Shown here piece after piece: positions 1 through 64,000 of a DNA stretch of 64,000 nt. Position 1 is the stretch's first letter, and each line of letters begins with the position of its first letter. A program made the translations under genes and the position numbers. The notes below the pieces were generated by a model. It was not told the origin of the DNA. It worked only from the letters and a program-made list of their open reading frames with translations, and searched no databases. Source of the stretch: Butyrivibrio sp. (GTDB lineage: Bacteria > Bacillota > Clostridia > Lachnospirales > Lachnospiraceae); assembly GCA_024694565.1 (NCBI GenBank), contig JAILJR010000031.1, positions 1-64,000 on the forward strand. Reading direction: 5' to 3'.

Positions 1-150
1 TTCGCTCCTTTCGCTTCGTAGCGGTACTAAGGCACCAAAATACGGTGCCTAAGTACGGACGAGCTCATAGGGCCTCTCAGCCTCTTGTGCAATATGCACA
101 GCCGGAGCCGGCCTGGCGAGCTTTTGTCGGGCAACTCAAAGTAATATTCA
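1..150. repeat. Intergenic palindromic repeat, copy A (cut by window edge)
   Basis: The core at 23-56 is a hairpin with arms GGTACTAAGGCAC and GTGCCTAAGTAC. It is followed by a segment ending in CTTGTGCAATATG (91-105) and by a tail GAGCTTTTGTCGGGCA (118-133). The same core, arm and tail recur at 46287-46518, and the core recurs at 17390-17430. The left side lies outside the window. Confidence 0.75.
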
Positions 151-184
151 CGGCTGTAAAGAAACGATATTCTTCACATCACCA

Positions 185-1348
185 TTAAAGCTGCTCTGCT
201 GTAACAACTTCGGTTCCGGCTGATGTGGAAACTGCCGCCTCCTCTGATGCTGTTGTCACGTTTTCTGCTGCAGGAGTCTCTGCGGCTGTGTTTGCCGCCT
301 CTTCCTTCTGCTGAGTTTCTGCTTCTTTCTTTGTTTCCTCAACAGGCTGTTCAGATTTTACCTGGTCATTTGCAGCATCATCCACCACACCTGTCTCCAT
401 TGGAACTTCCATGTTGAGGCCAACCTTTCCACCTATATAAAGGAAACCTGCATATCCATTCTCGTCAAGAAGTGACATCGCGTCGGTGCCTGCCGGTATT
501 GTGAAGCTTACACGGTTTCCCTTGTACTCCTGGTCGAGGAAGCTTACATAAAGTGATACATCAGGCCTGTTCTTAAGCGCCTCCATAACCTCTTTGTTGA
601 AGCTGATAAAGTGCGATGTTGTAATCTTTACCGTACCGCCCTGTGGGGCTGTCCTGATCTTGTAGGCTGTACTGCCGGAAAATGCAAGATAGGCCGGCAT
701 CGGACTCAAAAACCATACCTTTCCGCACTCAGGACACATATACTTGTTTGTGCCATCTGCCGCTTCGAACTCGTTCATCACCGGAATCCACTCAAACTTG
801 TGAACGTGATCAGGGTCATTCTGAAGAGCAAGCTTTGCCTCATGCTCATCAGTTGAAGTATTCCCTTCGCCTGCCTGCTCAGCAGTCTTTCCTGCCTGAG
901 CCTCTGCTTTGGCTGCTTCTTCCTGGCTTTTAGCTTCACTTTCTGTTGCTTTTGAAGATGCATTGTCAGACTCTGCTGCTTCCTGCACTGCAGCATCAGT
1001 CCCCTCGGTTTTTGAAGCCTTCACATCCTCAGATTTTGTATCAGCTGCCGCATCTGCATTCTCTGCTTTGGCTTCAGCCACAGAATCTGATGCTTCAGTC
1101 TTAACTTCCTGTGCTCCTTCAGAAGCAGTATCGGAAGCGCTCTGTGAAGCTCCGGTCTTAACTTCCTGAGTCTTATCGGTTTCTGTAACTTCCGAGGCAG
1201 CTTTCGTTTCTTCTGATGCCTTAGCTTCCACAGCTTCCTGCACTACAGCATCTTTTACATCTGTCTCACCTGCAGCTGCAGTTGAAATTGCCATGGCTGA
1301 TACCATAACTGCTGTCATTACTGTTGCTAATAATCTTTTATATTTCAT
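185..1348 (-). CDS. Secreted protein, Ala/Glu-rich N-terminal region plus HVHxF/CPEC domain
   Basis: The product is 387 aa. ATG at 1348 is chosen because GAGGTG lies six bases upstream; a GTG nine bases earlier is possible. Residues 1-27 form a signal peptide (basic MKYKR, then a hydrophobic stretch ending in Ala residues). Residues about 28-165 are low-complexity Ala/Glu/Ser/Lys/Thr, probably an extended spacer. A compact domain of about 130 residues follows, opening with HVHKFEW and carrying CPEC, which could bind a metal; it then has a PDVSLYV...GNRVSFTIPAGT section. A second acidic Ala/Glu-rich tail ends the protein. No LPxTG or membrane anchor is seen, so it is probably secreted. The domain resembles one I associate with clostridial secreted proteins of unknown role; no function can be assigned. 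Confidence 0.75.
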   Translation of the reverse strand: MKYKRLLATVMTAVMVSAMAISTAAAGETDVKDAVVQEAVEAKASEETKAASEVTETDKTQEVKTGASQSASDTASEGAQEVKTEASDSVAEAKAENADAAADTKSEDVKASKTEGTDAAVQEAAESDNASSKATESEAKSQEEAAKAEAQAGKTAEQAGEGNTSTDEHEAKLALQNDPDHVHKFEWIPVMNEFEAADGTNKYMCPECGKVWFLSPMPAYLAFSGSTAYKIRTAPQGGTVKITTSHFISFNKEVMEALKNRPDVSLYVSFLDQEYKGNRVSFTIPAGTDAMSLLDENGYAGFLYIGGKVGLNMEVPMETGVVDDAANDQVKSEQPVEETKKEAETQQKEEAANTAAETPAAENVTTASEEAAVSTSAGTEVVTAEQL

Positions 1349-1495
1349 CTCAATCACCTCGGAAACAATGATAACACTTTTACTATTTTTCGTACATGTC
1401 TTTCTTTCACAATATATTTATACGAATGAATCGCTTAATTGGCAAAAAAATCTAAAAAAATCTGTAATTCAGTTGCCCCGGCCGACAGCCTGCTT

Positions 1496-3196
1496 CTACT
1501 GTTTCGTGAGAAGTTCATAAGTGACTCCGTACTTTTCCGCGATGTCTCCTGCATAGGACATGCCTACCGGCGGAGCCACCCTTACCTCGTAGGAACGCTT
1601 TCCCGCATCGGATACAACTATCAGAGATGCTGCCTTTGCTTCTGATGAATCACTGTTTATTTCGTCAATGTCCGCTGCCAGCTTATGCATATGGGTGTTG
1701 TAAATAGTTCTTGCCCCCTTTTTCAATACTGCCTTAATGCAGTCCTTTGCTATGTAGTAGCCCTCTTCGAAGGATGTGGTCGAGAACGTCTCATTGAGAA
1801 GAATAAGGCTGTTTTTTGAAGCATCACTGTAAATCTGACGAAATCTCTTGCACTCCTCGCCCAGCCTCCCAAGGTCCAGCGTCTTGTCCTCATCTGCCGG
1901 AAAGTGCGTAAATATCAGATCCACCGGCACATATTCAAAGCTTTCGCCTGTCACATATATCCCTGCCTGTGCCATGAAAAAGAGCTGTCCCACAGTCTGG
2001 GTAATTGTAGTCTTCCCGCCTCTGTTGGCTCCCGTCAGCACATAAAGATTCTGTTCTTCGGAAAAAGACAGGTCATTCACAACTATGTCTGACGGCATCA
2101 CGCTCTTTTCCTCGAGCAGCTTAAGGTTATAGATTCCCTTAGCTGACATTGACTTACCATCCGGCATCGGAGCATCCAGCGCCACCGGCTTGCAGAGCCT
2201 GAAGCCTCTCGCAATGAGTCCCTCAATGTATTCGGCCCATCTGATATAATAGATAAACTCGGGCATAAGATCTGTTATGTCGGTAATTGTCAGTATTGTA
2301 TACCTGTTGAGAATGTCCCGGAGATGCCTGACAGTCTGGCTCAGCATCCTGTTGGTAATCTGATCCATATAGCTGGTAACGCCCCTGACACTGTCATCCC
2401 CCTCAGGGACATATCTCACACTCATCATCGCAATAGGGCTGAGCGCCGGGATTACCACATCATTTGTAGTCATTGGCGTCTGTCTTACAGAAAACTCATT
2501 AAACCTGTATTCACCGTTCCAGTCTGTTCCCTTGTGAATGTTGTCGCTCTTTGATATCCTGTCGACAAAATTACTCACAATTGAAGATTTTGTAAATGCC
2601 CTGTCATTTACCGATATCAATCCTATTCCTGCGGCTTCAAACCTTTCATTCAGGTTTATCCCCACCGTGACGCTCTTTAAATTGCTGGTGCTTGCCCGGA
2701 GCATCGAAATATCCTTCTTCAGATCCTCAAGAGCATTGTCAGAATAAAGCTTTGTCACATAGTCCCTAAGCCTTTGCATCCCATCTGACAAAAGCTCTAC
2801 TCCTGATAAACAGTTGTTAAGCGCCTCAATGCACTCCACATAATCCTTAAGCTCATCAAGTCTGTGGAGAAGGTCCCATATTCCCGGCTCATGGTCGCGG
2901 TCATGCTTGAAGCTTCCATAATCTCTCAGAAAATTGATCCTGTCAAAAAGCTCTGTTATATCATCCCGCATTTTCTTGTTTTCAAGTATGTCATTAAAGA
3001 CATCGCTTCTGTACCCGGCATTTCGGGCATCATCAGACATCAGCTTCATCACATTGTAGATGTAAGTCTGTTCATTTTCTTTCCTCGACAGTTTTTTTAC
3101 AATGGCATCCATACCGATGTCGTGAAATGTGATATCACTAATCTTTTTGAAATCAAGTTCTTTATCAGGAAAAAGAAGACTAAGCTTGTTCTTCAT
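1496..3196 (-). CDS. MutS-family ATPase lacking mismatch-recognition domain
   Basis: The product is 566 aa from ATG 3196 (MKNKLSLLFP), preceded by a GGGG-type ribosome site; an in-frame start at 3247 is less likely. The C-terminal half is a MutS domain V ATPase. The P-loop GANRGGKTT is at about residues 383-391, the Walker B LILLNETF at about 463-470 has Asn where MutS has Asp, and a later NTHMHKL block matches the MutS H-loop. The N-terminal half is helical and resembles the MutS lever/clamp, but no mismatch-binding domain is present. Proteins of this build are stand-alone MutS-related ATPases of uncertain role, and canonical mismatch repair should not be assumed. It is preceded upstream by the terminator of the surface-protein gene, so it is probably its own unit. 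Confidence 0.85.
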   Translation of the reverse strand: MKNKLSLLFPDKELDFKKISDITFHDIGMDAIVKKLSRKENEQTYIYNVMKLMSDDARNAGYRSDVFNDILENKKMRDDITELFDRINFLRDYGSFKHDRDHEPGIWDLLHRLDELKDYVECIEALNNCLSGVELLSDGMQRLRDYVTKLYSDNALEDLKKDISMLRASTSNLKSVTVGINLNERFEAAGIGLISVNDRAFTKSSIVSNFVDRISKSDNIHKGTDWNGEYRFNEFSVRQTPMTTNDVVIPALSPIAMMSVRYVPEGDDSVRGVTSYMDQITNRMLSQTVRHLRDILNRYTILTITDITDLMPEFIYYIRWAEYIEGLIARGFRLCKPVALDAPMPDGKSMSAKGIYNLKLLEEKSVMPSDIVVNDLSFSEEQNLYVLTGANRGGKTTITQTVGQLFFMAQAGIYVTGESFEYVPVDLIFTHFPADEDKTLDLGRLGEECKRFRQIYSDASKNSLILLNETFSTTSFEEGYYIAKDCIKAVLKKGARTIYNTHMHKLAADIDEINSDSSEAKAASLIVVSDAGKRSYEVRVAPPVGMSYAGDIAEKYGVTYELLTKQ

Positions 3197-3379
3197 AGCT
3201 ACCCCTATCTGCCTAAGCCGTTTAAAAAAGTGTATGCATGTTTCCACCTGGCAATCACTTTTTCATAAGTGTTTTCGGGCTCACAAAATATGGTTTCCAG
3301 TGAGCAAATCATCCCTTTGCCCACATGAAGTCATATATAATACTATAACTTACCAAAAGTGTTGCGCAATAACCTTTCA

Positions 3380-3412
3380 AAAGAAAAATGCAGGGACTGT
3401 ACCCTGCATTTT
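3380..3412 (-). terminator. Intrinsic terminator of surface-protein gene
   Basis: The hairpin AAAATGCAGGG / CCCTGCATTTT with a 5-base loop is followed on the minus strand by a short U-run. It lies about 35 bp past the stop of the C-terminal half of the surface protein. Outer flanks (TATAACTTAC and GTAAGTTATA) can also pair, extending the structure. Confidence 0.8.
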
Positions 3413-3446
3413 CCGCTTTTGCCATCAGTAAGTTATAACCTGCCAA

Positions 3447-4640
3447 TCAGCTTTCCTTCTTCTCGTTCTCTTCTTTCCTCCTCATGTGCTCGTCGTACGA
3501 TTTTTTGCCGGTTGCACCAAGAAGGAAAATTATCAGGAGCCACCACCAGCTGACCTTCTGCGCATCTTCTGCTGTCTGAATGTTGTTGGCAAGCGCCACA
3601 CCATCATCCTTTATGTTTACAGTAGGATTATTTGGAGTAGCTGTCTTGTCGCCCTTAGTCTTATTCAGATCCGATCCGTTCGACAACGCAACGCCCTCAT
3701 CGGGTATATCTGCGAAAACTACTGTGCCATCCTGCATATTGCCATTCTGAAGAGTCTGCCCATCCAATGGTGAACGCGTTGCTCCCAGAACTGCCTGACC
3801 ATTCACGTCAGAACGCGCTCCCTGTGCTGTCGTGCCATTCCTGTCAGAACGTGCACCAAGTACTGCCGGGACATCATCTGCTGCAGCAAGATCTGTGCCG
3901 CCTGCATCACCTGCGTCCGCCACTGCTGCCGAAGCTGCTGCGGGCGTTCCCTCGCCGGTTGCCGGTACTGCTGTATCGCCCGTTGCAGCAGCCGCATCAG
4001 CTGTCTGTGATGCCGCAGCGTTTGCAGCATTAGTTGCCACATCAGATGAACCTGTGCCTGTATTTGAAGCAGGAGTTGTCTGTAACGAGCCGCCGGTTCC
4101 CGTTGATGGAGTTATAGTATTCTGTACAATTGCTCCGCCGGTGCCTGATCCGCCTCCGGCTGTACCGCCACTCGTTCCGCCTGTGCCGCCGGTTGTACCA
4201 CCGCTCGTTCCGCCTGTGCTGCCTCCGGTTGTGCCGCCGCTCGTTCCGCCTGTGCCGCCTCCGGTTGTGCCGCCGCTCGTTCCGCCTCCGGTCGTACCGC
4301 CGCTCGCTTCGCCTGCGCCATTACCGTTTTGTGCTGTATCAGGCTGTAGCTTTTGAAGAGCCTGGGCTAATTTCTCCTCCGCCTCTTTTTCCCTGGCCTG
4401 AACATCTTTATAGCTTTCTATTGCTGCATCCTTAAGAGCATCGGCTTCCTTCTTAAGCTTATTAAGCTCATCAATAAGCTCAGTCATTGTCATACCGTTC
4501 AGTTCTTTGGCCTTCTCTTCATCTACTTCAAGTCCAAAATGAACAGCCACATCATCTATCCCAAGAACGTTGACAGCAATTCGGTCCCTCTTGAACCTGC
4601 CATAGTTCTCTTCTATGTCACTTATCGCATCAGCAAACAC
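3447..4640 (-). CDS. C-terminal half of amber-split surface protein (Gly/Thr/Ser repeats, membrane anchor)
   Basis: The reading frame is open from 4808, directly after the TAG that ends the gene at 4809, and is in the same frame. The first usable start after the TAG is GTG 4640 (397 aa), with only a weak ribosome site. Visible parts are: a coiled-coil-like segment rich in Lys/Glu/Ala; a long Gly/Thr/Ser repeat block (GGTSGGTTGG units, about residues 112-170); an Ala/Thr/Asp-rich stretch; two D(E/D)GVAL motifs; and a C-terminal anchor WWWLLIIFLLGATGKK with a charged cytoplasmic tail. With no signal peptide of its own, it makes sense only as the end of the 4809-7250 protein. It may be a non-expressed remnant or be reached by readthrough. 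Confidence 0.7.
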   Translation of the reverse strand: MFADAISDIEENYGRFKRDRIAVNVLGIDDVAVHFGLEVDEEKAKELNGMTMTELIDELNKLKKEADALKDAAIESYKDVQAREKEAEEKLAQALQKLQPDTAQNGNGAGEASGGTTGGGTSGGTTGGGTGGTSGGTTGGSTGGTSGGTTGGTGGTSGGTAGGGSGTGGAIVQNTITPSTGTGGSLQTTPASNTGTGSSDVATNAANAAASQTADAAAATGDTAVPATGEGTPAAASAAVADAGDAGGTDLAAADDVPAVLGARSDRNGTTAQGARSDVNGQAVLGATRSPLDGQTLQNGNMQDGTVVFADIPDEGVALSNGSDLNKTKGDKTATPNNPTVNIKDDGVALANNIQTAEDAQKVSWWWLLIIFLLGATGKKSYDEHMRRKEENEKKES

Positions 4641-4808
4641 TCCGACCTTCTCAGATGCATTATCAACTGCTTTCTGAGCCTCTTCTACCTCTTCTCTGTA
4701 TGCGCCGAGCTGATCTTTTAGATCATTTACTTTCTTTACAGAGTTATTATTGTTTTCATTAAGGCCATTAATGAAATCATTCAGCGCTTTATTACTGTCT
4801 ATCAGTTC

Positions 4809-7250
4809 CTAAATTTTTCCAGCACTAATATTGTATTTATCAACTACATATGTCTTTACGTAAGAATAACCGCCCTCTCCTTTCAGTACATTCGATATGG
4901 TTTCATTGTCTCCAAGAATCAAACAGTTCGCATCCTTGTATAATCCATTTTGATTCTGGGCAGGCGTAACCATTGTCAGATTCTTATATACGGAACCATT
5001 CGGTGCTGTATACAATATAGAACCATCAGATGTCACCTCAGTCGTCATCTTTTTTGTCAGGTCGCCTTCATCATTGTAAGTTACATTAGGTACTGCAGGA
5101 TATTTCCCATACAGTTCGAACTGAGTAATTTTCTTCTCTTCGCCATTTTCATCCACAAAAGAATATAGCCTCAGCATACCCTGCTCTGTACATCTTACTA
5201 TGTTATCCTTGTGAAGTATGCTCTTGCCATTCCTTAGATAATTATCTGAGTTATCCTCTGTTATGCTGCTGCTTAACACCTCCATAGCTTTGGCTTTTGT
5301 TTCTGTTCCCTTAACTTCCCCCTCGGACTTTTCATACATTACTATTCCGGTAGCCGCCTCTGCTGTATTCTTCTTTAATAAGTTGTGATGATCAACATCA
5401 GTTTTGGCTATTGAATCCCAGTTGAAATACTTAGTACCTTGCTGGATAGTTCCATTCGCATCTTTGTAATAATATGTGACTTCAGTATAATTCTTTTCAT
5501 ACTCACCATTACTGCCACTGAATGCCTTATGGACAATACTGGTCTTATGTTCATCATCTTCGACAAGATCAAGCTGACATACTTCCGGCAGATAATAATT
5601 TACAATTACGGTATCCATGGCTTGTCTTGACTTATCAATTCCAACACCAAACTTTCCGCTCCAGTCTTCGCCTTTTGTATCAGTCAGTTGATATTCACCG
5701 TTATTCTTTGCTTCGTCGATTGCTTTATCCGCAGTATCCAACGCCAGCGCCAGATTATCTACTTTCGTCTTGGCTGCAGCTACTTCTTTTTGCGCGGCAT
5801 CAACCTTGTCTGTGGCAGTGCCAAGCTTCTCTCCAAATCTTACCTCTGCTTCATCCAGCTTCTTCTGCGCGGCTTCAAGTTCTGTAACTGCCTGGTTATA
5901 TTTTTCGCTCAGTAATTGATTCCATTCCAGCTGAGCATCATATTCAGACTTCCTGCTATCTTTTGCCTGTCTGAATTTTTCCTCCGCCTGACGTATCTGC
6001 TCTACATTCTCAGCATTCTCTATTTCATTGATAAAACTTAAAGCCTCTTCATCTGCTTCTTTAACTATCCCACTAATAATCTCAGAAGATGTAATAAGGC
6101 CCGGCACTGCACCATCATCAGTAATGCAGTCTGTTGCCTCTTTGAATGCATTAGCAGCCTCTTTGTAGGCCTCATCAGCTTCCTCATTTGCCTGCTCAGC
6201 TTCCTCAAGAGCCTTCTTTGCCGCTTCCACATCCCCGGCACTGTTTGCAAGACTCTTTACAGCAGACGGATCCGTATATGTTGATGACGTAGTATTTCCG
6301 GCACCGTCATTGTTATTGTCCGCATTGTTGGTACCGTCTTCACCCGCATTGCCGGCATCAGCACCACCCGCGTTGCTGGCATCTGATCCGCCCGCATTGC
6401 CGGCATCAGCTCCATCCGCGTTGCCGGCATCTGATCCGCCCGCATTATTGGCTCCGGCTCCGCCCTCGTTGCTGGCACTCTCATTACCAGTACCATTAAC
6501 TACAGGCTTTTCCGTATCTTCGACCACTTCTTTTGCAGCAGCGATCAGATCGCCAATTTCATTCACTGCATTATCCGGAGCTGCATCAACACTCAATGCC
6601 CCCACATTCTTATCTGCATCACCTTCAAGGATTATGTTTGCTGCTTCCGTCGCCTCAGGAACAGCCGGCCCAAGGCCGGTATCCTCAAGTATTATGCTAT
6701 CGCCGCCTTCCGAAGCAGCACTGTTATTCTGCTCTTCATCCGTCCCGCCATCCGGCTCATTGCCATCAGTCGAAGATGCGCCGGATTCCTGCCCGTTGCC
6801 TTCAGCCGAAGGTGAACCGGATTCCTGCCCGTTTCCTTCATCCGGCAAATTGTCGCCATTTTCAGACCCGGAGTTTTCCTCCGAAGTCCCGGCACTTGCA
6901 TCTGCACCGCTTTCAGATTGTGCTTCGCTGTTAGCTTCTCCAGCATTCTCATTGGTATCATTATCTTCAGGTGCACCTATAGCCTCGTTTGCTGCATCAG
7001 CCATATCTTCGGCATGATCCAGAGCATCATCTATAGTCTGTGCGTCATAGCTTAATGCTTCATCAACAATATCATCATCACTGGATCCTGCTGTCTGATC
7101 TGACTCCTGTGAGTGCTGATTTTCATTATCCGATTCACTCCCCGGATCATTGGCATATGCCGTAATAGGGGTCTGGAGAAACATCATTGAAGATATACCC
7201 AGCATAATTGCGGATAGCAGTTTCTTATTCTTAACTTTATTCGTACTCAT
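4809..7250 (-). CDS. N-terminal half of large secreted coiled-coil surface protein, ends at in-frame TAG
   Basis: The product is 813 aa from ATG 7250 with a strong GGAAGGAGGG site. Residues 1-33 form a signal peptide (NKVKNKK, hydrophobic stretch, then AYA). Next come Ser/Glu/Gly/Asn-rich low complexity, including repeats of the type GADAGNAGGSDAGNA at about residues 255-310; a coiled-coil region at about 340-510 rich in Glu, Ala, Lys and Gln; and a folded-looking segment of about 280 residues (start near WSGKFGVGIDKSRQ) of unknown family. The frame continues past the TAG for 453 codons to a membrane anchor, implying an ancestral protein of about 1,267 residues. If the stop is real and not suppressed, the product would be released rather than anchored. 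No function is assigned. Confidence 0.8.
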   Translation of the reverse strand: MSTNKVKNKKLLSAIMLGISSMMFLQTPITAYANDPGSESDNENQHSQESDQTAGSSDDDIVDEALSYDAQTIDDALDHAEDMADAANEAIGAPEDNDTNENAGEANSEAQSESGADASAGTSEENSGSENGDNLPDEGNGQESGSPSAEGNGQESGASSTDGNEPDGGTDEEQNNSAASEGGDSIILEDTGLGPAVPEATEAANIILEGDADKNVGALSVDAAPDNAVNEIGDLIAAAKEVVEDTEKPVVNGTGNESASNEGGAGANNAGGSDAGNADGADAGNAGGSDASNAGGADAGNAGEDGTNNADNNNDGAGNTTSSTYTDPSAVKSLANSAGDVEAAKKALEEAEQANEEADEAYKEAANAFKEATDCITDDGAVPGLITSSEIISGIVKEADEEALSFINEIENAENVEQIRQAEEKFRQAKDSRKSEYDAQLEWNQLLSEKYNQAVTELEAAQKKLDEAEVRFGEKLGTATDKVDAAQKEVAAAKTKVDNLALALDTADKAIDEAKNNGEYQLTDTKGEDWSGKFGVGIDKSRQAMDTVIVNYYLPEVCQLDLVEDDEHKTSIVHKAFSGSNGEYEKNYTEVTYYYKDANGTIQQGTKYFNWDSIAKTDVDHHNLLKKNTAEAATGIVMYEKSEGEVKGTETKAKAMEVLSSSITEDNSDNYLRNGKSILHKDNIVRCTEQGMLRLYSFVDENGEEKKITQFELYGKYPAVPNVTYNDEGDLTKKMTTEVTSDGSILYTAPNGSVYKNLTMVTPAQNQNGLYKDANCLILGDNETISNVLKGEGGYSYVKTYVVDKYNISAGKI

Positions 7251-7294
7251 ATACTTCCCTCCTTCCCTATGTACAGCATATCTGATACGTCACA

Positions 7295-7627
7295 TCATTT
7301 AGATTGTTTTTCTTCATCCTCATCGCCTATACGATCGAAAAGATACTGCAGAACATCTGCGGTAAATTTTCTTGCCTTGAATGCTATTGATTTCTTTTCG
7401 CCAATTTCCTGATCCTCACGAACCGCTTCGGCGTACATTATCATTGTCTCAGCGACGATAATCACATCTCTGCCTATCATATTCGGAACACGCTTATCAA
7501 CTGTTATGGCTATTCCCAAGGGGCTGATATTCTTGACCTGCCCGAAATACTTTGAAAGTGATTCTTTGTCAACGATTACACTGTTTGCCAAAAACTCTAC
7601 TCGATTGATTGATCTTCGCTCTTGCAT
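7295..7627 (-). CDS. PilZ-domain protein (probable c-di-GMP binding)
   Basis: The product is 110 aa with a GAGGTG ribosome site. It consists almost only of a PilZ-like domain: RRSINR near the N-terminus corresponds to the RxxxR ligand motif, and NISPLG at about residues 28-33 corresponds to the (D/N)xSxxG motif. PilZ domains bind cyclic di-GMP and act as adaptors. It sits 44 bp upstream of the large surface protein gene in the same direction and is probably co-transcribed with it, so c-di-GMP may influence surface display. A GGDEF-type gene is present at 26.7-29.2 kb. The short length and divergent second motif leave some doubt. Confidence 0.7.
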   Translation of the reverse strand: MQERRSINRVEFLANSVIVDKESLSKYFGQVKNISPLGIAITVDKRVPNMIGRDVIIVAETMIMYAEAVREDQEIGEKKSIAFKARKFTADVLQYLFDRIGDEDEEKQSK

Positions 7628-7835
7628 TCTTTTACACCTCGCCTAAAATTTTAGTTAGTTATAGTTATGCTAATGATATTATATCTTTTATTAAATCATA
7701 CAATACATCATATCCAAACCTGTTTTTGTCAATTCGTATCATTTCAGGATTATTTAATAGAAATTTTAGAGTTTCATAACTCAAAAAAACGAGGACACCA
7801 TGCATATTTCGCATAGCGCCCCGTTTCATAATATG

Positions 7836-7982
7836 CCATCCCAATCATTCTTTAACTTATTTGTGCCGGATTGATGTCTATTGCAAGACGGAATAAGAAG
7901 CCGATGCGGGCATCGACGACTGATGACACCGCGGCATATGCCGACAGGATGTTGCAAATAAGTAAAGAAATGATTGGGATGG
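7836..7982. repeat. 147-bp inverted-repeat element between ANTAR and PilZ genes
   Basis: Two 28-bp arms (7836-7863 and 7955-7982) are inverted copies of each other with only a few mismatches (left arm begins CCATCCCAATCATTC). The centre holds smaller palindromes and a 26-bp segment (about 7911-7936, GACGACTGATGACA) that recurs near 58543-58566. There is no reading frame. It could fold as a terminator for the nitrogen block or be a miniature mobile element. The rest of 7628-8012 is AT-rich and holds nothing else I can name. Confidence 0.7.
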
Positions 7983-8012
7983 TACACCTGTCTTTCAAAC
8001 TGATAGTAACCT

Positions 8013-8594
8013 TTACTCCAGATCCTCAATAAGAAGCTCCGCGATATGCTTCCTTGACACCCCGTTGTTCATTGCCTGACGGCCGATGTAGCTGTGAGCC
8101 TCGTCTTCTGTCATACTTCTTTTTTCCACGAGCAGTATCTTGGCTCTGCTCACAAGGCGCAGCTCCTCCAGCTTTTCCTCTAAAGACCTGTTCTTTATGG
8201 CCAGCTTTCTTAGCCTGTTCTGAATCGAGATCATATAGCGGATAGCTTTGTCCATCCTCCCTTTTGGAACAGGCTTTGATATAACGAGGACGCCTGCATC
8301 CGTAACCTTTTCAAGGATATCATCATAGATGTCCTCAGGGGTTACAAGCAGTATTGAGGAGTTTGTTTTTTCAGCAGCATCCAGCGAAAACTCCACCCCC
8401 ATCTCATCAGGCATGGGAGCGTTTATAACTATCAGATCATAATCCCTCTCGAGTATGCACCGCCTTGCTATTGATGCACTTCTCCTCACATCAATGGTTA
8501 TAAAGCCTGCAAGGGACTTCTTCACAAGGGCATCAAATCGCTCGGAGGAGGACACGATCAGAATGGATCGTCTGATACCTTCATTTTTAGGCAT
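8013..8594 (-). CDS. ANTAR-domain RNA-binding response regulator with degenerate receiver
   Basis: The product is 193 aa with an AGGAGG site overlapping the preceding gene's end. Residues about 8-125 form a receiver-like fold, but the phospho-acceptor position in VINAPMP is Asn instead of Asp, so conventional phosphorylation is unlikely. A helical linker (NRLRKLAIKNRSLEEKLEEL) leads to a C-terminal ANTAR three-helix domain at about 135-190 (SRAKILLVEKRSMTEDEAHSYIGRQAM). ANTAR proteins bind paired stem-loops in nascent RNA and prevent termination. It is nine bases downstream of a GS-like gene at the end of the nitrogen block, and two leaders in that block (21438-21481, 25293-25345) carry ANTAR-like hexaloops. 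Those are its most likely targets, by inference. Confidence 0.9.
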   Translation of the reverse strand: MPKNEGIRRSILIVSSSERFDALVKKSLAGFITIDVRRSASIARRCILERDYDLIVINAPMPDEMGVEFSLDAAEKTNSSILLVTPEDIYDDILEKVTDAGVLVISKPVPKGRMDKAIRYMISIQNRLRKLAIKNRSLEEKLEELRLVSRAKILLVEKRSMTEDEAHSYIGRQAMNNGVSRKHIAELLIEDLE

Positions 8595-8603
8595 AGTACC
8601 TCC

Positions 8604-9779
8604 TCAGCATCCTGTGTATTCCCTGATGATTCCTTCCGGGATAATGTTCTTAATAAACTCACTGTGGCCTGCAATCTTGCCGGCTTCCTTCCTGGAAGTT
8701 GGAAGAAGCGCTGCATCCTCATCCATTTCCCTGGGAAGCTCCAGCTTTCTTTCGATCCCCGATAATCCCGCATGAATCAGAAGGGCATAAACAAGATACG
8801 GGTTGCTTTCAGCATCAGGTGATCTAAGCTCCACGTGGGTCTTTCCCCGGTATGTGTCTATATGCAGAAGCTCTGAATAGCCTCCGCTTGCCCAGTCCGC
8901 CTTATCAGGAGCAGAGCTGCTGCCAAGTCTGGCATAAGATGCTTCCTTGGGATTTAAAAAGGCAGTCATGTCCCTTATCTTTTCGAGAATACCTGCTGCT
9001 GCATATTTCGCAACATCATTCCCGTCCCTGTCAGTTGCATAAATATTGATATGATATCCATTTCCCGGCTTTCCGGGAATTGGCACGGGTGAAAAATCCG
9101 AGTACAGACCATATCTGTTGGCAACCGTTGCAACGACCATTTTGAAGGTGATCATTTCATCGGCAGCTTTAAGGGGCTTTGCGTAGTGAAAATCGATCTC
9201 GTTCTGTCCCGGTCCCTTCTCGTGATGACTCCGCTCAGGTATAAGCCCCATTCTCTCAATGGTGAGACTTATTTCCCGCCTTACATTCTCGCACCGGTCC
9301 AGAGGTGCAATGTCCATGTAGCCTGCATTGTCATAAGGAGTTGAAGTGGGGTTTCCATTTTCGTCCAGAGTAAAGAGATAGAACTCAGATTGTGTTCCGA
9401 ACTTAAAATCAATGCCTGCCTCCTTAGCCTTTCTCACAGCATTTTTGAGGATTGCCCTGGTGTCAGCTTCATATTCCTCCCCCTCAGGAGTATACACTCC
9501 GCAGAACATACGAAGAACCCTTCCGTTGTCAGGTCTCCACGGAAGTATGGACATTGTATCCGCATCAGGCTTTAAATAGAGCGATGCGTAGGGGCAGTCA
9601 CCAAAGCCCGCTATCTCCCTGGCGTTTATGGGCGCTCCGTCGTCAAAAGCCTTTTTAAGCTCCCCGGGCATGACAGAAATGTTCTTCTGAACTCCGTATG
9701 CATCCCTGAAGGCAAGCCTGATAAACTTAACATCATCCTCCTCAATAAACTTCATGACTTCATCAACTGTGATCGACAT
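8604..9779 (-). CDS. Glutamine synthetase type I-like protein, short and probably catalytically impaired
   Basis: The product is 391 aa from ATG 9779 (MSITVDEVMK; AGAGGA upstream), whereas GSI enzymes are usually about 440-470 aa; the C-terminus is clipped. The GS fold is recognisable: FGTQSEFYLF, HHEKGPGQNEID, PGNGYHINIY and THVELRSPD. By motif alignment, metal-ligand blocks partly survive (HHE, NEID, the His of GYH, VELR). However, the first Glu of ExE is Gln, the GYEAP flap Glu is lost (SSSAP), and the NRSxxIRIP arginine block reads GGYSELLHI. The neighbours are the ANTAR regulator (downstream) and dapL (upstream). The true assimilatory enzyme is probably GSIII at 17546-19654, so this copy may sense or signal nitrogen status. 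Residual synthetase or other ligase activity cannot be excluded. Confidence 0.8.
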   Translation of the reverse strand: MSITVDEVMKFIEEDDVKFIRLAFRDAYGVQKNISVMPGELKKAFDDGAPINAREIAGFGDCPYASLYLKPDADTMSILPWRPDNGRVLRMFCGVYTPEGEEYEADTRAILKNAVRKAKEAGIDFKFGTQSEFYLFTLDENGNPTSTPYDNAGYMDIAPLDRCENVRREISLTIERMGLIPERSHHEKGPGQNEIDFHYAKPLKAADEMITFKMVVATVANRYGLYSDFSPVPIPGKPGNGYHINIYATDRDGNDVAKYAAAGILEKIRDMTAFLNPKEASYARLGSSSAPDKADWASGGYSELLHIDTYRGKTHVELRSPDAESNPYLVYALLIHAGLSGIERKLELPREMDEDAALLPTSRKEAGKIAGHSEFIKNIIPEGIIREYTGC

Positions 9780-9858
9780 ATTTGCATCCTCTTTAATATC
9801 TGATGAGCCGGACGGCAAAATCCCATCCGGCCAGCTCATCTGATGTTTATGTTTTTAG

Positions 9859-11076
9859 TTACGACAATTTCTTTAAGCGTTCAACAGCACGTATTGTGTT
9901 CTCACGGCTGCCGAAGGCGGTGAGACGGAAGTAGCCTTCTCCGTGAGGGCCGAAGCCTGAGCCGGGTGTTCCGACAATCCGGGCTTTTGCAAGAAGGTAG
10001 TCAAAGAACTCCCAGCTGGTCATGCTGTCTTTTGTCTTAAGCCAGATGTAGGGAGCGTTGATGCCACCTGAGACATCAAAGCCGGCGCTGCCAAGCCCCT
10101 CAAGGATTATCCCGGCATTTTCCATGTAATATGCAATCTGGGCTTTTACCTGGGCTCTTCCCTCATCCGAGTAGACAGCTTCGCCTGCTCTCTGAATGAT
10201 GTAGGGCGCGCCGTTATACTTCGTCCCATGCCTTCTTGCCCAGAGCGGCCAGAGCTTTTCCCCGCCGGCCTCAAGCTCCTTTGGGATCACGGTATATCCG
10301 AGGCGAAGTCCAGTAAAGCCCGCTGTCTTTGAAAAAGACTTAAACTCTATGGCACAGCCCCTTGCTCCCTCACATTCATATATGCTGTGGGGAACACCCT
10401 CCTCAGAAATAAAGGCTTCGTAGGCCGCATCATAGAGTATTATGGAACCGTTTTTGTTTGCATAGTCCACCCACTCCTGAAGGCGTTCCTTCTTCATTGC
10501 TGCTCCCGTGGGATTGTTCGGGAAACACAGATAGATAAGATCCGGCACTTCTGCAGGAAGCTCCGGCGCAAAATCATTCTCCTTTGTGCATGGCATGTAG
10601 ATCACACCCTTAAATCTCCGGAGCTCATCATCATATTCCCCGGTTCTTCCTGCCATGACATTCGAATCCACATACACAGGATAAACAGGATCACATACCG
10701 CGATCTTATTATCAAGAGAAAATATCTCCTGAATATTTCCACAGTCTGACTTGGCTCCATCGGAGACAAAGATCTCATCTGCTGAAATACCGCAGCCCCT
10801 TGCCTCATAGTCCTTCCTGGCTATGACATCCCTCAGAAACTCATATCCAAGGTCCGGAGCATATCCTTTAAAGCTCTCCTTCTGTCCCATCTCATCAACG
10901 GCAAGGTGAAGCGCCTTTATAACGGCTGGCGCAACAGGCTCCGTGACATCTCCAATCCCGAGCCGTATTATGTCAGCCTCAGGATTTGCCGCTGAATATT
11001 CAGCCACCTTCTTAGCAATAGTAGAAAACAGATAACTCCCCGGAAGCTTCTTATAGTTCCTATTAATAGTTGCCAT
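9859..11076 (-). CDS. dapL: LL-diaminopimelate aminotransferase
   Basis: The product is 405 aa, the usual DapL length. It converts tetrahydrodipicolinate plus glutamate to LL-diaminopimelate in one PLP-dependent step, feeding lysine and peptidoglycan synthesis. Family features visible are the N-terminal [33 protein letters not shown], and the PLP-lysine block [15 protein letters not shown]. It lies between gltD and the GS-like gene on the same strand. Its amino donor is glutamate, the product of the adjacent GltBD, which explains the placement. dapA and dapB are found at 42.4-44.2 kb. Confidence 0.95.
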
Positions 11077-11193
11077 TTTGACACTCTCTCCTCTTAAATA
11101 TCTGTGAATATTTCTATGACATAATTTATGCAGCCCCGATGTGTCTGTGCATTATTGCCTTACCAAAATAGATCATTCACTGAGGCACCTTCT

Positions 11194-12684
11194 TCACAAA
11201 TTCGTGTACCCCATCAGAAACTCATCGACTTCGCGGGCGCAGGCGCGGCCCTCGGCGATAGCCCATACCACAAGTGACTGCCCCCTGTGCATATCTCCTG
11301 CGGAAAAGAGCTTTGTCCCCGGTATACGGTATCCATCTTCCTGTGTGATAACAGCTCCGCGTTGATTCCTTGCAGCCGAAAACTCATCTGCTGCATAGTC
11401 CTCACACCCGATAAAGCCTGCTGCAATAAGCAGTATGTCACACTTCAGGGTCTTCTCTGTTCCTTCCACAAAAGACATTTTACCATCTTTAAATGTTACT
11501 TTCACAGTCTCTATCTGTTTTAGCTGCCCCTTTTTGTCTGTAAGGACACTCTTAACCGTCGTCTCAAACACCCTTGGATCTTCTCCAAAGAGCGCAATAG
11601 CCTCCTCATGCCCGTAGTCCGTCTTCAGGATCTTCGGCCACTCAGGCCACGGATTGTTTGCCATTCTTTGAACAGGCGGCTTTTTCATCATCTCAAGGGC
11701 TGTTACGCTCTTCGCACCAAGCCTTAATACTGTTCCTATGCAGTCATTTCCGGTGTCTCCACCGCCTACAACAACCACATTTTTACCCTTAACGTCGATG
11801 TATACGCCGGCATCCTCAAGAGCTGCCACAGTCCTGTCTTTAGCCTTCAAAAGAGCTCTGGTTGTACCGGACAGAAAATCTACCGCATAGTAAACACCCC
11901 TGACTTTTCCGGGCTCAGCAGCAGGGAGAGGTCGCGCCTTCTTTGCGCCGCAGCACAGTGCCACCGCGTCAAAGTCCTTCAGAAGTTCAGACCCTCTTAT
12001 ATCCTCTCCGACATTGCAGCCTGTATGGAAAATAACACCCTCATCCTCCATCAGCTTTCTTCTTCGCTTTATGACACTTTTGTCCAGCTTCATGTTGGGA
12101 ATCCCAAACATGAGAAGGCCTCCGATCTCTTCGTCCCTCTCAAAGACCTCAACGCTGTGTCCTCTGTGGTTCAGTTCGTCCGCTACAGCAAGTCCCGACG
12201 GACCGCTTCCTACTACAGCAACCTTTTTCCCGCTCCTTATGGGCGGAACAACCGGCTTTATATAACCTTCGGCATACGCCCTCTCCACCAGATAAAGCTC
12301 ATTGTCATGAACCGTCACCGGATCGCCATCCTGTCCGCACATGCAGGCCTTCTCACACAGCGCCGGGCACACCCTTCCCGTGAACTCTGGGAAGTTGCTT
12401 GTTTTGTGCAGCCTTGAAAAGGCATGCCCATCGTGCCCTCTGTAAATCTCATCATTCCACTCAGGGATAAGGTTGTGAAGAGGACAACCGGTGACCATCC
12501 CGGAGAGCTTCATTGCCGACTGGCAGAATGGAACCCCGCAGTTCATGCACCTTGCAGCCTGCTTCCTTCGAGCCGAAGAATCCAGCGGTGTATGGAACTC
12601 CCCGAAGCTCTTCACCCTCTCAAGAGGCGGAACATCACCGTTCTCTCTTCTTTTATACTCAAGAAATCCTGTCTCTTTTCCCAT
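11194..12684 (-). CDS. gltD: Glutamate synthase (NADPH) small subunit
   Basis: The product is 496 aa from ATG 12684 (MGKETGFLEYKRRENG), which has a GGGAGAG site; longer in-frame starts would run into gltB. The N-terminal Fe-S region is CMNCGVPFCQ, GCPLHNLIPEWN and CPALCEKACMCG. It is followed by an FAD-binding GSGPSGLAVADELN and an NAD(P)H-binding VVVGGGDTGNDCIG, and ends with the usual GDMHRGQSLVVWAI...GR. It passes electrons from NAD(P)H to GltB for conversion of 2-oxoglutarate plus glutamine to two glutamates. It is directly downstream of gltB (76 bp). Confidence 0.96.
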   Translation of the reverse strand: MGKETGFLEYKRRENGDVPPLERVKSFGEFHTPLDSSARRKQAARCMNCGVPFCQSAMKLSGMVTGCPLHNLIPEWNDEIYRGHDGHAFSRLHKTSNFPEFTGRVCPALCEKACMCGQDGDPVTVHDNELYLVERAYAEGYIKPVVPPIRSGKKVAVVGSGPSGLAVADELNHRGHSVEVFERDEEIGGLLMFGIPNMKLDKSVIKRRRKLMEDEGVIFHTGCNVGEDIRGSELLKDFDAVALCCGAKKARPLPAAEPGKVRGVYYAVDFLSGTTRALLKAKDRTVAALEDAGVYIDVKGKNVVVVGGGDTGNDCIGTVLRLGAKSVTALEMMKKPPVQRMANNPWPEWPKILKTDYGHEEAIALFGEDPRVFETTVKSVLTDKKGQLKQIETVKVTFKDGKMSFVEGTEKTLKCDILLIAAGFIGCEDYAADEFSAARNQRGAVITQEDGYRIPGTKLFSAGDMHRGQSLVVWAIAEGRACAREVDEFLMGYTNL

Positions 12685-12760
12685 TATTTCTTCTCTCCCA
12701 ATTTGATAGATCAGATATGGCGGCATCGCCAAAAGCCCTATCCGCTTTTGTCGATTATCA

Positions 12761-15700
12761 CTATATGATCTCTTTAAAGGCCTCAAGTACAGCGTTGTCG
12801 TAATCTATGCCCTGCTCCTCATACTTGCCGATGGCAGTCAGCATCCTTTGGTAATCGTTTGGAACTATCTTTTTAAAATCAGGCAGGTACTGCTCAAAAT
12901 TACTCAATATCTCCCTGGCGAATTCGGATTCCGTCTCCTTTACATAGTCCTCTATGATGCCCCGAAGCTCAGCAATGTCATATTTCTCTGTAACCTCATT
13001 TAATGAAGCCATATCCTTGTTCATCCTTAGATAAAGAGTGTGCTCCCGATCAAGGACATAGGCTATGCCGCCGCTCATTCCCGCGGCAAAGTTCTTACCA
13101 GTCATACCGAGGATCACTGCTCTTCCACCGGTCATGTACTCAAGTCCGTGGTCTCCACAGCCCTCGGATACAGCACACGCTCCGGAGTTTCTCACACAGA
13201 ATCTCTCACCGGCAATGCCGCATACATAGGCTTTTCCTGATGTTGCACCATAAAGCGCCACATTTCCTATGATGATGTTTTCATGTGCCTTGTAGGCTGC
13301 ATTCTCTGCAGGCCTTACTATAACCTTTCCTCCTGAGAGCCCCTTACCAAAACCGTCGTTTGCATCACCGTAGAGCTTTAATGTTATTCCCTTGGGAAGG
13401 AATGCTCCAAAGGACTGTCCACCGCCGCCCACTGCTTTTACTATGATCGAATCATCTGCGAGCCTGTTGCCAAAATCAGCAGTAACCCTGCTGCCAAGGA
13501 GTGTGCCAAAGCTTCTGTCGGTACTGGATACCTTTGCACTTATGCGTATTGACGGCTCCTTTGTATCAGGCATTGAAGCATGTATAAGGCCGGCCTTTAA
13601 TTTTTCTTTTTCTTTCTCGTACTCAGGAATCAGTACTTTGGAATCGATGGTCTTCTCCAGCCCAAAGTCATATATATCACCCGGTTCAAAGTGGCTCTTC
13701 TCAACTCCTGCATACGAGGGATCCAGTATTTTGGAAAGATCAGCCGTGTCCCTGCATCTTGCCTTTTCTATGGTTCTCATCTTCAGGCAGTCGGTTCTTC
13801 CGACCATCTCCTCAACCCTTCTGAATCCGAGAACGCTCATGATCTCACGCAGCTGCCTTGCCACAAAGAGCATAAAGTTCATGACATGCTCAGGCCTTCC
13901 TTTAAAGCGTTTTCTCAGCTCCTCATTCTGCGTTGCGATTCCCACAGGACAGGTATCCTTGGAACACACCCTCATCATCATGCAGCCCATGCATACAAGG
14001 GGTGCTGTTGCAAATCCGAATTCCTCCGCACCAAGGAGGGCTGCTATTGCCACATCCCTTCCTGTCATAAGCTTTCCATCTGTCTCAAGCACAACGCGGC
14101 TTCTTAGACCGTTGTCAAGAAGTGACTTGTGTGCTTCACTCACACCAAGCTCCCAGGGAAGACCTGCATGATGTACCGATGAAGAAGGCGCAGCACCCGT
14201 TCCTCCGTCGTAGCCTGAGATCAGTATCACCTGGGCTCCGGCCTTGGCAACACCGGATGCAATCGTCCCTACTCCTGCTTCAGATACCAGCTTCACTGAT
14301 ATCCTCGCCTTGTCGTTGGCATTCTTAAGGTCATATATGAGCTGTGCAAGATCCTCTATTGAATAAATGTCATGATGCGGCGGCGGAGATATAAGCGACA
14401 CTCCGGGTGTTGAAAACCTGGTTGAGGCAACCCAGGGATATACCTTTTTACCCGGAAGATGACCTCCCTCACCCGGTTTTGCTCCCTGTGCCATCTTTAT
14501 CTGTATCTCTTTGGCGCTCATCAGATACTGGCTCGTAACTCCAAACCTGCCTGAAGCGACCTGTTTTACCGCGCTGTTTCTCTCGGTGCCAAAGCGAGTC
14601 ACATCTTCACCGCCCTCACCTGTATTGCTCTTTCCCCCAAGGCGGTTCATGGCCTTCGCAAGAGTCTCATGAGCCTCCTTTGAAAGTGAGCCGTAGGACA
14701 TTGCTCCCGTCTGGAAGCGCTTAACGATTTCCTCCTCGCTTTCAACCTCCTCCAAAGGAACCGGCTCTTTTGCAGGGACAAATGCCAGCATGGCGCGAAG
14801 TGTGTGAGGTCTGTCCTCATCATCCACCATGGCGGCATACTCCTTAAACCTCTCGTAATCACCCTCCCTTACAGCTCTCTGAAGTGTCACGATAGTCCTG
14901 GGGCTGTACATATGGTCTTCCTTGTCCTCTCCGCTTCGAAGCGAATGGAAACCCTGAGAGTCGAGGGTCGTATCGACAGAAAGACCCAACGGATCAAATG
15001 CCCTGTTGTGCCTGTACTCTACATCTTCTCCTATTTCCTTTATACCGATCCCGCCAACCCTGCTGACGATCCCGGTAAAGTATTTGTCGACGAACTCCTG
15101 AGAAAGTCCTATCGCCTCAAATATCCTTGCTGACTGATATGACTGCAGAGTCGAGATTCCCATCTTGGCTGCAATCTTTACAACGCCTCCCAGAAGAGCC
15201 TTGTTGTAGTCAGCTATCGCAGTGTGATAGTCCTTGTCAAGGATCCCGAGATCTATGAGTTCTGCAATACACTCCTGTGCAAGATACGGATTGATCGCTC
15301 TGGCACCAAAGCCAAGCAGCGTCGCTATCTGATGCACGTCTCTGGGTTCGCCGCTCTCGAGTATGAGTGAAACCACTGTGCGCCTCTTTGTTCTTACGAG
15401 GTGCTGCTCCACTGACGAAACTGCCAAAAGAGACGGTATAGGCATATGGTTCTCATCAACTCCCCTGTCAGAGAGGATGATGATGTTGACGCCATCCGCA
15501 ACAGCCCTGTCAACCGAGATGTTGAGCTGGTCAAGCGCCCTGTCCACGGGTGTGTTCTTGTAATAGAGGAGCGATATCTTTTTCACCTTAAAGCCCGGCT
15601 GGTCGAGTGCCTCTATCTTCATGAGGTCGACACCCGTAAGTATCGGGTTGTTTACTTCGAGAACTCTGCAGTTTGAGCCCTTCTCCCTGAGAAGATCACC

Positions 15701-17299
15701 GTCTGAACCAATGTAGACGGTTGTATCCGTGACCACCTTCTCCCTCAGTGAATCGATAGGTGGATTTGTCACCTGGGCAAAGAGCTGCTTGAAGTAGCAA
15801 AAGAGCATCTGGTGGTGCTGCGACACAAAAGCCAGCGGCACATCGGTTCCCATCGAGACCGTCGACTCAACGCCGTTCATCGCCATGGGCATGATCTGCT
15901 CCTTTACATCCTCATAGGAGTAGCCAAAGACCTTGTAGAGCTTATCTCTGACCTCCTGGGTGTTTGTCGGTATCTTTTTATTAGGTATATTCAGTGACCC
16001 AAGGTGCAGAAGATGCCTGTCTATCCACTCTCCGTAGGGCTTTGACTTTGCATACCTCTCCTTGCACTCCTCGTCGGAAATTATCCTTTTCTGCCTTGTA
16101 TCAACAAGCAGCATATGCCCCGGAGAAAGACGCGATTTCTTTGCGATCCTGTCCTCCGGGATATCAAGCACGCCAACTTCAGATGAAAGGATCAGCCTTC
16201 CATCCGAGGTCACATAGTATCTTGAAGGACGCAGTCCGTTTCTGTCCAGGGTTGCGCCAAATACTTCGCCGTCTGTGAAAAGAACTGCTGCCGGTCCGTC
16301 CCATGGCTCCATCATTGTGGCATAGTAATGATAGAAGTCCTTCTTCTCCTTTCCCATAAAGTCATTGTGCTTCCAGGGCTCAGGAATCGTCAGCATCATC
16401 GCAAGCGGAAGGTCCATGCCGTTCATGTACAAAAACTCAAGTGTGTTGTCCAGCATGGCAGAGTCTGAACCCGACGAAGCAATGACAGGATAGACCTTGG
16501 CAAGGTCATCACCGAAAACCTCCGATGACATGGTCTCCTCCCTGGCCAGCATTCTGTCACTGTTTCCGCGGATGGTATTTATCTCGCCGTTGTGTGCGAT
16601 CATCCTGTAAGGATGGGCGCGCTGCCAGGAAGGTGTTGTGTTCGTCGAGAATCTGCTGTGTACCATGGCAATTGCAGTTTTGTAATCAGGGGACAGGAGG
16701 TCTTCATAGAAATTACGAAGCTGCCCAACGAGAAACATTCCCTTGTAGACAATAGTCCTCGATGAGAGCGAACATATATAGGTGTCCTCTGATGACTTTT
16801 CATATTCGCGGCGAAGAGCATAGAGACGCCTGTCAAATTCAATGCCCCTTGGAACATCAGATGGTCTTTCAATAAAGCACTGGCAGATGTGAGGCATGCA
16901 GTTTCTGGCAACCTCTCCGAGGATTTCGGGATGTATCGGAGTCTCTCTCCAGCCGAGAACCTTCAGGTTTTCCTTGTCAGCGATCACCTCCAGGAGTCTC
17001 TTTGCAAACATGCGCTTCATGTCATCCTGAGGAAAAAAGAACATGCCTATTCCGTAATCTCCCTTTTCCTTCAGGCTGATCCCCAGTCTTACCGCTTCTT
17101 TTGAAAAAAAGTCGTGTGAGATCTGAGCCAGGATACCGACACCGTCACCGACCTTGCCGGTTGCATCTTTTCCTGCTCTGTGCTCAAGCTTTTCAACTAT
17201 TGAGAGTGCATCGTCCAGGACTTTGTTGTCCGGAACTCCATTTATATTTATCACTGCGCCTATACCGCAGGCATCATGTTCTTTCATCCAATCTTCCAT
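12761..17299 (-). CDS. gltB: Glutamate synthase large subunit
   Basis: The product is 1512 aa, full length for the large subunit. The N-terminal glutamine amidotransferase domain has its nucleophile in HDACGIGAV after a short propeptide. The central and synthase/FMN domains include GGKSNTGEGGED and GQGAKPGEGGHLPG-like blocks. The 3Fe-4S cysteines lie in CMMMRVCSKDTCPVG, and the C-terminal GXGXG-type beta-helix has repeats such as GGGGQSFGAF and GMSGGIAYV. With GltD it forms the GOGAT enzyme. The 246-bp gap from glnN contains a palindromic repeat but no obvious promoter, so expression probably continues from asnB-glnN. Confidence 0.97.
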   Translation of the reverse strand: MEDWMKEHDACGIGAVININGVPDNKVLDDALSIVEKLEHRAGKDATGKVGDGVGILAQISHDFFSKEAVRLGISLKEKGDYGIGMFFFPQDDMKRMFAKRLLEVIADKENLKVLGWRETPIHPEILGEVARNCMPHICQCFIERPSDVPRGIEFDRRLYALRREYEKSSEDTYICSLSSRTIVYKGMFLVGQLRNFYEDLLSPDYKTAIAMVHSRFSTNTTPSWQRAHPYRMIAHNGEINTIRGNSDRMLAREETMSSEVFGDDLAKVYPVIASSGSDSAMLDNTLEFLYMNGMDLPLAMMLTIPEPWKHNDFMGKEKKDFYHYYATMMEPWDGPAAVLFTDGEVFGATLDRNGLRPSRYYVTSDGRLILSSEVGVLDIPEDRIAKKSRLSPGHMLLVDTRQKRIISDEECKERYAKSKPYGEWIDRHLLHLGSLNIPNKKIPTNTQEVRDKLYKVFGYSYEDVKEQIMPMAMNGVESTVSMGTDVPLAFVSQHHQMLFCYFKQLFAQVTNPPIDSLREKVVTDTTVYIGSDGDLLREKGSNCRVLEVNNPILTGVDLMKIEALDQPGFKVKKISLLYYKNTPVDRALDQLNISVDRAVADGVNIIILSDRGVDENHMPIPSLLAVSSVEQHLVRTKRRTVVSLILESGEPRDVHQIATLLGFGARAINPYLAQECIAELIDLGILDKDYHTAIADYNKALLGGVVKIAAKMGISTLQSYQSARIFEAIGLSQEFVDKYFTGIVSRVGGIGIKEIGEDVEYRHNRAFDPLGLSVDTTLDSQGFHSLRSGEDKEDHMYSPRTIVTLQRAVREGDYERFKEYAAMVDDEDRPHTLRAMLAFVPAKEPVPLEEVESEEEIVKRFQTGAMSYGSLSKEAHETLAKAMNRLGGKSNTGEGGEDVTRFGTERNSAVKQVASGRFGVTSQYLMSAKEIQIKMAQGAKPGEGGHLPGKKVYPWVASTRFSTPGVSLISPPPHHDIYSIEDLAQLIYDLKNANDKARISVKLVSEAGVGTIASGVAKAGAQVILISGYDGGTGAAPSSSVHHAGLPWELGVSEAHKSLLDNGLRSRVVLETDGKLMTGRDVAIAALLGAEEFGFATAPLVCMGCMMMRVCSKDTCPVGIATQNEELRKRFKGRPEHVMNFMLFVARQLREIMSVLGFRRVEEMVGRTDCLKMRTIEKARCRDTADLSKILDPSYAGVEKSHFEPGDIYDFGLEKTIDSKVLIPEYEKEKEKLKAGLIHASMPDTKEPSIRISAKVSSTDRSFGTLLGSRVTADFGNRLADDSIIVKAVGGGGQSFGAFLPKGITLKLYGDANDGFGKGLSGGKVIVRPAENAAYKAHENIIIGNVALYGATSGKAYVCGIAGERFCVRNSGACAVSEGCGDHGLEYMTGGRAVILGMTGKNFAAGMSGGIAYVLDREHTLYLRMNKDMASLNEVTEKYDIAELRGIIEDYVKETESEFAREILSNFEQYLPDFKKIVPNDYQRMLTAIGKYEEQGIDYDNAVLEAFKEII

Positions 17300-17334
17300 A
17301 GGGGGGTACCTTTCTTAATTTGAATGATTTAGTC

Positions 17335-17480
17335 CGGCCGGCAAGATTTGCATATGCACCTTGGGCACGCTTTCGCTCCTGCTCACTGGCAGCGGTACTA
17401 AGGCACTAAAGGACAGTGCCTTAGTACCGCTGCCAGCGAGCAAGGGCCACTTCGGTTGCATATGCAAATCCTGCCGGCCT
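17335..17480. repeat. Intergenic palindromic repeat, copy B (glnN-gltB gap)
   Basis: This is a long cruciform-type palindrome. The outer arms are CCGGCAAGATTTGCATATGC at the left and its near-complement at 17455-17479. The inner hairpin 17376-17441 is built on GGTACTAAGGCAC / GTGCCTTAGTACC flanked by GCTGCCAG(C/T)GAGC. The core is shared with copies at 1-150 and 46287-46518. Confidence 0.8.
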
Positions 17481-17545
17481 CATCGGCTGAAACAGGTCTT
17501 CGATGAATAATGTAAGTGTTCTTCAGCCGGTAAAACTATAATTTT

Positions 17546-19654
17546 TTATCTGAGTGAGAAGAGCATCTGGCCGTAGGTCGGGTAGCTAAGGTATTTGTCA
17601 GGGATCAGGGCCTCGGCTTCATCTGCGTATTTTCTCAGTTCTTCCATGTCCTTTAGGACTGTGCTTTGATAGTATGATGCAGTCTCCAGAGCCTCGACCT
17701 TTTTCTCAGCTTCCTTTGTGTCGTCTGCAAGTGTCTTCAGAGCTGAACACATTTTGGCACTGGCGTCGTCAAGGGATTTGAGGATACCTGTTTCCAGGGT
17801 GCAGGCAGCTCCTTCGATTGCTTCTCTCTTTTGAAGGATTTCTTTGGAGAGATCCTTCTCATAGGCAATAATGCCTTCTGTCAGGTCTTTTCTCACCATC
17901 TCCTGCATTGTCAGAGCCTCGATGTGTATCGACTTCGAGTAGTTCTCGAGAAGGATCTCATATCTTGAATGTATCTCTTCCTTTGTAAAGATACCATGTC
18001 TGGTGAAGAGCTCTATGGACTCGTCAGATATCCAGTAGGGCATTGCATCAGGAAGGGACTTGAGGTTCGGAAGACCTCTCTTTGCCGCTTCTTCAACCCA
18101 CTCGTCGGTATAACCGTTTCCGTTGAAAAGAACTCTCTTGTGCTCTGCAAGTGTCTCCTTTAGGATCTCCATTACCTTTTCCTTCAGCTCGTCGCCGCTG
18201 TAAGAAGAAAGCTTCTCGTAGAGCTTTGCCACTTCTTCAGCAACAGCCGTGTTGAGGACAATATTGGCATTTGCAACCGACACTGATGAACCCGGCATGC
18301 GGAACTCGAACTTGTTTCCGGTGAAAGCAAAGGGCGATGTCCTGTTCCTGTCTGTGTTATCCTTTGTAAAGTGCGGAAGAACCGTAGCACCCATGGCCAT
18401 CTGAACCTTGCCCTGGCTCTTGTAGGCAGCACCCTCTTCCACTCCCTTCAATACCTCTGCAAGTTCATCTCCAACAAAGATTGAGATGATTGCCGGAGGT
18501 GCCTCGTTTCCGCCGAGTCTGTGGTCGTTTCCTGCGGATGCAACTGAAAGGCGGAGTATTGGAGCATACTCATCAACAGCTGCAATAACCGACATGAGAA
18601 ATACGAGGAAAGGAATGTTCTCTCCGGGGTTCTTTCCGGGATCCAGAAGGTTCATCCCGGTATCGGTACAGATGGACCAGTTGTTGTGCTTTCCGGATCC
18701 GTTGATTCCCTCGAAGGGCTTCTCGTGAAGAAGGCATGCATAATTGTGCTTGTCGGCAACCTTCTTCATGACCTCCATGGTGAGCTGGTTGTGGTCCACG
18801 GCAATATTGGCTGTCTCAAATACAGGTGCCAGCTCATGCTGGGAAGGAGCAACCTCGTTGTGCTTGGTCTTTGCGGGAATTCCCAGCTTCCAGAGCTCTT
18901 CATCAAGGTCATGCATGTATGCAGAAACCTTAGGCTTGATAACTCCAAAGTAGTGGTCCTCCATCTCCTGACCCTTTGTGGCAGGCGCACCAATAAGTGT
19001 TCTGCCTGTAAAGAGGAGGTCCTTTCTCTGTTTGTAGAAATCCTTATCGATAAGGAAATATTCCTGCTCGGAGCCGATTGTTGTGTTGACCCTGTTTACA
19101 TCCTCGTAGCCAAGCAGGTGAAGCATCTTTACCGCCTCATTTGACAGCGCCTCCATTGAACGAAGAAGAGGGGTCTTTTTATCCAGCGCCTCTCCGCCGT
19201 AGGAGCAGAAGGCTGTCGGAATGTAAAGTGAACCATCCTTGATAAACGCGGGGGATGATGGATCCCATGCGGTATATCCCCTGGCCTCAAAGGTTGCCCT
19301 AAGTCCCCCTGATGGAAAGCTTGATGCGTCCGGCTCTCCCTTTACCAGCTCTTTTCCCGAAAACTCCATGATGATCCTTCCGTCATCAAGGGGTGAGATA
19401 AAGCTGTCGTGCTTCTCAGCTGTGAGTCCTGTCATGGGCTGGAACCAGTGAGTGAAATGTGTCGCACCGTTTTCTATAGCCCACTCCTTCATTGTCGCTG
19501 CAACACAGTTCGCAACGTCAAGTTCAAGGTGGGTGCCCTTTTCAATTGTCTTATGTACTGCTTTATAGATATCCTTTGGAAGTCTCTCCCTCATAACCTT
19601 GTCATTGAATACCAGACTTCCGAATTCCTCTGTAAGTTTTCCTGCATCGATCAT
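17546..19654 (-). CDS. glnN: Glutamine synthetase type III
   Basis: The product is 702 aa, typical of the large dodecameric GSIII class. It has a strong AAGGAGGAGAAC ribosome site. It makes glutamine from glutamate, ammonium and ATP. GSIII features are THFTHWFQPMTG, EQEYFLID, KHNEVAPSQHE, GSGKHNNWS, GNDHRLGGNEAPPAI and a long C-terminal helical region. Substrate and metal residues in these blocks are intact, unlike the GSI-like protein at 8604-9779. It follows asnB by 60 bp and precedes gltB, so it is probably on the asnB transcript and under the control of the asnB leader. Confidence 0.96.
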   Translation of the reverse strand: MIDAGKLTEEFGSLVFNDKVMRERLPKDIYKAVHKTIEKGTHLELDVANCVAATMKEWAIENGATHFTHWFQPMTGLTAEKHDSFISPLDDGRIIMEFSGKELVKGEPDASSFPSGGLRATFEARGYTAWDPSSPAFIKDGSLYIPTAFCSYGGEALDKKTPLLRSMEALSNEAVKMLHLLGYEDVNRVNTTIGSEQEYFLIDKDFYKQRKDLLFTGRTLIGAPATKGQEMEDHYFGVIKPKVSAYMHDLDEELWKLGIPAKTKHNEVAPSQHELAPVFETANIAVDHNQLTMEVMKKVADKHNYACLLHEKPFEGINGSGKHNNWSICTDTGMNLLDPGKNPGENIPFLVFLMSVIAAVDEYAPILRLSVASAGNDHRLGGNEAPPAIISIFVGDELAEVLKGVEEGAAYKSQGKVQMAMGATVLPHFTKDNTDRNRTSPFAFTGNKFEFRMPGSSVSVANANIVLNTAVAEEVAKLYEKLSSYSGDELKEKVMEILKETLAEHKRVLFNGNGYTDEWVEEAAKRGLPNLKSLPDAMPYWISDESIELFTRHGIFTKEEIHSRYEILLENYSKSIHIEALTMQEMVRKDLTEGIIAYEKDLSKEILQKREAIEGAACTLETGILKSLDDASAKMCSALKTLADDTKEAEKKVEALETASYYQSTVLKDMEELRKYADEAEALIPDKYLSYPTYGQMLFSLR

Positions 19655-19714
19655 AACTGTTCTCCTCCTTTTTTCGAATTAATAATTAGCTTCCAATTTT
19701 TGATAATCAGTCCA

Positions 19715-21298
19715 TCAGTAGGCGCTGGCGCCATAATTTGAAAGAACTCTTGCCGAAGGATCGTTCACATCACAGCCCTTCCAGCTCTTATTTGGCATCC
19801 AGAAATCAGCCACCATACCTGCCTGTCCCGGATAATACTTTTCAAATATCTCTCTATATAGAAGCGATTCCTTCGTAAAAGGTCTCGCATGGCTGTATTT
19901 CTTTTTCCTGATCTCACATTCTGCATCCGTGTAGCAGCTGTCCGCATATTCCATGAGATCATCCCTCAGGGAATGTCCCACTGCATCTGAAAAGGCTGCC
20001 TTTTCCCTCATCAGGATTGACCTTGGTATGAACTCATCCTTTTCAAAGGCCTTACGCAAAAGAAATTTTCCTATCCCGTAGGTATTGAGCTTCTTTTCAG
20101 GGTCAATACTCATAACGTAATCCACAAAGTCCAGGTCTCCGAAGGGAACCCTTGCCTCGAGGGAGTTTACACTTATGCACCGGTCCGCCCTGAGCACATC
20201 ATACATATGGATCTCCCTGATCCTCTTTTGTGCTTCCTCCTGGAAAGCCTGCGCTGACGGGGCAAAATCTGTGTACTTGTATCCAAACAGCTCATCTGAT
20301 ATCTCACCGGTGAGTATTACTCTAATGTCCGTGTTCTCCCGGATCCATTTACACAGAAGATACATTCCTATCGATGCCCTTATGGTAGTAATATCAAAGG
20401 TTCCAAGCGCATGTATCACAGGCTCAAGTGCAGCGATCACGTCGTCCTTTGTGATGATGACCTCATGGTGGTTGCTGTGAATGTAATCCGCGACCTCTCT
20501 CGCATACTTAAGGTCTATGGCATCTATGTCCATTCCTATGGCGAAGGTCTCTATCGGCTTATCCTGAAGACTGGCAGCAACTCCGCAGACAAGTGATGAA
20601 TCAAGTCCTCCGGATAAGAGGAATCCAACCGGTGCATCCGCATCCAGTCTCTTTTTTATTCCCTCATACAGCTTGTCGTGAATGTTCTCTGTTATTCTCT
20701 CAAGGCTGTCAGTACAAACCGTTGTCACGCAGGTCATATCCCTGTAGCAGATGAACTTTCCGTCCTCGTAGTAATGTCCGGGCGGGAAGGGTTTTATCTT
20801 CTCGCAGCATCCGACCAGATTCTTTGGCTCTGACGCAAAGACGATGCAGCCATCGCCGTCATAGCCGTAGTAGAGCGGCCTTATTCCAATCGGATCTCTG
20901 GCAGCAATGAAGCTGTTCTTCTTAGCATCATAGATCACACATGCAAACTCCGCATCCAGAAAGCCGAACATCTTTGTTCCAAGCTTCTCATATAATGGAA
21001 GAAGTATCTCGCAGTCACTGTCGCTCACAAATGTATACCCCAGTGATTTAAGGTATTTCTTCAGGTCTTTGAACCCGTAGAGCTCGCCGTTACATACAAC
21101 AGAGTTTCCATTCAGTGTAAAGGGCTGCATTCCTGCCTCACTGAGCCCCATGATAGACAGCCTGTTAAATCCCATCCATCCGCTCTTCACTTTGAGGCTC
21201 CTCGACATATCGGGTCCTCTTGAAATTGTCTTTTCAAGCATCTTTTCAAAGTATTCCTTTGAAAGGTCTGCTCTTGCGTATGTAAGTATTGCGCACAT
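19715..21298 (-). CDS. asnB: Asparagine synthase (glutamine-hydrolysing)
   Basis: The product is 527 aa, close to the usual AsnB length. Cys2 (MCAI) is the N-terminal amidohydrolase nucleophile, with SRGPD and NGELYG blocks. The synthetase domain has the PP-loop SGGLDSSLVCG and the GEISDELFGY signature. It makes asparagine from aspartate, ATP and glutamine. The gene is first behind a strong promoter (21488-21516) with a terminator-type leader hairpin, and glnN follows 60 bp downstream. The leader of about 180 nt between hairpin and start codon holds no other gene. Confidence 0.95.
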   Translation of the reverse strand: MCAILTYARADLSKEYFEKMLEKTISRGPDMSRSLKVKSGWMGFNRLSIMGLSEAGMQPFTLNGNSVVCNGELYGFKDLKKYLKSLGYTFVSDSDCEILLPLYEKLGTKMFGFLDAEFACVIYDAKKNSFIAARDPIGIRPLYYGYDGDGCIVFASEPKNLVGCCEKIKPFPPGHYYEDGKFICYRDMTCVTTVCTDSLERITENIHDKLYEGIKKRLDADAPVGFLLSGGLDSSLVCGVAASLQDKPIETFAIGMDIDAIDLKYAREVADYIHSNHHEVIITKDDVIAALEPVIHALGTFDITTIRASIGMYLLCKWIRENTDIRVILTGEISDELFGYKYTDFAPSAQAFQEEAQKRIREIHMYDVLRADRCISVNSLEARVPFGDLDFVDYVMSIDPEKKLNTYGIGKFLLRKAFEKDEFIPRSILMREKAAFSDAVGHSLRDDLMEYADSCYTDAECEIRKKKYSHARPFTKESLLYREIFEKYYPGQAGMVADFWMPNKSWKGCDVNDPSARVLSNYGASAY

Positions 21299-21437
21299 AC
21301 CGGCTTTTCCTCCTGATTATCTTCCTTCACAGTTCCACAAATTGTGTCACACACTGCGCCTTTACAGCTTTATCACGGCTTTCGCAGATACACTTTCACA
21401 AAGCTGTGTTCCATCGGAAATTCTTCAAAACAGCAAA

Positions 21438-21481
21438 AAGGCGCCTTAGAGAATATTTCTCTAAGACGCCTTTGTCTTATG
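21438..21481 (-). promoter_or_regulatory. asnB leader: terminator hairpin overlapping ANTAR-like hexaloop stem
   Basis: The leader starts next to the predicted transcript start. The terminator is a 16-bp stem (AAGGCGTCTTAGAGAA, loop ATA) followed by TTTTT. An alternative stem UAAGAC-AAAGGC-GUCUUA shares the terminator's 5' arm; its six-base loop has A at position 1 and G at position 4, as in ANTAR-recognised RNAs. Formation of one blocks the other. The second hairpin (AGAGAA/UUCUCU) is the inner part of the terminator and does not show a classic hexaloop. Confidence 0.65.
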
Positions 21482-21487
21482 TTTAGG

Positions 21488-21540
21488 ATTGTACACTGCC
21501 CCTAATCACCTGTCAAGTATTTTTGTATACAATTATGCAA
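21488..21540 (-). promoter_or_regulatory. asnB promoter with upstream TTGTATACAA box
   Basis: The -35 TTGACA (21511-21516), 17-bp spacer and -10 TACAAT (21488-21493) form a near-consensus sigma-A promoter. Directly upstream is the palindrome TTGTATACAA followed by TTATGCAA on the plus strand. The 30 bp from -35 through this box (21511-21540) are identical to those upstream of amt (25372-25401), suggesting a common regulator. Confidence 0.8.
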
Positions 21541-21556
21541 TTGTATCTGCTAAACG

Positions 21557-21849
21557 GTTTCAATTCAGTTGCCAGACAGCCGGAGCAGGCCAGAACAAGT
21601 GAAAGGCTGAGCCGGGGTGCCTTGAAAAACGTCGGCACTTTGAGCAGAGCACTTAGCGAGGTATTTTCGAGCTTAGTGCGAGCCATAGGTGTGCACTTGA
21701 CGAGGTATTTTCGAGTCTAGTGCATCATCCTAGGCGCACGTATTTTGGGCGCTTAGTACCGCTACGTTTTTCACGGAGCGAAAGCATCACCTCGGGCAGA
21801 CTTACACTTGTGACGGCCTGCTCTGGCTGGCTGGCAACTGAATTGTAAC
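21557..21849. repeat. Long intergenic inverted-repeat element, copy C (purF-asnB gap)
   Basis: Near-perfect outer arms of about 30 bp (CAATTCAGTTGCCAG... at 21557 and its complement ending at 21849) abut the purF stop codon. Inside are two direct repeats built on GAGGTATTTTCGAG (about 21658 and 21702) and a CTTAGTACCGCTACG motif related to the core of copies A, B and F. A half copy is at 31561-31623. No coding frame is convincing. Confidence 0.75.
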
Positions 21850-21850
21850 A

Positions 21851-23221
21851 CTAAACGGGATAATCCCCATCAAAGCAGGCCTTGCACAGAGGAAGGGAGC
21901 CGGTCATCCGGGTGAAGTCCTCTATATTAAGGTAGCTGAGAGAGTCTGCGCCTATAGTCTTTCGCACTTCCTCTGTTGAGTGCTCAGAGGCTATGAGCTC
22001 GTTGGTGCTGGGGACGTCTGTACCGTAGTAACATGGGTGCAAAAATGGCGGTGAGCTTATTCGAACATGGACCTCTCTTGCTCCTTCCTCCCTTAGCATC
22101 TCGACGATCCTCTTCATAGTGGTTCCTCTTACTATTGAATCGTCGATGAGCACAATCCTCTTATCCCTGACCACGCTTCCAAGGACGCTTAGCTTCATCC
22201 GGACAGCCGCTTTTCTCTCTTCGTCCGTCGGCTTGATGAAGCTTCTTCCTATATAACTGTTCTTGTGAAAGACGAACTCAAAGGGTATACCCGACTCCAG
22301 GGCATACCCCTCAGCTGCAAGGAGCCCGGAGTCCGGAACTCCGGAAACAATATCTGCTTCTACCGCTGCCCTCTTTGCCAGCGCCCTTCCGGCATTTATC
22401 CTTGCGTCGTGAACGGAAATTCCGTCTATAACAGAATCGTTCCTTGCAAAATAGATATATTCAAAAATACAGTGTGCTCTTTTCCCGCTGCAGAGAGTTT
22501 CATCAAAGGAAGTACCTTCCGGCGTTATGCTGATCATCTCACCGGGCTTTATGTCCCTGATCAGCTTTCCACCAACTGCCTTAATTGCTGCACTTTCGGA
22601 AGTCAGGATGTAACTGTCACCCTTCTTCCCAAGCACCAGAGGCTTAATGCCCTGCGGATCGCGGATTCCTATCATTTTACGCGGACTCATTATGACTACA
22701 GCATATCCGCCCCTGAGTACACCGGCTGTCCTTAATATTGCCTCCTCGATCGTTCCTGTCTTTGTCCTGTTGCTGATGATCTCATAAGCCAGAACCTCGG
22801 AATCGGAGGTCGTGTAATGTGCCTGCCCCCTGTAGAGCTGCTGCTCTTTTATCTCGTTTGCATTTACTATGTTGCCGTTGTGTACCAGCGCAAGGGTGCC
22901 TTTAATATAGTTCATTGCAATCGGCTGGGCGTTTTCGATGCTGCTGTCTCCTGTTGTGGAATATCTGACATGCCCTACTCCGATGTCGCCTCTCATACCG
23001 CCAAGGGCTTCATCCGAAAAGACCTCACTCACAAGCCCCATGCCCTTCCTTGTGGAGATGTTGCCCATCGGTCCTGACGTATCACAGACAGATATCCCCG
23101 CTGACTCCTGTCCCCTGTGCTGCAGCGCAGTAAGTCCGTAATAAATGTCCCTGACCACACTGCCACCACAAAGAGAGTATATTCCGAAAACTCCGCATTC
23201 CTCATGTAATTCGTCAAACAT
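21851..23221 (-). CDS. purF: Amidophosphoribosyltransferase
   Basis: The product is 456 aa from ATG 23221, placed nine bases after AGGAGGG; a GTG six bases earlier is too close to that site. This is the first committed step of purine synthesis: PRPP plus glutamine to phosphoribosylamine. A short propeptide precedes the nucleophile in EECGVFGIY. RGQESAG, the PRPP loop VLIDDSIVRGTT and the C-terminal cluster cysteines CKACFDGDYP fit the Bacillus-type Fe-S enzyme. It lies 150 bp downstream of the amt fusion, separated by a hairpin (23304-23350). It is a glutamine consumer in a nitrogen block, with no other pur genes in the window. Confidence 0.95.
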   Translation of the reverse strand: MFDELHEECGVFGIYSLCGGSVVRDIYYGLTALQHRGQESAGISVCDTSGPMGNISTRKGMGLVSEVFSDEALGGMRGDIGVGHVRYSTTGDSSIENAQPIAMNYIKGTLALVHNGNIVNANEIKEQQLYRGQAHYTTSDSEVLAYEIISNRTKTGTIEEAILRTAGVLRGGYAVVIMSPRKMIGIRDPQGIKPLVLGKKGDSYILTSESAAIKAVGGKLIRDIKPGEMISITPEGTSFDETLCSGKRAHCIFEYIYFARNDSVIDGISVHDARINAGRALAKRAAVEADIVSGVPDSGLLAAEGYALESGIPFEFVFHKNSYIGRSFIKPTDEERKAAVRMKLSVLGSVVRDKRIVLIDDSIVRGTTMKRIVEMLREEGAREVHVRISSPPFLHPCYYGTDVPSTNELIASEHSTEEVRKTIGADSLSYLNIEDFTRMTGSLPLCKACFDGDYPV

Positions 23222-23303
23222 TAACACTTTCCCTCCTCATCAAAAAATCAAGATATATTCCTTCAGTATTTATCTTGCTCTGCCCGCTTTTTAAAAAGGC
23301 TTT

Positions 23304-23350
23304 AGGGACGGTTCATTGCTGCCGTATCAAAGCAGCAACGAATCGTCCCT
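23304..23350 (-). other. Hairpin between amt and purF
   Basis: The arms AGGGACGGTTCATTGCTGC and GCAGCAACGAATCGTCCCT pair with two mismatches around an 8-9 base loop. On the minus strand it follows the amt stop codon, with a U-rich stretch a few bases on. It may be a partial terminator or processing site lowering purF expression relative to amt. Confidence 0.55.
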
Positions 23351-23371
23351 TTACATCAACCGTGTTATATT

Positions 23372-25141
23372 TTACTCAACATCTGCCAGTGCTTCTCTGC
23401 CCTGCTCACCTGTCCTGATCTTTACTACGTTGTCGAGACTGTAGACGAAGATCTTGCCGTCACCGATGTGTCCGGTGTAAAGAGCCTTCTTGGCTGCATC
23501 AATGACATCCTCAACAGGGATGGCGCTGACTACAACCTCAAGCTTGATCTTAGGAAGAAGTGTCGCATCCATCTCAACTCCGCGGTACATCTCACCCGAG
23601 CCCTTCTGAATGCCGCAGCCCATAACCTGGCTGACTGTCATTCCGGTTACACCAAGATCGTTCATAGCCCTGCGAAGCTTGTCATAGCGCGAGAGCTTGG
23701 CGATAATGACAACCTTGTGGATTCCGGAATCTGTTGAAACAGGTGCTGACATAACCTGAACCGATGCATTCTTCTGAAATACTGAAGCTGACTCGTATTC
23801 GCTCACGCCGAGGTCTGTGTTCTCGTTTACAGACATGTTCAGTGTGTTTGAGATATCCATGATAGCAAATCCAGAGTAAGCTGATGCCAGACCGTGCTCT
23901 GTTGAATCCAGACCAAGGATCTCCGCTTCCTCTGTGACGCGAAGACCAAGCGTTGCCTTGATGGCAAGGAAGGTAAGAGAGATCGTCACTGCAGTCCAGG
24001 CTGCTGTACTAAGCATACCGGCCATCTGTATTCCAAGGAGTTTAAATCCGCCGCCGTAGAAAAGACCTGTCATCTCTGCACCTGCTGCATCTGCTATTGA
24101 ATAACAGGGCGCTGAGTTTGTTGCAAAAAGACCAACTGCAAGTGTTCCCCAGATACCGTTTAAACAGTGAACCGCAACAGCACCAACAGGATCATCTACA
24201 TGAAGCTTATAGTCAAGAAGCCATACACCAAAGCAGACAAGTAGTCCGGCTACAATACCGATAACTGCTGCTCCGAAGGCATCTGCCACATCACAGGGTG
24301 CTGTAATAGCTACAAGTCCTGCAAGTGAAGCATTGAGACACATTGAAACATCGGGCTTGCCATACTTAAGCCATGTGAAGATCATGCATGTAACAGTTGC
24401 AAGTGCAGGTGCTATTGTTGTCGTTACAAATACTGATCCGAGCTGGTCTATTGATGTGCAGGCTGCTCCGTTAAAGCCGTACCAGCCAAGCCACAGAATG
24501 AATACACCAAGTGAAGCTGCTGTGAGGTTGTGACCCGGAAAAGCATTAACCTTTGTCACTTTACCGTTCTCATCCTTCTCAAATTTTCCAATTCTTGCTC
24601 CGAGAAATGCTGCACCTATCAGTGCTGAGATTCCGCCGACCATGTGAATGCAGTTGGAACCTGCAAAATCATGGAAGCCTATCTGTGAAAGCCAGCCGCC
24701 TCCCCATGTCCAGTGAGCTTCAACCGGGTAGATCACAGCTGAGATAACTGCCGAGTACACACAGTAGGATAAAAACTTTGTTCTCTCAGCCATGGAACCC
24801 GATACGATCGTTGCTGTCGTTGCACAGAACACCAGGTTAAACACGAAGTTCGACCAGTCAAACTCTGCATAGTTTGTAAAAATATCAAACCCGGGTTTTC
24901 CGATTATTCCCATCAGATCCTCTCCAAGGAATAATCCAAATCCAATCAGGATGAAAACCACTGTTCCGATACAGAAATCCATCAGATTCTTCATGATGAT
25001 GTTTCCCGTATTCTTAGCTCTGGTAAAGCCGGCCTCACACATGGCAAATCCTGCCTGCATCCAGAAAACAAGGGCCGCACCAATAAGGAACCACACTCCA
25101 AATACACTGCTGTCAATAGCTGTTAAGATTTCTTCACTCAT
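23372..25141 (-). CDS. amtB: Ammonium transporter fused to a PII signalling domain
   Basis: The product is 589 aa from ATG 25141 (MSEEILTAID; GGAGAGGAG upstream); the reading frame extends further upstream but without family similarity. Residues about 1-420 form an 11-helix Amt/Rh channel with both pore histidines visible (NCIHMVGG and VAVHCLNGIWG). Residues about 475-589 form a PII (GlnB/GlnK) domain: HKVVIIAKLSRYDKLRRAM, the T-loop GSGEMYRGVEMDATLLPK, and the B-loop TGHIGDGKIFV. At the position of E. coli GlnB Tyr51 there is Met, so uridylylation is not expected; regulation by ATP/ADP/2-oxoglutarate binding is more likely. The fusion puts the PII gate permanently next to the channel's cytoplasmic face. 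It is first in its unit, behind the leader at 25293-25377. Confidence 0.95.
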   Translation of the reverse strand: MSEEILTAIDSSVFGVWFLIGAALVFWMQAGFAMCEAGFTRAKNTGNIIMKNLMDFCIGTVVFILIGFGLFLGEDLMGIIGKPGFDIFTNYAEFDWSNFVFNLVFCATTATIVSGSMAERTKFLSYCVYSAVISAVIYPVEAHWTWGGGWLSQIGFHDFAGSNCIHMVGGISALIGAAFLGARIGKFEKDENGKVTKVNAFPGHNLTAASLGVFILWLGWYGFNGAACTSIDQLGSVFVTTTIAPALATVTCMIFTWLKYGKPDVSMCLNASLAGLVAITAPCDVADAFGAAVIGIVAGLLVCFGVWLLDYKLHVDDPVGAVAVHCLNGIWGTLAVGLFATNSAPCYSIADAAGAEMTGLFYGGGFKLLGIQMAGMLSTAAWTAVTISLTFLAIKATLGLRVTEEAEILGLDSTEHGLASAYSGFAIMDISNTLNMSVNENTDLGVSEYESASVFQKNASVQVMSAPVSTDSGIHKVVIIAKLSRYDKLRRAMNDLGVTGMTVSQVMGCGIQKGSGEMYRGVEMDATLLPKIKLEVVVSAIPVEDVIDAAKKALYTGHIGDGKIFVYSLDNVVKIRTGEQGREALADVE

Positions 25142-25292
25142 ACTCTGCTCTCCTCTCCAACCGGGACTGTTTTCTGACCGGTTTCTGCATAAACAAAAGG
25201 AAGCAGTACAATGCCACACCATGTATGTGTGATGCTCCATTGCACCGCTTCTCATGTTTAATAATTAAAATCCTTGAATATTCAAAGTAAAG

Positions 25293-25345
25293 AAAAAACG
25301 TCTCAGAGATGCTATCATCTCTAAGACGCCCTTGTCTTTATGTTT
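25293..25345 (-). promoter_or_regulatory. amt leader: terminator hairpin overlapping ANTAR-like hexaloop stem
   Basis: The terminator hairpin 25299-25328 (CGTCTTAGAGATG, loop ATAG, CATCTCTGAGACG) is followed by six U. Upstream, AAGAC-AAGGGC-GUCUU can form a 5-bp stem with a hexaloop carrying A1 and G4. This consumes the 5' arm of the terminator and leaves AGAGAUG/CAUCUCU as a second stem. The arrangement matches the asnB leader, with the stem sequence conserved and loop position 3 and the terminator interior differing. Confidence 0.65.
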
Positions 25346-25348
25346 AGG

Positions 25349-25401
25349 ATTCTACACTCGCACATACCTGTTGTCAAGTATTTTTGTATACAATTATGCA
25401 A
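25349..25401 (-). promoter_or_regulatory. amt promoter with upstream TTGTATACAA box
   Basis: The -35 TTGACA (25372-25377), 17-bp spacer and -10 TAGAAT (25349-25354) are followed by the same CCTAAACATAA start region as at asnB. The 30 bp from 25372 to 25401 are identical to the asnB upstream region. Confidence 0.8.
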
Positions 25402-25481
25402 AACATTTTCGTTGAGCTCATGCAATTATACACTTACAATATAGATGAGTAGTTTATTTCAAACGAAGGGAGAGATTAGTT

Positions 25482-25982
25482 ATGTCAAAAAGAAAACGCA
25501 AAGATACCAAATTCACAAATATCCTTTATATGCTTTTGGGAGTGGGTCTTATATCCATGGGGATATTCTTGGGATTTAAGGCATCTAATGCAAGTTATGA
25601 TAAAGGTGTTGTCGAGGAAATACTAAATACATATGACAAAAAGACTCCGAACACCAATAGAAAATACTATGAGGACGTCGTCGTAAGCGTCCAAATTGAC
25701 GGTGAAAAATTCACTGCTAAAACCACAGTCAGCAACTCCTCAAGAAAAAAGCTTCCTGCAGTTGGCGATACAATAGACATTCAGATAGATGATAATGGCA
25801 ACATATATGCTACCAGCAAGGGGAATTCTACTATGATGACTGTCGGCGCTGTAATCCTAGGCATTTTTATGATATTGATTGGATTTACCGGTTTCAAAAA
25901 ACTCTTAAAAGCGGAAGCCGAATCCGGAAATGCCAAGTCACCTGAAAATGCAGAATCTTCTGTTTCAGATTTAAACAAATAA
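25482..25982 (+). CDS. Small two-helix membrane protein, DUF3592-like
   Basis: The product is 166 aa with a GGGAGAG ribosome site. A basic N-terminus (MSKRKRKDTK) precedes a first helix at about 13-31. An external beta-rich segment of about 85 residues follows (YYEDVVVSVQIDGEKFTA...VGDTIDIQID), then a second helix at about 118-140 and a polar tail. This helix-beta-helix pattern with VxVxY/F and a VGDxVxIxxxP-like block fits the DUF3592 group. Function is unknown. It is a single gene, divergent from amt, with its own terminator. Confidence 0.75.
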   Translation: MSKRKRKDTKFTNILYMLLGVGLISMGIFLGFKASNASYDKGVVEEILNTYDKKTPNTNRKYYEDVVVSVQIDGEKFTAKTTVSNSSRKKLPAVGDTIDIQIDDNGNIYATSKGNSTMMTVGAVILGIFMILIGFTGFKKLLKAEAESGNAKSPENAESSVSDLNK

Positions 25983-25991
25983 ATAAACTAT

Positions 25992-26024
25992 AAGGGCATT
26001 CACCTCTAAAGTGGATGCCCTTTT
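25992..26024 (+). terminator. Intrinsic terminator
   Basis: The stem AAGGGCATTCAC / GTGGATGCCCTT with a 7-base loop is followed by TTTT. It lies 10 bp past the stop of the DUF3592-like gene. Confidence 0.85.
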
Positions 26025-26078
26025 CTCTGCAACAGACTCTTTTCCCGCATTTCTCGGTCAAGAGTTATCATCATCATT

Positions 26079-26702
26079 TTACTGATTCAACTCCTCAAGA
26101 ATATGATTCCATAGCTCAGGATTAGGCTTTGGGAAGTAGTGGATTCCATCCTTGGGATCCTGGTAAATAGTGTCAGTTGAGTCAATAAAGGTGTACAGAT
26201 CGATCACCCTTACGCCTGCACCTTCAGCCCAGGCTTTCAGTGAATTATTATAGGTTATCTGGTTGGCATTGGGATAGTACAGATAATCAAGGTCATCAAG
26301 AAGACATTCATCCTTGGTAGGCCCTACAGTACATACCACCAGCTGCTTTCCCTTTTCAAGAAGCCCGTCATAATATGGACCATACTGACTGAAATCCCCG
26401 AACTCATTGCACCCCATCCATGAGACCAGGGTATCAAAACCATCAAGGCCTACAGTATCAATTGAATCCGTCATGAACTTAAACTGCGCACCGTCCATAC
26501 AGTACACAGTAATATCATCATGCACCTCTCCTGACAGCTTGTCCTTTTCCTCTGAAAAAATATCTACGGTCCTTGAATCCCCTATGAACAGCATCCGACC
26601 GTAGCCGTCTGCTTTACTGCCTGCTCCTGTGTCCCCGCACGCCATCAGCACCATGCTTATGAGGCCACAACACAACAATACCGCTATCCTGTTACCTGAC
26701 AT
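26079..26702 (-). CDS. SGNH/GDSL-like lipoprotein
   Basis: The product is 207 aa from ATG 26702 (CAGGGAG upstream). It is a lipoprotein by sequence: a hydrophobic stretch ending LMAC with Cys22. Block I is MLFIGDSRTVDI, with Ser as the likely nucleophile; a later DGIHYFP supplies the Asp/His pair; and WMGCNEFGD may correspond to the GxND block. The SGNH fold suggests an esterase or O-acyl hydrolase acting outside the membrane, substrate unknown. It is 37 bp downstream of the GGDEF gene in the same direction, so it may be part of that unit. Confidence 0.75.
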   Translation of the reverse strand: MSGNRIAVLLCCGLISMVLMACGDTGAGSKADGYGRMLFIGDSRTVDIFSEEKDKLSGEVHDDITVYCMDGAQFKFMTDSIDTVGLDGFDTLVSWMGCNEFGDFSQYGPYYDGLLEKGKQLVVCTVGPTKDECLLDDLDYLYYPNANQITYNNSLKAWAEGAGVRVIDLYTFIDSTDTIYQDPKDGIHYFPKPNPELWNHILEELNQ

Positions 26703-26739
26703 CAGATTACTCCCTGCTCGATACAATACCAATAAAATC

Positions 26740-29198
26740 TTAGCAACAATATTTCTTTTTCAGTTCCTTCAATGCCGCTTTATTCTCATACATTGCAGAG
26801 TCTGCCCTTACAAATACCGAAGAAACTGCCGTATCATTATCATATCTTGACATTCCGCACGCTATTACAATGCCGCCCTCCCGGCTGGCCTTCTGATTGT
26901 GGGCTTCCATTCTGCCCATCAGTTCATCAAGATTGTTATAGTCCTGTCCTCTTGCAATAACCACGAATTCATCGCCGCCAACACGGAATACGGGACTGCG
27001 CTTAAAAGTATCGCAGACAATTTTAACAGCATTACAAAGAAGAATATCTCCTGCTTTATGACCTTTAAGGTCGTTTACCTTTTTAAGATCATTTACATCA
27101 AATACAACAATGGCGAATTTCAGATCACTGTCCTCACCGATAAGAACGTTCAGGCCGGCTTCCTCCTCCTGATATGCGTGCAGATTTTTAACCCCCGTAA
27201 GTGCATCGGCATTTGCCTGTTTCTGTGCATAGGCAAGCTTTCGTTTGTAATCCTCTTCACGTTTCATCGCCAGATCCACATCATTGATCCCAATTACAAG
27301 AACCGCACCTTTATCCTCATATACTATAGCCGCCTTCATCTGGACATACAGCGGCTTTCCCTCCATGACCATCCTGAAGTTGAGAGCATAAATACCGTGC
27401 TCCCCTATTTCAGACATTACCGTCTCTTTATTGAAGGAGACATCGACTTTGTCATAATCCTCAGGATAGATCAGCTTTTTACCCTGCTCTTTAAAGAAGG
27501 CAAAGAAATCATCACCGCTCTGAGGAAATCCAAACAATTTATATCTGAATGCAGAATTGTACTCATCGTAATGATCTGTATCAGTATCAACAAGATACAT
27601 TACAATGAAATCTCCCGCCAGAGCACTGATCCTGTTATATGCAATAAGCTCATCCTTAATACGTTCAGCATTCCTGCGCGTCCTGACCTCCTCATCTACA
27701 TTAGCAACTCCAATAATGATAAAGCTTGCATCATCCTCCATGCGTGATGCAGTCAGGGTAACATAATTATATTCACCCTCCTTTACCAGTCTATAGGTCA
27801 GTGTCATCGTCTTGTTTTCGTCCAGAGCAGTGAGCATGTTATCCCTGTCCAGTGCCTTACGTACCAGCTCCCAGTCTTCAGGATAAACACAAAGCTCTAT
27901 ATCATTTGAACACTCTTCAAAGAAGTCCTCTCCCTGCTTTTTTTCAAAAAGCTGGGCTGATTCTTTATCAACATAATATTCGGTAAATTCTTCAGTTACC
28001 GTGTCAATATAGTAGAGGCTCTCATAGCCGCGGGCAAGAGTCTGGGCTATGTGTGAGTATATGATACCTATACTCATAGCCTGCTCATAGGCCTCTTTGT
28101 TGGTCGCACTCTCGCGCTGAATACGAATCATATCCGTCACGTCCTGAAACATTCCAAGAATGCACAATTTACCTGACTCATCGAAATATTTTAGCCTGGT
28201 AGTCTGAAACTGCCTCCGATTTCCAAGCGGATCAGGCACGTCCTCATAAAAAATATATGGCCTGTCCATTGCCAGCGTCATCGTATCGTCCTGAACAAAA
28301 CGGTTTGCTGTGCTTTCATTAAAGATCAGTGAATCAGATAGTCCTATGACATCTTCAGGTCCTTTTTTGTTTGCATACTCAGCAAAAGCCTGATTACATG
28401 CAAGATAAATCCCTGTATCAGCTTCTTTTGAGAAACAGAGCGCCGGCATATGGTCGATCAGGGAAGCGATGGTATTTCTAAGATCTTTAACCTTTTCCGA
28501 TTCATCAAGCAGTCTTCTGTACTCTTCTTTTTCGTCACTGATTACATACGCACGTATCAGACAGGTGCCCAGCATATATGCCACAGAATATAACGGAAGA
28601 TATGGAAATGCAAACTGTACGATGAGGAAAAATGCCATAATCAGTCCAAAGAGCGCAACCATCCGGTACCTCTGCACTTTGCTGCTCCGGATTTTTTTCC
28701 TGATGAGGGCTAAAAAGGCATAAATTGAGATCACTATCAGTATTATTATCTGAATTCCCAATACCACATAGCGAAGCCCCTGTACGTTGGAAACTCCATC
28801 ACTGTCCACAGTAAAAAGCATAGGAACAAAGATATTTACTATACTGGAGATTACGATCAGAGTTGCTGCTGTATGTCCTGCAGTTATCAGTAAGTATCCG
28901 AATTCATTATTCTCTTCAAGATATATGACCACAAACTGCGACCAGAACAATATTCCCCCGGACATCACAATAAAATATATAACCGTGTCCCAATAAAGTG
29001 CGGTCGCCAGCTTATAGTACGACAGCACCCCCACAGGATGTCAGTTATATAGTACAGCATCACAGCAAAAAGAAACCTTCTGTAAACCTTCCAGGACTTT
29101 CTGTTAAATGACTCGCTGTTCATCGATATGATGTCCTGATTCTCAGTCAGAAGAATCAGAAGCGCCAAAACTCCGATAACAGAATAATACATTCCCAT
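26740..29198 (-). pseudogene. Membrane-anchored PAS-GGDEF protein with N-terminal frameshift
   Basis: The start is in one frame (29198, MGMYYSVIGVLALLILL) and runs to LYYITDILWG. The rest (GVLSYYKLATALYWDT...) is in another frame. Adding one G to the GGGGG run near 29030 restores a continuous protein of about 820 residues. The order is a multi-helix membrane region, a PAS domain (about MPALCFSKEADTG... to MFQDVTDM), a further PAS-like region, and a C-terminal GGDEF domain with an intact FRVGGDEF motif near 26970. The RxxD inhibitory site is absent (FKRS there). GGDEF proteins make cyclic di-GMP. If the frameshift is real, an internal GTG at 29034 could still produce a shortened protein. It could equally be a sequencing error. 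Confidence 0.8.
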
Positions 29199-29222
29199 CT
29201 TCTAAACATGCACATGCTTCCA

Positions 29223-31440
29223 TCACTTGAGAGGCTCATGTGCGGCTACTTTCCCCAGAGTTTCAAACAAGAGATTCATATCCACCGGTTTAGAAAGGTG
29301 AGCATTCATTCCGGCCTGCAGGGATCGCTGGATATCCTCAGCAAAGGCATTTGCTGACATTGCAATGATCTGAACAGTTTTTGCATCAGCTCTCTCCAGG
29401 GCACGTATGCTTTTTGTAGCCTCAAGACCATCCATTACCGGCATCCTGATATCCATAAGAATTGCATCATAATAGTTCTCCCGACTCTTTGCAAAAAGAT
29501 CCACCGCAATCTGGCCATTTTCCGCCCAATCGTAACTGACACCCTTCATGCCCAGAACCTTCTTAATAAGCTCTGCGTTGATCTTCATGTCTTCAACGAT
29601 CATCACGCGCAGATTCTCAATGCTTCCCGCCGGCTCTGCCGGAGTAGGAGTCTTTTCTTCAGTATTGTTCTTAGGCAGGGATTTTACCGCTGAAACAACT
29701 CCTTTCTGCGCATCCTTTAGTGTTACCGTAAAGGAAAAAATACTCCCCTTTCCCTTTTTGCTTGTAACGCTAATCTCGCCATTCATCAGCTGCACCAGGC
29801 TCTTTGTAATAGCCATGCCAAGTCCCGTGCTTCCATACTGATTTGATCCGTCTTCGGCTTCCTGAGAAAATGCTTCAAAGAGCTTTGGCAGATATTCCTC
29901 ACTGATGCCTATTCCATTATCCCTTACTATGAACCGCAGGGTGCACATATCCTGATATTTTGTAACCTGTTCAGCCGTGAAACTTATCTTCCCGTTTTCA
30001 GGAGTATATTTGACAGCATTGCTGAGGAGATTGATAAGCACTTCTTTCAGCTTCATCTCATCTCCTATATATGCAGTGCAAAGTGTGCCGACAATATGAG
30101 AAGAAAATGACTGCTCTTTTTCTGCGCATTAGCTTTCAATAATAGTGTTGATCTGGCTGATGAGATCGATAAGACTGAATTCTTCTTCATGAAGTTCCAT
30201 ACGTCCGGATTCAATCCGGCCTACATCAAGGACTTCATTGATAAGAGACAGCAGATGCCTCCCGGAGGTATCTATTTTCTGTATGCAGTCATATACCTGC
30301 TCCCTGTCATCGATGTTCTCTTCAGCAAGATACGTAAATCCCAGAATTGCATTTAACGGAGTTCGTATTTCATGTGACATATTGCTTAAGAATATGCTCT
30401 TTGCACGATTTGCCTGTTGTGAAACCGAGAGAGATTCCTGCAGCTTCTCCTTATTATCGGACAGTTCTGTGAAGGTTTCCTTCAGACGGTCCCTCATAGA
30501 GCAAAAGGCTTTTGTCAGAACGCCAACTTCGTCATTTGCCATTTTATGCCATTTCTCGTAAAACGAAGTGGATTATCCGGAGAGGATTCCTCACTCTGGG
30601 CAGAGATCAGATTCATAACCTCAGGAAGAGCATCAACAGGAACATTTTCGACAGCAACCTCAGGATGATAGTATATTTTTCCTTCTTCGTCGGTAAGAAC
30701 AAAATAGCCTGTTTTAAAATCAGTAAACTTCTCAATCTGATTTGTAAGCGTTTCGAATTTTATATCCATTCCAATGATTCCGATGAAGGTGTCTTCCTTA
30801 TACATCGGAAATGCATAAGACATTACCATGCCTCCGGGATTGGCAGTATTATATGGCTTAAGCCACGTAGGACCTCCATTGTTCAGAGGAATATAGTACC
30901 ACCCCACCTGCTCAAGATCCCCCGGATCATAAGCTTCAATCTCAGTCAGATTCAGTTTTTCAAAATCATGAGTGCCTCTCTTGGAATAGTAAAATCCCTT
31001 TGCAGTTGTGGTAATCTCAGGATTGATACGGTAATAGCATGTCGATACACCGTTTGTATGGTTGGCAACGCTCTTAAATGCAAGCTCTACCAGGTCCAGA
31101 TGCTCGTCAAAATATCTGTCCAGTTCCTGCCTCTGCTTGTCGCTCCTTCCTGCGATCTCCAAAGTTCCGCTCCCCGCAGCACCAATTACACCGCCGTCGA
31201 TCAGGGCCTGTGAATCGAGTGAATCTATGGCAATGCCTGCCATCATATTGACAGACTGCTCTATGCTTAATATAAACTGGTCAAGAGAATCCTTTCTGTT
31301 TTACAGACCAGATCCATGTTCTTCGCTGTCATGCGATTAGTTTCAGTCCTGACGGAATAAATACTGATAGCGCCAAAAAAAATGCTGATAAGTATAGCCG
31401 CTAACATCATTGCTGTTATTCTTGTACGGATCGAGCACAT
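29223..31440 (-). pseudogene. Hybrid sensor histidine kinase, multiply disrupted
   Basis: The ancestral order is recognisable: N-terminal membrane helix (ATG 31440), dCache-like extracellular sensor (about 31290-30540), a stub of HAMP (NDEVGVLTKAF), HisKA with SHEIRTP near 30370, HATPase_c (NAVKYTPENG, DNGIGI, GSTGLGMAI) and a C-terminal receiver with an intact DAILMDIRMP near 29455. Lesions are: a one-base frameshift near 31295 (A-run); a junction near 30535 where the sensor runs straight into the end of HAMP in another frame, so the second membrane helix and most of HAMP are missing; and an in-frame TAA at 30129 followed by 24 open codons in the same frame. It is most likely non-functional. 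The receiver and ATPase portion could still be translated from an internal start. Confidence 0.85.
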
Positions 31441-31560
31441 TCAGTAATCTCTTTCTTTTACAACAAAGCGAATAAAATCAAACTGTCAGCCGATTTTATT
31501 ATAACATTTCAACAAGAGATGTTTTATAAACAATTCATTAAAAAAGAGTACCACCCAGAC

Positions 31561-31623
31561 CGTTACAATTCAGAGGCCAGCCGGCCGAAACAGGCCGCTG
31601 CAGGTGCAAGTCTGCCCCCGGCC
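31561..31623. repeat. Partial intergenic repeat, copy D
   Basis: The segment starting TTACAATTCAGAGGCCAGCC and ending GCAAGTCTGCCC matches one arm of the element at 21557-21849 (reverse orientation) with scattered differences. The opposite arm is missing, so this is a half copy. Confidence 0.6.
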
Positions 31624-31655
31624 GTCAACTTAACTGAAGCCCTTACCCTGAACAT

Positions 31656-31692
31656 GCGAAACGCCATGGCATTAAGCCATGGCTTTTCGTAA
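31656..31692 (-). terminator. Hairpin downstream of sugar ABC operon
   Basis: The palindrome GCGAAACGCCATGGC / GCCATGGCTTTTCG lies about 40 bp past the last permease gene. There is no clear U-run, so termination may be weak or the structure may protect the 3' end. Confidence 0.5.
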
Positions 31693-31731
31693 CGCTTATA
31701 AAAGGAAAGAGTAAATAGGAGGATAAGCAAA

Positions 31732-32595
31732 TTAACCCTTTACAGCACCGGCTGAAACTCCGCCGACGATATACTTTGACAAAATAAGGTATATTACGAT
31801 TACCGGGAAAATAGATGCGGCAATCATGATGTAAATCTGTCCCATATCAAATCTGAGCCAGTCAGCACCACGCAGCTGAGCGATCAAAACAGGGAGGGTC
31901 TTCTTTGTATCTGTGTGCAGGATCAGGGCCGGAGTGAAGTAATTGTTCCAGCTTCCTACAAATGCGAAGATCATCTGAACGCTTATAGCAGGCTTGATAA
32001 GCGGGAAAATAATGGTATTGAAGGTTCTGAACTCACCCGAACCGTCAATTCTTGCTGCCTCAACAAGAGATAAAGGAAGATTGCTCTCCATGTACTGCTT
32101 CAGATAGAAATATGTAACAGGTGAAGCAATTGCAGGTATGATTAGCGGAACGATTGAATCATCCATTCCCATCTTGTTAATGAGCTGTAAGAAACCAAGT
32201 GCTGTAACCTGTCCCGGAATCATCATGATAGCGAGGATAAAGGTCGCAATAGCTGTTCTGCCCTTAAATCTGTAGGTATTGATGGCATATGCTGTCATAG
32301 CTGAGAAATATGTACACAGAACTGCTGTGCAGCCTGAAACAATTATACTGTTCAGAAAGCCATTAGCAATCGGAATAGTTCCATTTACAAGACTTGTCCA
32401 GTTATCTAAAAGATGTGTGCTGGGAAGCAGTGTAAATCCAAGTGTCATCTCCTGGTGTGATCTTGTTGAATTGATCAGCAGGATATAAAACCATATAAGG
32501 CAAAGGAAGCTGAAAAATATCAGCACAATATAAGCAATTGCTCTTCTAACTCCAACAGGGAGTCCATGGGTCTTCATAGAAATATCGTTATTCAT
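31732..32595 (-). CDS. Sugar ABC transporter permease (MalG/CUT1 type)
   Basis: The product is 287 aa with six predicted helices. It has the binding-protein-dependent transport signature near EAARIDGSGEFRTFNTIIFPLIKPA (EAA loop that contacts the ATPase) and a short cytoplasmic N-terminus. CUT1-family permeases of this second type work with a MalF-like partner and a lipoprotein receptor to import oligosaccharides. It starts 14 bp after the upstream permease gene, in the same operon. No ATPase gene is present, so a shared MsmK-type ATPase elsewhere is likely. Confidence 0.92.
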   Translation of the reverse strand: MNNDISMKTHGLPVGVRRAIAYIVLIFFSFLCLIWFYILLINSTRSHQEMTLGFTLLPSTHLLDNWTSLVNGTIPIANGFLNSIIVSGCTAVLCTYFSAMTAYAINTYRFKGRTAIATFILAIMMIPGQVTALGFLQLINKMGMDDSIVPLIIPAIASPVTYFYLKQYMESNLPLSLVEAARIDGSGEFRTFNTIIFPLIKPAISVQMIFAFVGSWNNYFTPALILHTDTKKTLPVLIAQLRGADWLRFDMGQIYIMIAASIFPVIVIYLILSKYIVGGVSAGAVKG

Positions 32596-32609
32596 CCCTA
32601 TTTTCCTCC

Positions 32610-33524
32610 TTAATTCTCTGATCTGCTGTTAATTCTGAACACTACGAGACTCAGGATACCTGTAACAAAGAACAGGAATACTGAAAGCGCACCACCCATA
32701 CCAACGTTCTTACTTGTAAGGTGTCTGTTCAGAAGCATTATAACAGTGGTTGTAGAATCTACAGGTGTTCCGGCACCGTTTGTCATGATCTGCGGTACAT
32801 CGTACATCTGCAGACCACCGATCAGTGATGTGATCAGCACATATATGAAAATAGGCCGAAGAATAGGCATTGTTATCTTAAAGAAAATCTGCGTTGCTGT
32901 AGCTCCGTCAACCTCAGCCGCCTCATAAAGGGCTGTGTCAATACCAAGCATACCTGCCATAAGAAGTATTGTAGTATTTCCGAACCACATCAGGAAATTC
33001 ATGAACATTATCAGCATTCTTGCTGAAGCTATATGATCGAAGAACTTGTATGGTTCTGCAAAAACACCGATGCTGGTAAGAATCTGGTTAACAGGACCAC
33101 TTGCTGAGAAAAGTGCGAAGAACAACATCGCAAAAGCTGATGCCATGATAAGGTTTGGCATATAGATTACTGTCTTGAAGAATCTCTGCCCCTTAAGACG
33201 AAGGCTGGGATCCGAAAACCAGTACGCAAGAAGAAGTGCAACAACGATCTGAGGAATAAAACCTCCGATCCACATGATAAGTGTATTTCCTAAATATTTC
33301 CAAATCTCCGGTGTACCAAGAAGCTTAAAATAATTAGCAATACCAACGAAGTTTGGTCCAATCTGTTTAAGACCGGAGCGATAATTTTCAAAGAAACTGT
33401 TATAAATTGTTGTAACAAGCGGTATAAGACTAAAGATTACATAAACAACAAAGAATGGGATCAGGAAAATATAACCCCAGCGGTTGAACTTAACCACATT
33501 ACCATTGGACTGTTTCTTGTCCAT
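32610..33524 (-). CDS. Sugar ABC transporter permease (MalF/CUT1 type)
   Basis: The product is 304 aa with six helices. The first is at about 15-37 (WGYIFLIPFFVVYVIFSLIP), and the EAA loop is EAAEVDGATATQIFFKITMP. It is the heterodimer partner of the 31732-32595 permease. A hairpin without a good U-run (33583-33606) separates it from the binding-protein gene, the usual arrangement for making more receptor than permease. Confidence 0.92.
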   Translation of the reverse strand: MDKKQSNGNVVKFNRWGYIFLIPFFVVYVIFSLIPLVTTIYNSFFENYRSGLKQIGPNFVGIANYFKLLGTPEIWKYLGNTLIMWIGGFIPQIVVALLLAYWFSDPSLRLKGQRFFKTVIYMPNLIMASAFAMLFFALFSASGPVNQILTSIGVFAEPYKFFDHIASARMLIMFMNFLMWFGNTTILLMAGMLGIDTALYEAAEVDGATATQIFFKITMPILRPIFIYVLITSLIGGLQMYDVPQIMTNGAGTPVDSTTTVIMLLNRHLTSKNVGMGGALSVFLFFVTGILSLVVFRINSRSEN

Positions 33525-33582
33525 AACCGTACCTCCAAATATTTACTCTAAACTCTAAGCTTTAAGCGTTTTTTAAAGAATT

Positions 33583-33606
33583 GCCTGCCGGTTCGCACCG
33601 GCAGGC
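33583..33606 (-). other. Intercistronic hairpin between binding protein and permeases
   Basis: The stem GCCTGCCGGT / ACCGGCAGGC has a tetranucleotide-size loop. It is followed on the minus strand by AATTCTTTAAAAAA rather than a U-run, which is consistent with mRNA stabilisation or partial attenuation. Confidence 0.65.
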
Positions 33607-33705
33607 ATTCATTTCCCTATTACTCTTTTTTCAGGCCCGGTTCTTCTATATACAGAAATCGTAAAAGAACCGAATCTATGAATGAAACTTTAACTATCCG
33701 TCAGA

Positions 33706-35169
33706 TTATCTTACAAGATCAGGATATCTCTGAAGTGCAAGTGTGTAGAACTGCTCCATTGCCTCATCGATTGTCTTGTAGTTGCCCTTGATATAGTCGT
33801 TCATAGCCTTCTGGAAGTCACCAAGGAGTCCCTGATCATAAGCTGTGAGGTTAGCCATATCGATGTTCTCTGCACCTGCACAGAACATAGGAAGTGGATT
33901 CTGTCCGCCAAGAACGTCGTTCTTGTATGAAGGATCCTTTGCAAGCTCTTCCATAACAGGCTTGTTGTTAACGAAATCATTGTCCTTAAGAACGATGTCC
34001 TTCATAACTTCAGGATCGCATGTCATCTTCTTCATGATATCAGCTACAAGGCCTGCGTTATCTGTACCTGTTGCTGCGCAGATCCATGTTCCGCCCCAAT
34101 AGAAGCCCTGAGGTCCCTCTGTAGCTGCCCAGCCGCCATCATGAGCAACAGAACCTTCTACATCAGCTGCCATACAGAAGTCGATAAGCCATGCAGGTCC
34201 AAAGTAAGCAAATACCTTTCCTTCAGGATAGAAGCCCTTGTTCCAGTCTTCACCCCACTGATCCCATGTATCGCAGTAGCCTGCTTCGTAAAGCTTCTTG
34301 GAATCCTCAGCCCACTTCTTGAGGTTGTCATCAACCTGAATCTTGTTGCCATCTACCCAAGGCAGCTTAGCGTTGTTCTGATATACACGGAATGTATCAG
34401 CTGTTGAAGAAATTACATGATAACCGGCTGCCTTGAGTTCCTCAGCTGACTCAACAAACTTATCCCAGTCTGAGAACTTAGCCTGAATGTCTGCAGGCTC
34501 CTGTGAACCGAATACTTCCTCAGCAATCTTTCTGTTGTAGATCATAACACCGGGGCAGCCCTGCCATGAAGATCCCTTTAAAACTCCGTTAGAATCTGTA
34601 ACAACGGCCTGTGTGTATGAATACTGATCCTTGAGATCGTCAGCTGTAACACCAAGATCTGAAAGTGGTACTGTATAATCTGTATCTGTGTACTTAACAG
34701 CGTAGTCAGCCTCTACAAGGAAAAGATCAAGCTTGTCATCAGCAGAAGCGTTTTCCTGTCCAAGAAGAATCTCATCAAGTCTGTCCTGATAAGCGTTGTT
34801 CTCATTGGGAGTGATAAGCCACTTAACTGTCACATCACCGATCTTACCGGTTGTTCCGTCAACTACCTCGTATCCGGGATAGTGATCTGTAAGACGTGAC
34901 TTGAACTCTTCGTTCCATGCTGCAATATTGAGAACCTTGCCCTCATCTGCGGCTGCTGCAGGAGCCTCTGCTGTGCTGCTGTCAGCGGGTGTAGCTGCTG
35001 TTGTGTCAGCTGCCGGAGTTGCCTCTGTTGTAGATGCAGGCTGCTCAGTTGTTGTTGATGCAGGCTGCTCAGTTGTTGATGCAGGTGTTCCGGCTGCCTC
35101 ACCGCAAGCTGAAAGCATTCCAGCTACCATAGTTGTTGAAAGTAATACTCCGAGTACTTTCTTCTTCAT
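33706..35169 (-). CDS. Sugar ABC transporter substrate-binding lipoprotein
   Basis: The product is 487 aa. The lipoprotein signal has lipobox LSAC (Cys22), followed by a Thr/Ala/Ser/Pro-rich linker of about 50 residues with repeated PASTTEQ units, then a family-1 type solute-binding fold (VLNIAAWNEEF..., KLDLFLVEADYAVKYT, YNRKIAEEVFG, WGGTWICAATG). It is first in the operon with the two permeases, and the LacI regulator lies just upstream on the same strand. With the divergent GH94 phosphorylase, the likely cargo is cellobiose or cellodextrin. This is inferred from context only. Confidence 0.9.
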   Translation of the reverse strand: MKKKVLGVLLSTTMVAGMLSACGEAAGTPASTTEQPASTTTEQPASTTEATPAADTTAATPADSSTAEAPAAAADEGKVLNIAAWNEEFKSRLTDHYPGYEVVDGTTGKIGDVTVKWLITPNENNAYQDRLDEILLGQENASADDKLDLFLVEADYAVKYTDTDYTVPLSDLGVTADDLKDQYSYTQAVVTDSNGVLKGSSWQGCPGVMIYNRKIAEEVFGSQEPADIQAKFSDWDKFVESAEELKAAGYHVISSTADTFRVYQNNAKLPWVDGNKIQVDDNLKKWAEDSKKLYEAGYCDTWDQWGEDWNKGFYPEGKVFAYFGPAWLIDFCMAADVEGSVAHDGGWAATEGPQGFYWGGTWICAATGTDNAGLVADIMKKMTCDPEVMKDIVLKDNDFVNNKPVMEELAKDPSYKNDVLGGQNPLPMFCAGAENIDMANLTAYDQGLLGDFQKAMNDYIKGNYKTIDEAMEQFYTLALQRYPDLVR

Positions 35170-35247
35170 AACAAAAATTACCTCCCTCTTATAATTAGTT
35201 AAATGTTTGTATTTAAAACAGCCATGGCCGTTCTAAATCGTATTGTG

Positions 35248-36282
35248 TTAACAGTTACTGTCAATTCTGGCAACCGATTCGCCCTTTTGAAGCTTCCCTT
35301 CGACTACGATCTGTTCTATTATTGTAGCCTTTGGATTGGTGATAAGATCAATCAGCTTGGCGGCAGCCGTTCTTCCTATCATGTCTGTGTCCTGCGCAAC
35401 GGTTGTGATGATGGGGCTCAGCCTTCTTGATATGTCTATGCCGTCATATCCGGCTATCGAAATATCCTCCGGAACTCTTAATCCCCTCTGCCTTATTGCA
35501 TTGAGACCACCCAGAGCTGACAGGTCGTCCGGATACATGATACAGGTTGGCGGTTCAGGAAGATCAAGAAGCTCCTCAGTCAGTCTGAAGGTCGCTGCCG
35601 TATCTCTGTATGCAGCACACTTTACATATTCATCCGGAATATTGACTCCGAACTCCTGAAGTGTCTTGTAAAAACACGACAGTCTTGCCTGCGTCACTGA
35701 CGATTCAAGTCCATGTATGTACGCTATCTTCCTGTGTCCCTGCTCATAAACATATGTAGCAAGTTCCTTCATCCCGTTGATGTTGTCCGAGACAATCGCT
35801 ATTCTGTTGTAAAAAGCATGGTCAATCGTGACCACCGGAATGGTACTTCTGATCAATTCCTCAACCTGCGGATCCCTGAAATTCACACAGGCGATCACCA
35901 CTCCGTCAAACCCTCTATATATTGCATGTGACAGATAAGACATTCTGTCAGGTCTCGTCTTGTCAGCATTTATAAAGGTAATATCGAAACCTTCCTGTTC
36001 AGCCTTTTTCTTGAAGCTGTCCAGTACATGAGAAAAATAGTCGTGCGTCAGTCCGCTGTTTGCATCATCAACAAAGAGAACTCCAATATTATTGGATCTG
36101 TTTGTCTTAAGCGCCTGTGCCGCAGCGTTGGGATGATACCCAAGCTTCTCTGCAACTTCTTTTACTCTTTCCTTTGTCTCCTGACTGATATCATTGTGAC
36201 CGTTCAGCGCTTTGGATACTGTTGCAATTGATACACCGCAGGCTTTCGATATGTCTTTTAAAGATACAATTCGTTTCGCCAT
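35248..36282 (-). CDS. LacI-family transcriptional regulator
   Basis: The product is 344 aa. The N-terminal helix-turn-helix is SLKDISKACGVSIATVSKALNG with hinge helix HPNAAAQALKTNRSNNIGVLF. The C-terminal periplasmic-binding-like sensor domain is at about 62-335. It is divergent from the phosphorylase gene and upstream of the transporter genes. Three AAACG-type palindromes lie in the divergent gap, one inside its own promoter region and one over the phosphorylase start site, so it probably represses both in the absence of sugar. The inducer is unknown. Confidence 0.93.
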   Translation of the reverse strand: MAKRIVSLKDISKACGVSIATVSKALNGHNDISQETKERVKEVAEKLGYHPNAAAQALKTNRSNNIGVLFVDDANSGLTHDYFSHVLDSFKKKAEQEGFDITFINADKTRPDRMSYLSHAIYRGFDGVVIACVNFRDPQVEELIRSTIPVVTIDHAFYNRIAIVSDNINGMKELATYVYEQGHRKIAYIHGLESSVTQARLSCFYKTLQEFGVNIPDEYVKCAAYRDTAATFRLTEELLDLPEPPTCIMYPDDLSALGGLNAIRQRGLRVPEDISIAGYDGIDISRRLSPIITTVAQDTDMIGRTAAAKLIDLITNPKATIIEQIVVEGKLQKGESVARIDSNC

Positions 36283-36295
36283 GCTTCATTTCTCA

Positions 36296-36345
36296 CTTAA
36301 TCGTTTTCGTGTTTTCAATATACATCAACATTACCTCAAAATCAA
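36296..36345 (-). promoter_or_regulatory. lacI-type regulator promoter and operator-like site
   Basis: The -35 TTGATT (36340-36345), 17-bp spacer and -10 TATATT (36317-36322) form a promoter. Just downstream, 36296-36309 (CTTAATCGTTTTCG on plus) resembles the operator at 36634-36647 and fits autoregulation. Confidence 0.6.
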
Positions 36346-36460
36346 GTTTCTTTTTTATGTTTTTGTGCATCTTTGATATTTTTGTATGCTTTTCACGAAA
36401 TTACTATCCCGTTTTCATATATTTTTCCAAATTCTGTTACAATTTGTTCATATTTGAATG

Positions 36461-36468
36461 AAACGTTT
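36461..36468. promoter_or_regulatory. Operator-like AAACGTTT palindrome
   Basis: GAAACGTTTTC is a LacI-type palindrome in the middle of the 382-bp divergent gap, about 170 bp from the promoter-proximal site. It could allow looping. The remaining gap sequence shows nothing else. Confidence 0.45.
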
Positions 36469-36589
36469 TCGATATATTACAGCAGCGTCGGCATTTACGC
36501 GCACCTGCGTGGTGACGAAGGGGATGCAACCCGCATATTTCCGCCATTTTTCCGCATTTATGACCTTTTTATAAACTTTAATATTTCTA

Positions 36590-36647
36590 TTGAAATCCTT
36601 TAAGTTTGCATATATAATATGCCTATAAATTTTCTTAAACGTTTAAG
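36590..36647 (+). promoter_or_regulatory. Cellobiose phosphorylase promoter with LacI-type operator
   Basis: The -35 TTGAAA (36590-36595), 17-bp spacer and -10 TATAAT (36613-36618) form a promoter. The perfect palindrome CTTAAACGTTTAAG (36634-36647) covers the region just after the transcript start, ideal for repression by the divergent LacI-family protein. Confidence 0.8.
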
Positions 36648-36664
36648 TGAAACGGAGGTTACCA

Positions 36665-39103
36665 ATGAAACACGGCTACTTTGACGACAAGACCTGTGAA
36701 TACGTCATCACCACACCTAAGACTCCTCTTCCCTGGATCAACTATCTGGGCAACCGCGAGTTCTTTACCCTGATCTCCAACACCTGCGGAGGTTATACTT
36801 TTTACAAGGACGCCAAGCTCCTTCGCCTGACAAGATATCGTTACAACAACGTGCCCTATGACAACAACGGCAAGTACTTCTATATCAAGGACGGTGATAC
36901 GGTATGGAATCCCGGCTGGCAGCCGGTTAAGACCGCACTCGACAGCTACGAGTGCCGTCACGGTCTCGGATACAGCACCTTTACCTCTACTAAAAATAAA
37001 GTGAAGGCCAGCGTGCTCACACTTGTTCCGATGGAGGACAACTGCGAGGTATCCAAGGTCACACTGACCAATGAAAAGGACAGCGATGCAAACATCACAC
37101 TCTTTTCATATGTAGAGTGGTGTCTCTGGAATGCAGACGATGATATGAAGAACTTCCAGAGAAACCTTTCAACCGGCGAAGTTGAAGTAACAGATGGCGG
37201 AGCAGTTATCTATCACAAGACAGAGTACAGAGAGCGCCGCAACCACTACGCAATCTACGGCGTAAACACCAAAGTAGATGGCTTTGACACCAGCAGAGAT
37301 GCCTTCCTTGGTGCATACAACGGTCCCGACAGTCCGGATGCAGTAGCAAACGGTTCCTGCACAGGTTCTGTTGCCAGCGGATGGTCACCCATTGCCGCTC
37401 ATCAGATAAATGTGTCACTAAAGCCCGGCGAGTCAAAGACCTTCGTATTCACTCTCGGATATATCGAGAACCCCGAGGACGACAAGTGGGAAGCTCCTTC
37501 TGTCGTAAACAAGAAGAACGCTGTTGCAATGCTTAGCAAATACAATAGCGCAGAGTCAGTTGACAAGGCTCTTGATGAGCTGAAGAAATACTGGTCAGAG
37601 CTTCTTTCAATCTATCATGTTACATCTTCCAACGAGAAGGTAGACCGCATGGTCAACATATGGAATCAGTATCAGTGCATGGTTACCTTCAACATGTCAA
37701 GGTCCGCTTCCTACTATGAGTCGGGTATCGGCCGCGGCATGGGCTTCAGGGATTCCTGTCAGGATCTGCTTGGCTTCGTTCACCTCATTCCCGACAGGGC
37801 AAGGCAGCGTATCATTGATATTGCCTCAACGCAGTTCCAGGATGGCTCAGCATACCATCAGTATCAGCCCCTCACCAAGAAGGGCAATTCAGACATAGGC
37901 TCCGGCTTCAACGATGATCCTCTCTGGCTCATTGCAGGAACCAGCGCTTATATAAGAGAAACCGGAGACATTTCCATTCTCAACGAGATGGTTCCCTTCG
38001 ACAATGATATGAGTGTTGCCAAGACACTCATGGGGCACCTTCAGTGCTCCTTCAACTTCACAGCCACACACAAGGGACCTCATGGCCTTCCGCTTATCGG
38101 ACGTGCCGACTGGAACGACTGCCTCAACCTCAACTGCTTCTCAGAGCACCCCGGTGAGTCCTTCCAGACCTTTGGCCCTTCAGAAGGTCCTGTTGCAGAG
38201 TCCGTATTCATAGCAGGAATGTTTGTCAAGTACGGTGAAGAATATGCACAGCTTGCAGAGCTCCTCGGCGATGATGCAGAGGCAAAGAGAGCAAGGGAAG
38301 AAGTAAAGAAGGTATACGACGCAGCAACTACCGCCGGCTGGGATGGTGAATGGTTCGTTCGTGCTTATGACGCCCACGGCAACAAGGTTGGTTCAAAAGA
38401 ATGTGAAGAGGGCCAGATCTTCATCGAGCCCCAGGGCTTCTGCATTATTGCCGGTATCGGTGTAGAGGAAGGTCTTGCTGAAAAAGCATTAAAGAGCGTA
38501 GAGGAAAAGCTTGATACAAAATACGGCGTAATGATACTTCAACCCGCCTACACCAGGTATCATCTTGAACTCGGTGAGATAAGCTCATATCCGCCGGGAT
38601 ACAAGGAGAACGGTGGAATCTTCTGCCACAATAACCCCTGGATTTCAATTGCTGAAACAGTACTCGGCCATGGAAACAGAGCATTTGAAATCTACAAGAA
38701 GACCTGCCCTGCTTATATAGAAGACATAAGTGAGGTTCACTGCACTGAGCCATACGTATATTCACAGATGGTTGCAGGAAGAGATGCCAAGTTCTTTGGT
38801 CAGGGCAAGAACAGCTGGCTGACAGGAACAGCTGCCTGGACATTTGTAAACATATCTCAGTACATACTTGGTGTTTACCCAACTCACAAGGGTCTTTCAA
38901 TCAATCCTTGTGTTCCCGAAGACTTTGGTGATTTCACCATCACGAGAAAGTATCGCGGTGCCACCTACAACATCAGCGTTAAGACAAACGGTGCGCAAAA
39001 GGGCATCTCAAAGCTTATCGTCAACGGAAAGGAAATATCAGGCAATGTGATTCCTTACGAAGAGGGTGTAAAAGAATACTCAGTAGAAGCAATTTTAGGA
39101 TAA
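36665..39103 (+). CDS. cbpA: Cellobiose phosphorylase (GH94)
   Basis: The product is 812 aa from ATG 36665, six bases after GGAGG. It performs intracellular phosphorolysis of cellobiose to glucose 1-phosphate and glucose. The N-terminal beta-sandwich ([23 protein letters not shown]) leads to an alpha-toroid catalytic domain. The block ADWNDCLN (residues 481-488) carries the GH94 general acid Asp, and [12 protein letters not shown] and the late sequence SWLTGTAAW fit the family. Its length matches cellobiose rather than cellodextrin phosphorylases, though substrate preference cannot be proved from sequence. It is a single gene with its own promoter, operator and terminator, divergent from the transporter. 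Confidence 0.93.
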
Positions 39104-39144
39104 AAAAGCCAAAGTAAAATAATGTAACAACTTCGTAATATCTA

Positions 39145-39185
39145 AGATACCCGACTTTAAGCCATTTTTAGTCGGGTATCTTTTT
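39145..39185 (+). terminator. Intrinsic terminator of GH94 gene
   Basis: The perfect 12-bp stem AGATACCCGACT / AGTCGGGTATCT is followed by TTTTT. Confidence 0.92.
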
Positions 39186-39308
39186 AATTTCGCCAAAAAT
39201 GCTTTGTTTTTTTACAGAAAAGTTGCGCAAAACTTAATAAGTATGGTAAAATTAGTAATCAAAAATCACTGTTCAGTTCCTGATCACAGTATCAGGCGGA
39301 GGTGGACT

Positions 39309-40088
39309 ATGGGCAAAGTGCGAAAACCAGGGAAGCACAGGCATAGCAGAAATTACACATTTATGATAATCTCAGGAGATTCCGATGGTCGTACCAAAAA
39401 ATTCCACCTGAATCACCTGGCGTCTCAAATTTTCGCTTATTCAGTCTTTTTAATCATGCTTTTGGCAATCTGCTATGTCGTTTACTCATCAATCACAATC
39501 AGGAGCCTAAGGACTCTGGATGCCTCACAGAAGGCGCAGATTGACGAACTGTCTTCCGAAAACAATTCCCTGACATCCTCAAATGAAGAGCTTCAGAACA
39601 AGGTACAGCAGATGAGTGTTGCTCTGAACCAGCGCCTGGAAAAGGAACAGGTTTCTGCTGTTGAGGCAGAAAACGATGCCATTCCAACAGGCTTTCCTCT
39701 GACAGGTACAGCAAACTATTCCAAGGCTGTAGACAATCCGACCGAAACCAACGTCACCAGGCTGACTGATGAAAACAGGGATACCGCAAAAGGCAATCCC
39801 ATCCTTCTCTTTGAGTCAGAAGCGGGCAACAATATCATTGCAGCAGGCTCCGGAACAGTTATGACAGTAATTCCCGATGTCAAATTCGGAAATATGATAA
39901 CGATAGACCACCACAACGGCTACGTGTCAATATACAGAAATTCAGGCAGTCCTCTGGTTTCGGAAGGCTCCGAGATCGACAGGGGTGATGCTCTTTATGT
40001 TGTCGGGAAAAATACCACTTTAGGCTATCAGATACAGAAGGACGAACAGTATATAGAGCCGGAATCACTTATAGAAATTAACGGCTGA
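39309..40088 (+). CDS. Membrane-anchored coiled-coil protein with degenerate M23 (LytM) domain
   Basis: The product is 259 aa from ATG 39309 (GGAGGTGG upstream). A basic cytoplasmic N-terminus is followed by one helix at about 42-64 (FAYSVFLIMLLAICYVVYSS), a coiled coil at about 72-115, and a C-terminal LytM-like beta domain (GNNIIAAGSGTVMTV, NMITIDHHNGYVSIYRN, LGYQIQ). The zinc ligands of active M23 peptidases (HxxxD and HxH) are not seen, so it is probably a non-catalytic scaffold or activator, like EnvC/SpoIIQ-type proteins. It lies 14 bp upstream of a bactofilin gene, a recurrent pairing in which the two shape or position wall synthesis. Confidence 0.82.
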   Translation: MGKVRKPGKHRHSRNYTFMIISGDSDGRTKKFHLNHLASQIFAYSVFLIMLLAICYVVYSSITIRSLRTLDASQKAQIDELSSENNSLTSSNEELQNKVQQMSVALNQRLEKEQVSAVEAENDAIPTGFPLTGTANYSKAVDNPTETNVTRLTDENRDTAKGNPILLFESEAGNNIIAAGSGTVMTVIPDVKFGNMITIDHHNGYVSIYRNSGSPLVSEGSEIDRGDALYVVGKNTTLGYQIQKDEQYIEPESLIEING

Positions 40089-40102
40089 GGGAGGATTATT
40101 TT

Positions 40103-40579
40103 ATGTTTGGAAAAAAGGAACTCACGACGGATCCTGCTCTTGAGCAGGTTGGAACCATAATTGGTCCCGGGGCAATAATAGACGGGCCAATATCCACGAA
40201 AGATTCAACACGAATAGATGGTGTAATAAAGGGAAACGTAACAATCAGCGGAGCTCTGATCGTAGGTGAAGAGGGAAAGATCACCGGAACAGTTTCTGCA
40301 TTAAACGTATATATAGCCGGCGAAGTTACAGGAAACATTTCTGCCCCACAGGGAAAGATAGAGATAAGCGATACCGGAAAGGTAGTTGGCGATATAACCT
40401 GTAAGGGAATCGTAATCGATGAAAATGCTGTATTTCAGGGAAGATGCGACATGCCCGGTGTGGAAAAAACGCCGGCAGAAATAGCCAAGGAGAAGGCCGC
40501 TGCAAATAAAGAAGCCGTTTCCGAAGAAACGGCTCTGGAAAAATCAACAGATAGCAGCTCTGCTACTGAAGCCGGTTAA
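40103..40579 (+). CDS. Bactofilin-family cytoskeletal protein
   Basis: The product is 158 aa with a GGGAGGA site. The central DUF583/bactofilin right-handed beta-helix is at about 18-115 (TIIGPGAIIDGPISTKDSTRIDG, VTISGALIVGEEGKITGTV, ISDTGKVVGDITC) and ends with a charged Ala/Glu/Lys tail. Bactofilins polymerise without nucleotide and recruit wall or polar proteins at the membrane. It is probably co-transcribed with the LytM-like gene. Its last 17 bp overlap the convergent yerC-like gene. Confidence 0.92.
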   Translation: MFGKKELTTDPALEQVGTIIGPGAIIDGPISTKDSTRIDGVIKGNVTISGALIVGEEGKITGTVSALNVYIAGEVTGNISAPQGKIEISDTGKVVGDITCKGIVIDENAVFQGRCDMPGVEKTPAEIAKEKAAANKEAVSEETALEKSTDSSSATEAG

Positions 40580-40847
40580 ATACCAGCTCATAACCATCAT
40601 CTCCATAGTTCAGGGATCTGTTGACCCTGCTGATGGTAGCTGTAGAAGCCCCGGTCTTCTCCGCAATCTCAAGATAAGTCTTCCTGTCCCGCAGCATTGA
40701 AGCGACCTCGAATCTCTGGGACAGGGAGAGAAGCTCATTTACAGTACACAGATCTTCAAAAAAACTGTAGCACTCCTCCTTATTCTGAAGACAGAGTACT
40801 GCATCAAACAAATGATCCACAGCATCTGTTCTGATTTTCTTGTTCAT
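40563..40847 (-). CDS. TrpR/YerC-like DNA-binding protein
   Basis: The product is 94 aa from ATG 40847 (GGAGGTTTC upstream). An all-helical TrpR-type fold carries a helix-turn-helix at about 58-80 (TYLEIAEKTGASTATISRVNRSL). It belongs to the YerC/YecD group, small regulators of unknown target. It is convergent with the bactofilin gene and overlaps it tail to tail by 17 bp, so antisense transcription is possible. Confidence 0.88.
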   Translation of the reverse strand: MNKKIRTDAVDHLFDAVLCLQNKEECYSFFEDLCTVNELLSLSQRFEVASMLRDRKTYLEIAEKTGASTATISRVNRSLNYGDDGYELVFNRLQ

Positions 40848-40999
40848 CGCGAAACCTCCATCGCCCAAAATTATTTTATCGATATTTCGTCCAAAATACT
40901 TTCACACTTAAATATTTTACCACGCTAAATTTTTAAAGTAAAGTCATTAAAACCTTTTATTTCCCTTTACTTTTAATGGTTTATGTGTTATCTTAAATA

Positions 41000-41016
41000 T
41001 GTTGTCATAGACAACA
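41000..41016 (+). promoter_or_regulatory. 5' UTR hairpin of cold-shock gene
   Basis: TGTTGTC-ATA-GACAACA is a perfect 7-bp hairpin in the untranslated leader about 37 bp before the csp start. The leader is A/T-rich with a strong GGAGG site. Cold-shock mRNAs commonly use leader structure for temperature control; that is inference here. Confidence 0.45.
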
Positions 41017-41052
41017 GAACGATTATTTTTTTATTTTTGTGGAGGTATTACA

Positions 41053-41253
41053 ATGAGCAAAGGTACTGTTAAGTGGTTCAACAACCAGAAGGGTTACGGC
41101 TTCATCTGCGATGAGTCAGGAAACGATGTATTCGTACATTATTCAGGACTTAACATGGAAGGCTTCAAGTCTCTTGAGGAAGGCCAGGCAGTTGAGTTCG
41201 ACGTAACACAGGGCGAGAAGGGACCACAGGCCGTAAACGTAACAAAGCTTTAA
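41053..41253 (+). CDS. csp: Cold shock protein (CspA family)
   Basis: The product is 66 aa, a single OB-fold cold-shock domain. The RNP1 motif is KGYGFICDE (the canonical form is KGFGFI), and RNP2 is DVFVHYSGL. It binds single-stranded RNA/DNA and acts as an RNA chaperone. The strong ribosome site GGAGG and long AT-rich leader are typical. It is a single gene ending in a terminator at 41347-41380. Confidence 0.96.
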
Positions 41254-41346
41254 TTTTTAGTTAAAGCGAATTAATCAGACTACAAGGTGCCTTATTCTAA
41301 ATAGATTTATTTTGAATTCGCAAGTTTTGTAACAATGATTAATCAA

Positions 41347-41380
41347 AATACCATCTGACCTTAGGGTCAGATGGTATTTT
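41347..41380. terminator. Bidirectional terminator between csp and hisA
   Basis: The stem ATACCATCTGACC / GGTCAGATGGTAT has a 4-base loop, with T-run on plus and A-run on the other side. It serves both convergent genes. Confidence 0.85.
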
Positions 41381-41417
41381 CTTTGTCCATATGAATTTCT
41401 TTCAACATCAAATGTGC

Positions 41418-42209
41418 TTATTCAGCACACGCTCTGATCGCATCCTCAAGCTTAAGGCTTCCGCCAAAAATATCCAGTGCGCTTCCAACTGTTACATCGA
41501 CCTTAACGCCGCCGATCTCTTTGATCCTTCTGATGTCTGAGACATCCTTTACTCCTCCGGCATAGGTAACAGGTATCCTGCCCCAGCTTCCTATTATGCC
41601 TGCGACCTCCTTCTCAATTCCGCTCTGTTTTCCCTCTACATCAGCCGCATGAACCAGAAATTCATCGCAGTACGCCGACAGTTTATCAAGAAGCTCTTCA
41701 TCAAGCTTCTCGCTTGTCATCTTCTGCCATCTGTCTGTCACCACGTAGTACTCTCTGCCGCCGTCTGATGTATCCAAGGCCTTGCAGGACAGATCAAGAA
41801 CAATTCTCTCTTTTCCTACCGCTTTGACAAGCTTTTTGAGATTTGTAAGATTCACCCTTCCGTTTCTGAAAACAAATGATGTCACTATGACATGGGACGC
41901 ACCTGCATCGAGAAACCCTTTTGCGTTTTCATCGGTTATTCCACCACCAATCTGCAAGAGTCCCGGTGTTGCATTTAAGGCCTTTACCCCCTGCACCCTG
42001 GTCATCTCATAAAAAGGACTGTCGACAGGGTTAAGAAGGATAATGTGTCCGCCTGAAAGCCCCAACTCCCGGTACATTCTGGCATAGTAGTCTGCCCCCT
42101 TCTCAGAGACATAGTTGTCATATGCAGAATCGTCCATATCCCTCAGAGTCGATCCTACAATCTGTTTAACCTTCCCATTGTGAATGTCAATACACGGTCT
42201 GAATCTCAT
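41418..42209 (-). CDS. hisA: ProFAR isomerase HisA, eukaryote-like form
   Basis: The product is 263 aa from ATG 42209 (MRFRPCIDIHNGKVKQIVG). It is a TIM barrel isomerase of histidine synthesis. The opening RPCIDIHNGKVKQIVGSTL, the long insertions (DTSDGGREYYVVTDRWQKM) and the ending resemble the plant/fungal HIS6-type enzyme more than the standard bacterial HisA. Both catalytic positions appear present (PCIDIH near the start; the acidic VLDLSCK block midway). No other his genes are nearby. It stands alone between terminators. Confidence 0.85.
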   Translation of the reverse strand: MRFRPCIDIHNGKVKQIVGSTLRDMDDSAYDNYVSEKGADYYARMYRELGLSGGHIILLNPVDSPFYEMTRVQGVKALNATPGLLQIGGGITDENAKGFLDAGASHVIVTSFVFRNGRVNLTNLKKLVKAVGKERIVLDLSCKALDTSDGGREYYVVTDRWQKMTSEKLDEELLDKLSAYCDEFLVHAADVEGKQSGIEKEVAGIIGSWGRIPVTYAGGVKDVSDIRRIKEIGGVKVDVTVGSALDIFGGSLKLEDAIRACAE

Positions 42210-42296
42210 ACCACCCCTCCTCAATGCCTTGTTCAGCTACAATCCGGTTGACCTCAGAACATTAAACGCCAATACCGGATTGCAATCCTGTTTAAT

Positions 42297-42333
42297 GCAA
42301 AAAAGCTGTCTGAAATTATTTATTCAGACAGCT
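42297..42333 (-). terminator. Terminator downstream of dapB
   Basis: The stem AGCTGTCTGAA / TTCAGACAGCT is followed on the minus strand by TTTTTT. It lies about 115 bp past the dapB stop. Confidence 0.8.
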
Positions 42334-42446
42334 ACATATCACTCTTCATTACCAAAACCGGCAAACAGAATCATACTAAACACATATATCCGCAAGCCTC
42401 TGAATACGCATCTTGAAATGCTTCAGCCCATATCTGAATAACATAT

Positions 42447-43202
42447 TCAGCTTAGAACATCTGCCATGTCATACATTCCTGCCGGTTTTCCGGCAAGATA
42501 TTTGGCAGCCTCAAGCGCTCCCTTTCCAAAAATCGCTCTGGAATATGCTCTGTGTGAAAGAGTAACCACCTCATCGTGGCCCGCAAAAATAACGTCGTGG
42601 TCGCCCACAATTGTTCCTCCTCTCACAGCTGAAATGCCTATCTCCCTGACCGGTCTCTTCATGCGGCGCTCACTTCTGTCATAGGCATATTCATATTCGC
42701 CGGAAAGAGACTCGTTTATGCTGTCAGCAAGAGCAATTGCCGTCCCCGAAGGTGCATCAAGCTTCTGATTGTGATGCTTCTCAACTATCTCAATATCAAA
42801 GCCTGCTGCCGCAAAAAGAGGTGCCACTTCCTTCAGAACCTTTAAGAGCACATTTATTCCGACAGACATATTGGCTGACTTAAGAACAGCCACCTTCCCG
42901 GATGCAGCCTCCACTTCCTGAAGCTGCTCCTTAGTGAGCCCCGTAGAGCATAGTACAACCGGCAGCTTTCTTTCTTCACAATATTTAAGAAGTCCGGGTA
43001 CGGCAGATGCATTTGAGAAATCCACGATCACATCGGCATCTGCATTACATTCCGTTAGACTTTTAAACACCGGAAAAGTATATGTGCTCTCTCCGAACGC
43101 ATCAATACCTGCAACTACTTCTATATCCGGATCTTCCTTTGCCAGATCCACAATAACATGTCCCATACGGCCGTTGCAGCCGTGCATGAGTATCCTTGTC
43201 AT
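42447..43202 (-). CDS. dapB: 4-hydroxy-tetrahydrodipicolinate reductase
   Basis: The product is 251 aa. The N-terminal Rossmann motif is HGCNGRMGHVI, followed by VDFSNA, the substrate/catalytic EKHHNQKLDAPSGTA (His and Lys positions intact) and GTIVGDHDVIF. It is NAD(P)H-dependent and the second specific step towards diaminopimelate. It is downstream of dapA with a 112-bp gap that holds part of a repeat (copy E). Confidence 0.96.
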   Translation of the reverse strand: MTRILMHGCNGRMGHVIVDLAKEDPDIEVVAGIDAFGESTYTFPVFKSLTECNADADVIVDFSNASAVPGLLKYCEERKLPVVLCSTGLTKEQLQEVEAASGKVAVLKSANMSVGINVLLKVLKEVAPLFAAAGFDIEIVEKHHNQKLDAPSGTAIALADSINESLSGEYEYAYDRSERRMKRPVREIGISAVRGGTIVGDHDVIFAGHDEVVTLSHRAYSRAIFGKGALEAAKYLAGKPAGMYDMADVLS

Positions 43203-43227
43203 ATTTCACCCCAATCTTATGATGTAG

Positions 43228-43312
43228 AGCCGGCCGCCCGCAAGGGCCTCTCAGCTGAGTGTACGATATTAACAGCCGAAGCTGACCGGGCGAGCTTTTG
43301 CCCGTCGGCTCA
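43228..43312. repeat. Partial intergenic repeat, copy E (dapA-dapB gap)
   Basis: It contains AGCCGGCC...CAAGGGCCTCTCAGCTG and GACCGGGCGAGCTTTTGCCC. These match the GGCCTCTCAG and GGCGAGCTTTTGTCGGGC segments of copy A, without the GGTACTAAGGCAC core. Confidence 0.5.
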
Positions 43313-43314
43313 TC

Positions 43315-44202
43315 TTATTTGATCAGTCCGTAATTCTTCATCTCTTCTCTGAGGATCTCCCGGTTCTTCTCCTCCATCTCTGTGAGAGGAAGTCTGAGCG
43401 GCCCCGCTTCGAATCCGATCATCTTAAGAGCGCTCTTTACCGGAATAGGATTGACCTCTGAGAAAAGAGCCTTTACAAGCGGAATAGCCTTAAACTGGAG
43501 CTCTCTTGCCGCAGCAAAATCGCCCTCAAGGCATCTTGCGCAAATGTCATGAGTCTGTCTCGGTGCCACATTGGAAAGAACCGAAATAACGCCGAGTCCG
43601 CCAAGAGACATTATCGGAACAATCTCATCATCATTGCCCGAATACAGATCAATACAGCCTTCAGCCAATTGCATCATCCTGGAGGTCTGTGCAATTATGC
43701 CTGTCGCATCCTTGATACCAACAATATTGTCATATTCCCTGCAGAGCCTGACTGCTGTTTCAGGCATAATGTTGCATCCTGTCCTGCTGGGTACATTGTA
43801 CAGAATGATAGGAATATCTATAGCCCTTGCGACCTCTCCAAAATGCTGAATGAGACCGCCCTGTGTAGCCTTGTTGTAATAGGGGGTTACGTTCAGAACC
43901 GCATCAGCGCCATATTCCTCCGCAAGCTTTGACAACTTAACCGCTGTCTCTGTACAGTTTGAACCGGTACCGGCAATGACAGGCACTCTTTTTTTGACCT
44001 TGTCAATGCAGTACTTCACAACCTCCATATGCTCTTCTTCGGACATCGTGGCTGCCTCGCCGGTTGTCCCGCATACAACAATCGCATCCGTCCCATTATC
44101 AATCTGAAAATCAATGAGTCTTCCAAACTCATCGTAGTTGACACTTCCATCATTATTAAATGGCGTTGCAATTGCAACTGCCGCACCTTTGAAAATTGCC
44201 AT
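43315..44202 (-). CDS. dapA: 4-hydroxy-tetrahydrodipicolinate synthase
   Basis: The product is 295 aa from ATG 44202 (AAGGAGGG upstream). It is a class I aldolase-type TIM barrel: GTTGEAATM, the Tyr of VTPYYNK, YNVPSRTGCN, and the Schiff-base Lys in GIKDATG. It condenses pyruvate with aspartate semialdehyde. It is first in the dapA-dapB unit behind the promoter at 44228-44256. Together with dapL it supplies meso-diaminopimelate and lysine. Confidence 0.96.
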   Translation of the reverse strand: MAIFKGAAVAIATPFNNDGSVNYDEFGRLIDFQIDNGTDAIVVCGTTGEAATMSEEEHMEVVKYCIDKVKKRVPVIAGTGSNCTETAVKLSKLAEEYGADAVLNVTPYYNKATQGGLIQHFGEVARAIDIPIILYNVPSRTGCNIMPETAVRLCREYDNIVGIKDATGIIAQTSRMMQLAEGCIDLYSGNDDEIVPIMSLGGLGVISVLSNVAPRQTHDICARCLEGDFAAARELQFKAIPLVKALFSEVNPIPVKSALKMIGFEAGPLRLPLTEMEEKNREILREEMKNYGLIK

Positions 44203-44227
44203 TTCACCCTCCTTAAAACTGTGTCTA

Positions 44228-44256
44228 ATACTACAGCACAGGCCACTTTGTGTCAA
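44228..44256 (-). promoter_or_regulatory. dapA promoter
   Basis: The -35 TTGACA (44251-44256), 17-bp spacer and -10 TAGTAT (44228-44233) are followed by AAGGAGGG and the dapA start. Confidence 0.75.
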
Positions 44257-44315
44257 GATATATTAGCATTTCAAAGGACGTGCCAGGTACCGACATTGTT
44301 ACATCAATTTTGGGG

Positions 44316-44344
44316 TTGAACAGCAAAAGGGTGCGTGCTATACT
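44316..44344 (+). promoter_or_regulatory. typA promoter
   Basis: The -35 TTGAAC (44316-44321), 17-bp spacer and -10 TATACT (44339-44344) lie about 50 bp before the typA start. It is divergent from the dapA promoter. Confidence 0.7.
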
Positions 44345-44395
44345 ACTTTAGCTTAAAATATAAATTTGTTTTTTCTTATATATAAGGAGTACTTT

Positions 44396-46234
44396 ATGAA
44401 GCAGACTAGAAATGATGTTAGAAACGTTGCCATCATTGCCCACGTAGATCACGGCAAAACAACCCTGGTAGATGGTCTTCTAAGACAGAGCGGAGTTTTC
44501 CGCGCCGGACAGGAGGTTGTTGAGAGAGTCATGGATTCCGGCGATATTGAGAAAGAGCGCGGGATCACTATCATGTCCAAAAATACGGCGATCACTTACA
44601 AGGACATCAAGATAAATATCATAGACACCCCCGGTCATGCTGATTTCGGCGGAGAGGTTGAGCGTGTCCTTAAGATGGTAAATGGTGTAATACTCGTTGT
44701 TGACGCTTTCGAGGGCCCAATGCCCCAGACCAAGTTTGTTCTGGGAAAGGCAATGGAGCTCGGACTTCCCGTAATCGTCTGCATCAACAAGATAGACAGA
44801 CCCGAGGCACGCCCCAATGATGTCATCGACGAAGTGCTTGAGCTTCTGATGGATCTTGGTGCAGATGACAAGCAGCTTGACTGCCCATTCGTTTTTGCAT
44901 CCGCAAAAGCAGGAACCTCTTCCTTATCACTTGACGAAATCGGAACGGACATGAAACCGCTTCTCGACACAATCGTCAACTACATTCCTGCCCCTGTCGG
45001 AGATCCCAATGCCAGCACTCAGGTTCTTATCAGCACCATCGATTACAACGATTACGTCGGAAGGATCGGTGTCGGCAAGGTAGATAACGGCGTTGTAAAG
45101 GTCAATCAGGAGGTGATCGTTGTAAACCATCACGAGCCTGACCGCAGGATAAAGACAAAGATCAGCAAGCTCTATGAGTACGACGGTCTCGGAAGGGTTG
45201 AGGTACAGGAGGCCCGCATCGGTTCCATCGTTGCAATCTCAGGTATCGAAGATCTCAAGATTGGTGACACCCTCTGTTCAATTGACAATCAGGTGGCAAT
45301 TCCTTTCCAGAAGATATCAGAGCCCACAATAGCCATGAACTTCATAGTAAACGACTCACCTCTTGCAGGCCAGGAGGGCAAGTACGTCACATCAAGGCAT
45401 CTTCGTGACAGGCTCTATAAAGAGCTGAACACTGATGTCTCTCTCAGGGTCGAGGATACAGATACGACGGAAACCTTCAAGGTTTCAGGAAGAGGCGAGC
45501 TTCACCTTTCAGTTCTCATTGAGACCATGAGAAGGGAAGGCTTTGAATTTGCAGTCAGCAAAGCCGAAGTAATCTATCACACAGATGAAAAGGGCAACAA
45601 GCTCGAACCCATGGAGAGATGCTACATAGATGTTCCTGACGAATTCTCAGGAAGCGTAATACAGAAGCTCGGAGAGAGAAAAGGAGAGCTTGTCAACATG
45701 GGAGCCGGAAACGGCGGATACACAAGAATAGAGTTCAGTATCCCCTCAAGAGGGCTCATCGGTTACAGAGGTGAGTTCATGACAGACACAAAGGGCAACG
45801 GAATTCTCAACACCATCTTTGACGGTTATGCTCCATATAAGGGAGATATGAACTACAGAAAGACAGGCTCCGTAATTGCCTTTGAGTCCGGAGAAGCTAC
45901 TGCATACGGTCTTTTTAATGCACAGGACCGCGGACAGCTCTTTATAAAGACAGGTGATAAGGTTTATTCCGGAATGGTAATAGGAACCAGCGGAAAGAGC
46001 GAGGATGTTGAAGTCAACGTCTGCAAGACAAAGCATCTGACCAACACCAGAACCTCCGCTTCCGACGAAGCACTTCGTCTTGTACCGCCCCGCATAATGT
46101 CACTTGAGCAGTGCATAGAGTTCATTGACAATGATGAGCTTCTTGAGGTGACACCCACAAGCCTCAGAATCCGTAAGCGGATACTTGACCCTACCCTTCG
46201 TAAGAGAGCAGGCTTCAAGAACAATAACAAATAA
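44396..46234 (+). CDS. typA: Ribosome-associated GTPase TypA/BipA
   Basis: The product is 612 aa from ATG 44396 (AGGAG upstream). G-domain motifs are AHVDHGKT (G1), DTPGHADF (G3) and NKID (G4). EF-G-like domains II, III and V follow, then the TypA-specific C-terminal domain (GYRGEFMTDTKGNGI, RTSASDEALRL). It assists 50S assembly and translation under stress. It is a single gene, followed by a palindromic repeat. Confidence 0.96.
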   Translation: MKQTRNDVRNVAIIAHVDHGKTTLVDGLLRQSGVFRAGQEVVERVMDSGDIEKERGITIMSKNTAITYKDIKINIIDTPGHADFGGEVERVLKMVNGVILVVDAFEGPMPQTKFVLGKAMELGLPVIVCINKIDRPEARPNDVIDEVLELLMDLGADDKQLDCPFVFASAKAGTSSLSLDEIGTDMKPLLDTIVNYIPAPVGDPNASTQVLISTIDYNDYVGRIGVGKVDNGVVKVNQEVIVVNHHEPDRRIKTKISKLYEYDGLGRVEVQEARIGSIVAISGIEDLKIGDTLCSIDNQVAIPFQKISEPTIAMNFIVNDSPLAGQEGKYVTSRHLRDRLYKELNTDVSLRVEDTDTTETFKVSGRGELHLSVLIETMRREGFEFAVSKAEVIYHTDEKGNKLEPMERCYIDVPDEFSGSVIQKLGERKGELVNMGAGNGGYTRIEFSIPSRGLIGYRGEFMTDTKGNGILNTIFDGYAPYKGDMNYRKTGSVIAFESGEATAYGLFNAQDRGQLFIKTGDKVYSGMVIGTSGKSEDVEVNVCKTKHLTNTRTSASDEALRLVPPRIMSLEQCIEFIDNDELLEVTPTSLRIRKRILDPTLRKRAGFKNNNK

Positions 46235-46286
46235 ACAGACTGAATGATGGCACCGACAATAGCTTGTGGTGTATCGAGGGCATGAA

Positions 46287-46518
46287 CATATTGCACAATC
46301 GCTTCGGGGACGCTCTCGCTCCGTTGTGCTTCGTAGCGGTACTAAGGCACTAAAGTACAGTGCCTAAGTACCGACGAGCACAAAGGCCCACTCAGTCGCT
46401 TGTGCAATATGTTAATGCCAAATCTACATTATGAGTATTGTCGGGCAACATCATAGTATGGTATTGTCCGACTAAAGCTCGCCAGGCCAAAGCAGGACTG
46501 GTGAGCTTTTGTCGGGCA
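46287..46518. repeat. Intergenic palindromic repeat, copy F (typA-yigZ gap)
   Basis: The outer arms CATATTGCACAA (46287) and TTGTGCAATATG (46400-46411) enclose the hairpin core GGTACTAAGGCAC / GTGCCTAAGTACC (46338-46372). A tail with GAGCTTTTGTCGGGCA (46503-46518) matches copy A. The element fills the convergent gap between typA and yigZ. Confidence 0.8.
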
Positions 46519-46520
46519 GC

Positions 46521-47153
46521 TCACAGTATATAGTATCCCTTCTCCCCTTCTTCTATCGAAATCTTCCCTTCACACTTCTGAATAAGGCCGGACTTAACCT
46601 GTTCCAGCGATGACTCTTTTACGCAGATATCAAATGACACCGTATCCGTATAACGGGAATCCTTAATTGAGATCTGCGACTGCGCAAGGAAGTACTGAAC
46701 ATTATTTACTTTGCTGTAATCCACAGTTACAGTCAGAAGGCGTGAGAGAACCTTTTCACCCACTTCCGATGAAGACAAAGCCGCCTGAGCAGCCTGGGTG
46801 TAGGCTCTTACAAGGCCGCCCGTTCCAAGAAGAACACCCCCAAAATACCTTGTAACCATGACAAGGGTATTAGTAAGCCCGGCTGCGGAAATAACCTCCA
46901 GAATCGGCTTTCCCGCAGTTCCTGATGGCTCTCCGTTGTCACTGCACTTCGATATTTCAGATTTTTCACCAATTACATAGGCATAACAGTTATGCCGTGC
47001 ATCCCAGTACCTTTTAGAAAGCTCGGCTATCTTCTTCTCCGCTTCCTCAGTCGTCGCCACATAAAATGCACTACCGATGAACCTGGATTTCTTTTCAATT
47101 ATCTCTCCGACTCCCTCAGTCGTTATTACCTTATAAGAATCTCTTGTACTCAT
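46521..47153 (-). CDS. yigZ: YigZ/IMPACT-family protein (UPF0029)
   Basis: The product is 210 aa; ATG at 47153 (MSTRDSYKVITTEG) is chosen. The N-terminal IMPACT domain has KKSRFIGSAF, DARHNCYAYVIG, DNGEPSGTAGKPIL and TRYFGGVLLGTGGLVRAY. The C-terminal DUF1949 segment ends the protein. The family is widespread, possibly nucleic-acid or nucleotide binding, with no confirmed bacterial role. It is a lone gene divergent from the penicillin-binding protein. Confidence 0.93.
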   Translation of the reverse strand: MSTRDSYKVITTEGVGEIIEKKSRFIGSAFYVATTEEAEKKIAELSKRYWDARHNCYAYVIGEKSEISKCSDNGEPSGTAGKPILEVISAAGLTNTLVMVTRYFGGVLLGTGGLVRAYTQAAQAALSSSEVGEKVLSRLLTVTVDYSKVNNVQYFLAQSQISIKDSRYTDTVSFDICVKESSLEQVKSGLIQKCEGKISIEEGEKGYYIL

Positions 47154-47210
47154 ACACAAAGTATATCACAGAAAGTCAAGCTACAATTAAATTGCCCTGA
47201 CACCTGATTT

Positions 47211-47238
47211 TTGCCTTTTGGGGACTCTGTGCTATAAT
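47211..47238 (+). promoter_or_regulatory. Promoter of penicillin-binding protein gene
   Basis: The -35-like TTGCCT (47211-47216), 16-bp spacer and perfect -10 TATAAT (47233-47238) lie about 80 bp before the start codon. Confidence 0.55.
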
Positions 47239-47317
47239 AAAATGTCAGGGCTGAATATTTATCAGTTCTGCATTAAGTTTTCTAATGTTCTATTGATTTA
47301 TTTTGCGAGGAAATATT

Positions 47318-50014
47318 ATGGATTACGGAAAAAGAGGTATCGTGCGACAGGCAAGAGCACTGCATTCAGGTACCGGGAGATGGGAAAAAAAGCTTAGCCT
47401 CTTCGGCTTGTATGTTGTTCTTGCGGCAATAATCGGAAGCGTGATCATCGGTGCAAGCGCCGGGATAGGTGTCTTTAACGGCATCAGGGACGGTGCTCCC
47501 GACATTACCAATATCGATGTGACTCCATCAGGCTTTTCCACCTTTGTCTATGACACTGATGGAAATCAGATTGCCAAGCTGGTTTCTACAGATTCCAACA
47601 GAATTCCCGTGACCTGGGATATGATTCCGGAAAATCTGGCCCACGCATTTGTTGCAATCGAGGATGCGAGGTTTTATGAGCACAACGGAATTGATATTCA
47701 GGGTATTATAAGAGCCGGTGTCGTAGGAATCACATCCGGTGATTTCTCTGAGGGTGCCAGTACTATTACCCAGCAGCTTCTTAAGAACAATGTCTTTTCC
47801 GGATGGACCAACGAGTCCTTCATCGACAGTGTCAAGCGTAAGATCCAGGAACAATATCTGGCTGTTCAGCTTGAGAAGAGCATGTCAAAAAATGAGATCC
47901 TCCTCAATTACATGAACACCATCAACCTCGGCCAGAATACACTGGGCGTACAGGCTGCTTCACTTCGCTACTTCAACAAATCAGTGAGCGACCTCACTCT
48001 CTCAGAGTGTGCCGTAATAGCAGGTATTACCCAGAACCCCAGCAGATTCAACCCGATCACACATCCCGACAGGAACGCTGACCGCCGCGCCAAGGTCCTT
48101 AAGAACATGCTTGAGCAGAATTACATCACACAGGCTCAGTATGACGAGGCGGTTGCAGATGATGTATACTCCCGCATACAGAATGTCAACCAGGAGACAG
48201 GCGGAGATACGGCTGTCAATTCATACTTCGTCGATGCACTTACTAATGACATCATTGACGACCTGATCGCCGCAGGCTACAACGAAACTCAGGCCTATGG
48301 TCTTTTATACAGCGGCGGTCTCAAGATTTATTCCACTCAGGATCCAAGGATACAGAAGATATGTGACTCGGTATTCCAGGATGAGAGCAATTATCCTGAA
48401 GGAACCAAGTATCTTTTATCCTATGAGCTGTCTGTGCAGTCCGGCGACGGCACCGTTACAAATCACAGCAGCGAGATGTTCCAGAGCTACTTCAAGCAGC
48501 AGAAGAGCTCCTTCAATATGCTGTTCAGCTCCAAGGAAGCAGCTCAGGAAGCCATCGATGAATATAAGGGCGTAGTCATGAACCCCGGCGATACAGAGCT
48601 TGGAGAAAAGATAACGCTGACTCCGCAGCCGCAGGTATCGATCACTGTGGAGGAACAGACCACCGGCAACATAGTCGCCATGGTCGGAGGAAGAGGTCAG
48701 AAGATAGCTTCAAGAACCCTCAACCGTGCAACCGACTCATACCGCCAGCCCGGTTCCACCTTCAAGGTACTCGCGGCGTATGCACCCGGTATAGACAGCG
48801 CAGGTCTCACCCTTGCCACGGTATTTAACGATGCGCCGTTTTCCTACTCAAACGGAACTCTGGTAAGAAACTGGTGGGGCAGCTCCTACAGAGGCCTTAA
48901 CACCGTAAGAAGCGCCATAAGGGATTCCATGAACGTAATCGCCGTTGAGGCTCTGACCGTTATTACTCCCCAGCTTGGCTTTGACTATCTCAAGAACTTT
49001 GGCTTCACAACCCTTGCCGACAATGTCACCATAAACGGCAAGGTGTACTCCGATATACAACAGTCCACCGCTCTCGGAGGACTTACCTACGGAGTCAAGA
49101 ACTTTGAGCTTAACGCAGCCTATTCAGCCATTGCAAACGGCGGCGTATATAATAAGCCAAGACTCTATACCAAGATTGTCGACCACGATGGAAATGTAGT
49201 ACTTGACACCAATCAGATGGAATCCTACGGTTCAAAGAGGATCATCAAGGAGACCACAGCATTCCTTCTTACCAGTGCCATGCAGGACGTTGTCACAAGC
49301 GGAACCGGCACATCAGTCAATTTCGGTACTACCGCAATCGCAGGTAAAACGGGTACTACTTCTGATTACAACGACGTTTGGTTTGCAGGCTACACCAACT
49401 ATTACACAGCAACAACCTGGGCAGGTTACGACAACAATGCCAAGATGACCGTCTCAGCTGAAAAGAACCTTGCCAAGACCATGTGGCGAAAGGTTATGGA
49501 GAAAGTGCATGAAGATCTGCCCTACTCCTCTTTCACACAGCCAGCCGGAATAATTACCGCCACTGTCTGTGCAAAATCCGGCAAAGCTCCGATTGCCGGC
49601 CTGTGCGACGGATGTCTTAATTCAGAATTCTTTGAAGAGGGTACTGTTCCAACGGAGAGCTGTGATGTCCACTATTCAGGTGCCCGCTGTGCCATGGACG
49701 GATGTCCCGCATCTGATCCCTGTCCTTTTAAGACAGGCGGTGTATTTGAAAAAGCCCCCGAAGTTCCTCCCGCACTGCAGTCAGGACTTGTAAATTACAG
49801 TCCCTCCAGCTCAGGTCCATGCCACCACACATATGAATTCATGTCGCAGGAAGGCATTGAGGGCATAATCGCCGCAGAGCAGGAACAGATGAACCAGGCC
49901 GCAGCCGCTGCTGCCGCTGCTGCAGGCGGAGGAGAACCTGCCCCGGCTCCGGAACAGCCGGCCGCTGACCCTGTAGTTGAAACTGTTTCTGAGGATGTTT
50001 CAGCAGGAAACTAA
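47318..50014 (+). CDS. Class A penicillin-binding protein 1A-type, with Cys-rich and Ala-rich tail
   Basis: The product is 898 aa from ATG 47318 (GCGAGGAA upstream). A basic cytoplasmic N-terminus is followed by a membrane helix at about 27-52. The GT51 glycosyltransferase has EDARFYEHNGID and GASTITQQLLKN. The transpeptidase has STFK in RQPGSTFKVL, RDSMN (SxN) and KTGTT. It polymerises and cross-links peptidoglycan outside the membrane. After the transpeptidase there is an unusual segment with eight or nine cysteines (CAKSGKAPIAGLCDGC ... CAMDGCPASDPC), and then a disordered Ala/Pro/Glu tail with nine consecutive alanines. The cysteine segment might form disulfides or bind metal. It is a single gene with terminators. 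Confidence 0.95.
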   Translation: MDYGKRGIVRQARALHSGTGRWEKKLSLFGLYVVLAAIIGSVIIGASAGIGVFNGIRDGAPDITNIDVTPSGFSTFVYDTDGNQIAKLVSTDSNRIPVTWDMIPENLAHAFVAIEDARFYEHNGIDIQGIIRAGVVGITSGDFSEGASTITQQLLKNNVFSGWTNESFIDSVKRKIQEQYLAVQLEKSMSKNEILLNYMNTINLGQNTLGVQAASLRYFNKSVSDLTLSECAVIAGITQNPSRFNPITHPDRNADRRAKVLKNMLEQNYITQAQYDEAVADDVYSRIQNVNQETGGDTAVNSYFVDALTNDIIDDLIAAGYNETQAYGLLYSGGLKIYSTQDPRIQKICDSVFQDESNYPEGTKYLLSYELSVQSGDGTVTNHSSEMFQSYFKQQKSSFNMLFSSKEAAQEAIDEYKGVVMNPGDTELGEKITLTPQPQVSITVEEQTTGNIVAMVGGRGQKIASRTLNRATDSYRQPGSTFKVLAAYAPGIDSAGLTLATVFNDAPFSYSNGTLVRNWWGSSYRGLNTVRSAIRDSMNVIAVEALTVITPQLGFDYLKNFGFTTLADNVTINGKVYSDIQQSTALGGLTYGVKNFELNAAYSAIANGGVYNKPRLYTKIVDHDGNVVLDTNQMESYGSKRIIKETTAFLLTSAMQDVVTSGTGTSVNFGTTAIAGKTGTTSDYNDVWFAGYTNYYTATTWAGYDNNAKMTVSAEKNLAKTMWRKVMEKVHEDLPYSSFTQPAGIITATVCAKSGKAPIAGLCDGCLNSEFFEEGTVPTESCDVHYSGARCAMDGCPASDPCPFKTGGVFEKAPEVPPALQSGLVNYSPSSSGPCHHTYEFMSQEGIEGIIAAEQEQMNQAAAAAAAAAGGGEPAPAPEQPAADPVVETVSEDVSAGN

Positions 50015-50124
50015 GAAGCTTTAAACCAAAAAGCATCCTTACACCCCGCGTCAGATGGCACAGTTTTTAAAGGCAGCTTCTGCTTCACGGCAAAAATTGC
50101 TTTAGTAAGCATTAACCAAAAATT

Positions 50125-50166
50125 CAGACCGGGCCATATCTATGATATGATCCGGTCTGAGTTTTC
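50125..50166 (+). terminator. Terminator of penicillin-binding protein gene
   Basis: The stem CAGACCGG-GCCATATC / GATATGATCCGGTCTG is followed by AGTTTTCT. Confidence 0.7.
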
Positions 50167-50187
50167 TCACATAATTTCAGATCCCAT

Positions 50188-50218
50188 AAAAAGAGCCTGT
50201 GAAAAACAGGCTCTTTTC
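50188..50218. terminator. Bidirectional terminator hairpin
   Basis: AAAAGAGCCTGT / ACAGGCTCTTTT is a perfect hairpin with A-run and T-run on either side. It is suited to both the plus-strand penicillin-binding protein gene and the minus-strand MscS-like gene ending at 50238. Confidence 0.8.
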
Positions 50219-50237
50219 ACAGGCTCAATTCTTATCT

Positions 50238-52557
50238 TCATTTACTTTCTTTTATACTCTTCTGGTCTTCGGAATTAATAAGATCCATCATCTGAGCTTC
50301 AACTCTGTCCCTGTTTTTTTCGTCACAGTTGTAGTTAAGCCTCACCTTATAGCCTGAACCGGAGGCTTCAGTTATACCACCCATACGAAGGCTTTTGTGT
50401 ATATCAGGGATAGCCTGATTCACAGTGTCGATAAAGCTGTCTACCTCTTTCTGAACATCTTCTATATCGATACTTCTTGGTATCTCAACTTCTAAATCAC
50501 ATATAGTCTTCATCCTGCTCTTGTTGATAACCTCATGTATACGGCTGTTTGGTATGATCATTACATCCTGTGATTCATTGGTGATCTCAGTTGTCCTGAT
50601 GCCCATGTCAGTTACTGTTCCCTGCCATCTATCTATGGCAACAACATCTCCTAGCGAGAACAGGTGCAGTCCCTTTGACCAGTTCCCTTCAATTACAAAG
50701 CCCATCTCCGGCCATTCTCCGCTTAATCCGGCAGCAACGCTGTACAAAAACAGAATATCGAAGAATATCAGATATCCAAAGGCAAATATGTACAACGGCC
50801 GGATTCTGAAACAAAGAGCGTTTTCCAGATACCTGTGAACTGACAGTCTCTTTTTTCCTAAAGCAGGGGCTGCGCAGCTGATTGAAGATATCATAGGATA
50901 GAAGAAAAGTCCCAGTATAAGAATAACCGCTATGAGAACCTCAAAGATCAATGCCACAAAAAGATCCTTTACTTCATTGAAGGAAACAATGATCAGATCG
51001 GAACCTTCCATGAGGCTTCCTACCATATAAGCTTCTCTTCTGTCATATGAGACAACCCCTTTAAACTGTCGTCCAAGAACGGACTCGCTCAGAACATAAG
51101 ACGCATTTGTTCCTATCATATTCTTATCCGTATGAGCGTTAAAGAGGCCTGTTTCATTATCAACCAGAGCTATAAGCTGATTTTCCTGAGTTGCAAAATC
51201 ATTTACCACAGATTCAATGCTGTCTTTGTTCATAACATCTGCCATCTTTTTTGCATCAGCAGCAACCAGAATAAACCCATCGGGGAGTCCATCCGCGTCA
51301 GTGATAAGTGATGCCGCTGTGAGCAGCTTTTTCCCGCTCAGATCATCCTTCACAGGATCCGTTACTACATATGGGTAACCCTGGATCAATGAGTAATATA
51401 CATTACTATCCTGATCCTTGTCAGAGCTTATCCTGAAACCTGTGTAGGCATTGCTTGCAAAAATCTCTTTTCCGTTCTTATCATACAGCATAAGATACTC
51501 AGCATTATTTATTTCACAGAGCATCCGGAGTTCTTCTCTTGTTCTGAGTTCACTGTCATGCGACAGAAGACTTGCTATGGCATTTGCACGCATAAGATAC
51601 TTATCAGGAAACTCCTTCTTGAACCTCTCTGCAATATCATCGCGGTAAGAAGCTTCATAGGCAATTGCGATCTTTTGTGTATCACTGTTATGCGCGGTAT
51701 TTCCCATGCTAAGAAGCATAACCAGCATGGTGTAAAAGCATGAAAGCACACCTGATCATTTATCATCGCAGCACTGAATGAATTGACACCGCCTCTGTTG
51801 GAATGAGAAAAGACTACAGGCTTTTCTTTATCAAGCATCCTTCTAAACCAGATTTCCAGCTCATTATAGTTCTTCTCTGATATGTCATCAGCGGGATAGA
51901 CAGTAAACTCATCCTCTCCTGAGCCTACCAGCAAAGCATAACCCTCAAGCCCCGAAAGCATTCTTTCCAGGATGCTCTGCCAGGTACCATACTGATTACT
52001 AATCTCTGACATTGATGAATAATCATATTCAAGAATGAGACTCTCTGAATTCTCATTCAAAAGAGCTCTGCACTCGACAACAGTATCTTTTCTGTCAGGA
52101 AGCAATGCCATTTCTTCGTCTCCCCAGTGAAGCATTGTTCCCTTCTTCTTAAGAAAGATCTCGTTCTCCTCCTTTGTAAGAACCTTTCTCAGAGCCTGGT
52201 CTGTCGTGCCAATAATGTTGCCTTCTTTATCTATCAGGGTAACACTGACAAATTTCAGCTGCTCCTTTACAGCTTCAAGACGTTCCCTGTTTCCCATTTC
52301 GTCATACTCGTTGAAAAGAAGCACAGCCATTTTCCCCTGGACTGCATAGTCTTCCAGATAGGAAGTATTCTGTGCCTTCAGTTCAGCATCTTTATCTTCC
52401 GCAATCCTTGGAAATGCGCTCAGATAATTCTCCAGCACAAGGCCCTCACTGACAAGCGTAACCAAAAGGATAGACATCAATGTTCCGATAAGAAGAATAA
52501 TGATCAGAAAAACAGATACAAGAGTTAATAATATTTTTTCCTTAATCTCATCTTCAT
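50238..52557 (-). pseudogene. Membrane sensor/MscS-type channel-like gene, frameshifted and internally deleted
   Basis: Reconstructed protein: ATG 52557 (MKMRLRKK), first helix (ILLTLVSVFLIIILLIG), a large extracellular cache-like sensor region, membrane helices (about 50740-50960), then a cytoplasmic MscS-like beta/C-terminal domain (GDVVAIDRWQGTVTDMGIRTT, MIIPNSRI). Lesions are: a one-base frameshift in a run of six A (52534-52539); a second frameshift near 51745, where the sensor passes to another frame; and the apparent absence of the glycine/alanine-rich pore helix normally directly before the MscS beta domain. LHLFSL joins GDVVAI near 50650 in frame. Intact parts 51575-52480 and 50238-51749 are open frames of 301 and 503 codons. 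It is unlikely to form a channel as it stands. Confidence 0.75.
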
Positions 52558-52614
52558 TTGCCCCACAATACTTTTATATGTAATGAACTTTGCAGCCTCT
52601 TTACTCCCTGCTTA

Positions 52615-53151
52615 TCATTTGATAAGGATAAATGATGTTCTGCGGAAAGCACTGAAAATTCTGACTATAGCTGAATAAATCAATCCGAGACTGTAGATCA
52701 TAAGAGCAGTATTGGATTTTCGGATAAAGATAAGACAGGCAACTGCCAGCGCAAAATTCACAAGCCCGTGACTGAACTTCAGCTTCCAGGGACCATCAAC
52801 AGTCCTTCTTGCCTCCATGGCTCCAAGCACATCTACAACACCGGAGAAGGCATGGATTCCAATGAGGTACAGCAGAATGTATATTTTGGGAACAGCAGCC
52901 AGAGATCCTGTGATCATTGCGAAATCAAAAATTATGACCCCCTGTATCAGGATCATTTTCCCTCCGACCATATGTCTGGCCATGACAAAATAGAAAATGA
53001 TGTCCTTAAGTCCGGCTATGGCAAGACCGAGTGCCAGAACTCCGACCACGAACATATACTTTTCATCTGACGGACTGATGATCATGATAACAGCCACTAC
53101 AAGCATTACCAGACCGACAAGTATTTTTCTTATTCTTTGAAATCCAGTCAT
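52615..53151 (-). CDS. Multi-helix membrane protein, HdeD/DUF308-like
   Basis: The product is 178 aa with about six predicted helices covering almost the whole length, e.g. KILVGLVMLVVAVIMIISP and FVVGVLALGLAIAGLKDIIF. Repeated two-helix units suggest the DUF308/HdeD group, where each pair carries a small-residue G-x-x-x-G-type pattern. The role is unknown. It follows the DUF6765-like gene by 22 bp and is probably in one operon with 53174-54773. Confidence 0.65.
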   Translation of the reverse strand: MTGFQRIRKILVGLVMLVVAVIMIISPSDEKYMFVVGVLALGLAIAGLKDIIFYFVMARHMVGGKMILIQGVIIFDFAMITGSLAAVPKIYILLYLIGIHAFSGVVDVLGAMEARRTVDGPWKLKFSHGLVNFALAVACLIFIRKSNTALMIYSLGLIYSAIVRIFSAFRRTSFILIK

Positions 53152-53173
53152 TTTTGTCCTCTCCTAAAAAATG

Positions 53174-54262
53174 TTACCTGGCAACTCCGGCAATCTTATT
53201 GTTTGACTTGTAAATGGCGTCAATCACCATACCTTTATGTGCTATCGCCCCGCGGAAGAATTTGCCAAGGTAGGTATTCTCCTTCTCCTGCTTAGGGCTT
53301 TGTGTATACTCATCAAAATACCTGTCAATGACATGCTCCTCAACTGTCTGCCCCGACAGTTCCTCTCCAAATGCCTTCCAGTCTTCAGAAGCTATGATCT
53401 GTCTCTTCCCGATGATATCCTTTATCCTTTCGAGGTAAGGCTCCACCGCCTTCATGTCATAGACATTCTTTTCAAAAGAATCTGTCTCACCCCGGATATA
53501 CTTCATGGCGTATATCATCTGTGTAAACGCCTTCATATAATCGCCGGGATTATCCTTTATGATCTCCTCATATTCTCCCCAGGCAGGCAGATACTTGTAT
53601 CTGATAAAGCTGTAATCCGGAAGATGCCCCGCCCTTCCGTGGCCGAGGTTCATGATGGAATTCTCACTTGTCTGGTATAGACTGTTTGTGTAAATACTTT
53701 TTTCCAGATTGTCCGGTGCTGATGTCTTATGAACAAATGTTATCGGCACCTCCCTGTAGCCTTCTCCCTCCGGAAACAGCTCATAGAAGTAGTAGTTCGT
53801 ATTGTTGATGACAAGTGAAGGGGTTCCGGCAAAATAAGAATGTGCCCAGGTGTCAGCAAGAACGTGCATGGCAATACCAACCGACTGAAGGGGCTTCCCC
53901 TTTGCCAGCTCCACAGTCCTGACAACCAGGTCGCCATTGGGGCCGCATATCAGTCTGTACTTATCAAGATAGCGTTTGGCGCATCCTGCTTTCTGTGCAT
54001 AAAGATCTCTTGGAAGAAAATGGAAGGCCGACCATATCCTTGTTATATCCTGCAGTCCGACTGCATCAGTCCTTGCATCCATAAGCTCCAGCTGCATCTG
54101 CGTAGTCACTGCATCTGAAGGGCCCTTGACCTTAGCAAGGAGCGTCCTTGAACAAAGATCAACAAACTGGGCGCTGTAAGCTACATCAAGGCTCTCCTCA
54201 TGTGTATATCCGGCGATGTATGCTGCACAATATGTGGCATAATAATGAAAATCTTCCTGCAT
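53174..54262 (-). CDS. DUF6765-like protein with phospholipase C/S1-nuclease-type His/Asp motif
   Basis: The product is 362 aa with no signal peptide. It opens MQEDFHYYATYCAAYIAGY, similar to proteins grouped as DUF6765. The block HVLADTWAHSYFAGTPS (about residues 132-148) gives HxxxDxxxH, the metal-ligand spacing of the zinc-dependent phospholipase C/S1-P1 nuclease fold. The N-terminal DFHYY and a late GHGRAGHLPDYSF could add ligands. A metal-dependent hydrolase is possible, but substrate and activity are unknown. It lies between two small membrane protein genes with tight spacing (7 and 22 bp). Confidence 0.65.
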   Translation of the reverse strand: MQEDFHYYATYCAAYIAGYTHEESLDVAYSAQFVDLCSRTLLAKVKGPSDAVTTQMQLELMDARTDAVGLQDITRIWSAFHFLPRDLYAQKAGCAKRYLDKYRLICGPNGDLVVRTVELAKGKPLQSVGIAMHVLADTWAHSYFAGTPSLVINNTNYYFYELFPEGEGYREVPITFVHKTSAPDNLEKSIYTNSLYQTSENSIMNLGHGRAGHLPDYSFIRYKYLPAWGEYEEIIKDNPGDYMKAFTQMIYAMKYIRGETDSFEKNVYDMKAVEPYLERIKDIIGKRQIIASEDWKAFGEELSGQTVEEHVIDRYFDEYTQSPKQEKENTYLGKFFRGAIAHKGMVIDAIYKSNNKIAGVAR

Positions 54263-54269
54263 AAAACAT

Positions 54270-54773
54270 TCACTCCTGCGTATCTTCTTTTCTCAGCTGC
54301 CTGATCATATTTGACGAATAAATAAGCGTTCCCAATACATAAATTGTAGTTAAATCTACAAGGAACGAGGCCAATGTGGTCTCGATATTATCCAGATCCT
54401 TAAAGTCATCGATATATGTTCCAAAACTAAGTACGGAGAGTACCAGTAAAATTATAGCCCCGACATAATATCCCTTTTTGCAGGGCAGTCCCTTGGCATC
54501 CCTTGAAGCATTCCTTCCGATATAGAAATGGATTCTGAAAATTATGAATGATATCAAAAGGATTATAGCCACTATGATCACAATAACAAGCACAGCAGCA
54601 GCCACTTCCTCCTGCTGGGCATCTTCAAGAATAAGGTTCAGACTTGAACTTGTAGACAATAAGATCTGAATAAAGACTTTCACTATGCTCCAGGCACCCA
54701 GAATTACCACACCTACCCCACTCACATTGAGATAGTCCTCATATCGCCTGAGCTTGACTTTATCACTGTTCAT
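54270..54773 (-). CDS. Small membrane protein of unknown function
   Basis: The product is 167 aa with about four predicted helices (GVGVVILGAWSIVKVFIQILL; AAAVLVIVIIVAIILLISFIIF; YYVGAIILLVLSVLSFG; LVDLTTIYVLGTLIY) and charged cytoplasmic ends. I do not recognise a family. It is first in the three-gene unit with the DUF6765-like and HdeD-like genes and divergent from the MBOAT gene, so a membrane-associated function is shared by the set. Confidence 0.6.
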   Translation of the reverse strand: MNSDKVKLRRYEDYLNVSGVGVVILGAWSIVKVFIQILLSTSSSLNLILEDAQQEEVAAAVLVIVIIVAIILLISFIIFRIHFYIGRNASRDAKGLPCKKGYYVGAIILLVLSVLSFGTYIDDFKDLDNIETTLASFLVDLTTIYVLGTLIYSSNMIRQLRKEDTQE

Positions 54774-54948
54774 AGCTTTTTCCTTTCCTTCTCGGTAAGA
54801 AATATAAACTGCTGCATAATTATTTCATCCGCAGCCTTAATTATACCATATTCCGTTTATCCATTTTATAAAAAAGGATAAAGCGCGATGGCATGCCTCC
54901 CCCGGCCGGCTCATTTTTTCCGCTGATTACTAGTCTGTTGATTAATGC

Positions 54949-54954
54949 TATAAT
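54949..54954 (+). promoter_or_regulatory. Extended -10 promoter of MBOAT gene
   Basis: TGCTATAAT gives a TGn extended -10 with a perfect TATAAT about 40 bp before the start. The -35 is weak. Confidence 0.45.
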
Positions 54955-54992
54955 GGTTTGGAGTTTACTGTACAGAAAGGAACAATTTATCA

Positions 54993-56471
54993 ATGCTATT
55001 CAACTCTTTGCAGTTTTTAATATTTTTCCCCATAGTGCTGTGTGTGTTTTATGTGATTCCGGAAAAGCTGAAAAGGCCGTGGCTTCTGATAGCCAGCTAT
55101 TTCTTTTACATGTGCTGGAATGCAAGATATGCCCTGCTGCTTCTCACATCCACAGCTGTCACCTTCGCAAGCGGCATACTTATAGAGAGGGCAAGAGAAA
55201 AGGATCCCCCCCGCATGAAGCCCGTTGTTGCGGCAAGCTTTGTGATCAACTTAAGCATTCTGTTTTTCTTCAAATACTTCAATTTTACAGTGAATCTTCT
55301 GCAAAATATTGCCGCCCTGTTCCACATAACGCTAAATGCACCCGTCCTTGATGTCATCCTTCCGGTAGGTATTTCTTTTTACACCTTCCAGGCGCTGAGC
55401 TATACCGTCGACGTATACAGGCGCGATGTCGAGGCTGAAAAGAGCTTTGTGACCTATGCACTTTACGTCTCGTTCTTTCCGCAGCTTGTGGCGGGCCCCA
55501 TAGAGAGATCAAAAAATCTCCTGCAGCAGCTTAAGGTCTTTAAGAAGTTTGACTACAGAAGATTCCTGGATGGCTCTATGATCATGCTGTGGGGATACTT
55601 CCTGAAGGTTGTTCTTGCTGACAGGATTTCAGTCTTTGTTGATACAGTTTACAGAGACATCCCGACCTACGGCGGCATGTACCTCATCGTAGCGACTATT
55701 CTTTTTGCCATACAGATCTACTGCGACTTTGCAGGCTACTCCACCATAGCAGTTGGCGCAGCCAAAATTCTTGGCATCAATATAATGGAAAACTTTAAGG
55801 CGCCCTACCTGTCAACCTCCGTTGGCATGTTCTGGCGCAACTGGCACATCTCCCTCACCTCCTGGTTTAAGGATTATCTCTATATTCCTCTTGGCGGAAG
55901 CCGTAAGGGCAAGGGAAGAAAATATATGAACAAGCTCATTGTTTTCCTTGTCAGCGGCCTGTGGCACGGAGCGGATCTTTCCTTCGTTGTATGGGGTGGT
56001 CTGAACGGAATCTATCAGATCATTGGTGAGGTCCTTTTGCCCTTCAGAACAAAGGTAAACAGCACCTTCAATCTAAGCAGGGATACCATCGGGCATAAGG
56101 CTATGGAAGCACTTATCACATTTATTCTGGTGGATTTTGCCTGGATATTCTTCAGAGCCCAGAGCATTTCTGATGCCGTTATGGTAATAAAATCCATTTT
56201 TACAACCTATAACCCATGGATACTTTTTGACGGTTCTTTATACAATTGCGGTCTTAACAGCAAGGAATTCTGGTTCATGATCACATGCATTCTGATTCTG
56301 TTATGGAGTGATGTCCAGAAGAAAAAGAATGTAATCATCAGAGACGTTATCCTTGCCCAGGACGGATGGTGCAAGGTCCTTATTATTGCGGTTGCCATAT
56401 CCGCAATCCTGATATTTGGAGTCTGGGGAACAGGTTATAATGACAGCAGCTTTATCTATTTTCAATTCTGA
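54993..56471 (+). CDS. MBOAT-family O-acyltransferase (AlgI/DltB type)
   Basis: The product is 492 aa with about ten or more membrane helices. Family motifs are YFFYMCWNARYALLL and FFKYFNF near the start, QLVAGPIER, MFWRNWHISLTSWFKDYLYIPLGGS, and the catalytic-His block GLWHGADLSFVVWGGLNG. These proteins pass acyl groups, usually acetyl, across the membrane to extracytoplasmic polymers. The next gene, 11 bp on, encodes an SGNH-type partner like AlgJ/AlgX or DltD, so wall polysaccharide or exopolymer acetylation is likely. The polymer is unknown. Confidence 0.93.
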   Translation: MLFNSLQFLIFFPIVLCVFYVIPEKLKRPWLLIASYFFYMCWNARYALLLLTSTAVTFASGILIERAREKDPPRMKPVVAASFVINLSILFFFKYFNFTVNLLQNIAALFHITLNAPVLDVILPVGISFYTFQALSYTVDVYRRDVEAEKSFVTYALYVSFFPQLVAGPIERSKNLLQQLKVFKKFDYRRFLDGSMIMLWGYFLKVVLADRISVFVDTVYRDIPTYGGMYLIVATILFAIQIYCDFAGYSTIAVGAAKILGINIMENFKAPYLSTSVGMFWRNWHISLTSWFKDYLYIPLGGSRKGKGRKYMNKLIVFLVSGLWHGADLSFVVWGGLNGIYQIIGEVLLPFRTKVNSTFNLSRDTIGHKAMEALITFILVDFAWIFFRAQSISDAVMVIKSIFTTYNPWILFDGSLYNCGLNSKEFWFMITCILILLWSDVQKKKNVIIRDVILAQDGWCKVLIIAVAISAILIFGVWGTGYNDSSFIYFQF

Positions 56472-56482
56472 TGGTGGTGAAT

Positions 56483-57997
56483 ATGCAGATCAATAACAAC
56501 AATAAAAAACTCATATCTTTTATCAGAATAGTCATGGTCCTGCTGATTGTTCTGGTTATTTGCACAGCTGCCGCATGTATCACCAAGCGAAAAGAGAGCG
56601 ACAGGAAATATTCAGATTTCAAGGAAAATGCACGGAACATAGACGTTCTTTTTCTTGGCTCCTCCCATGTGCTCAACGGCATCAATCCTGCAGTCATCTA
56701 TTCCAAAACAGGCATAACCTCTTACAACATGGGAAAACCCGGCGGCATGGTTCCCGAGTCCTACTGGACCTACAGACTTGCCAGACAGTACGGAAAGCCC
56801 AAATGTGTCGTAATAGACCTGTGGTCACTGGATCGGGATTACAAGTATCTTGATATAATGACCGGGAGCAACGATGATGATGAAATTCGAAATTCCGTTT
56901 CACTCCTCCACACCAACATGGATACATGGCCTTTGTCAAAAACAAAGATTGATGCTGCAAACGATCTTCTGAGCAGCAGCAAGGTCCGGGCGGAATTTCT
57001 TTTTCCGTTTTCTCTCTATCACAGCAGATGGAGTACGGTTCGCAAGGATGATTTTATCCTGGATAACAGCAAATCCGAGAGTAATTATTTCGTTCTTGGC
57101 TCTGAACCCCGGGAAGAGATCTATATAGAACACAACCCCAATGAGCCGGATAACAAGAGCGCAACTCTCTCAGAAGAGACCGTAAGTACACAGTACCTGA
57201 GAAGACTTATAGAAGAATGCAGTTCAGAAGGCATAGAAGTGATAATGACCTTTTTGCCGATGACCTACTCACACTATCAGGATTTTCAGGCGTCAAACTA
57301 CGGAAAGCAGCTGGCTGATGAATATGGTCTTGAATTTATAAGCCTTCTTGATCACAGTACACTTTCACTGATTGACTTTACATCAGATATGAGCGATGAG
57401 TCTCACCTTAATGAATCAGGAATGTACAAGGTCTCCGAGTATATCGCAGGCAGGCTCGCAGACAGAGATTACCTTAAAGATCACCGCGGCGAAGCCGGCT
57501 ACGAATTCTTTGAGAGCGCATGTCACAAATGGCATACGAATCAGTTCAACCAGCTGCTTGCTGAGGAGCACCTCTACAGAAAGCTGAACCTGATAAATAT
57601 ACTGAACGCCAATGTTGCACTGCTCATACGGGCTGACTCTCCCGCTCTGAAGGATTCCTATATCCGCACTCTGATAACAAAAATTGCAGGATCCGATAAA
57701 ATAGATGCTTCTTCAGGCTCCGGTGGCCCATACTTCCTTTTAAAAGAGACTCTTCCGGATACCGGGGAAACCAGAATATTTGAGCAGAGCGGCGAAAGTC
57801 AGGACACCGGTATCCCTACCTGTTCCGGAACCGGAGAATATGTTGGCCTGAAGGATTTCGTTGGCTTCTATATAAACGGCGACTACGACAACAACTACTT
57901 CGACATGGAGGACAACTATTACTCAGACTTACAGCTCCTGATACTTGAAGATGACGACAGCATACTTGACGCAAAATACTTTACAGGTGAATGGTGA
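56483..57997 (+). CDS. SGNH/DltD-AlgJ-like membrane-anchored acyltransferase partner
   Basis: The product is 504 aa from ATG 56483. An N-terminal signal anchor is at about 13-33 (IRIVMVLLIVLVICTAAA). The block DVLFLGSSHVLNGINP supplies the nucleophile Ser, and YNMGKPGG... and DESHLNESGMYKVS near residue 305 supply the Asp/His pair of the SGNH triad. The C-terminal 150 residues have no clear family. It probably accepts acetyl from the MBOAT protein and modifies a surface polymer. It is the last gene of the pair, followed by a strong terminator. Confidence 0.82.
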   Translation: MQINNNNKKLISFIRIVMVLLIVLVICTAAACITKRKESDRKYSDFKENARNIDVLFLGSSHVLNGINPAVIYSKTGITSYNMGKPGGMVPESYWTYRLARQYGKPKCVVIDLWSLDRDYKYLDIMTGSNDDDEIRNSVSLLHTNMDTWPLSKTKIDAANDLLSSSKVRAEFLFPFSLYHSRWSTVRKDDFILDNSKSESNYFVLGSEPREEIYIEHNPNEPDNKSATLSEETVSTQYLRRLIEECSSEGIEVIMTFLPMTYSHYQDFQASNYGKQLADEYGLEFISLLDHSTLSLIDFTSDMSDESHLNESGMYKVSEYIAGRLADRDYLKDHRGEAGYEFFESACHKWHTNQFNQLLAEEHLYRKLNLINILNANVALLIRADSPALKDSYIRTLITKIAGSDKIDASSGSGGPYFLLKETLPDTGETRIFEQSGESQDTGIPTCSGTGEYVGLKDFVGFYINGDYDNNYFDMEDNYYSDLQLLILEDDDSILDAKYFTGEW

Positions 57998-58055
57998 GCC
58001 GCTGTTTAGTTCATCTGGCACGCAGCGATATGAAACAAATTTTAATCTGAAATAA

Positions 58056-58103
58056 GGACAGGCACTTTGCAGCAACTATCGCAAAGTGCCTGTCCATCTT
58101 TTT
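58056..58103 (+). terminator. Terminator of MBOAT/SGNH pair
   Basis: The perfect 15-bp stem GGACAGGCACTTTGC / GCAAAGTGCCTGTCC has a 10-base loop and is followed by TTTTTT. Confidence 0.92.
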
Positions 58104-58111
58104 TGTTTTCG

Positions 58112-58260
58112 AATATTTAAAATGTCTTGCATACATGAAGAATGGTTCATTCTATGACATCGACCAGGGTGCTGCACCGGATTTCATGATCCCTGATCCA
58201 GCACTGCTTTATGACAGAAAGTATATGGCAGACTACGTCAACAAGCTTTTAGGCAAGTAA
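58112..58260 (+). pseudogene. C-terminal remnant of a probable S41-type peptidase
   Basis: A short open segment ends at TAA 58258-58260 and encodes YDIDQGAAPDFMIPDP then LLYDRKYMADYVNKL. This (D/E)xGxxPD...YDRxxLxxYIN pattern resembles the end of S41 C-terminal processing-type peptidases found in related clostridia. No catalytic part, start codon or ribosome site is present, and the terminator of the previous gene lies directly upstream. A second terminator (58463) still follows, so it looks like the tail of a deleted gene. The family call rests on recall of the tail pattern. Confidence 0.5.
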
Positions 58261-58299
58261 TGCATGTCTATATACCTGCTAAGGAACTGCAGCAGAATT

Positions 58300-58411
58300 A
58301 ACTGAACAATTTACGCAGGATGAATTTTCAAACGCAAGGAAGAAAATGTAGGCAATGCCGAGGCTTTCTGACGCGGCATTTGGAAATTAAGACAAGTAAA
58401 TTGTTCAAGTT
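58300..58411. repeat. Intergenic inverted repeat
   Basis: The arms AACTGAACAATTTAC (58300-58314) and GTAAATTGTTCAAGTT (58396-58411) surround about 80 bp of non-coding sequence with a short GC-rich centre. It lies in the 58261-58657 gap between the S41 remnant and the ketoisomerase-like gene. Confidence 0.55.
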
Positions 58412-58462
58412 ATTTAGCTACATTTCCTAAGGATTGTAGATAAGTAAATAATTAAAAATAAG

Positions 58463-58506
58463 TTCAGGCCCTTTGCGGAATCTCCCACAAAGGGCTTGAA
58501 TCTCTT
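58463..58506 (+). terminator. Terminator-like hairpin after S41 remnant
   Basis: The stem TTCAGGCCCTTTG / CAAAGGGCTTGAA (one wobble) is followed by TCTCTTTTT. Confidence 0.65.
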
Positions 58507-58657
58507 TTTCATTTTTTCCTTTTCCCAAAAACACCCTCCATCAACGACTGATGACAACGCAGCATCCGGAAAAATTATCGGCGGATTTGTTCCGGTTGTT
58601 TATTTTGGGTGTACCAGATATCCCTCTGAACTTCGCGCGCCTTTTGGAGGCTGTTCA

Positions 58658-59080
58658 TTATTCGGATTCATTGACTTCCTTTAAAAACTCATCATAGTCA
58701 CGAATATACTCACTGTCAATGTAATGCTCGCTGGCAAGAACAAGCAGCACGGAATCAGGAGAAAAATCGTACATTTCCTTCCATACCATTGGCCCGATAT
58801 ACAGCCCCATTCTTGGCTTATCGAGTACTATGATATCTTTTTTCTTTCCATCGTCCACCAGGACCTTGCTGCTGCCGCTTACATTAATAAGAACAAACCT
58901 GGTATAGCGATTGGCATGTATACCGCGTCTGATATCCGGATCTGACCCTGACAGATAAAAAACTCTTCTTATATCAAAGGGAATATCAAATCCGGAACCC
59001 TCGGCAACAACGAGATTCCCTCTCTCATCTCCATATTCTTTGAATAACAGTATCTTATAATTTTCTTTAATCTCACGCAT
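58658..59080 (-). CDS. WxcM/FdtA-type sugar 3,4-ketoisomerase
   Basis: The product is 140 aa from ATG 59080 (GAAGAGGT upstream), a single cupin domain. Typical features are YGDERGNLVVAEG near the start, IRRVFYLSG, RRGIHANRYTRFVLINVSG (the His of the RGxHAH-type block reads RGIHANR, so the second His is Asn) and a late MVWKEMYDFSPDSVLLVLAS. FdtA/QdtA enzymes isomerise dTDP-4-keto-6-deoxyglucose for surface sugars. The lost second His may alter activity. No other nucleotide-sugar genes are nearby, so this is an isolated copy among gene remnants. Confidence 0.75.
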   Translation of the reverse strand: MREIKENYKILLFKEYGDERGNLVVAEGSGFDIPFDIRRVFYLSGSDPDIRRGIHANRYTRFVLINVSGSSKVLVDDGKKKDIIVLDKPRMGLYIGPMVWKEMYDFSPDSVLLVLASEHYIDSEYIRDYDEFLKEVNESE

Positions 59081-59168
59081 ATTTATTACCTCTTCGCCAC
59101 AAAGTGCCTGACCCCCTGTTTCTAAATAACATGTTGTTCGCAATGTGCTCTTTCCAGATGAATCTGTA

Positions 59169-59215
59169 CAAAAATGAATCAGGCACTATGCAGACCTTTC
59201 TGCACGGCGCCTGAC
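59169..59215 (-). terminator. Terminator of M13 peptidase remnant
   Basis: The hairpin GTCAGGCGCCGTGCAGA / TCTGCATAGTGCCTGA is followed on the minus strand by ATTTTTG. It lies about 35 bp beyond the M13 stop and is retained although the gene is broken. Confidence 0.7.
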
Positions 59216-59248
59216 CAGTTTATTTATGAACAGTTCCTAACCCAAACT

Positions 59249-60002
59249 TTACCATACAGTGATCCGATCCTCAGGGGCAAGGTACATTCCGTCGCCTTCC
59301 TTGATATCATAGGTCTCGATAAACTCATCATAGTTTTGTACAGGGATATTGCAGCGGTAGCACTCAACAGGATGCTCGTTAGTTACTATATAGAACTGCT
59401 CAGCTGCCTCATATCTGCAATTCTTCTGTATTGTTGCAAGCTGCGTGAAGAACATGTCATAGTCAAAGTTTTCCTGCTTCTTTGCTATTGAAAGAAGGCA
59501 CTTGACTGAACCAAGGTCTCCTATGGCTTCACTCTGAACCATAGCTGCACCGCGGTCTCCGTAAGGGTCATCGGAAATCTGTGGTGTGGGAACAAGTGCG
59601 CTGTTTTGCCTCGTTTAACCTGTCAATCTGCTCCGTCCTGGAAGAGGCGTTGGACTCTCCTTCATTGATCTTTACTGTCTCAGCCCAGTCGCGGTTAATA
59701 TATGCTGCAAAATCGTCCTCCAGGCGGATCTCTCCCACACCCTCATAGGCTCCGAAAAGACCGGAGTCAATCCACTAGGCTCCCGGACGGTCTGCTGAAG
59801 CCTTATCATCAGCAGCGGTGGCTTCTGCTGAAGCATCTGCAGATGCAGCTTCCTTGCCGTCATCGCTCGCCTTGTCTGCGCTCTGCTGTTCATTCCCGGA
59901 ATCGACTGTTATATTGGTAGTCACTGTTGTTCCACAACCCGTGAGGATTGTGCCCACTGCCATAGTCAATGCCAAAATGCTACTGATCAGTTTCTTTTTC
60001 AT
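59249..60002 (-). pseudogene. M13 (neprilysin/PepO-type) metallopeptidase lipoprotein, deleted and disrupted
   Basis: Start ATG 60002 (GAGGAAA upstream); lipobox LTGC (Cys23) and a Ser/Ala/Asp-rich linker. The frame reaches TAG at 59775-59777, then continues open in the same frame with WIDSGLFGAYEGVGEIRLE, DDFAAYINRDWAETVKI, the N-terminal part of an M13 enzyme. A frameshift near 59600 leads to the C-terminal part (SEAIGDLGSVKCLLSIA ... TYDIKEGDGMYLAPEDRI, VW end). The core of some 400-500 residues, including HExxH, is absent. The functional peptidase is lost; the truncated lipoprotein of about 75 residues could still be made. Confidence 0.8.
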
Positions 60003-60190
60003 TAGTTTCCTCATCTATTGACGCCAGTTAATATCTGACTTATTCCGGTCGTATACGGATACCGTATGCACCCAAAGGACGTGCGCTAACGGTATCCGGC
60101 TCCTTATCAGACAGGTGTACTCTGCCGTTAAAGCTTAAGTTCCATAATCCGGTATGCCCTGTTGAGATTATTTCTTTTGTTAAAAATATG

Positions 60191-60335
60191 GTAACTATTC
60201 AGAGCCAGGACTCGGAAACGCAAGCGTTTCCTCGCTGTCGGGTATCCGCCAAATGGAATTATTTGAAAATGCATCTGCTCGAGCCAGCTTGGCACATGCA
60301 TTTTCAAATATTTCCGCCTGGCTCTGAATAGTTAC
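60191..60335. repeat. 145-bp perfect-ended inverted repeat element
   Basis: The 19-bp ends are exact inverted copies (60191-60209 GTAACTATTCAGAGCCAGG; 60317-60335). Inside, ATTTGAAAATGCAT (60261-60274) and ATGCATTTTCAAAT (60296-60309) form a second exact pair. There is no coding frame. Its size and ends suggest a miniature transposable element or a structured RNA. The remaining parts of 60003-60457 hold a short ACGGATACCGT/ACGGTATCCG palindrome and nothing else identified. Confidence 0.7.
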
Positions 60336-60457
60336 AAAATATGTACATTCACGGATTTCCTAACCGAAACAGTATCTTTCATTAATATACCATATTACGT
60401 TCATTCTCTTTGTTAAATTTGTATAAACTATGACCCAGACCCCAAAAGCTCACAGTA

Positions 60458-61294
60458 TCAGAACCTGCGCTCTCCAAAGTTTATGTTCCGTCCCTTTTTG
60501 CCGGGGAAAAGACGATTTGTTATCTTTACTGTCGCTTCGCTATGCCTTCTAATTATGAACTTTGTATCCTTTGGATACTTACCGGCAACGTTCATTACTG
60601 CATGGCGGATCATACAGATAAGATTTTTCGTGTGTTCATCTCCATGAAAGGACAACAGACACGGGATCAGACTCTGGCACGGCAGCCTGTGTATGAGAAA
60701 CATTCCCGTTATCCATTTGCCGGTCCTGATGCAGCAGGAAATGTCCTCATCAAAAAAACTCCTGTCGATCGTGTCAAGATCATTCATCAGACCTGTTATA
60801 TGATTGTACAGACTAAGTGATGTTCCATACCAGTAGCCGCCATCTGATATATCCTTCAGGTCCACAACATCTGCAGAAATATCCGAGTCAGGAAGCTTTA
60901 TATTTTCCAGGTCTCCCACAGTATAAATTATATCCCTGCTCTCTCTTACAGTAATGGTAAATCCGGCATCTTTTAGCGGCTCCAGCACGTTATCAGGTAT
61001 GTCATCCATCTCAAAGCATGCAAAAACCACGCCATCATCTTTTGTCTTTATGTCATGCACCTTCAAAAGTGCCGCGGCATACTCCTCTTTATCCGCATCA
61101 AAAAAAACTATCTCTTCCGAAATGCCTGTTGCTGCCTTATTGAGATATTTCCAGAAGATAGCGCCCACAGCCTTATCATCACATAAAGCCATAAGCCCCT
61201 TATAGCACAGCCGCCCCACATTTTCGGAGACGTCTGATTTTGAAAAAGGAAGGTAATCCCCAATGTTCCCTGAAGTGATCTCCACAATTTCCAT
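60458..61294 (-). CDS. GNAT-like protein, divergent
   Basis: The product is 278 aa with an AAAGGGG site. It opens with MEIVEITSGNIGDYLPF, and its first half has a GNAT-type alternation (GLMALCDDKAVGAIFWKY; AAALLKVHDIKTKDDGVVFACFEMDD). The second half, with SLYNHITGLMNDLDTIDRSF and FHGDEHTKNLICMIRHAV, is less typical. The acetyl-CoA loop (Q/RxxGxG/A) is not evident, so activity is uncertain. It follows the two-domain GNAT gene by 54 bp and is probably the last gene in an operon with it and the ABC1-type kinase. Confidence 0.55.
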   Translation of the reverse strand: MEIVEITSGNIGDYLPFSKSDVSENVGRLCYKGLMALCDDKAVGAIFWKYLNKAATGISEEIVFFDADKEEYAAALLKVHDIKTKDDGVVFACFEMDDIPDNVLEPLKDAGFTITVRESRDIIYTVGDLENIKLPDSDISADVVDLKDISDGGYWYGTSLSLYNHITGLMNDLDTIDRSFFDEDISCCIRTGKWITGMFLIHRLPCQSLIPCLLSFHGDEHTKNLICMIRHAVMNVAGKYPKDTKFIIRRHSEATVKITNRLFPGKKGRNINFGERRF

Positions 61295-61348
61295 ACTTTT
61301 TCACCCCTTTTAAAACACAACAGAGCCGTCATCAGAATCTTTAACTGA

Positions 61349-62287
61349 TCATTCACTTTTAGCCAGGACACTGCGTATATTGTAAAACTCATCAAAAGGC
61401 TCAAAGGAATACAGTACCTCATAATAGTCGTCAACCGAAGCAGAGCAGATTGATTCCTTTAAACATTCATCACCGAGAAGTCCAGTCAGAAGCTCTAAAT
61501 AGGCATCATCATATTTTAGGATATGAACGGACTTTTCTTCCCCGTACTTTTCTTTTGCGGCCATAAGAGCCCCGTGGCAGAGGGCAATACTGTCCATTCT
61601 GTCTTCGGAATAAATTCCGGTTATATACAGGTCATCCCCGCTGTACTGCACAAGGATTCCCCCTGTGATCCTGCCGCCATCGATAATAACCCTTGAAACG
61701 TCCCTGTCAGCAAATTCGTCAGTATATGCAGGTTCATATAAAAAGCCATGATCTCCCTTTTCAATTATCAATTCCTTAAATTCAAGGAGTTTCTGGTCAT
61801 CCAGGGAAGAGAGCGGCTTTGTCTTTTTATGCTTAGTAGCAGCCTCTCCAAGAAGGGGATTGTCCAGCAGATCTTTTATAACTTGGGTCCACTCCCCGGA
61901 AAAGTTCTCTTCATTTTCAAAAGAATACTCTGAAAGAAAATCATCCTCATAGAGGCAGATATCTTCTCTCCCAGGTACCTTGTCCCTGCTAAGATACAGC
62001 CTTTCAAAGCCTGAGGCCTGCGCCGCCTTAAATGCATATGCCATCAGCTCACTTCCAATGCCATGCATCCTAAACTCCGGTCTTACATATATCCACTCGA
62101 CTATTACCTTTTCGTCCATTATATGAAGTATCATAAGGCCGGCAGGGATATCCTCCCCGCCGTCCTTTCCTTCTGCAACACTGCCAATGCATACCCTGTC
62201 AGGGAACTCTGCCCTGTCAAGATACCCAAAGGGATCAAGGTCGGCAAAAAAATCAAAATGCTCTTCAATTATTATCGCTGTCCTCAT
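61349..62287 (-). CDS. Two-domain GNAT-family acetyltransferase
   Basis: The product is 312 aa. The N-terminal domain has the acetyl-CoA binding block EWIYVRPEFRMHGIGSELMAYAF (RxxGxG at about 80-85). The C-terminal half (TGGILVQYSGDDLYITGIY..., ALCHGALMAAKEKYG) looks like a second, degenerate GNAT unit. Substrate is unknown. Its start codon overlaps the stop of the preceding kinase gene (TAATG), indicating translational coupling and a shared role. Confidence 0.75.
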   Translation of the reverse strand: MRTAIIIEEHFDFFADLDPFGYLDRAEFPDRVCIGSVAEGKDGGEDIPAGLMILHIMDEKVIVEWIYVRPEFRMHGIGSELMAYAFKAAQASGFERLYLSRDKVPGREDICLYEDDFLSEYSFENEENFSGEWTQVIKDLLDNPLLGEAATKHKKTKPLSSLDDQKLLEFKELIIEKGDHGFLYEPAYTDEFADRDVSRVIIDGGRITGGILVQYSGDDLYITGIYSEDRMDSIALCHGALMAAKEKYGEEKSVHILKYDDAYLELLTGLLGDECLKESICSASVDDYYEVLYSFEPFDEFYNIRSVLAKSE

Positions 62288-64000
62288 TATTCTTTCCTCC
62301 GAATGATCTTCCAGGCCATCTTGATCGTTTCTTTCATACCCAGGTTAATCCCTTCCATGTCACCCTTGATCCTTACTCCATACTTGATGGACTTAAATAC
62401 GTTTACCCTCTTTAGTGCCTCAAACCACTGATTAGCAATGACATCACCCATAACATCCACAAAAGCAGGCGGATTACCCATATCCACATTAGTGATTCCC
62501 CTTGATTTCAGGACACTCTTAAGCGTCATAAATGCAGGCATCCTGTAGGCTTCCAGAAGATTATCCAGAAGCTCTCCCCTGTTTTCAGCATCTGCAGGTG
62601 CATCCCTGTATGCTTTAAAGGCATCATCAAGCTTTTTCCCGTAAAAAGGATTTTCAAAGAGAGGTTTTAACTCATTTTCTGCCTGTGCCAGACTTTCAGG
62701 ATTCATAAGCTTTTCCTTCATAGGAGCAAAGAGCTTGTCTTTATCAAAGAACTGGTCGTATTTATCATGCTCAGCCTGTTTGGCGTTTTCGGTAATTTTT
62801 TTCTTATTGATCCTGTCGGTGACAGCCCCCTCAACAATGTGTGTGTACTTTTCTCTCGATGCGATAATGCATCTTAATGCCTTGTCCTCTAAGTCTTTTA
62901 TCTCTTCCTGGCTCTTGCCCTCATCCTGGGCAGTCCAGAGATCATCAAGTGTGCCCAGTATGTCATAGGGCTTTATAAGCTCCTGAACCTCTGCAATGAT
63001 CTGCTGTTTTTCCTCTTTTGGAAGTTCATCCATATGATCTTCAAACTGTTGCTGCATTACCTCCGGTGTTCTTCCATCATTAGCCATGTTGAAACCATGC
63101 CCTGTAAATATGCTGTCAAAAGCCTGCCTGTCAACAAGCTTTTCAATGTAACCATAAAAATGACGATTTATGCCATCCAGTCCTCCGTCCAGATATAATG
63201 CCACTCCACTTGAAGGTGGAGTGAATATGATATCTTTTACATTGCCAAAGTCTCCCTTAAAGAGCTCCTTAAGTTTTTCCCTTACGTCTTTATCCCTGCT
63301 CTGAAGAAGAGGTCTTAAATCATCTTCCCTGTCAGAAAGAAGCACCATTCTCAGGCTGTTTGCATATGAGGAATTCCCTGACGAAAGCTTGTCATACTTT
63401 ACCTTGGCATCAAGAATCGTCTCGCCCTCAGCCTTGTCCAGCTCTTTAAGGATCCTCTGCATCTCCCTGATCTCTTTGTTGAAAGATTCTATGGTATTCT
63501 GAAGCCTTATCTGGCACTGTTGGAATCCATAAATTGAAGGCGGCAGTTCAAATCCAAGCTTCTGCGCACGCACAAGGGCTGCATATATTCTCTCGGCACT
63601 CGAATGGAAATCACCAAGCTTCATCACTTCTCCAAAGACAGCAGCAAGTTCATCGCTCTTTGTCTCAAGAAGCTTTTGGGAATCCTTGCTCAGGAGGGAA
63701 ACGAATCCCTGATAAAAGCCTGAGCCGCTTCCCGCTGCTGCCGCCATCAGCATGAGGGTAATCTTCTCCTGCTGGAAGGCATCAAGCTTGGTGGCATTAC
63801 CGAAATCGATCACCGTCAGCTTATCATCACTCATCATGATGTTTCCGGCATGAAGGTCGCCATGGTAATACCCTTCTCCAAATACAGCCTCATCAACCCA
63901 CTTAGTCGCAAGTTTGCACAGCTTTTCCTGCTGTCTCTGCAAAAGGGCAAGCTTTGCTGAGAGCTCCTCCATTATCTTATGTACATCAGTACCGGCTCCA
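62287..64000 (-). CDS. ABC1/UbiB-type atypical kinase with long C-terminal extension, 5' end beyond window
   Basis: 571 codons are visible and the frame is open to the window edge, so the start is outside; an ATG at 63972 is internal. Catalytic motifs are YYHGDLHAGNIMM (catalytic loop) and VIDFGNATK (DFG), as in ABC1/AarF/UbiB kinases. About 450 residues follow the kinase core, largely helical and charged (KEEKQQIIAEVQELIK; EEIKDLEDKALR), with no family I recognise. No membrane helices are seen at the end, unlike UbiB itself. Coupled to GNAT genes downstream, it is unlikely to be a quinone-biosynthesis enzyme and may act on a protein or small-molecule substrate. The role is unknown. Confidence 0.75.
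   Translation of the reverse strand, partial: GAGTDVHKIMEELSAKLALLQRQQEKLCKLATKWVDEAVFGEGYYHGDLHAGNIMMSDDKLTVIDFGNATKLDAFQQEKITLMLMAAAAGSGSGFYQGFVSLLSKDSQKLLETKSDELAAVFGEVMKLGDFHSSAERIYAALVRAQKLGFELPPSIYGFQQCQIRLQNTIESFNKEIREMQRILKELDKAEGETILDAKVKYDKLSSGNSSYANSLRMVLLSDREDDLRPLLQSRDKDVREKLKELFKGDFGNVKDIIFTPPSSGVALYLDGGLDGINRHFYGYIEKLVDRQAFDSIFTGHGFNMANDGRTPEVMQQQFEDHMDELPKEEKQQIIAEVQELIKPYDILGTLDDLWTAQDEGKSQEEIKDLEDKALRCIIASREKYTHIVEGAVTDRINKKKITENAKQAEHDKYDQFFDKDKLFAPMKEKLMNPESLAQAENELKPLFENPFYGKKLDDAFKAYRDAPADAENRGELLDNLLEAYRMPAFMTLKSVLKSRGITNVDMGNPPAFVDVMGDVIANQWFEALKRVNVFKSIKYGVRIKGDMEGINLGMKETIKMAWKIIRRKE

Follow-up and report, generated by a model that had tools for sequence, protein, structure and literature searches.

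ANTAR control of nitrogen genes has precedents. NitR of Clostridium saccharobutylicum is described as an ANTAR antiterminator inducing GS/GOGAT genes on nitrogen limitation (Stutz et al. 2007, via PMC6316151), and a 2012 survey (PMC3369931) describes nitrogen regulons under ANTAR control. The expectation of the first-pass annotation of the present DNA, that a nitrogen block under one ANTAR antiterminator would be unusual, is contradicted by these precedents. What is new is the presence of one hexaloop rather than two, and of a glutamine synthetase (GS)-like partner which has lost three catalytic residues. For NitR, the likeness lies in the ANTAR induction of GS/GOGAT genes; the text available from PMC6316151 names no GS-like sensor.

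In the dual-hexaloop RNA of EutV-EutW, as here, the 3' arm of a hexaloop with A at position 1 and G at position 4 (A1/G4) competes with a U-run terminator, and residues K149, E160 and M172 are common to both proteins (PMC3369931, PMC8934654). According to the EutV papers of 2012 and 2022, both hexaloops are obligatory for antitermination; without the first there is no induction, and binding to a lone stem-loop is poorer (PMC3369931). An antiterminator acting through one hexaloop thus runs counter to the best-studied example. The leaders described here differ in having one hexaloop, no recruitment hairpin and a hairpin placed at +1 (PMC3369931, PMC8934654). Surveys of ANTAR targets (2012, 2021), as described, looked for the dual motif and would therefore miss a one-hexaloop class. 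In the AmiC-AmiR and NasS-NasT systems the ANTAR protein is likewise under a ligand-binding partner, and AmiR also has a pseudo-receiver (PMC3369936, PMC3795266), whereas here the proposed partner is a GS-like protein encoded next to the ANTAR gene. Direct contact between GS and a nitrogen regulator is described for GS-TnrA of Bacillus subtilis (PMC6316151). There, however, the enzyme is active and the regulator binds DNA, whereas here the GS-like protein is seemingly inactive and the regulator is a predicted RNA binder.

The window (the whole stretch of 64,000 nucleotides analysed, from Butyrivibrio sp.) carries the following nitrogen genes:

23372..25255, minus strand: amt-glnB fusion (ammonium transporter and P-II; PF00909 392 bits, PF00543 79 bits); longest ORF, the true start may be further in
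21851..23227, minus strand: purF, amidophosphoribosyltransferase (TIGR01134, 489.5 bits)
19715..21298, minus strand: asnB, asparagine synthase B (NF006949, 605.5 bits)
17546..19654, minus strand: glnN, glutamine synthetase type III (PF12437, 269 bits)
12761..17299, minus strand: gltB, glutamate synthase large subunit
11194..12786, minus strand: gltD, glutamate synthase small subunit (TIGR01317, 592.5 bits)
9859..11076, minus strand: LL-diaminopimelate aminotransferase (TIGR03542, 589 bits)
8604..9839, minus strand: GS-like protein, probably a pseudoenzyme and proposed as a glutamine sensor (in NCBIfam, TIGR00653, type I GS, matches best with 254 bits, short of the 429-bit cut-off)
8013..8594, minus strand: ANTAR protein with a degenerate receiver (pseudo-receiver), proposed antiterminator (PF03861 51.6 bits, cut-off 27.3; PF00072 27.3 bits, below the 30.2 cut-off)

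The ANTAR gene is where the first-pass annotation had placed it, and nothing else in the assembly matches PF03861. Both attenuator leaders reported there, ahead of amt and asnB on the minus strand, are also present, each with a promoter, a hairpin at about +1 and a U-run terminator:

25384..25393, minus strand: palindrome TTGTATACAA, candidate operator, upstream of the amt -35 box
25349..25377, minus strand: amt promoter TTGACA-17-TAGAAT (-35 TTGACA 25377-25372, -10 TAGAAT 25354-25349, 17-nt spacer; 11/12 against consensus)
25323..25338, minus strand: amt single hexaloop hairpin, proposed ANTAR-bound antiterminator (AAGAC 25338-25334, loop AAGGGC 25333-25328, GUCUU 25327-25323)
25293..25327, minus strand: amt intrinsic terminator and U-run (GUCUUAGAGAUG...CAUCUCUGAGAC 25327-25300, U-run 25298-25293)
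21523..21532, minus strand: palindrome TTGTATACAA upstream of the asnB -35 box
21488..21516, minus strand: asnB promoter TTGACA-17-TACAAT (-35 TTGACA 21516-21511, -10 TACAAT 21493-21488, 17-nt spacer; 11/12 against consensus)
21462..21479, minus strand: asnB single hexaloop hairpin (UAAGAC 21479-21474, loop AAAGGC 21473-21468, GUCUUA 21467-21462)
21435..21470, minus strand: asnB intrinsic terminator and U-run (terminator about 21470-21440, U-run 21439-21435), overlapping the 3' side of the hexaloop

The competing stem and its two loops, both of which obey the A1/G4 rule, agree with the earlier description, as does the lack of a second clean A1/G4 hexaloop in these leaders. The terminator stems also stand, at a different length: with flanking pairs counted in, they comprise 17 and 18 pairs instead of 16 and 13. 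In both leaders the hexaloop hairpin starts at about +1 of the predicted transcript and its 3' arm doubles as the 5' arm of the U-run terminator. Computed folding energies strongly favour the terminator fold (-29.1 and -27.3 kcal/mol) over the hexaloop-hairpin fold (-12.4 and -11.6 kcal/mol); the hairpin by itself gives -3.2 and -4.5 kcal/mol. The amt and asnB promoters share a 22-nt stretch, TTGTATACAAAAATACTTGACA, and are the top-scoring sites of the 18-kb block, where the remaining minus-strand sites all score below 10. Over the whole block, promoter-like sites are not enriched (24 against a shuffle mean of 21.2). A search of the whole assembly for an exact TTGTATACAA-N5-CTTGACA finds these two promoters only. 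The likeness of the leaders is not due to chance, since their 20-mer is restricted to the amt and asnB sites with up to 3 mismatches allowed (3.47-Mb assembly, 82% complete) and, of 37 congeneric genomes, 23 contain a perfect match to GACAANGNCGTCTTA. The genome carries one more such leader, the third, ahead of an N-acetyl sugar amidotransferase gene. Weak sub-threshold Rfam matches in the window, rli56 and trpB, were regarded as chance.

The amt and asnB leaders are probably ANTAR-kind transcription attenuators that work with one hexaloop, as judged from sequence. In a transcript begun at the predicted +1, the AARGGC-loop hairpin would form within the first few nucleotides. By default the strong terminator would form and transcription would stop after about 50 nt, because of the shared arm. 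When nitrogen (glutamine) runs short, the block's ANTAR protein would bind the A1/G4 hexaloop, hold the hairpin and block the terminator, allowing read-through into amt-purF and asnB-glnN-gltBD-(DapL)-GS-like-ANTAR, the ANTAR gene itself among them. With less certainty, the ANTAR protein may be switched by its GS-like neighbour and not by phosphorylation, comparable to the hold of AmiC on AmiR and of NasS on NasT.

Leaders of this kind sit ahead of amt, asnB, glnN, GOGAT, purF and GS-like/ANTAR genes across Clostridia; the idea that they are confined to Butyrivibrio was rejected, as they occur in other genera. The covariation test in relatives proposed by the first-pass annotation finds the hexaloop stem conserved. 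Among 73 leaders picked by promoter and loop, with the stem not used, pairing holds in 87.3% of cells against 35.8-44.9% when the stem is slid, and the covariation score is 0.647 against 0.299 shuffled. Pairs changed on both sides (5/6) show no excess over shuffles (252 of 500 reach it), but the other covariation measures do. Of 88 leaders, 15 were omitted from this count, mainly because identical or nearly identical to others, and the 73 given include 68 distinct ones. An overlapping terminator is present in 85 of the 88 leaders, compared with 26/300 and 30/300 in two control sets, one made up of the first 300 among 370 core-loop sites and one of 300 taken from 11350 others. Of 135 hexaloops near ANTAR genes that have a C-G closing pair and overlap a terminator (near-identical genomes included), 72 carry A at loop position 1 and G at position 4; the runner-up combination reaches 14. 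A stem of at least 4 pairs is found in 87/126 sites with the 8-mer and a promoter against 714/11762 (6.1%) lacking a promoter, and in 55/56 sites with loop AAAGGC and a promoter. The leader model alignment contains 62 of the 65 leaders with a stem of at least 4 pairs and a spacer of 17; L123, L144 and L145 were omitted. L144 and L145 are absent from the start-position list and present in the 85/88 terminator count and the A1/G4 loop count.

The promoter is close to the hairpin in many of these leaders. Among 68 distinct matches selected by hairpin and terminator only, 28 have a promoter with at most 1 mismatch no more than 14 nt from the stem, compared with 0 in 30 shuffles. Even with up to 2 mismatches allowed, another 35 of the 68 lack a promoter near the stem, so +1 placement is shown for about half only. 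Start positions run from +0 to +8 in 54 leaders, a range partly set by the scan, which covered only the 3-14 nt preceding the fourth base of the stem.

The ANTAR-type reading proposed earlier is supported by stem covariation, terminator overlap, placement ahead of nitrogen genes and of a GS-like/ANTAR pair, and co-occurrence with ANTAR genes. Leaders and PF03861 co-occur in 35/36 genomes at E 1e-4 and in 59/65 at 1e-3, against a base rate of 145/291 (relatedness ignored). This is best taken at 1e-3 or stricter, as R1 leader matches above 1e-3 include false positives; weak leader matches in ANTAR-bearing genomes were inspected in part. The orthologue profile of the ANTAR protein aligns lengthwise with Rv1626 and EutV. 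In EutV the flipped G4 base is contacted by R142, K149, E160 and Y164, with M172 nearby. Among 45 aligned orthologues (L150 was omitted because of a stop in the stated frame), K149, E160 and M172 are kept in 45/45, whereas Y164 is H in 44/45. Counting against the ANTAR reading, R142 is present in 0/45 (replaced mainly by I or L), the R168 position carries E or G, and R175 is retained in 20/45. Unlike EutV, with its phosphorylated receiver, these proteins have the acid pocket in 0/45, and the phospho-Asp position is D in 6/45 and N in 36/45. By these residues the domain is a pseudo-receiver that cannot be phosphorylated in the usual way.

It is very unlikely that these are classical dual-hexaloop leaders with the second hexaloop upstream and transcription starting further up or from an upstream promoter. 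The described attenuators (eut, nasF and amiE) do carry two stem-loops (PMC3369931, PMC3369936, PMC8934654), L178 shows by eye a P1-like hexaloop lacking G4 beside its AAAGGC hairpin, and the matches with no good promoter near the stem leave room for such a start. However, a P1-like A1/G4 hairpin (stem of at least 4 pairs) lies upstream in 3/73 leaders, near chance (shuffle mean 1.7, maximum 5), and in all three cases the hairpin lacks a good promoter beside it. Where the unrestricted promoter test (150 nt upstream), repeated on the 68 matches, finds a promoter with at most 1 mismatch, it is within 14 nt of the stem in 28/34. The 82 nitrogen-type loci (1.29 Mb) yield 6 dual motifs (shuffles 0-3), only 2 of which involve an attenuator hairpin; the same rule gives 3 in 24 EutV-type neighbourhoods (0.46 Mb; shuffles 0-1). 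The dual-hexaloop positive control is thin, because a strict terminator-based scan of these 24 neighbourhoods gave four P2-like matches and zero P1 and the looser pair scan gave few motifs; EutP neighbourhoods, also tried, yielded nothing usable as a control. On the sequences compared, the single hexaloop is the rule of the leader group and a real departure from the described motif, not a defect of the amt and asnB leaders. It is also improbable that the hairpin is read by a non-ANTAR factor, such as another RNA-binding protein, the starting ribonucleotide pool or a small molecule. In start-site-coupled attenuation the attenuator element is located at +1, as is this hairpin, and the conserved loop AAAGGC is more specific than A1/G4. 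Moreover, of 14 genomes with a leader match and no ANTAR, six lack a canonical hairpin and G292 is ambiguous; seven (G098, G102, G270, G294, G304, G325 and G342) have real-looking leaders and no recognisable ANTAR gene, and four of the seven have completeness of 90% or more and contamination of 5% or less. Against such a factor stand the strong ANTAR co-occurrence, the ANTAR gene in the same block, the A1/G4 rule with the kept loop-contact residues, and the window's lack of any Rfam family match at gathering score.

As to the signal that the ANTAR protein receives, the GS-like gene lies directly upstream of the ANTAR gene in 76/81 loci. The GS-like protein mostly keeps the metal and substrate ligands and has lost the residues aligned to E327, R339 and R344 (Salmonella numbering), which have catalytic roles in type-I GS. 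Against one reference sequence, all three are changed in 35/35 near GS-like proteins, the window's included, and among 41 distant ones E327 is kept in 9, R339 in 41 and R344 in 38. The loss of three catalytic residues, together with an adjoining ANTAR receiver not phosphorylatable by the usual route, suggests a glutamine-sensing pseudoenzyme; the sensor role is proposed from the order of the genes and the lost residues. The Amt-GlnB fusion belongs to the regulon and P-II is a classical nitrogen sensor, but a signal coming from a sensor kinase or the Amt-fused P-II domain seems somewhat unlikely: the receiver is without the acid pocket and mostly without the phospho-acceptor, the GS-like gene is a constant neighbour, and a GS gene is upstream in 17/19 loci of a second, divergent ANTAR clade as well (the other two are EutV-like ANTARs).

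We tentatively propose that much of Clostridia might control nitrogen assimilation through one-hexaloop ANTAR attenuators at the 5' end, with no need of a recruitment hairpin and with the antiterminator governed by a glutamine-sensing GS pseudoenzyme acting on the pseudo-receiver. Should the GS-like partner prove to be the sensor, a pseudoenzyme and an RNA-binding protein would together govern nitrogen control in a large group of rumen and gut Clostridia; a literature search returned nothing on nitrogen control by such a pair. A natural one-hexaloop attenuator also makes the question why two hexaloops are needed directly testable. The ANTAR proteins of about 187 aa in other congeners were considered as unrelated systems, an idea rejected as they also adjoin a GS gene. 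In the GS proteins of the second clade, E327 is replaced by D in 17/17 (one reference sequence).

Two candidate attenuators, the amt and asnB leaders, lie on the minus strand upstream of the following genes:

23372-25255, minus strand: amt-glnB, behind the amt leader together with purF
21851-23227, minus strand: purF, in the amt-leader unit
21298 down to 8013, minus strand: asnB, glnN, gltB, gltD, LL-diaminopimelate aminotransferase, a GS-like gene and an ANTAR gene, behind the asnB leader

The amt (TTGACA-17-TAGAAT) and asnB (TTGACA-17-TACAAT) promoters each match the consensus at 11 of 12 positions and are the best two in the block, where promoter-like sites in total are at chance level (24 against 21.2 in shuffles) and all other minus-strand sites fall below 10/12. 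Since both promoters are near-consensus and have no minus-strand rival at 10/12, we infer that the stretch from asnB to the ANTAR gene may be a single transcript. Just past each predicted start is a hairpin of 5 or 6 bp with the loop AAGGGC (amt) or AAAGGC (asnB), whose 3' arm doubles as the 5' arm of a U-run terminator. In both leaders the terminator fold is favoured by about 16 kcal/mol, so that the hexaloop hairpin would need help to win. Long imperfect inverted repeats occupy intergenic gaps of the window at 21557-21849 (53-nt arms, 85%), 17336-17479 (33 and 23 nt) and 7836-7982 (28 nt); they may be RNA structures or small mobile elements.

The hexaloop stem on which the first-pass annotation built its ANTAR-type reading of both leaders is conserved and covaries in relatives. 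In an alignment of 73 of 88 core-loop leaders (68 distinct rows; the 15 excluded were mostly duplicates), pairing holds in 87.3% of cells in register versus 35.8-44.9% when the arms are slid, and the covariation score is 0.647 versus 0.299 in shuffles, none of 500 reaching it. Changes on both sides affect 110 cells versus 43.7 in shuffles; they touch 5 of 6 pairs, which is no excess, as 252 of 500 shuffles reach the same number. Stem variants include AAGAC/GUCUU, UGAAC/GUUCA, ACAGC/GCUGU and AAGGC/GCCUU, the C-G closing pair being universal in the listed stems by selection. Exact copies of GACAANGNCGTCTTA are present in 23 of 37 genomes of the genus; in the loci read, they have the same promoter setting and precede amt, asnB or DapL. 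When leaders were chosen independently of pairing, using CANNGNNG (an 8-mer) together with a promoter carrying no more than two mismatches, stems of at least 4 pairs were present at 87 of 126 sites, versus 714 of 11762 (6.1%) 8-mer sites without the promoter; for the loop AAAGGC with promoter the count is 55 of 56. Loop letters were scanned in 81 loci, the window and 80 ANTAR loci among the matches listed. A loop-blind scan (hexaloop hairpin, C-G closing pair, stem of at least 4, overlapping terminator) found A and G at loop positions 1 and 4 in 72 of 135 hairpins of the listed loci, the next combination accounting for 14. A terminator-like hairpin uses the same 3' arm in 85 of 88 leaders, versus 26/300 and 30/300 control sites.

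ANTAR control of nitrogen genes is already known. NitR induces GS/GOGAT genes under nitrogen limitation (PMC6316151), P-II, ammonium transporters and GS/GOGAT are among the entries of the 2012 survey (PMC3369931), and a C. thermocellum study places an ANTAR gene within a GS-GOGAT cluster (PMC4676874). The target family described in PMC3369931, PMC3369936, PMC8934654 and a 2021 actinobacterial survey is dual by definition, with hexaloops P1 and P2, and P1 deletion ablates EutV induction (PMC3369931). A single hexaloop is called the minimal binding site in PMC8934654, and single sites are supposed there for settings without a race against polymerase; the leaders described here would be single sites within an attenuator. 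A literature search covering few subscription papers turned up neither an attenuator with a single hexaloop nor a GS pseudoenzyme partnered with ANTAR.

A dual target would place a second A1/G4 hairpin upstream. Such a hairpin is present in 3 of 73 leaders (shuffles: mean 1.7, maximum 5), all three lacking a good promoter beside the hairpin. Under one looser rule for both sets, the regions around 24 EutV-type or high-scoring ANTAR genes yield 3 dual motifs against 0-1 in shuffles, and the 82 nitrogen-type loci yield 6 against 0-3. Only two of these six (L133 and L145) involve an attenuator hairpin; the contrast is suggestive, not strong. In 54 leaders with at most one promoter mismatch, the first stem base lies between about +0 and +8 (median 3.5) if transcription starts 7 nt past the -10 box, the range being partly set by the scan window. 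The scan was repeated without choosing on promoter distance, on hairpin and terminator alone. Of its 68 distinct hits, 34 have a promoter with at most one mismatch no more than 150 nt upstream; in 28 of them the promoter is 14 nt or less from the stem (none in 30 shuffles), and in the remainder it is 65-99 nt up. With a tolerance of two mismatches, 33 of 68 hits have a promoter that close, and near the others none can be recognised. About half of these hits are thus clearly placed at +1, and the scan supports the one-hexaloop reading where this can be tested.

The same hairpin and terminator occur with no good promoter near in L131 (3952), L132 (9087), L133 (10569) and L135 (10594). In all four the hairpin follows the ANTAR match within 50 nt, so the attenuator may sit inside the operon at these loci. 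Tandem one-hexaloop attenuators, each with its own terminator, precede glnN in L109 (minus 17078 and 17142) and L113 (minus 17056 and 17126; strand coordinates). In the glnN leader of L145 (minus 10800, strand coordinate) the terminator tip loop is itself an A1/G4 hexaloop (ACAGAA), a single occurrence that may be chance.

A model of promoter and hairpin (R1), from which the terminator was deliberately excluded, recovers both window leaders and one extra in the genome (E 0.0023):

G000:C120:70530-70586, within L241 (G000:C120:69000-73500): third leader, TTGACA-17-TAAAAT, 4-bp stem, loop AATGGC

Its terminator, judged by eye, is GGCGTCTCGGAG...CTCTGAGGCGC-TTTTT, and the gene behind it encodes an N-acetyl sugar amidotransferase (TIGR03573, 353 bits, cut-off 203). 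PurF, AsnB and GltB, behind the window leaders, are glutamine-using enzymes, and the sugar amidotransferase presumably draws on glutamine as well. Sorted by the first annotated gene that follows within 500 bases, the 70 promoter-linked leaders of the window and named loci precede glnN (15), the GS-like gene (14), asnB (6), ANTAR (3), purF (2), or amt, DapL or gltB (1 each); 27 have none of the nine counted genes within that distance, and for 14 of these a gltB match lies 0.9-1.3 kb downstream.

At E 1e-3, R1 has matches in 65 of 291 genomes sampled from the class; 59 of the 65 carry the ANTAR domain family PF03861, against a base rate of 145/291 (Fisher p 4.5e-15, a statistic that ignores relatedness); at 1e-4 the figure is 35 of 36. 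An ANTAR gene without an R1 match at 1e-3 is found in 86 genomes, as expected if other motifs serve other ANTAR systems. Matches at 1e-2 without ANTAR number 14 genomes: six have no canonical hairpin, G292 is ambiguous, and seven have real-looking leaders, immediately before amt (G098, G304, G342), divergent from a glnN gene (G270, G325) or with no annotated gene directly behind (G102, G294). The ANTAR orthologue profile gave receiver matches only, or none, in these seven; either an assembly gap or a different reader would account for them.

In 76 of 81 loci (window and loci listed) the gene directly before ANTAR is the GS-like gene (8604-9839 in the window). In three exceptions the ANTAR gene is at a contig end; in two the GS-like gene is present and failed the distance rule. 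For a second, divergent ANTAR group of the genus, 17 of 19 loci show a GS gene upstream; in the two exceptions the ANTAR genes are EutV-like and belong to other families. Positions matching the type-I GS catalytic residues E327, R339 and R344 are altered in all 35 near GS-like proteins (window and L071-L105), and E131, E212, E220, H269 and R321 are conserved in 33 or 34 of them, by comparison with a single reference GS whose flap alignment is uncertain. The window's protein has additionally lost E129 (to Q) and R355 (to H). E327 alone is mostly altered in the 41 distant loci (conserved in 9), and in the second-group GS this position is D in 17. As the type III GS of the same block can supply enzyme activity, we infer that the GS-like protein can be freed for sensing.

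The ANTAR orthologue profile aligns along its length with Rv1626 and EutV. EutV K149, E160 and M172 are conserved in all 45 orthologues, R175 in 20 and R142 and R168 in none; Y164 is H in 44, as in AmiR in the profile alignment. The receiver acid pocket is missing in all 45, and at the phospho-Asp position 6 have D and 36 have N, so that ordinary phosphorylation should not operate the receiver.

Alongside the observed architecture, conservation, covariation, co-occurrence and residue loss, a route for ANTAR binding, read-through, its direction and sensing may be proposed. Transcription would by default terminate near +50. At low glutamine the GS-like protein would let go of the ANTAR protein, which would bind the hexaloop emerging from the polymerase, hold the hairpin and block the terminator. 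Because the hairpin is transcribed first, the recruitment hairpin proposed for EutV is perhaps dispensable here. Given the gene order, the block would feed its own regulator.

The palindrome TTGTATACAA lies directly upstream of the -35 box at the amt and asnB promoters, and TTGTATACAAAAATACTTGACA is identical at both (21523-21532 and 25384-25393). These two sites are the only exact matches to TTGTATACAA-N5-CTTGACA in the assembly, and the palindrome is absent at the third leader. It looks like a candidate operator for some DNA-binding protein and hints at a second, DNA-level control at the amt and asnB promoters, not at the third leader. The same palindrome also precedes leaders of several congeners.
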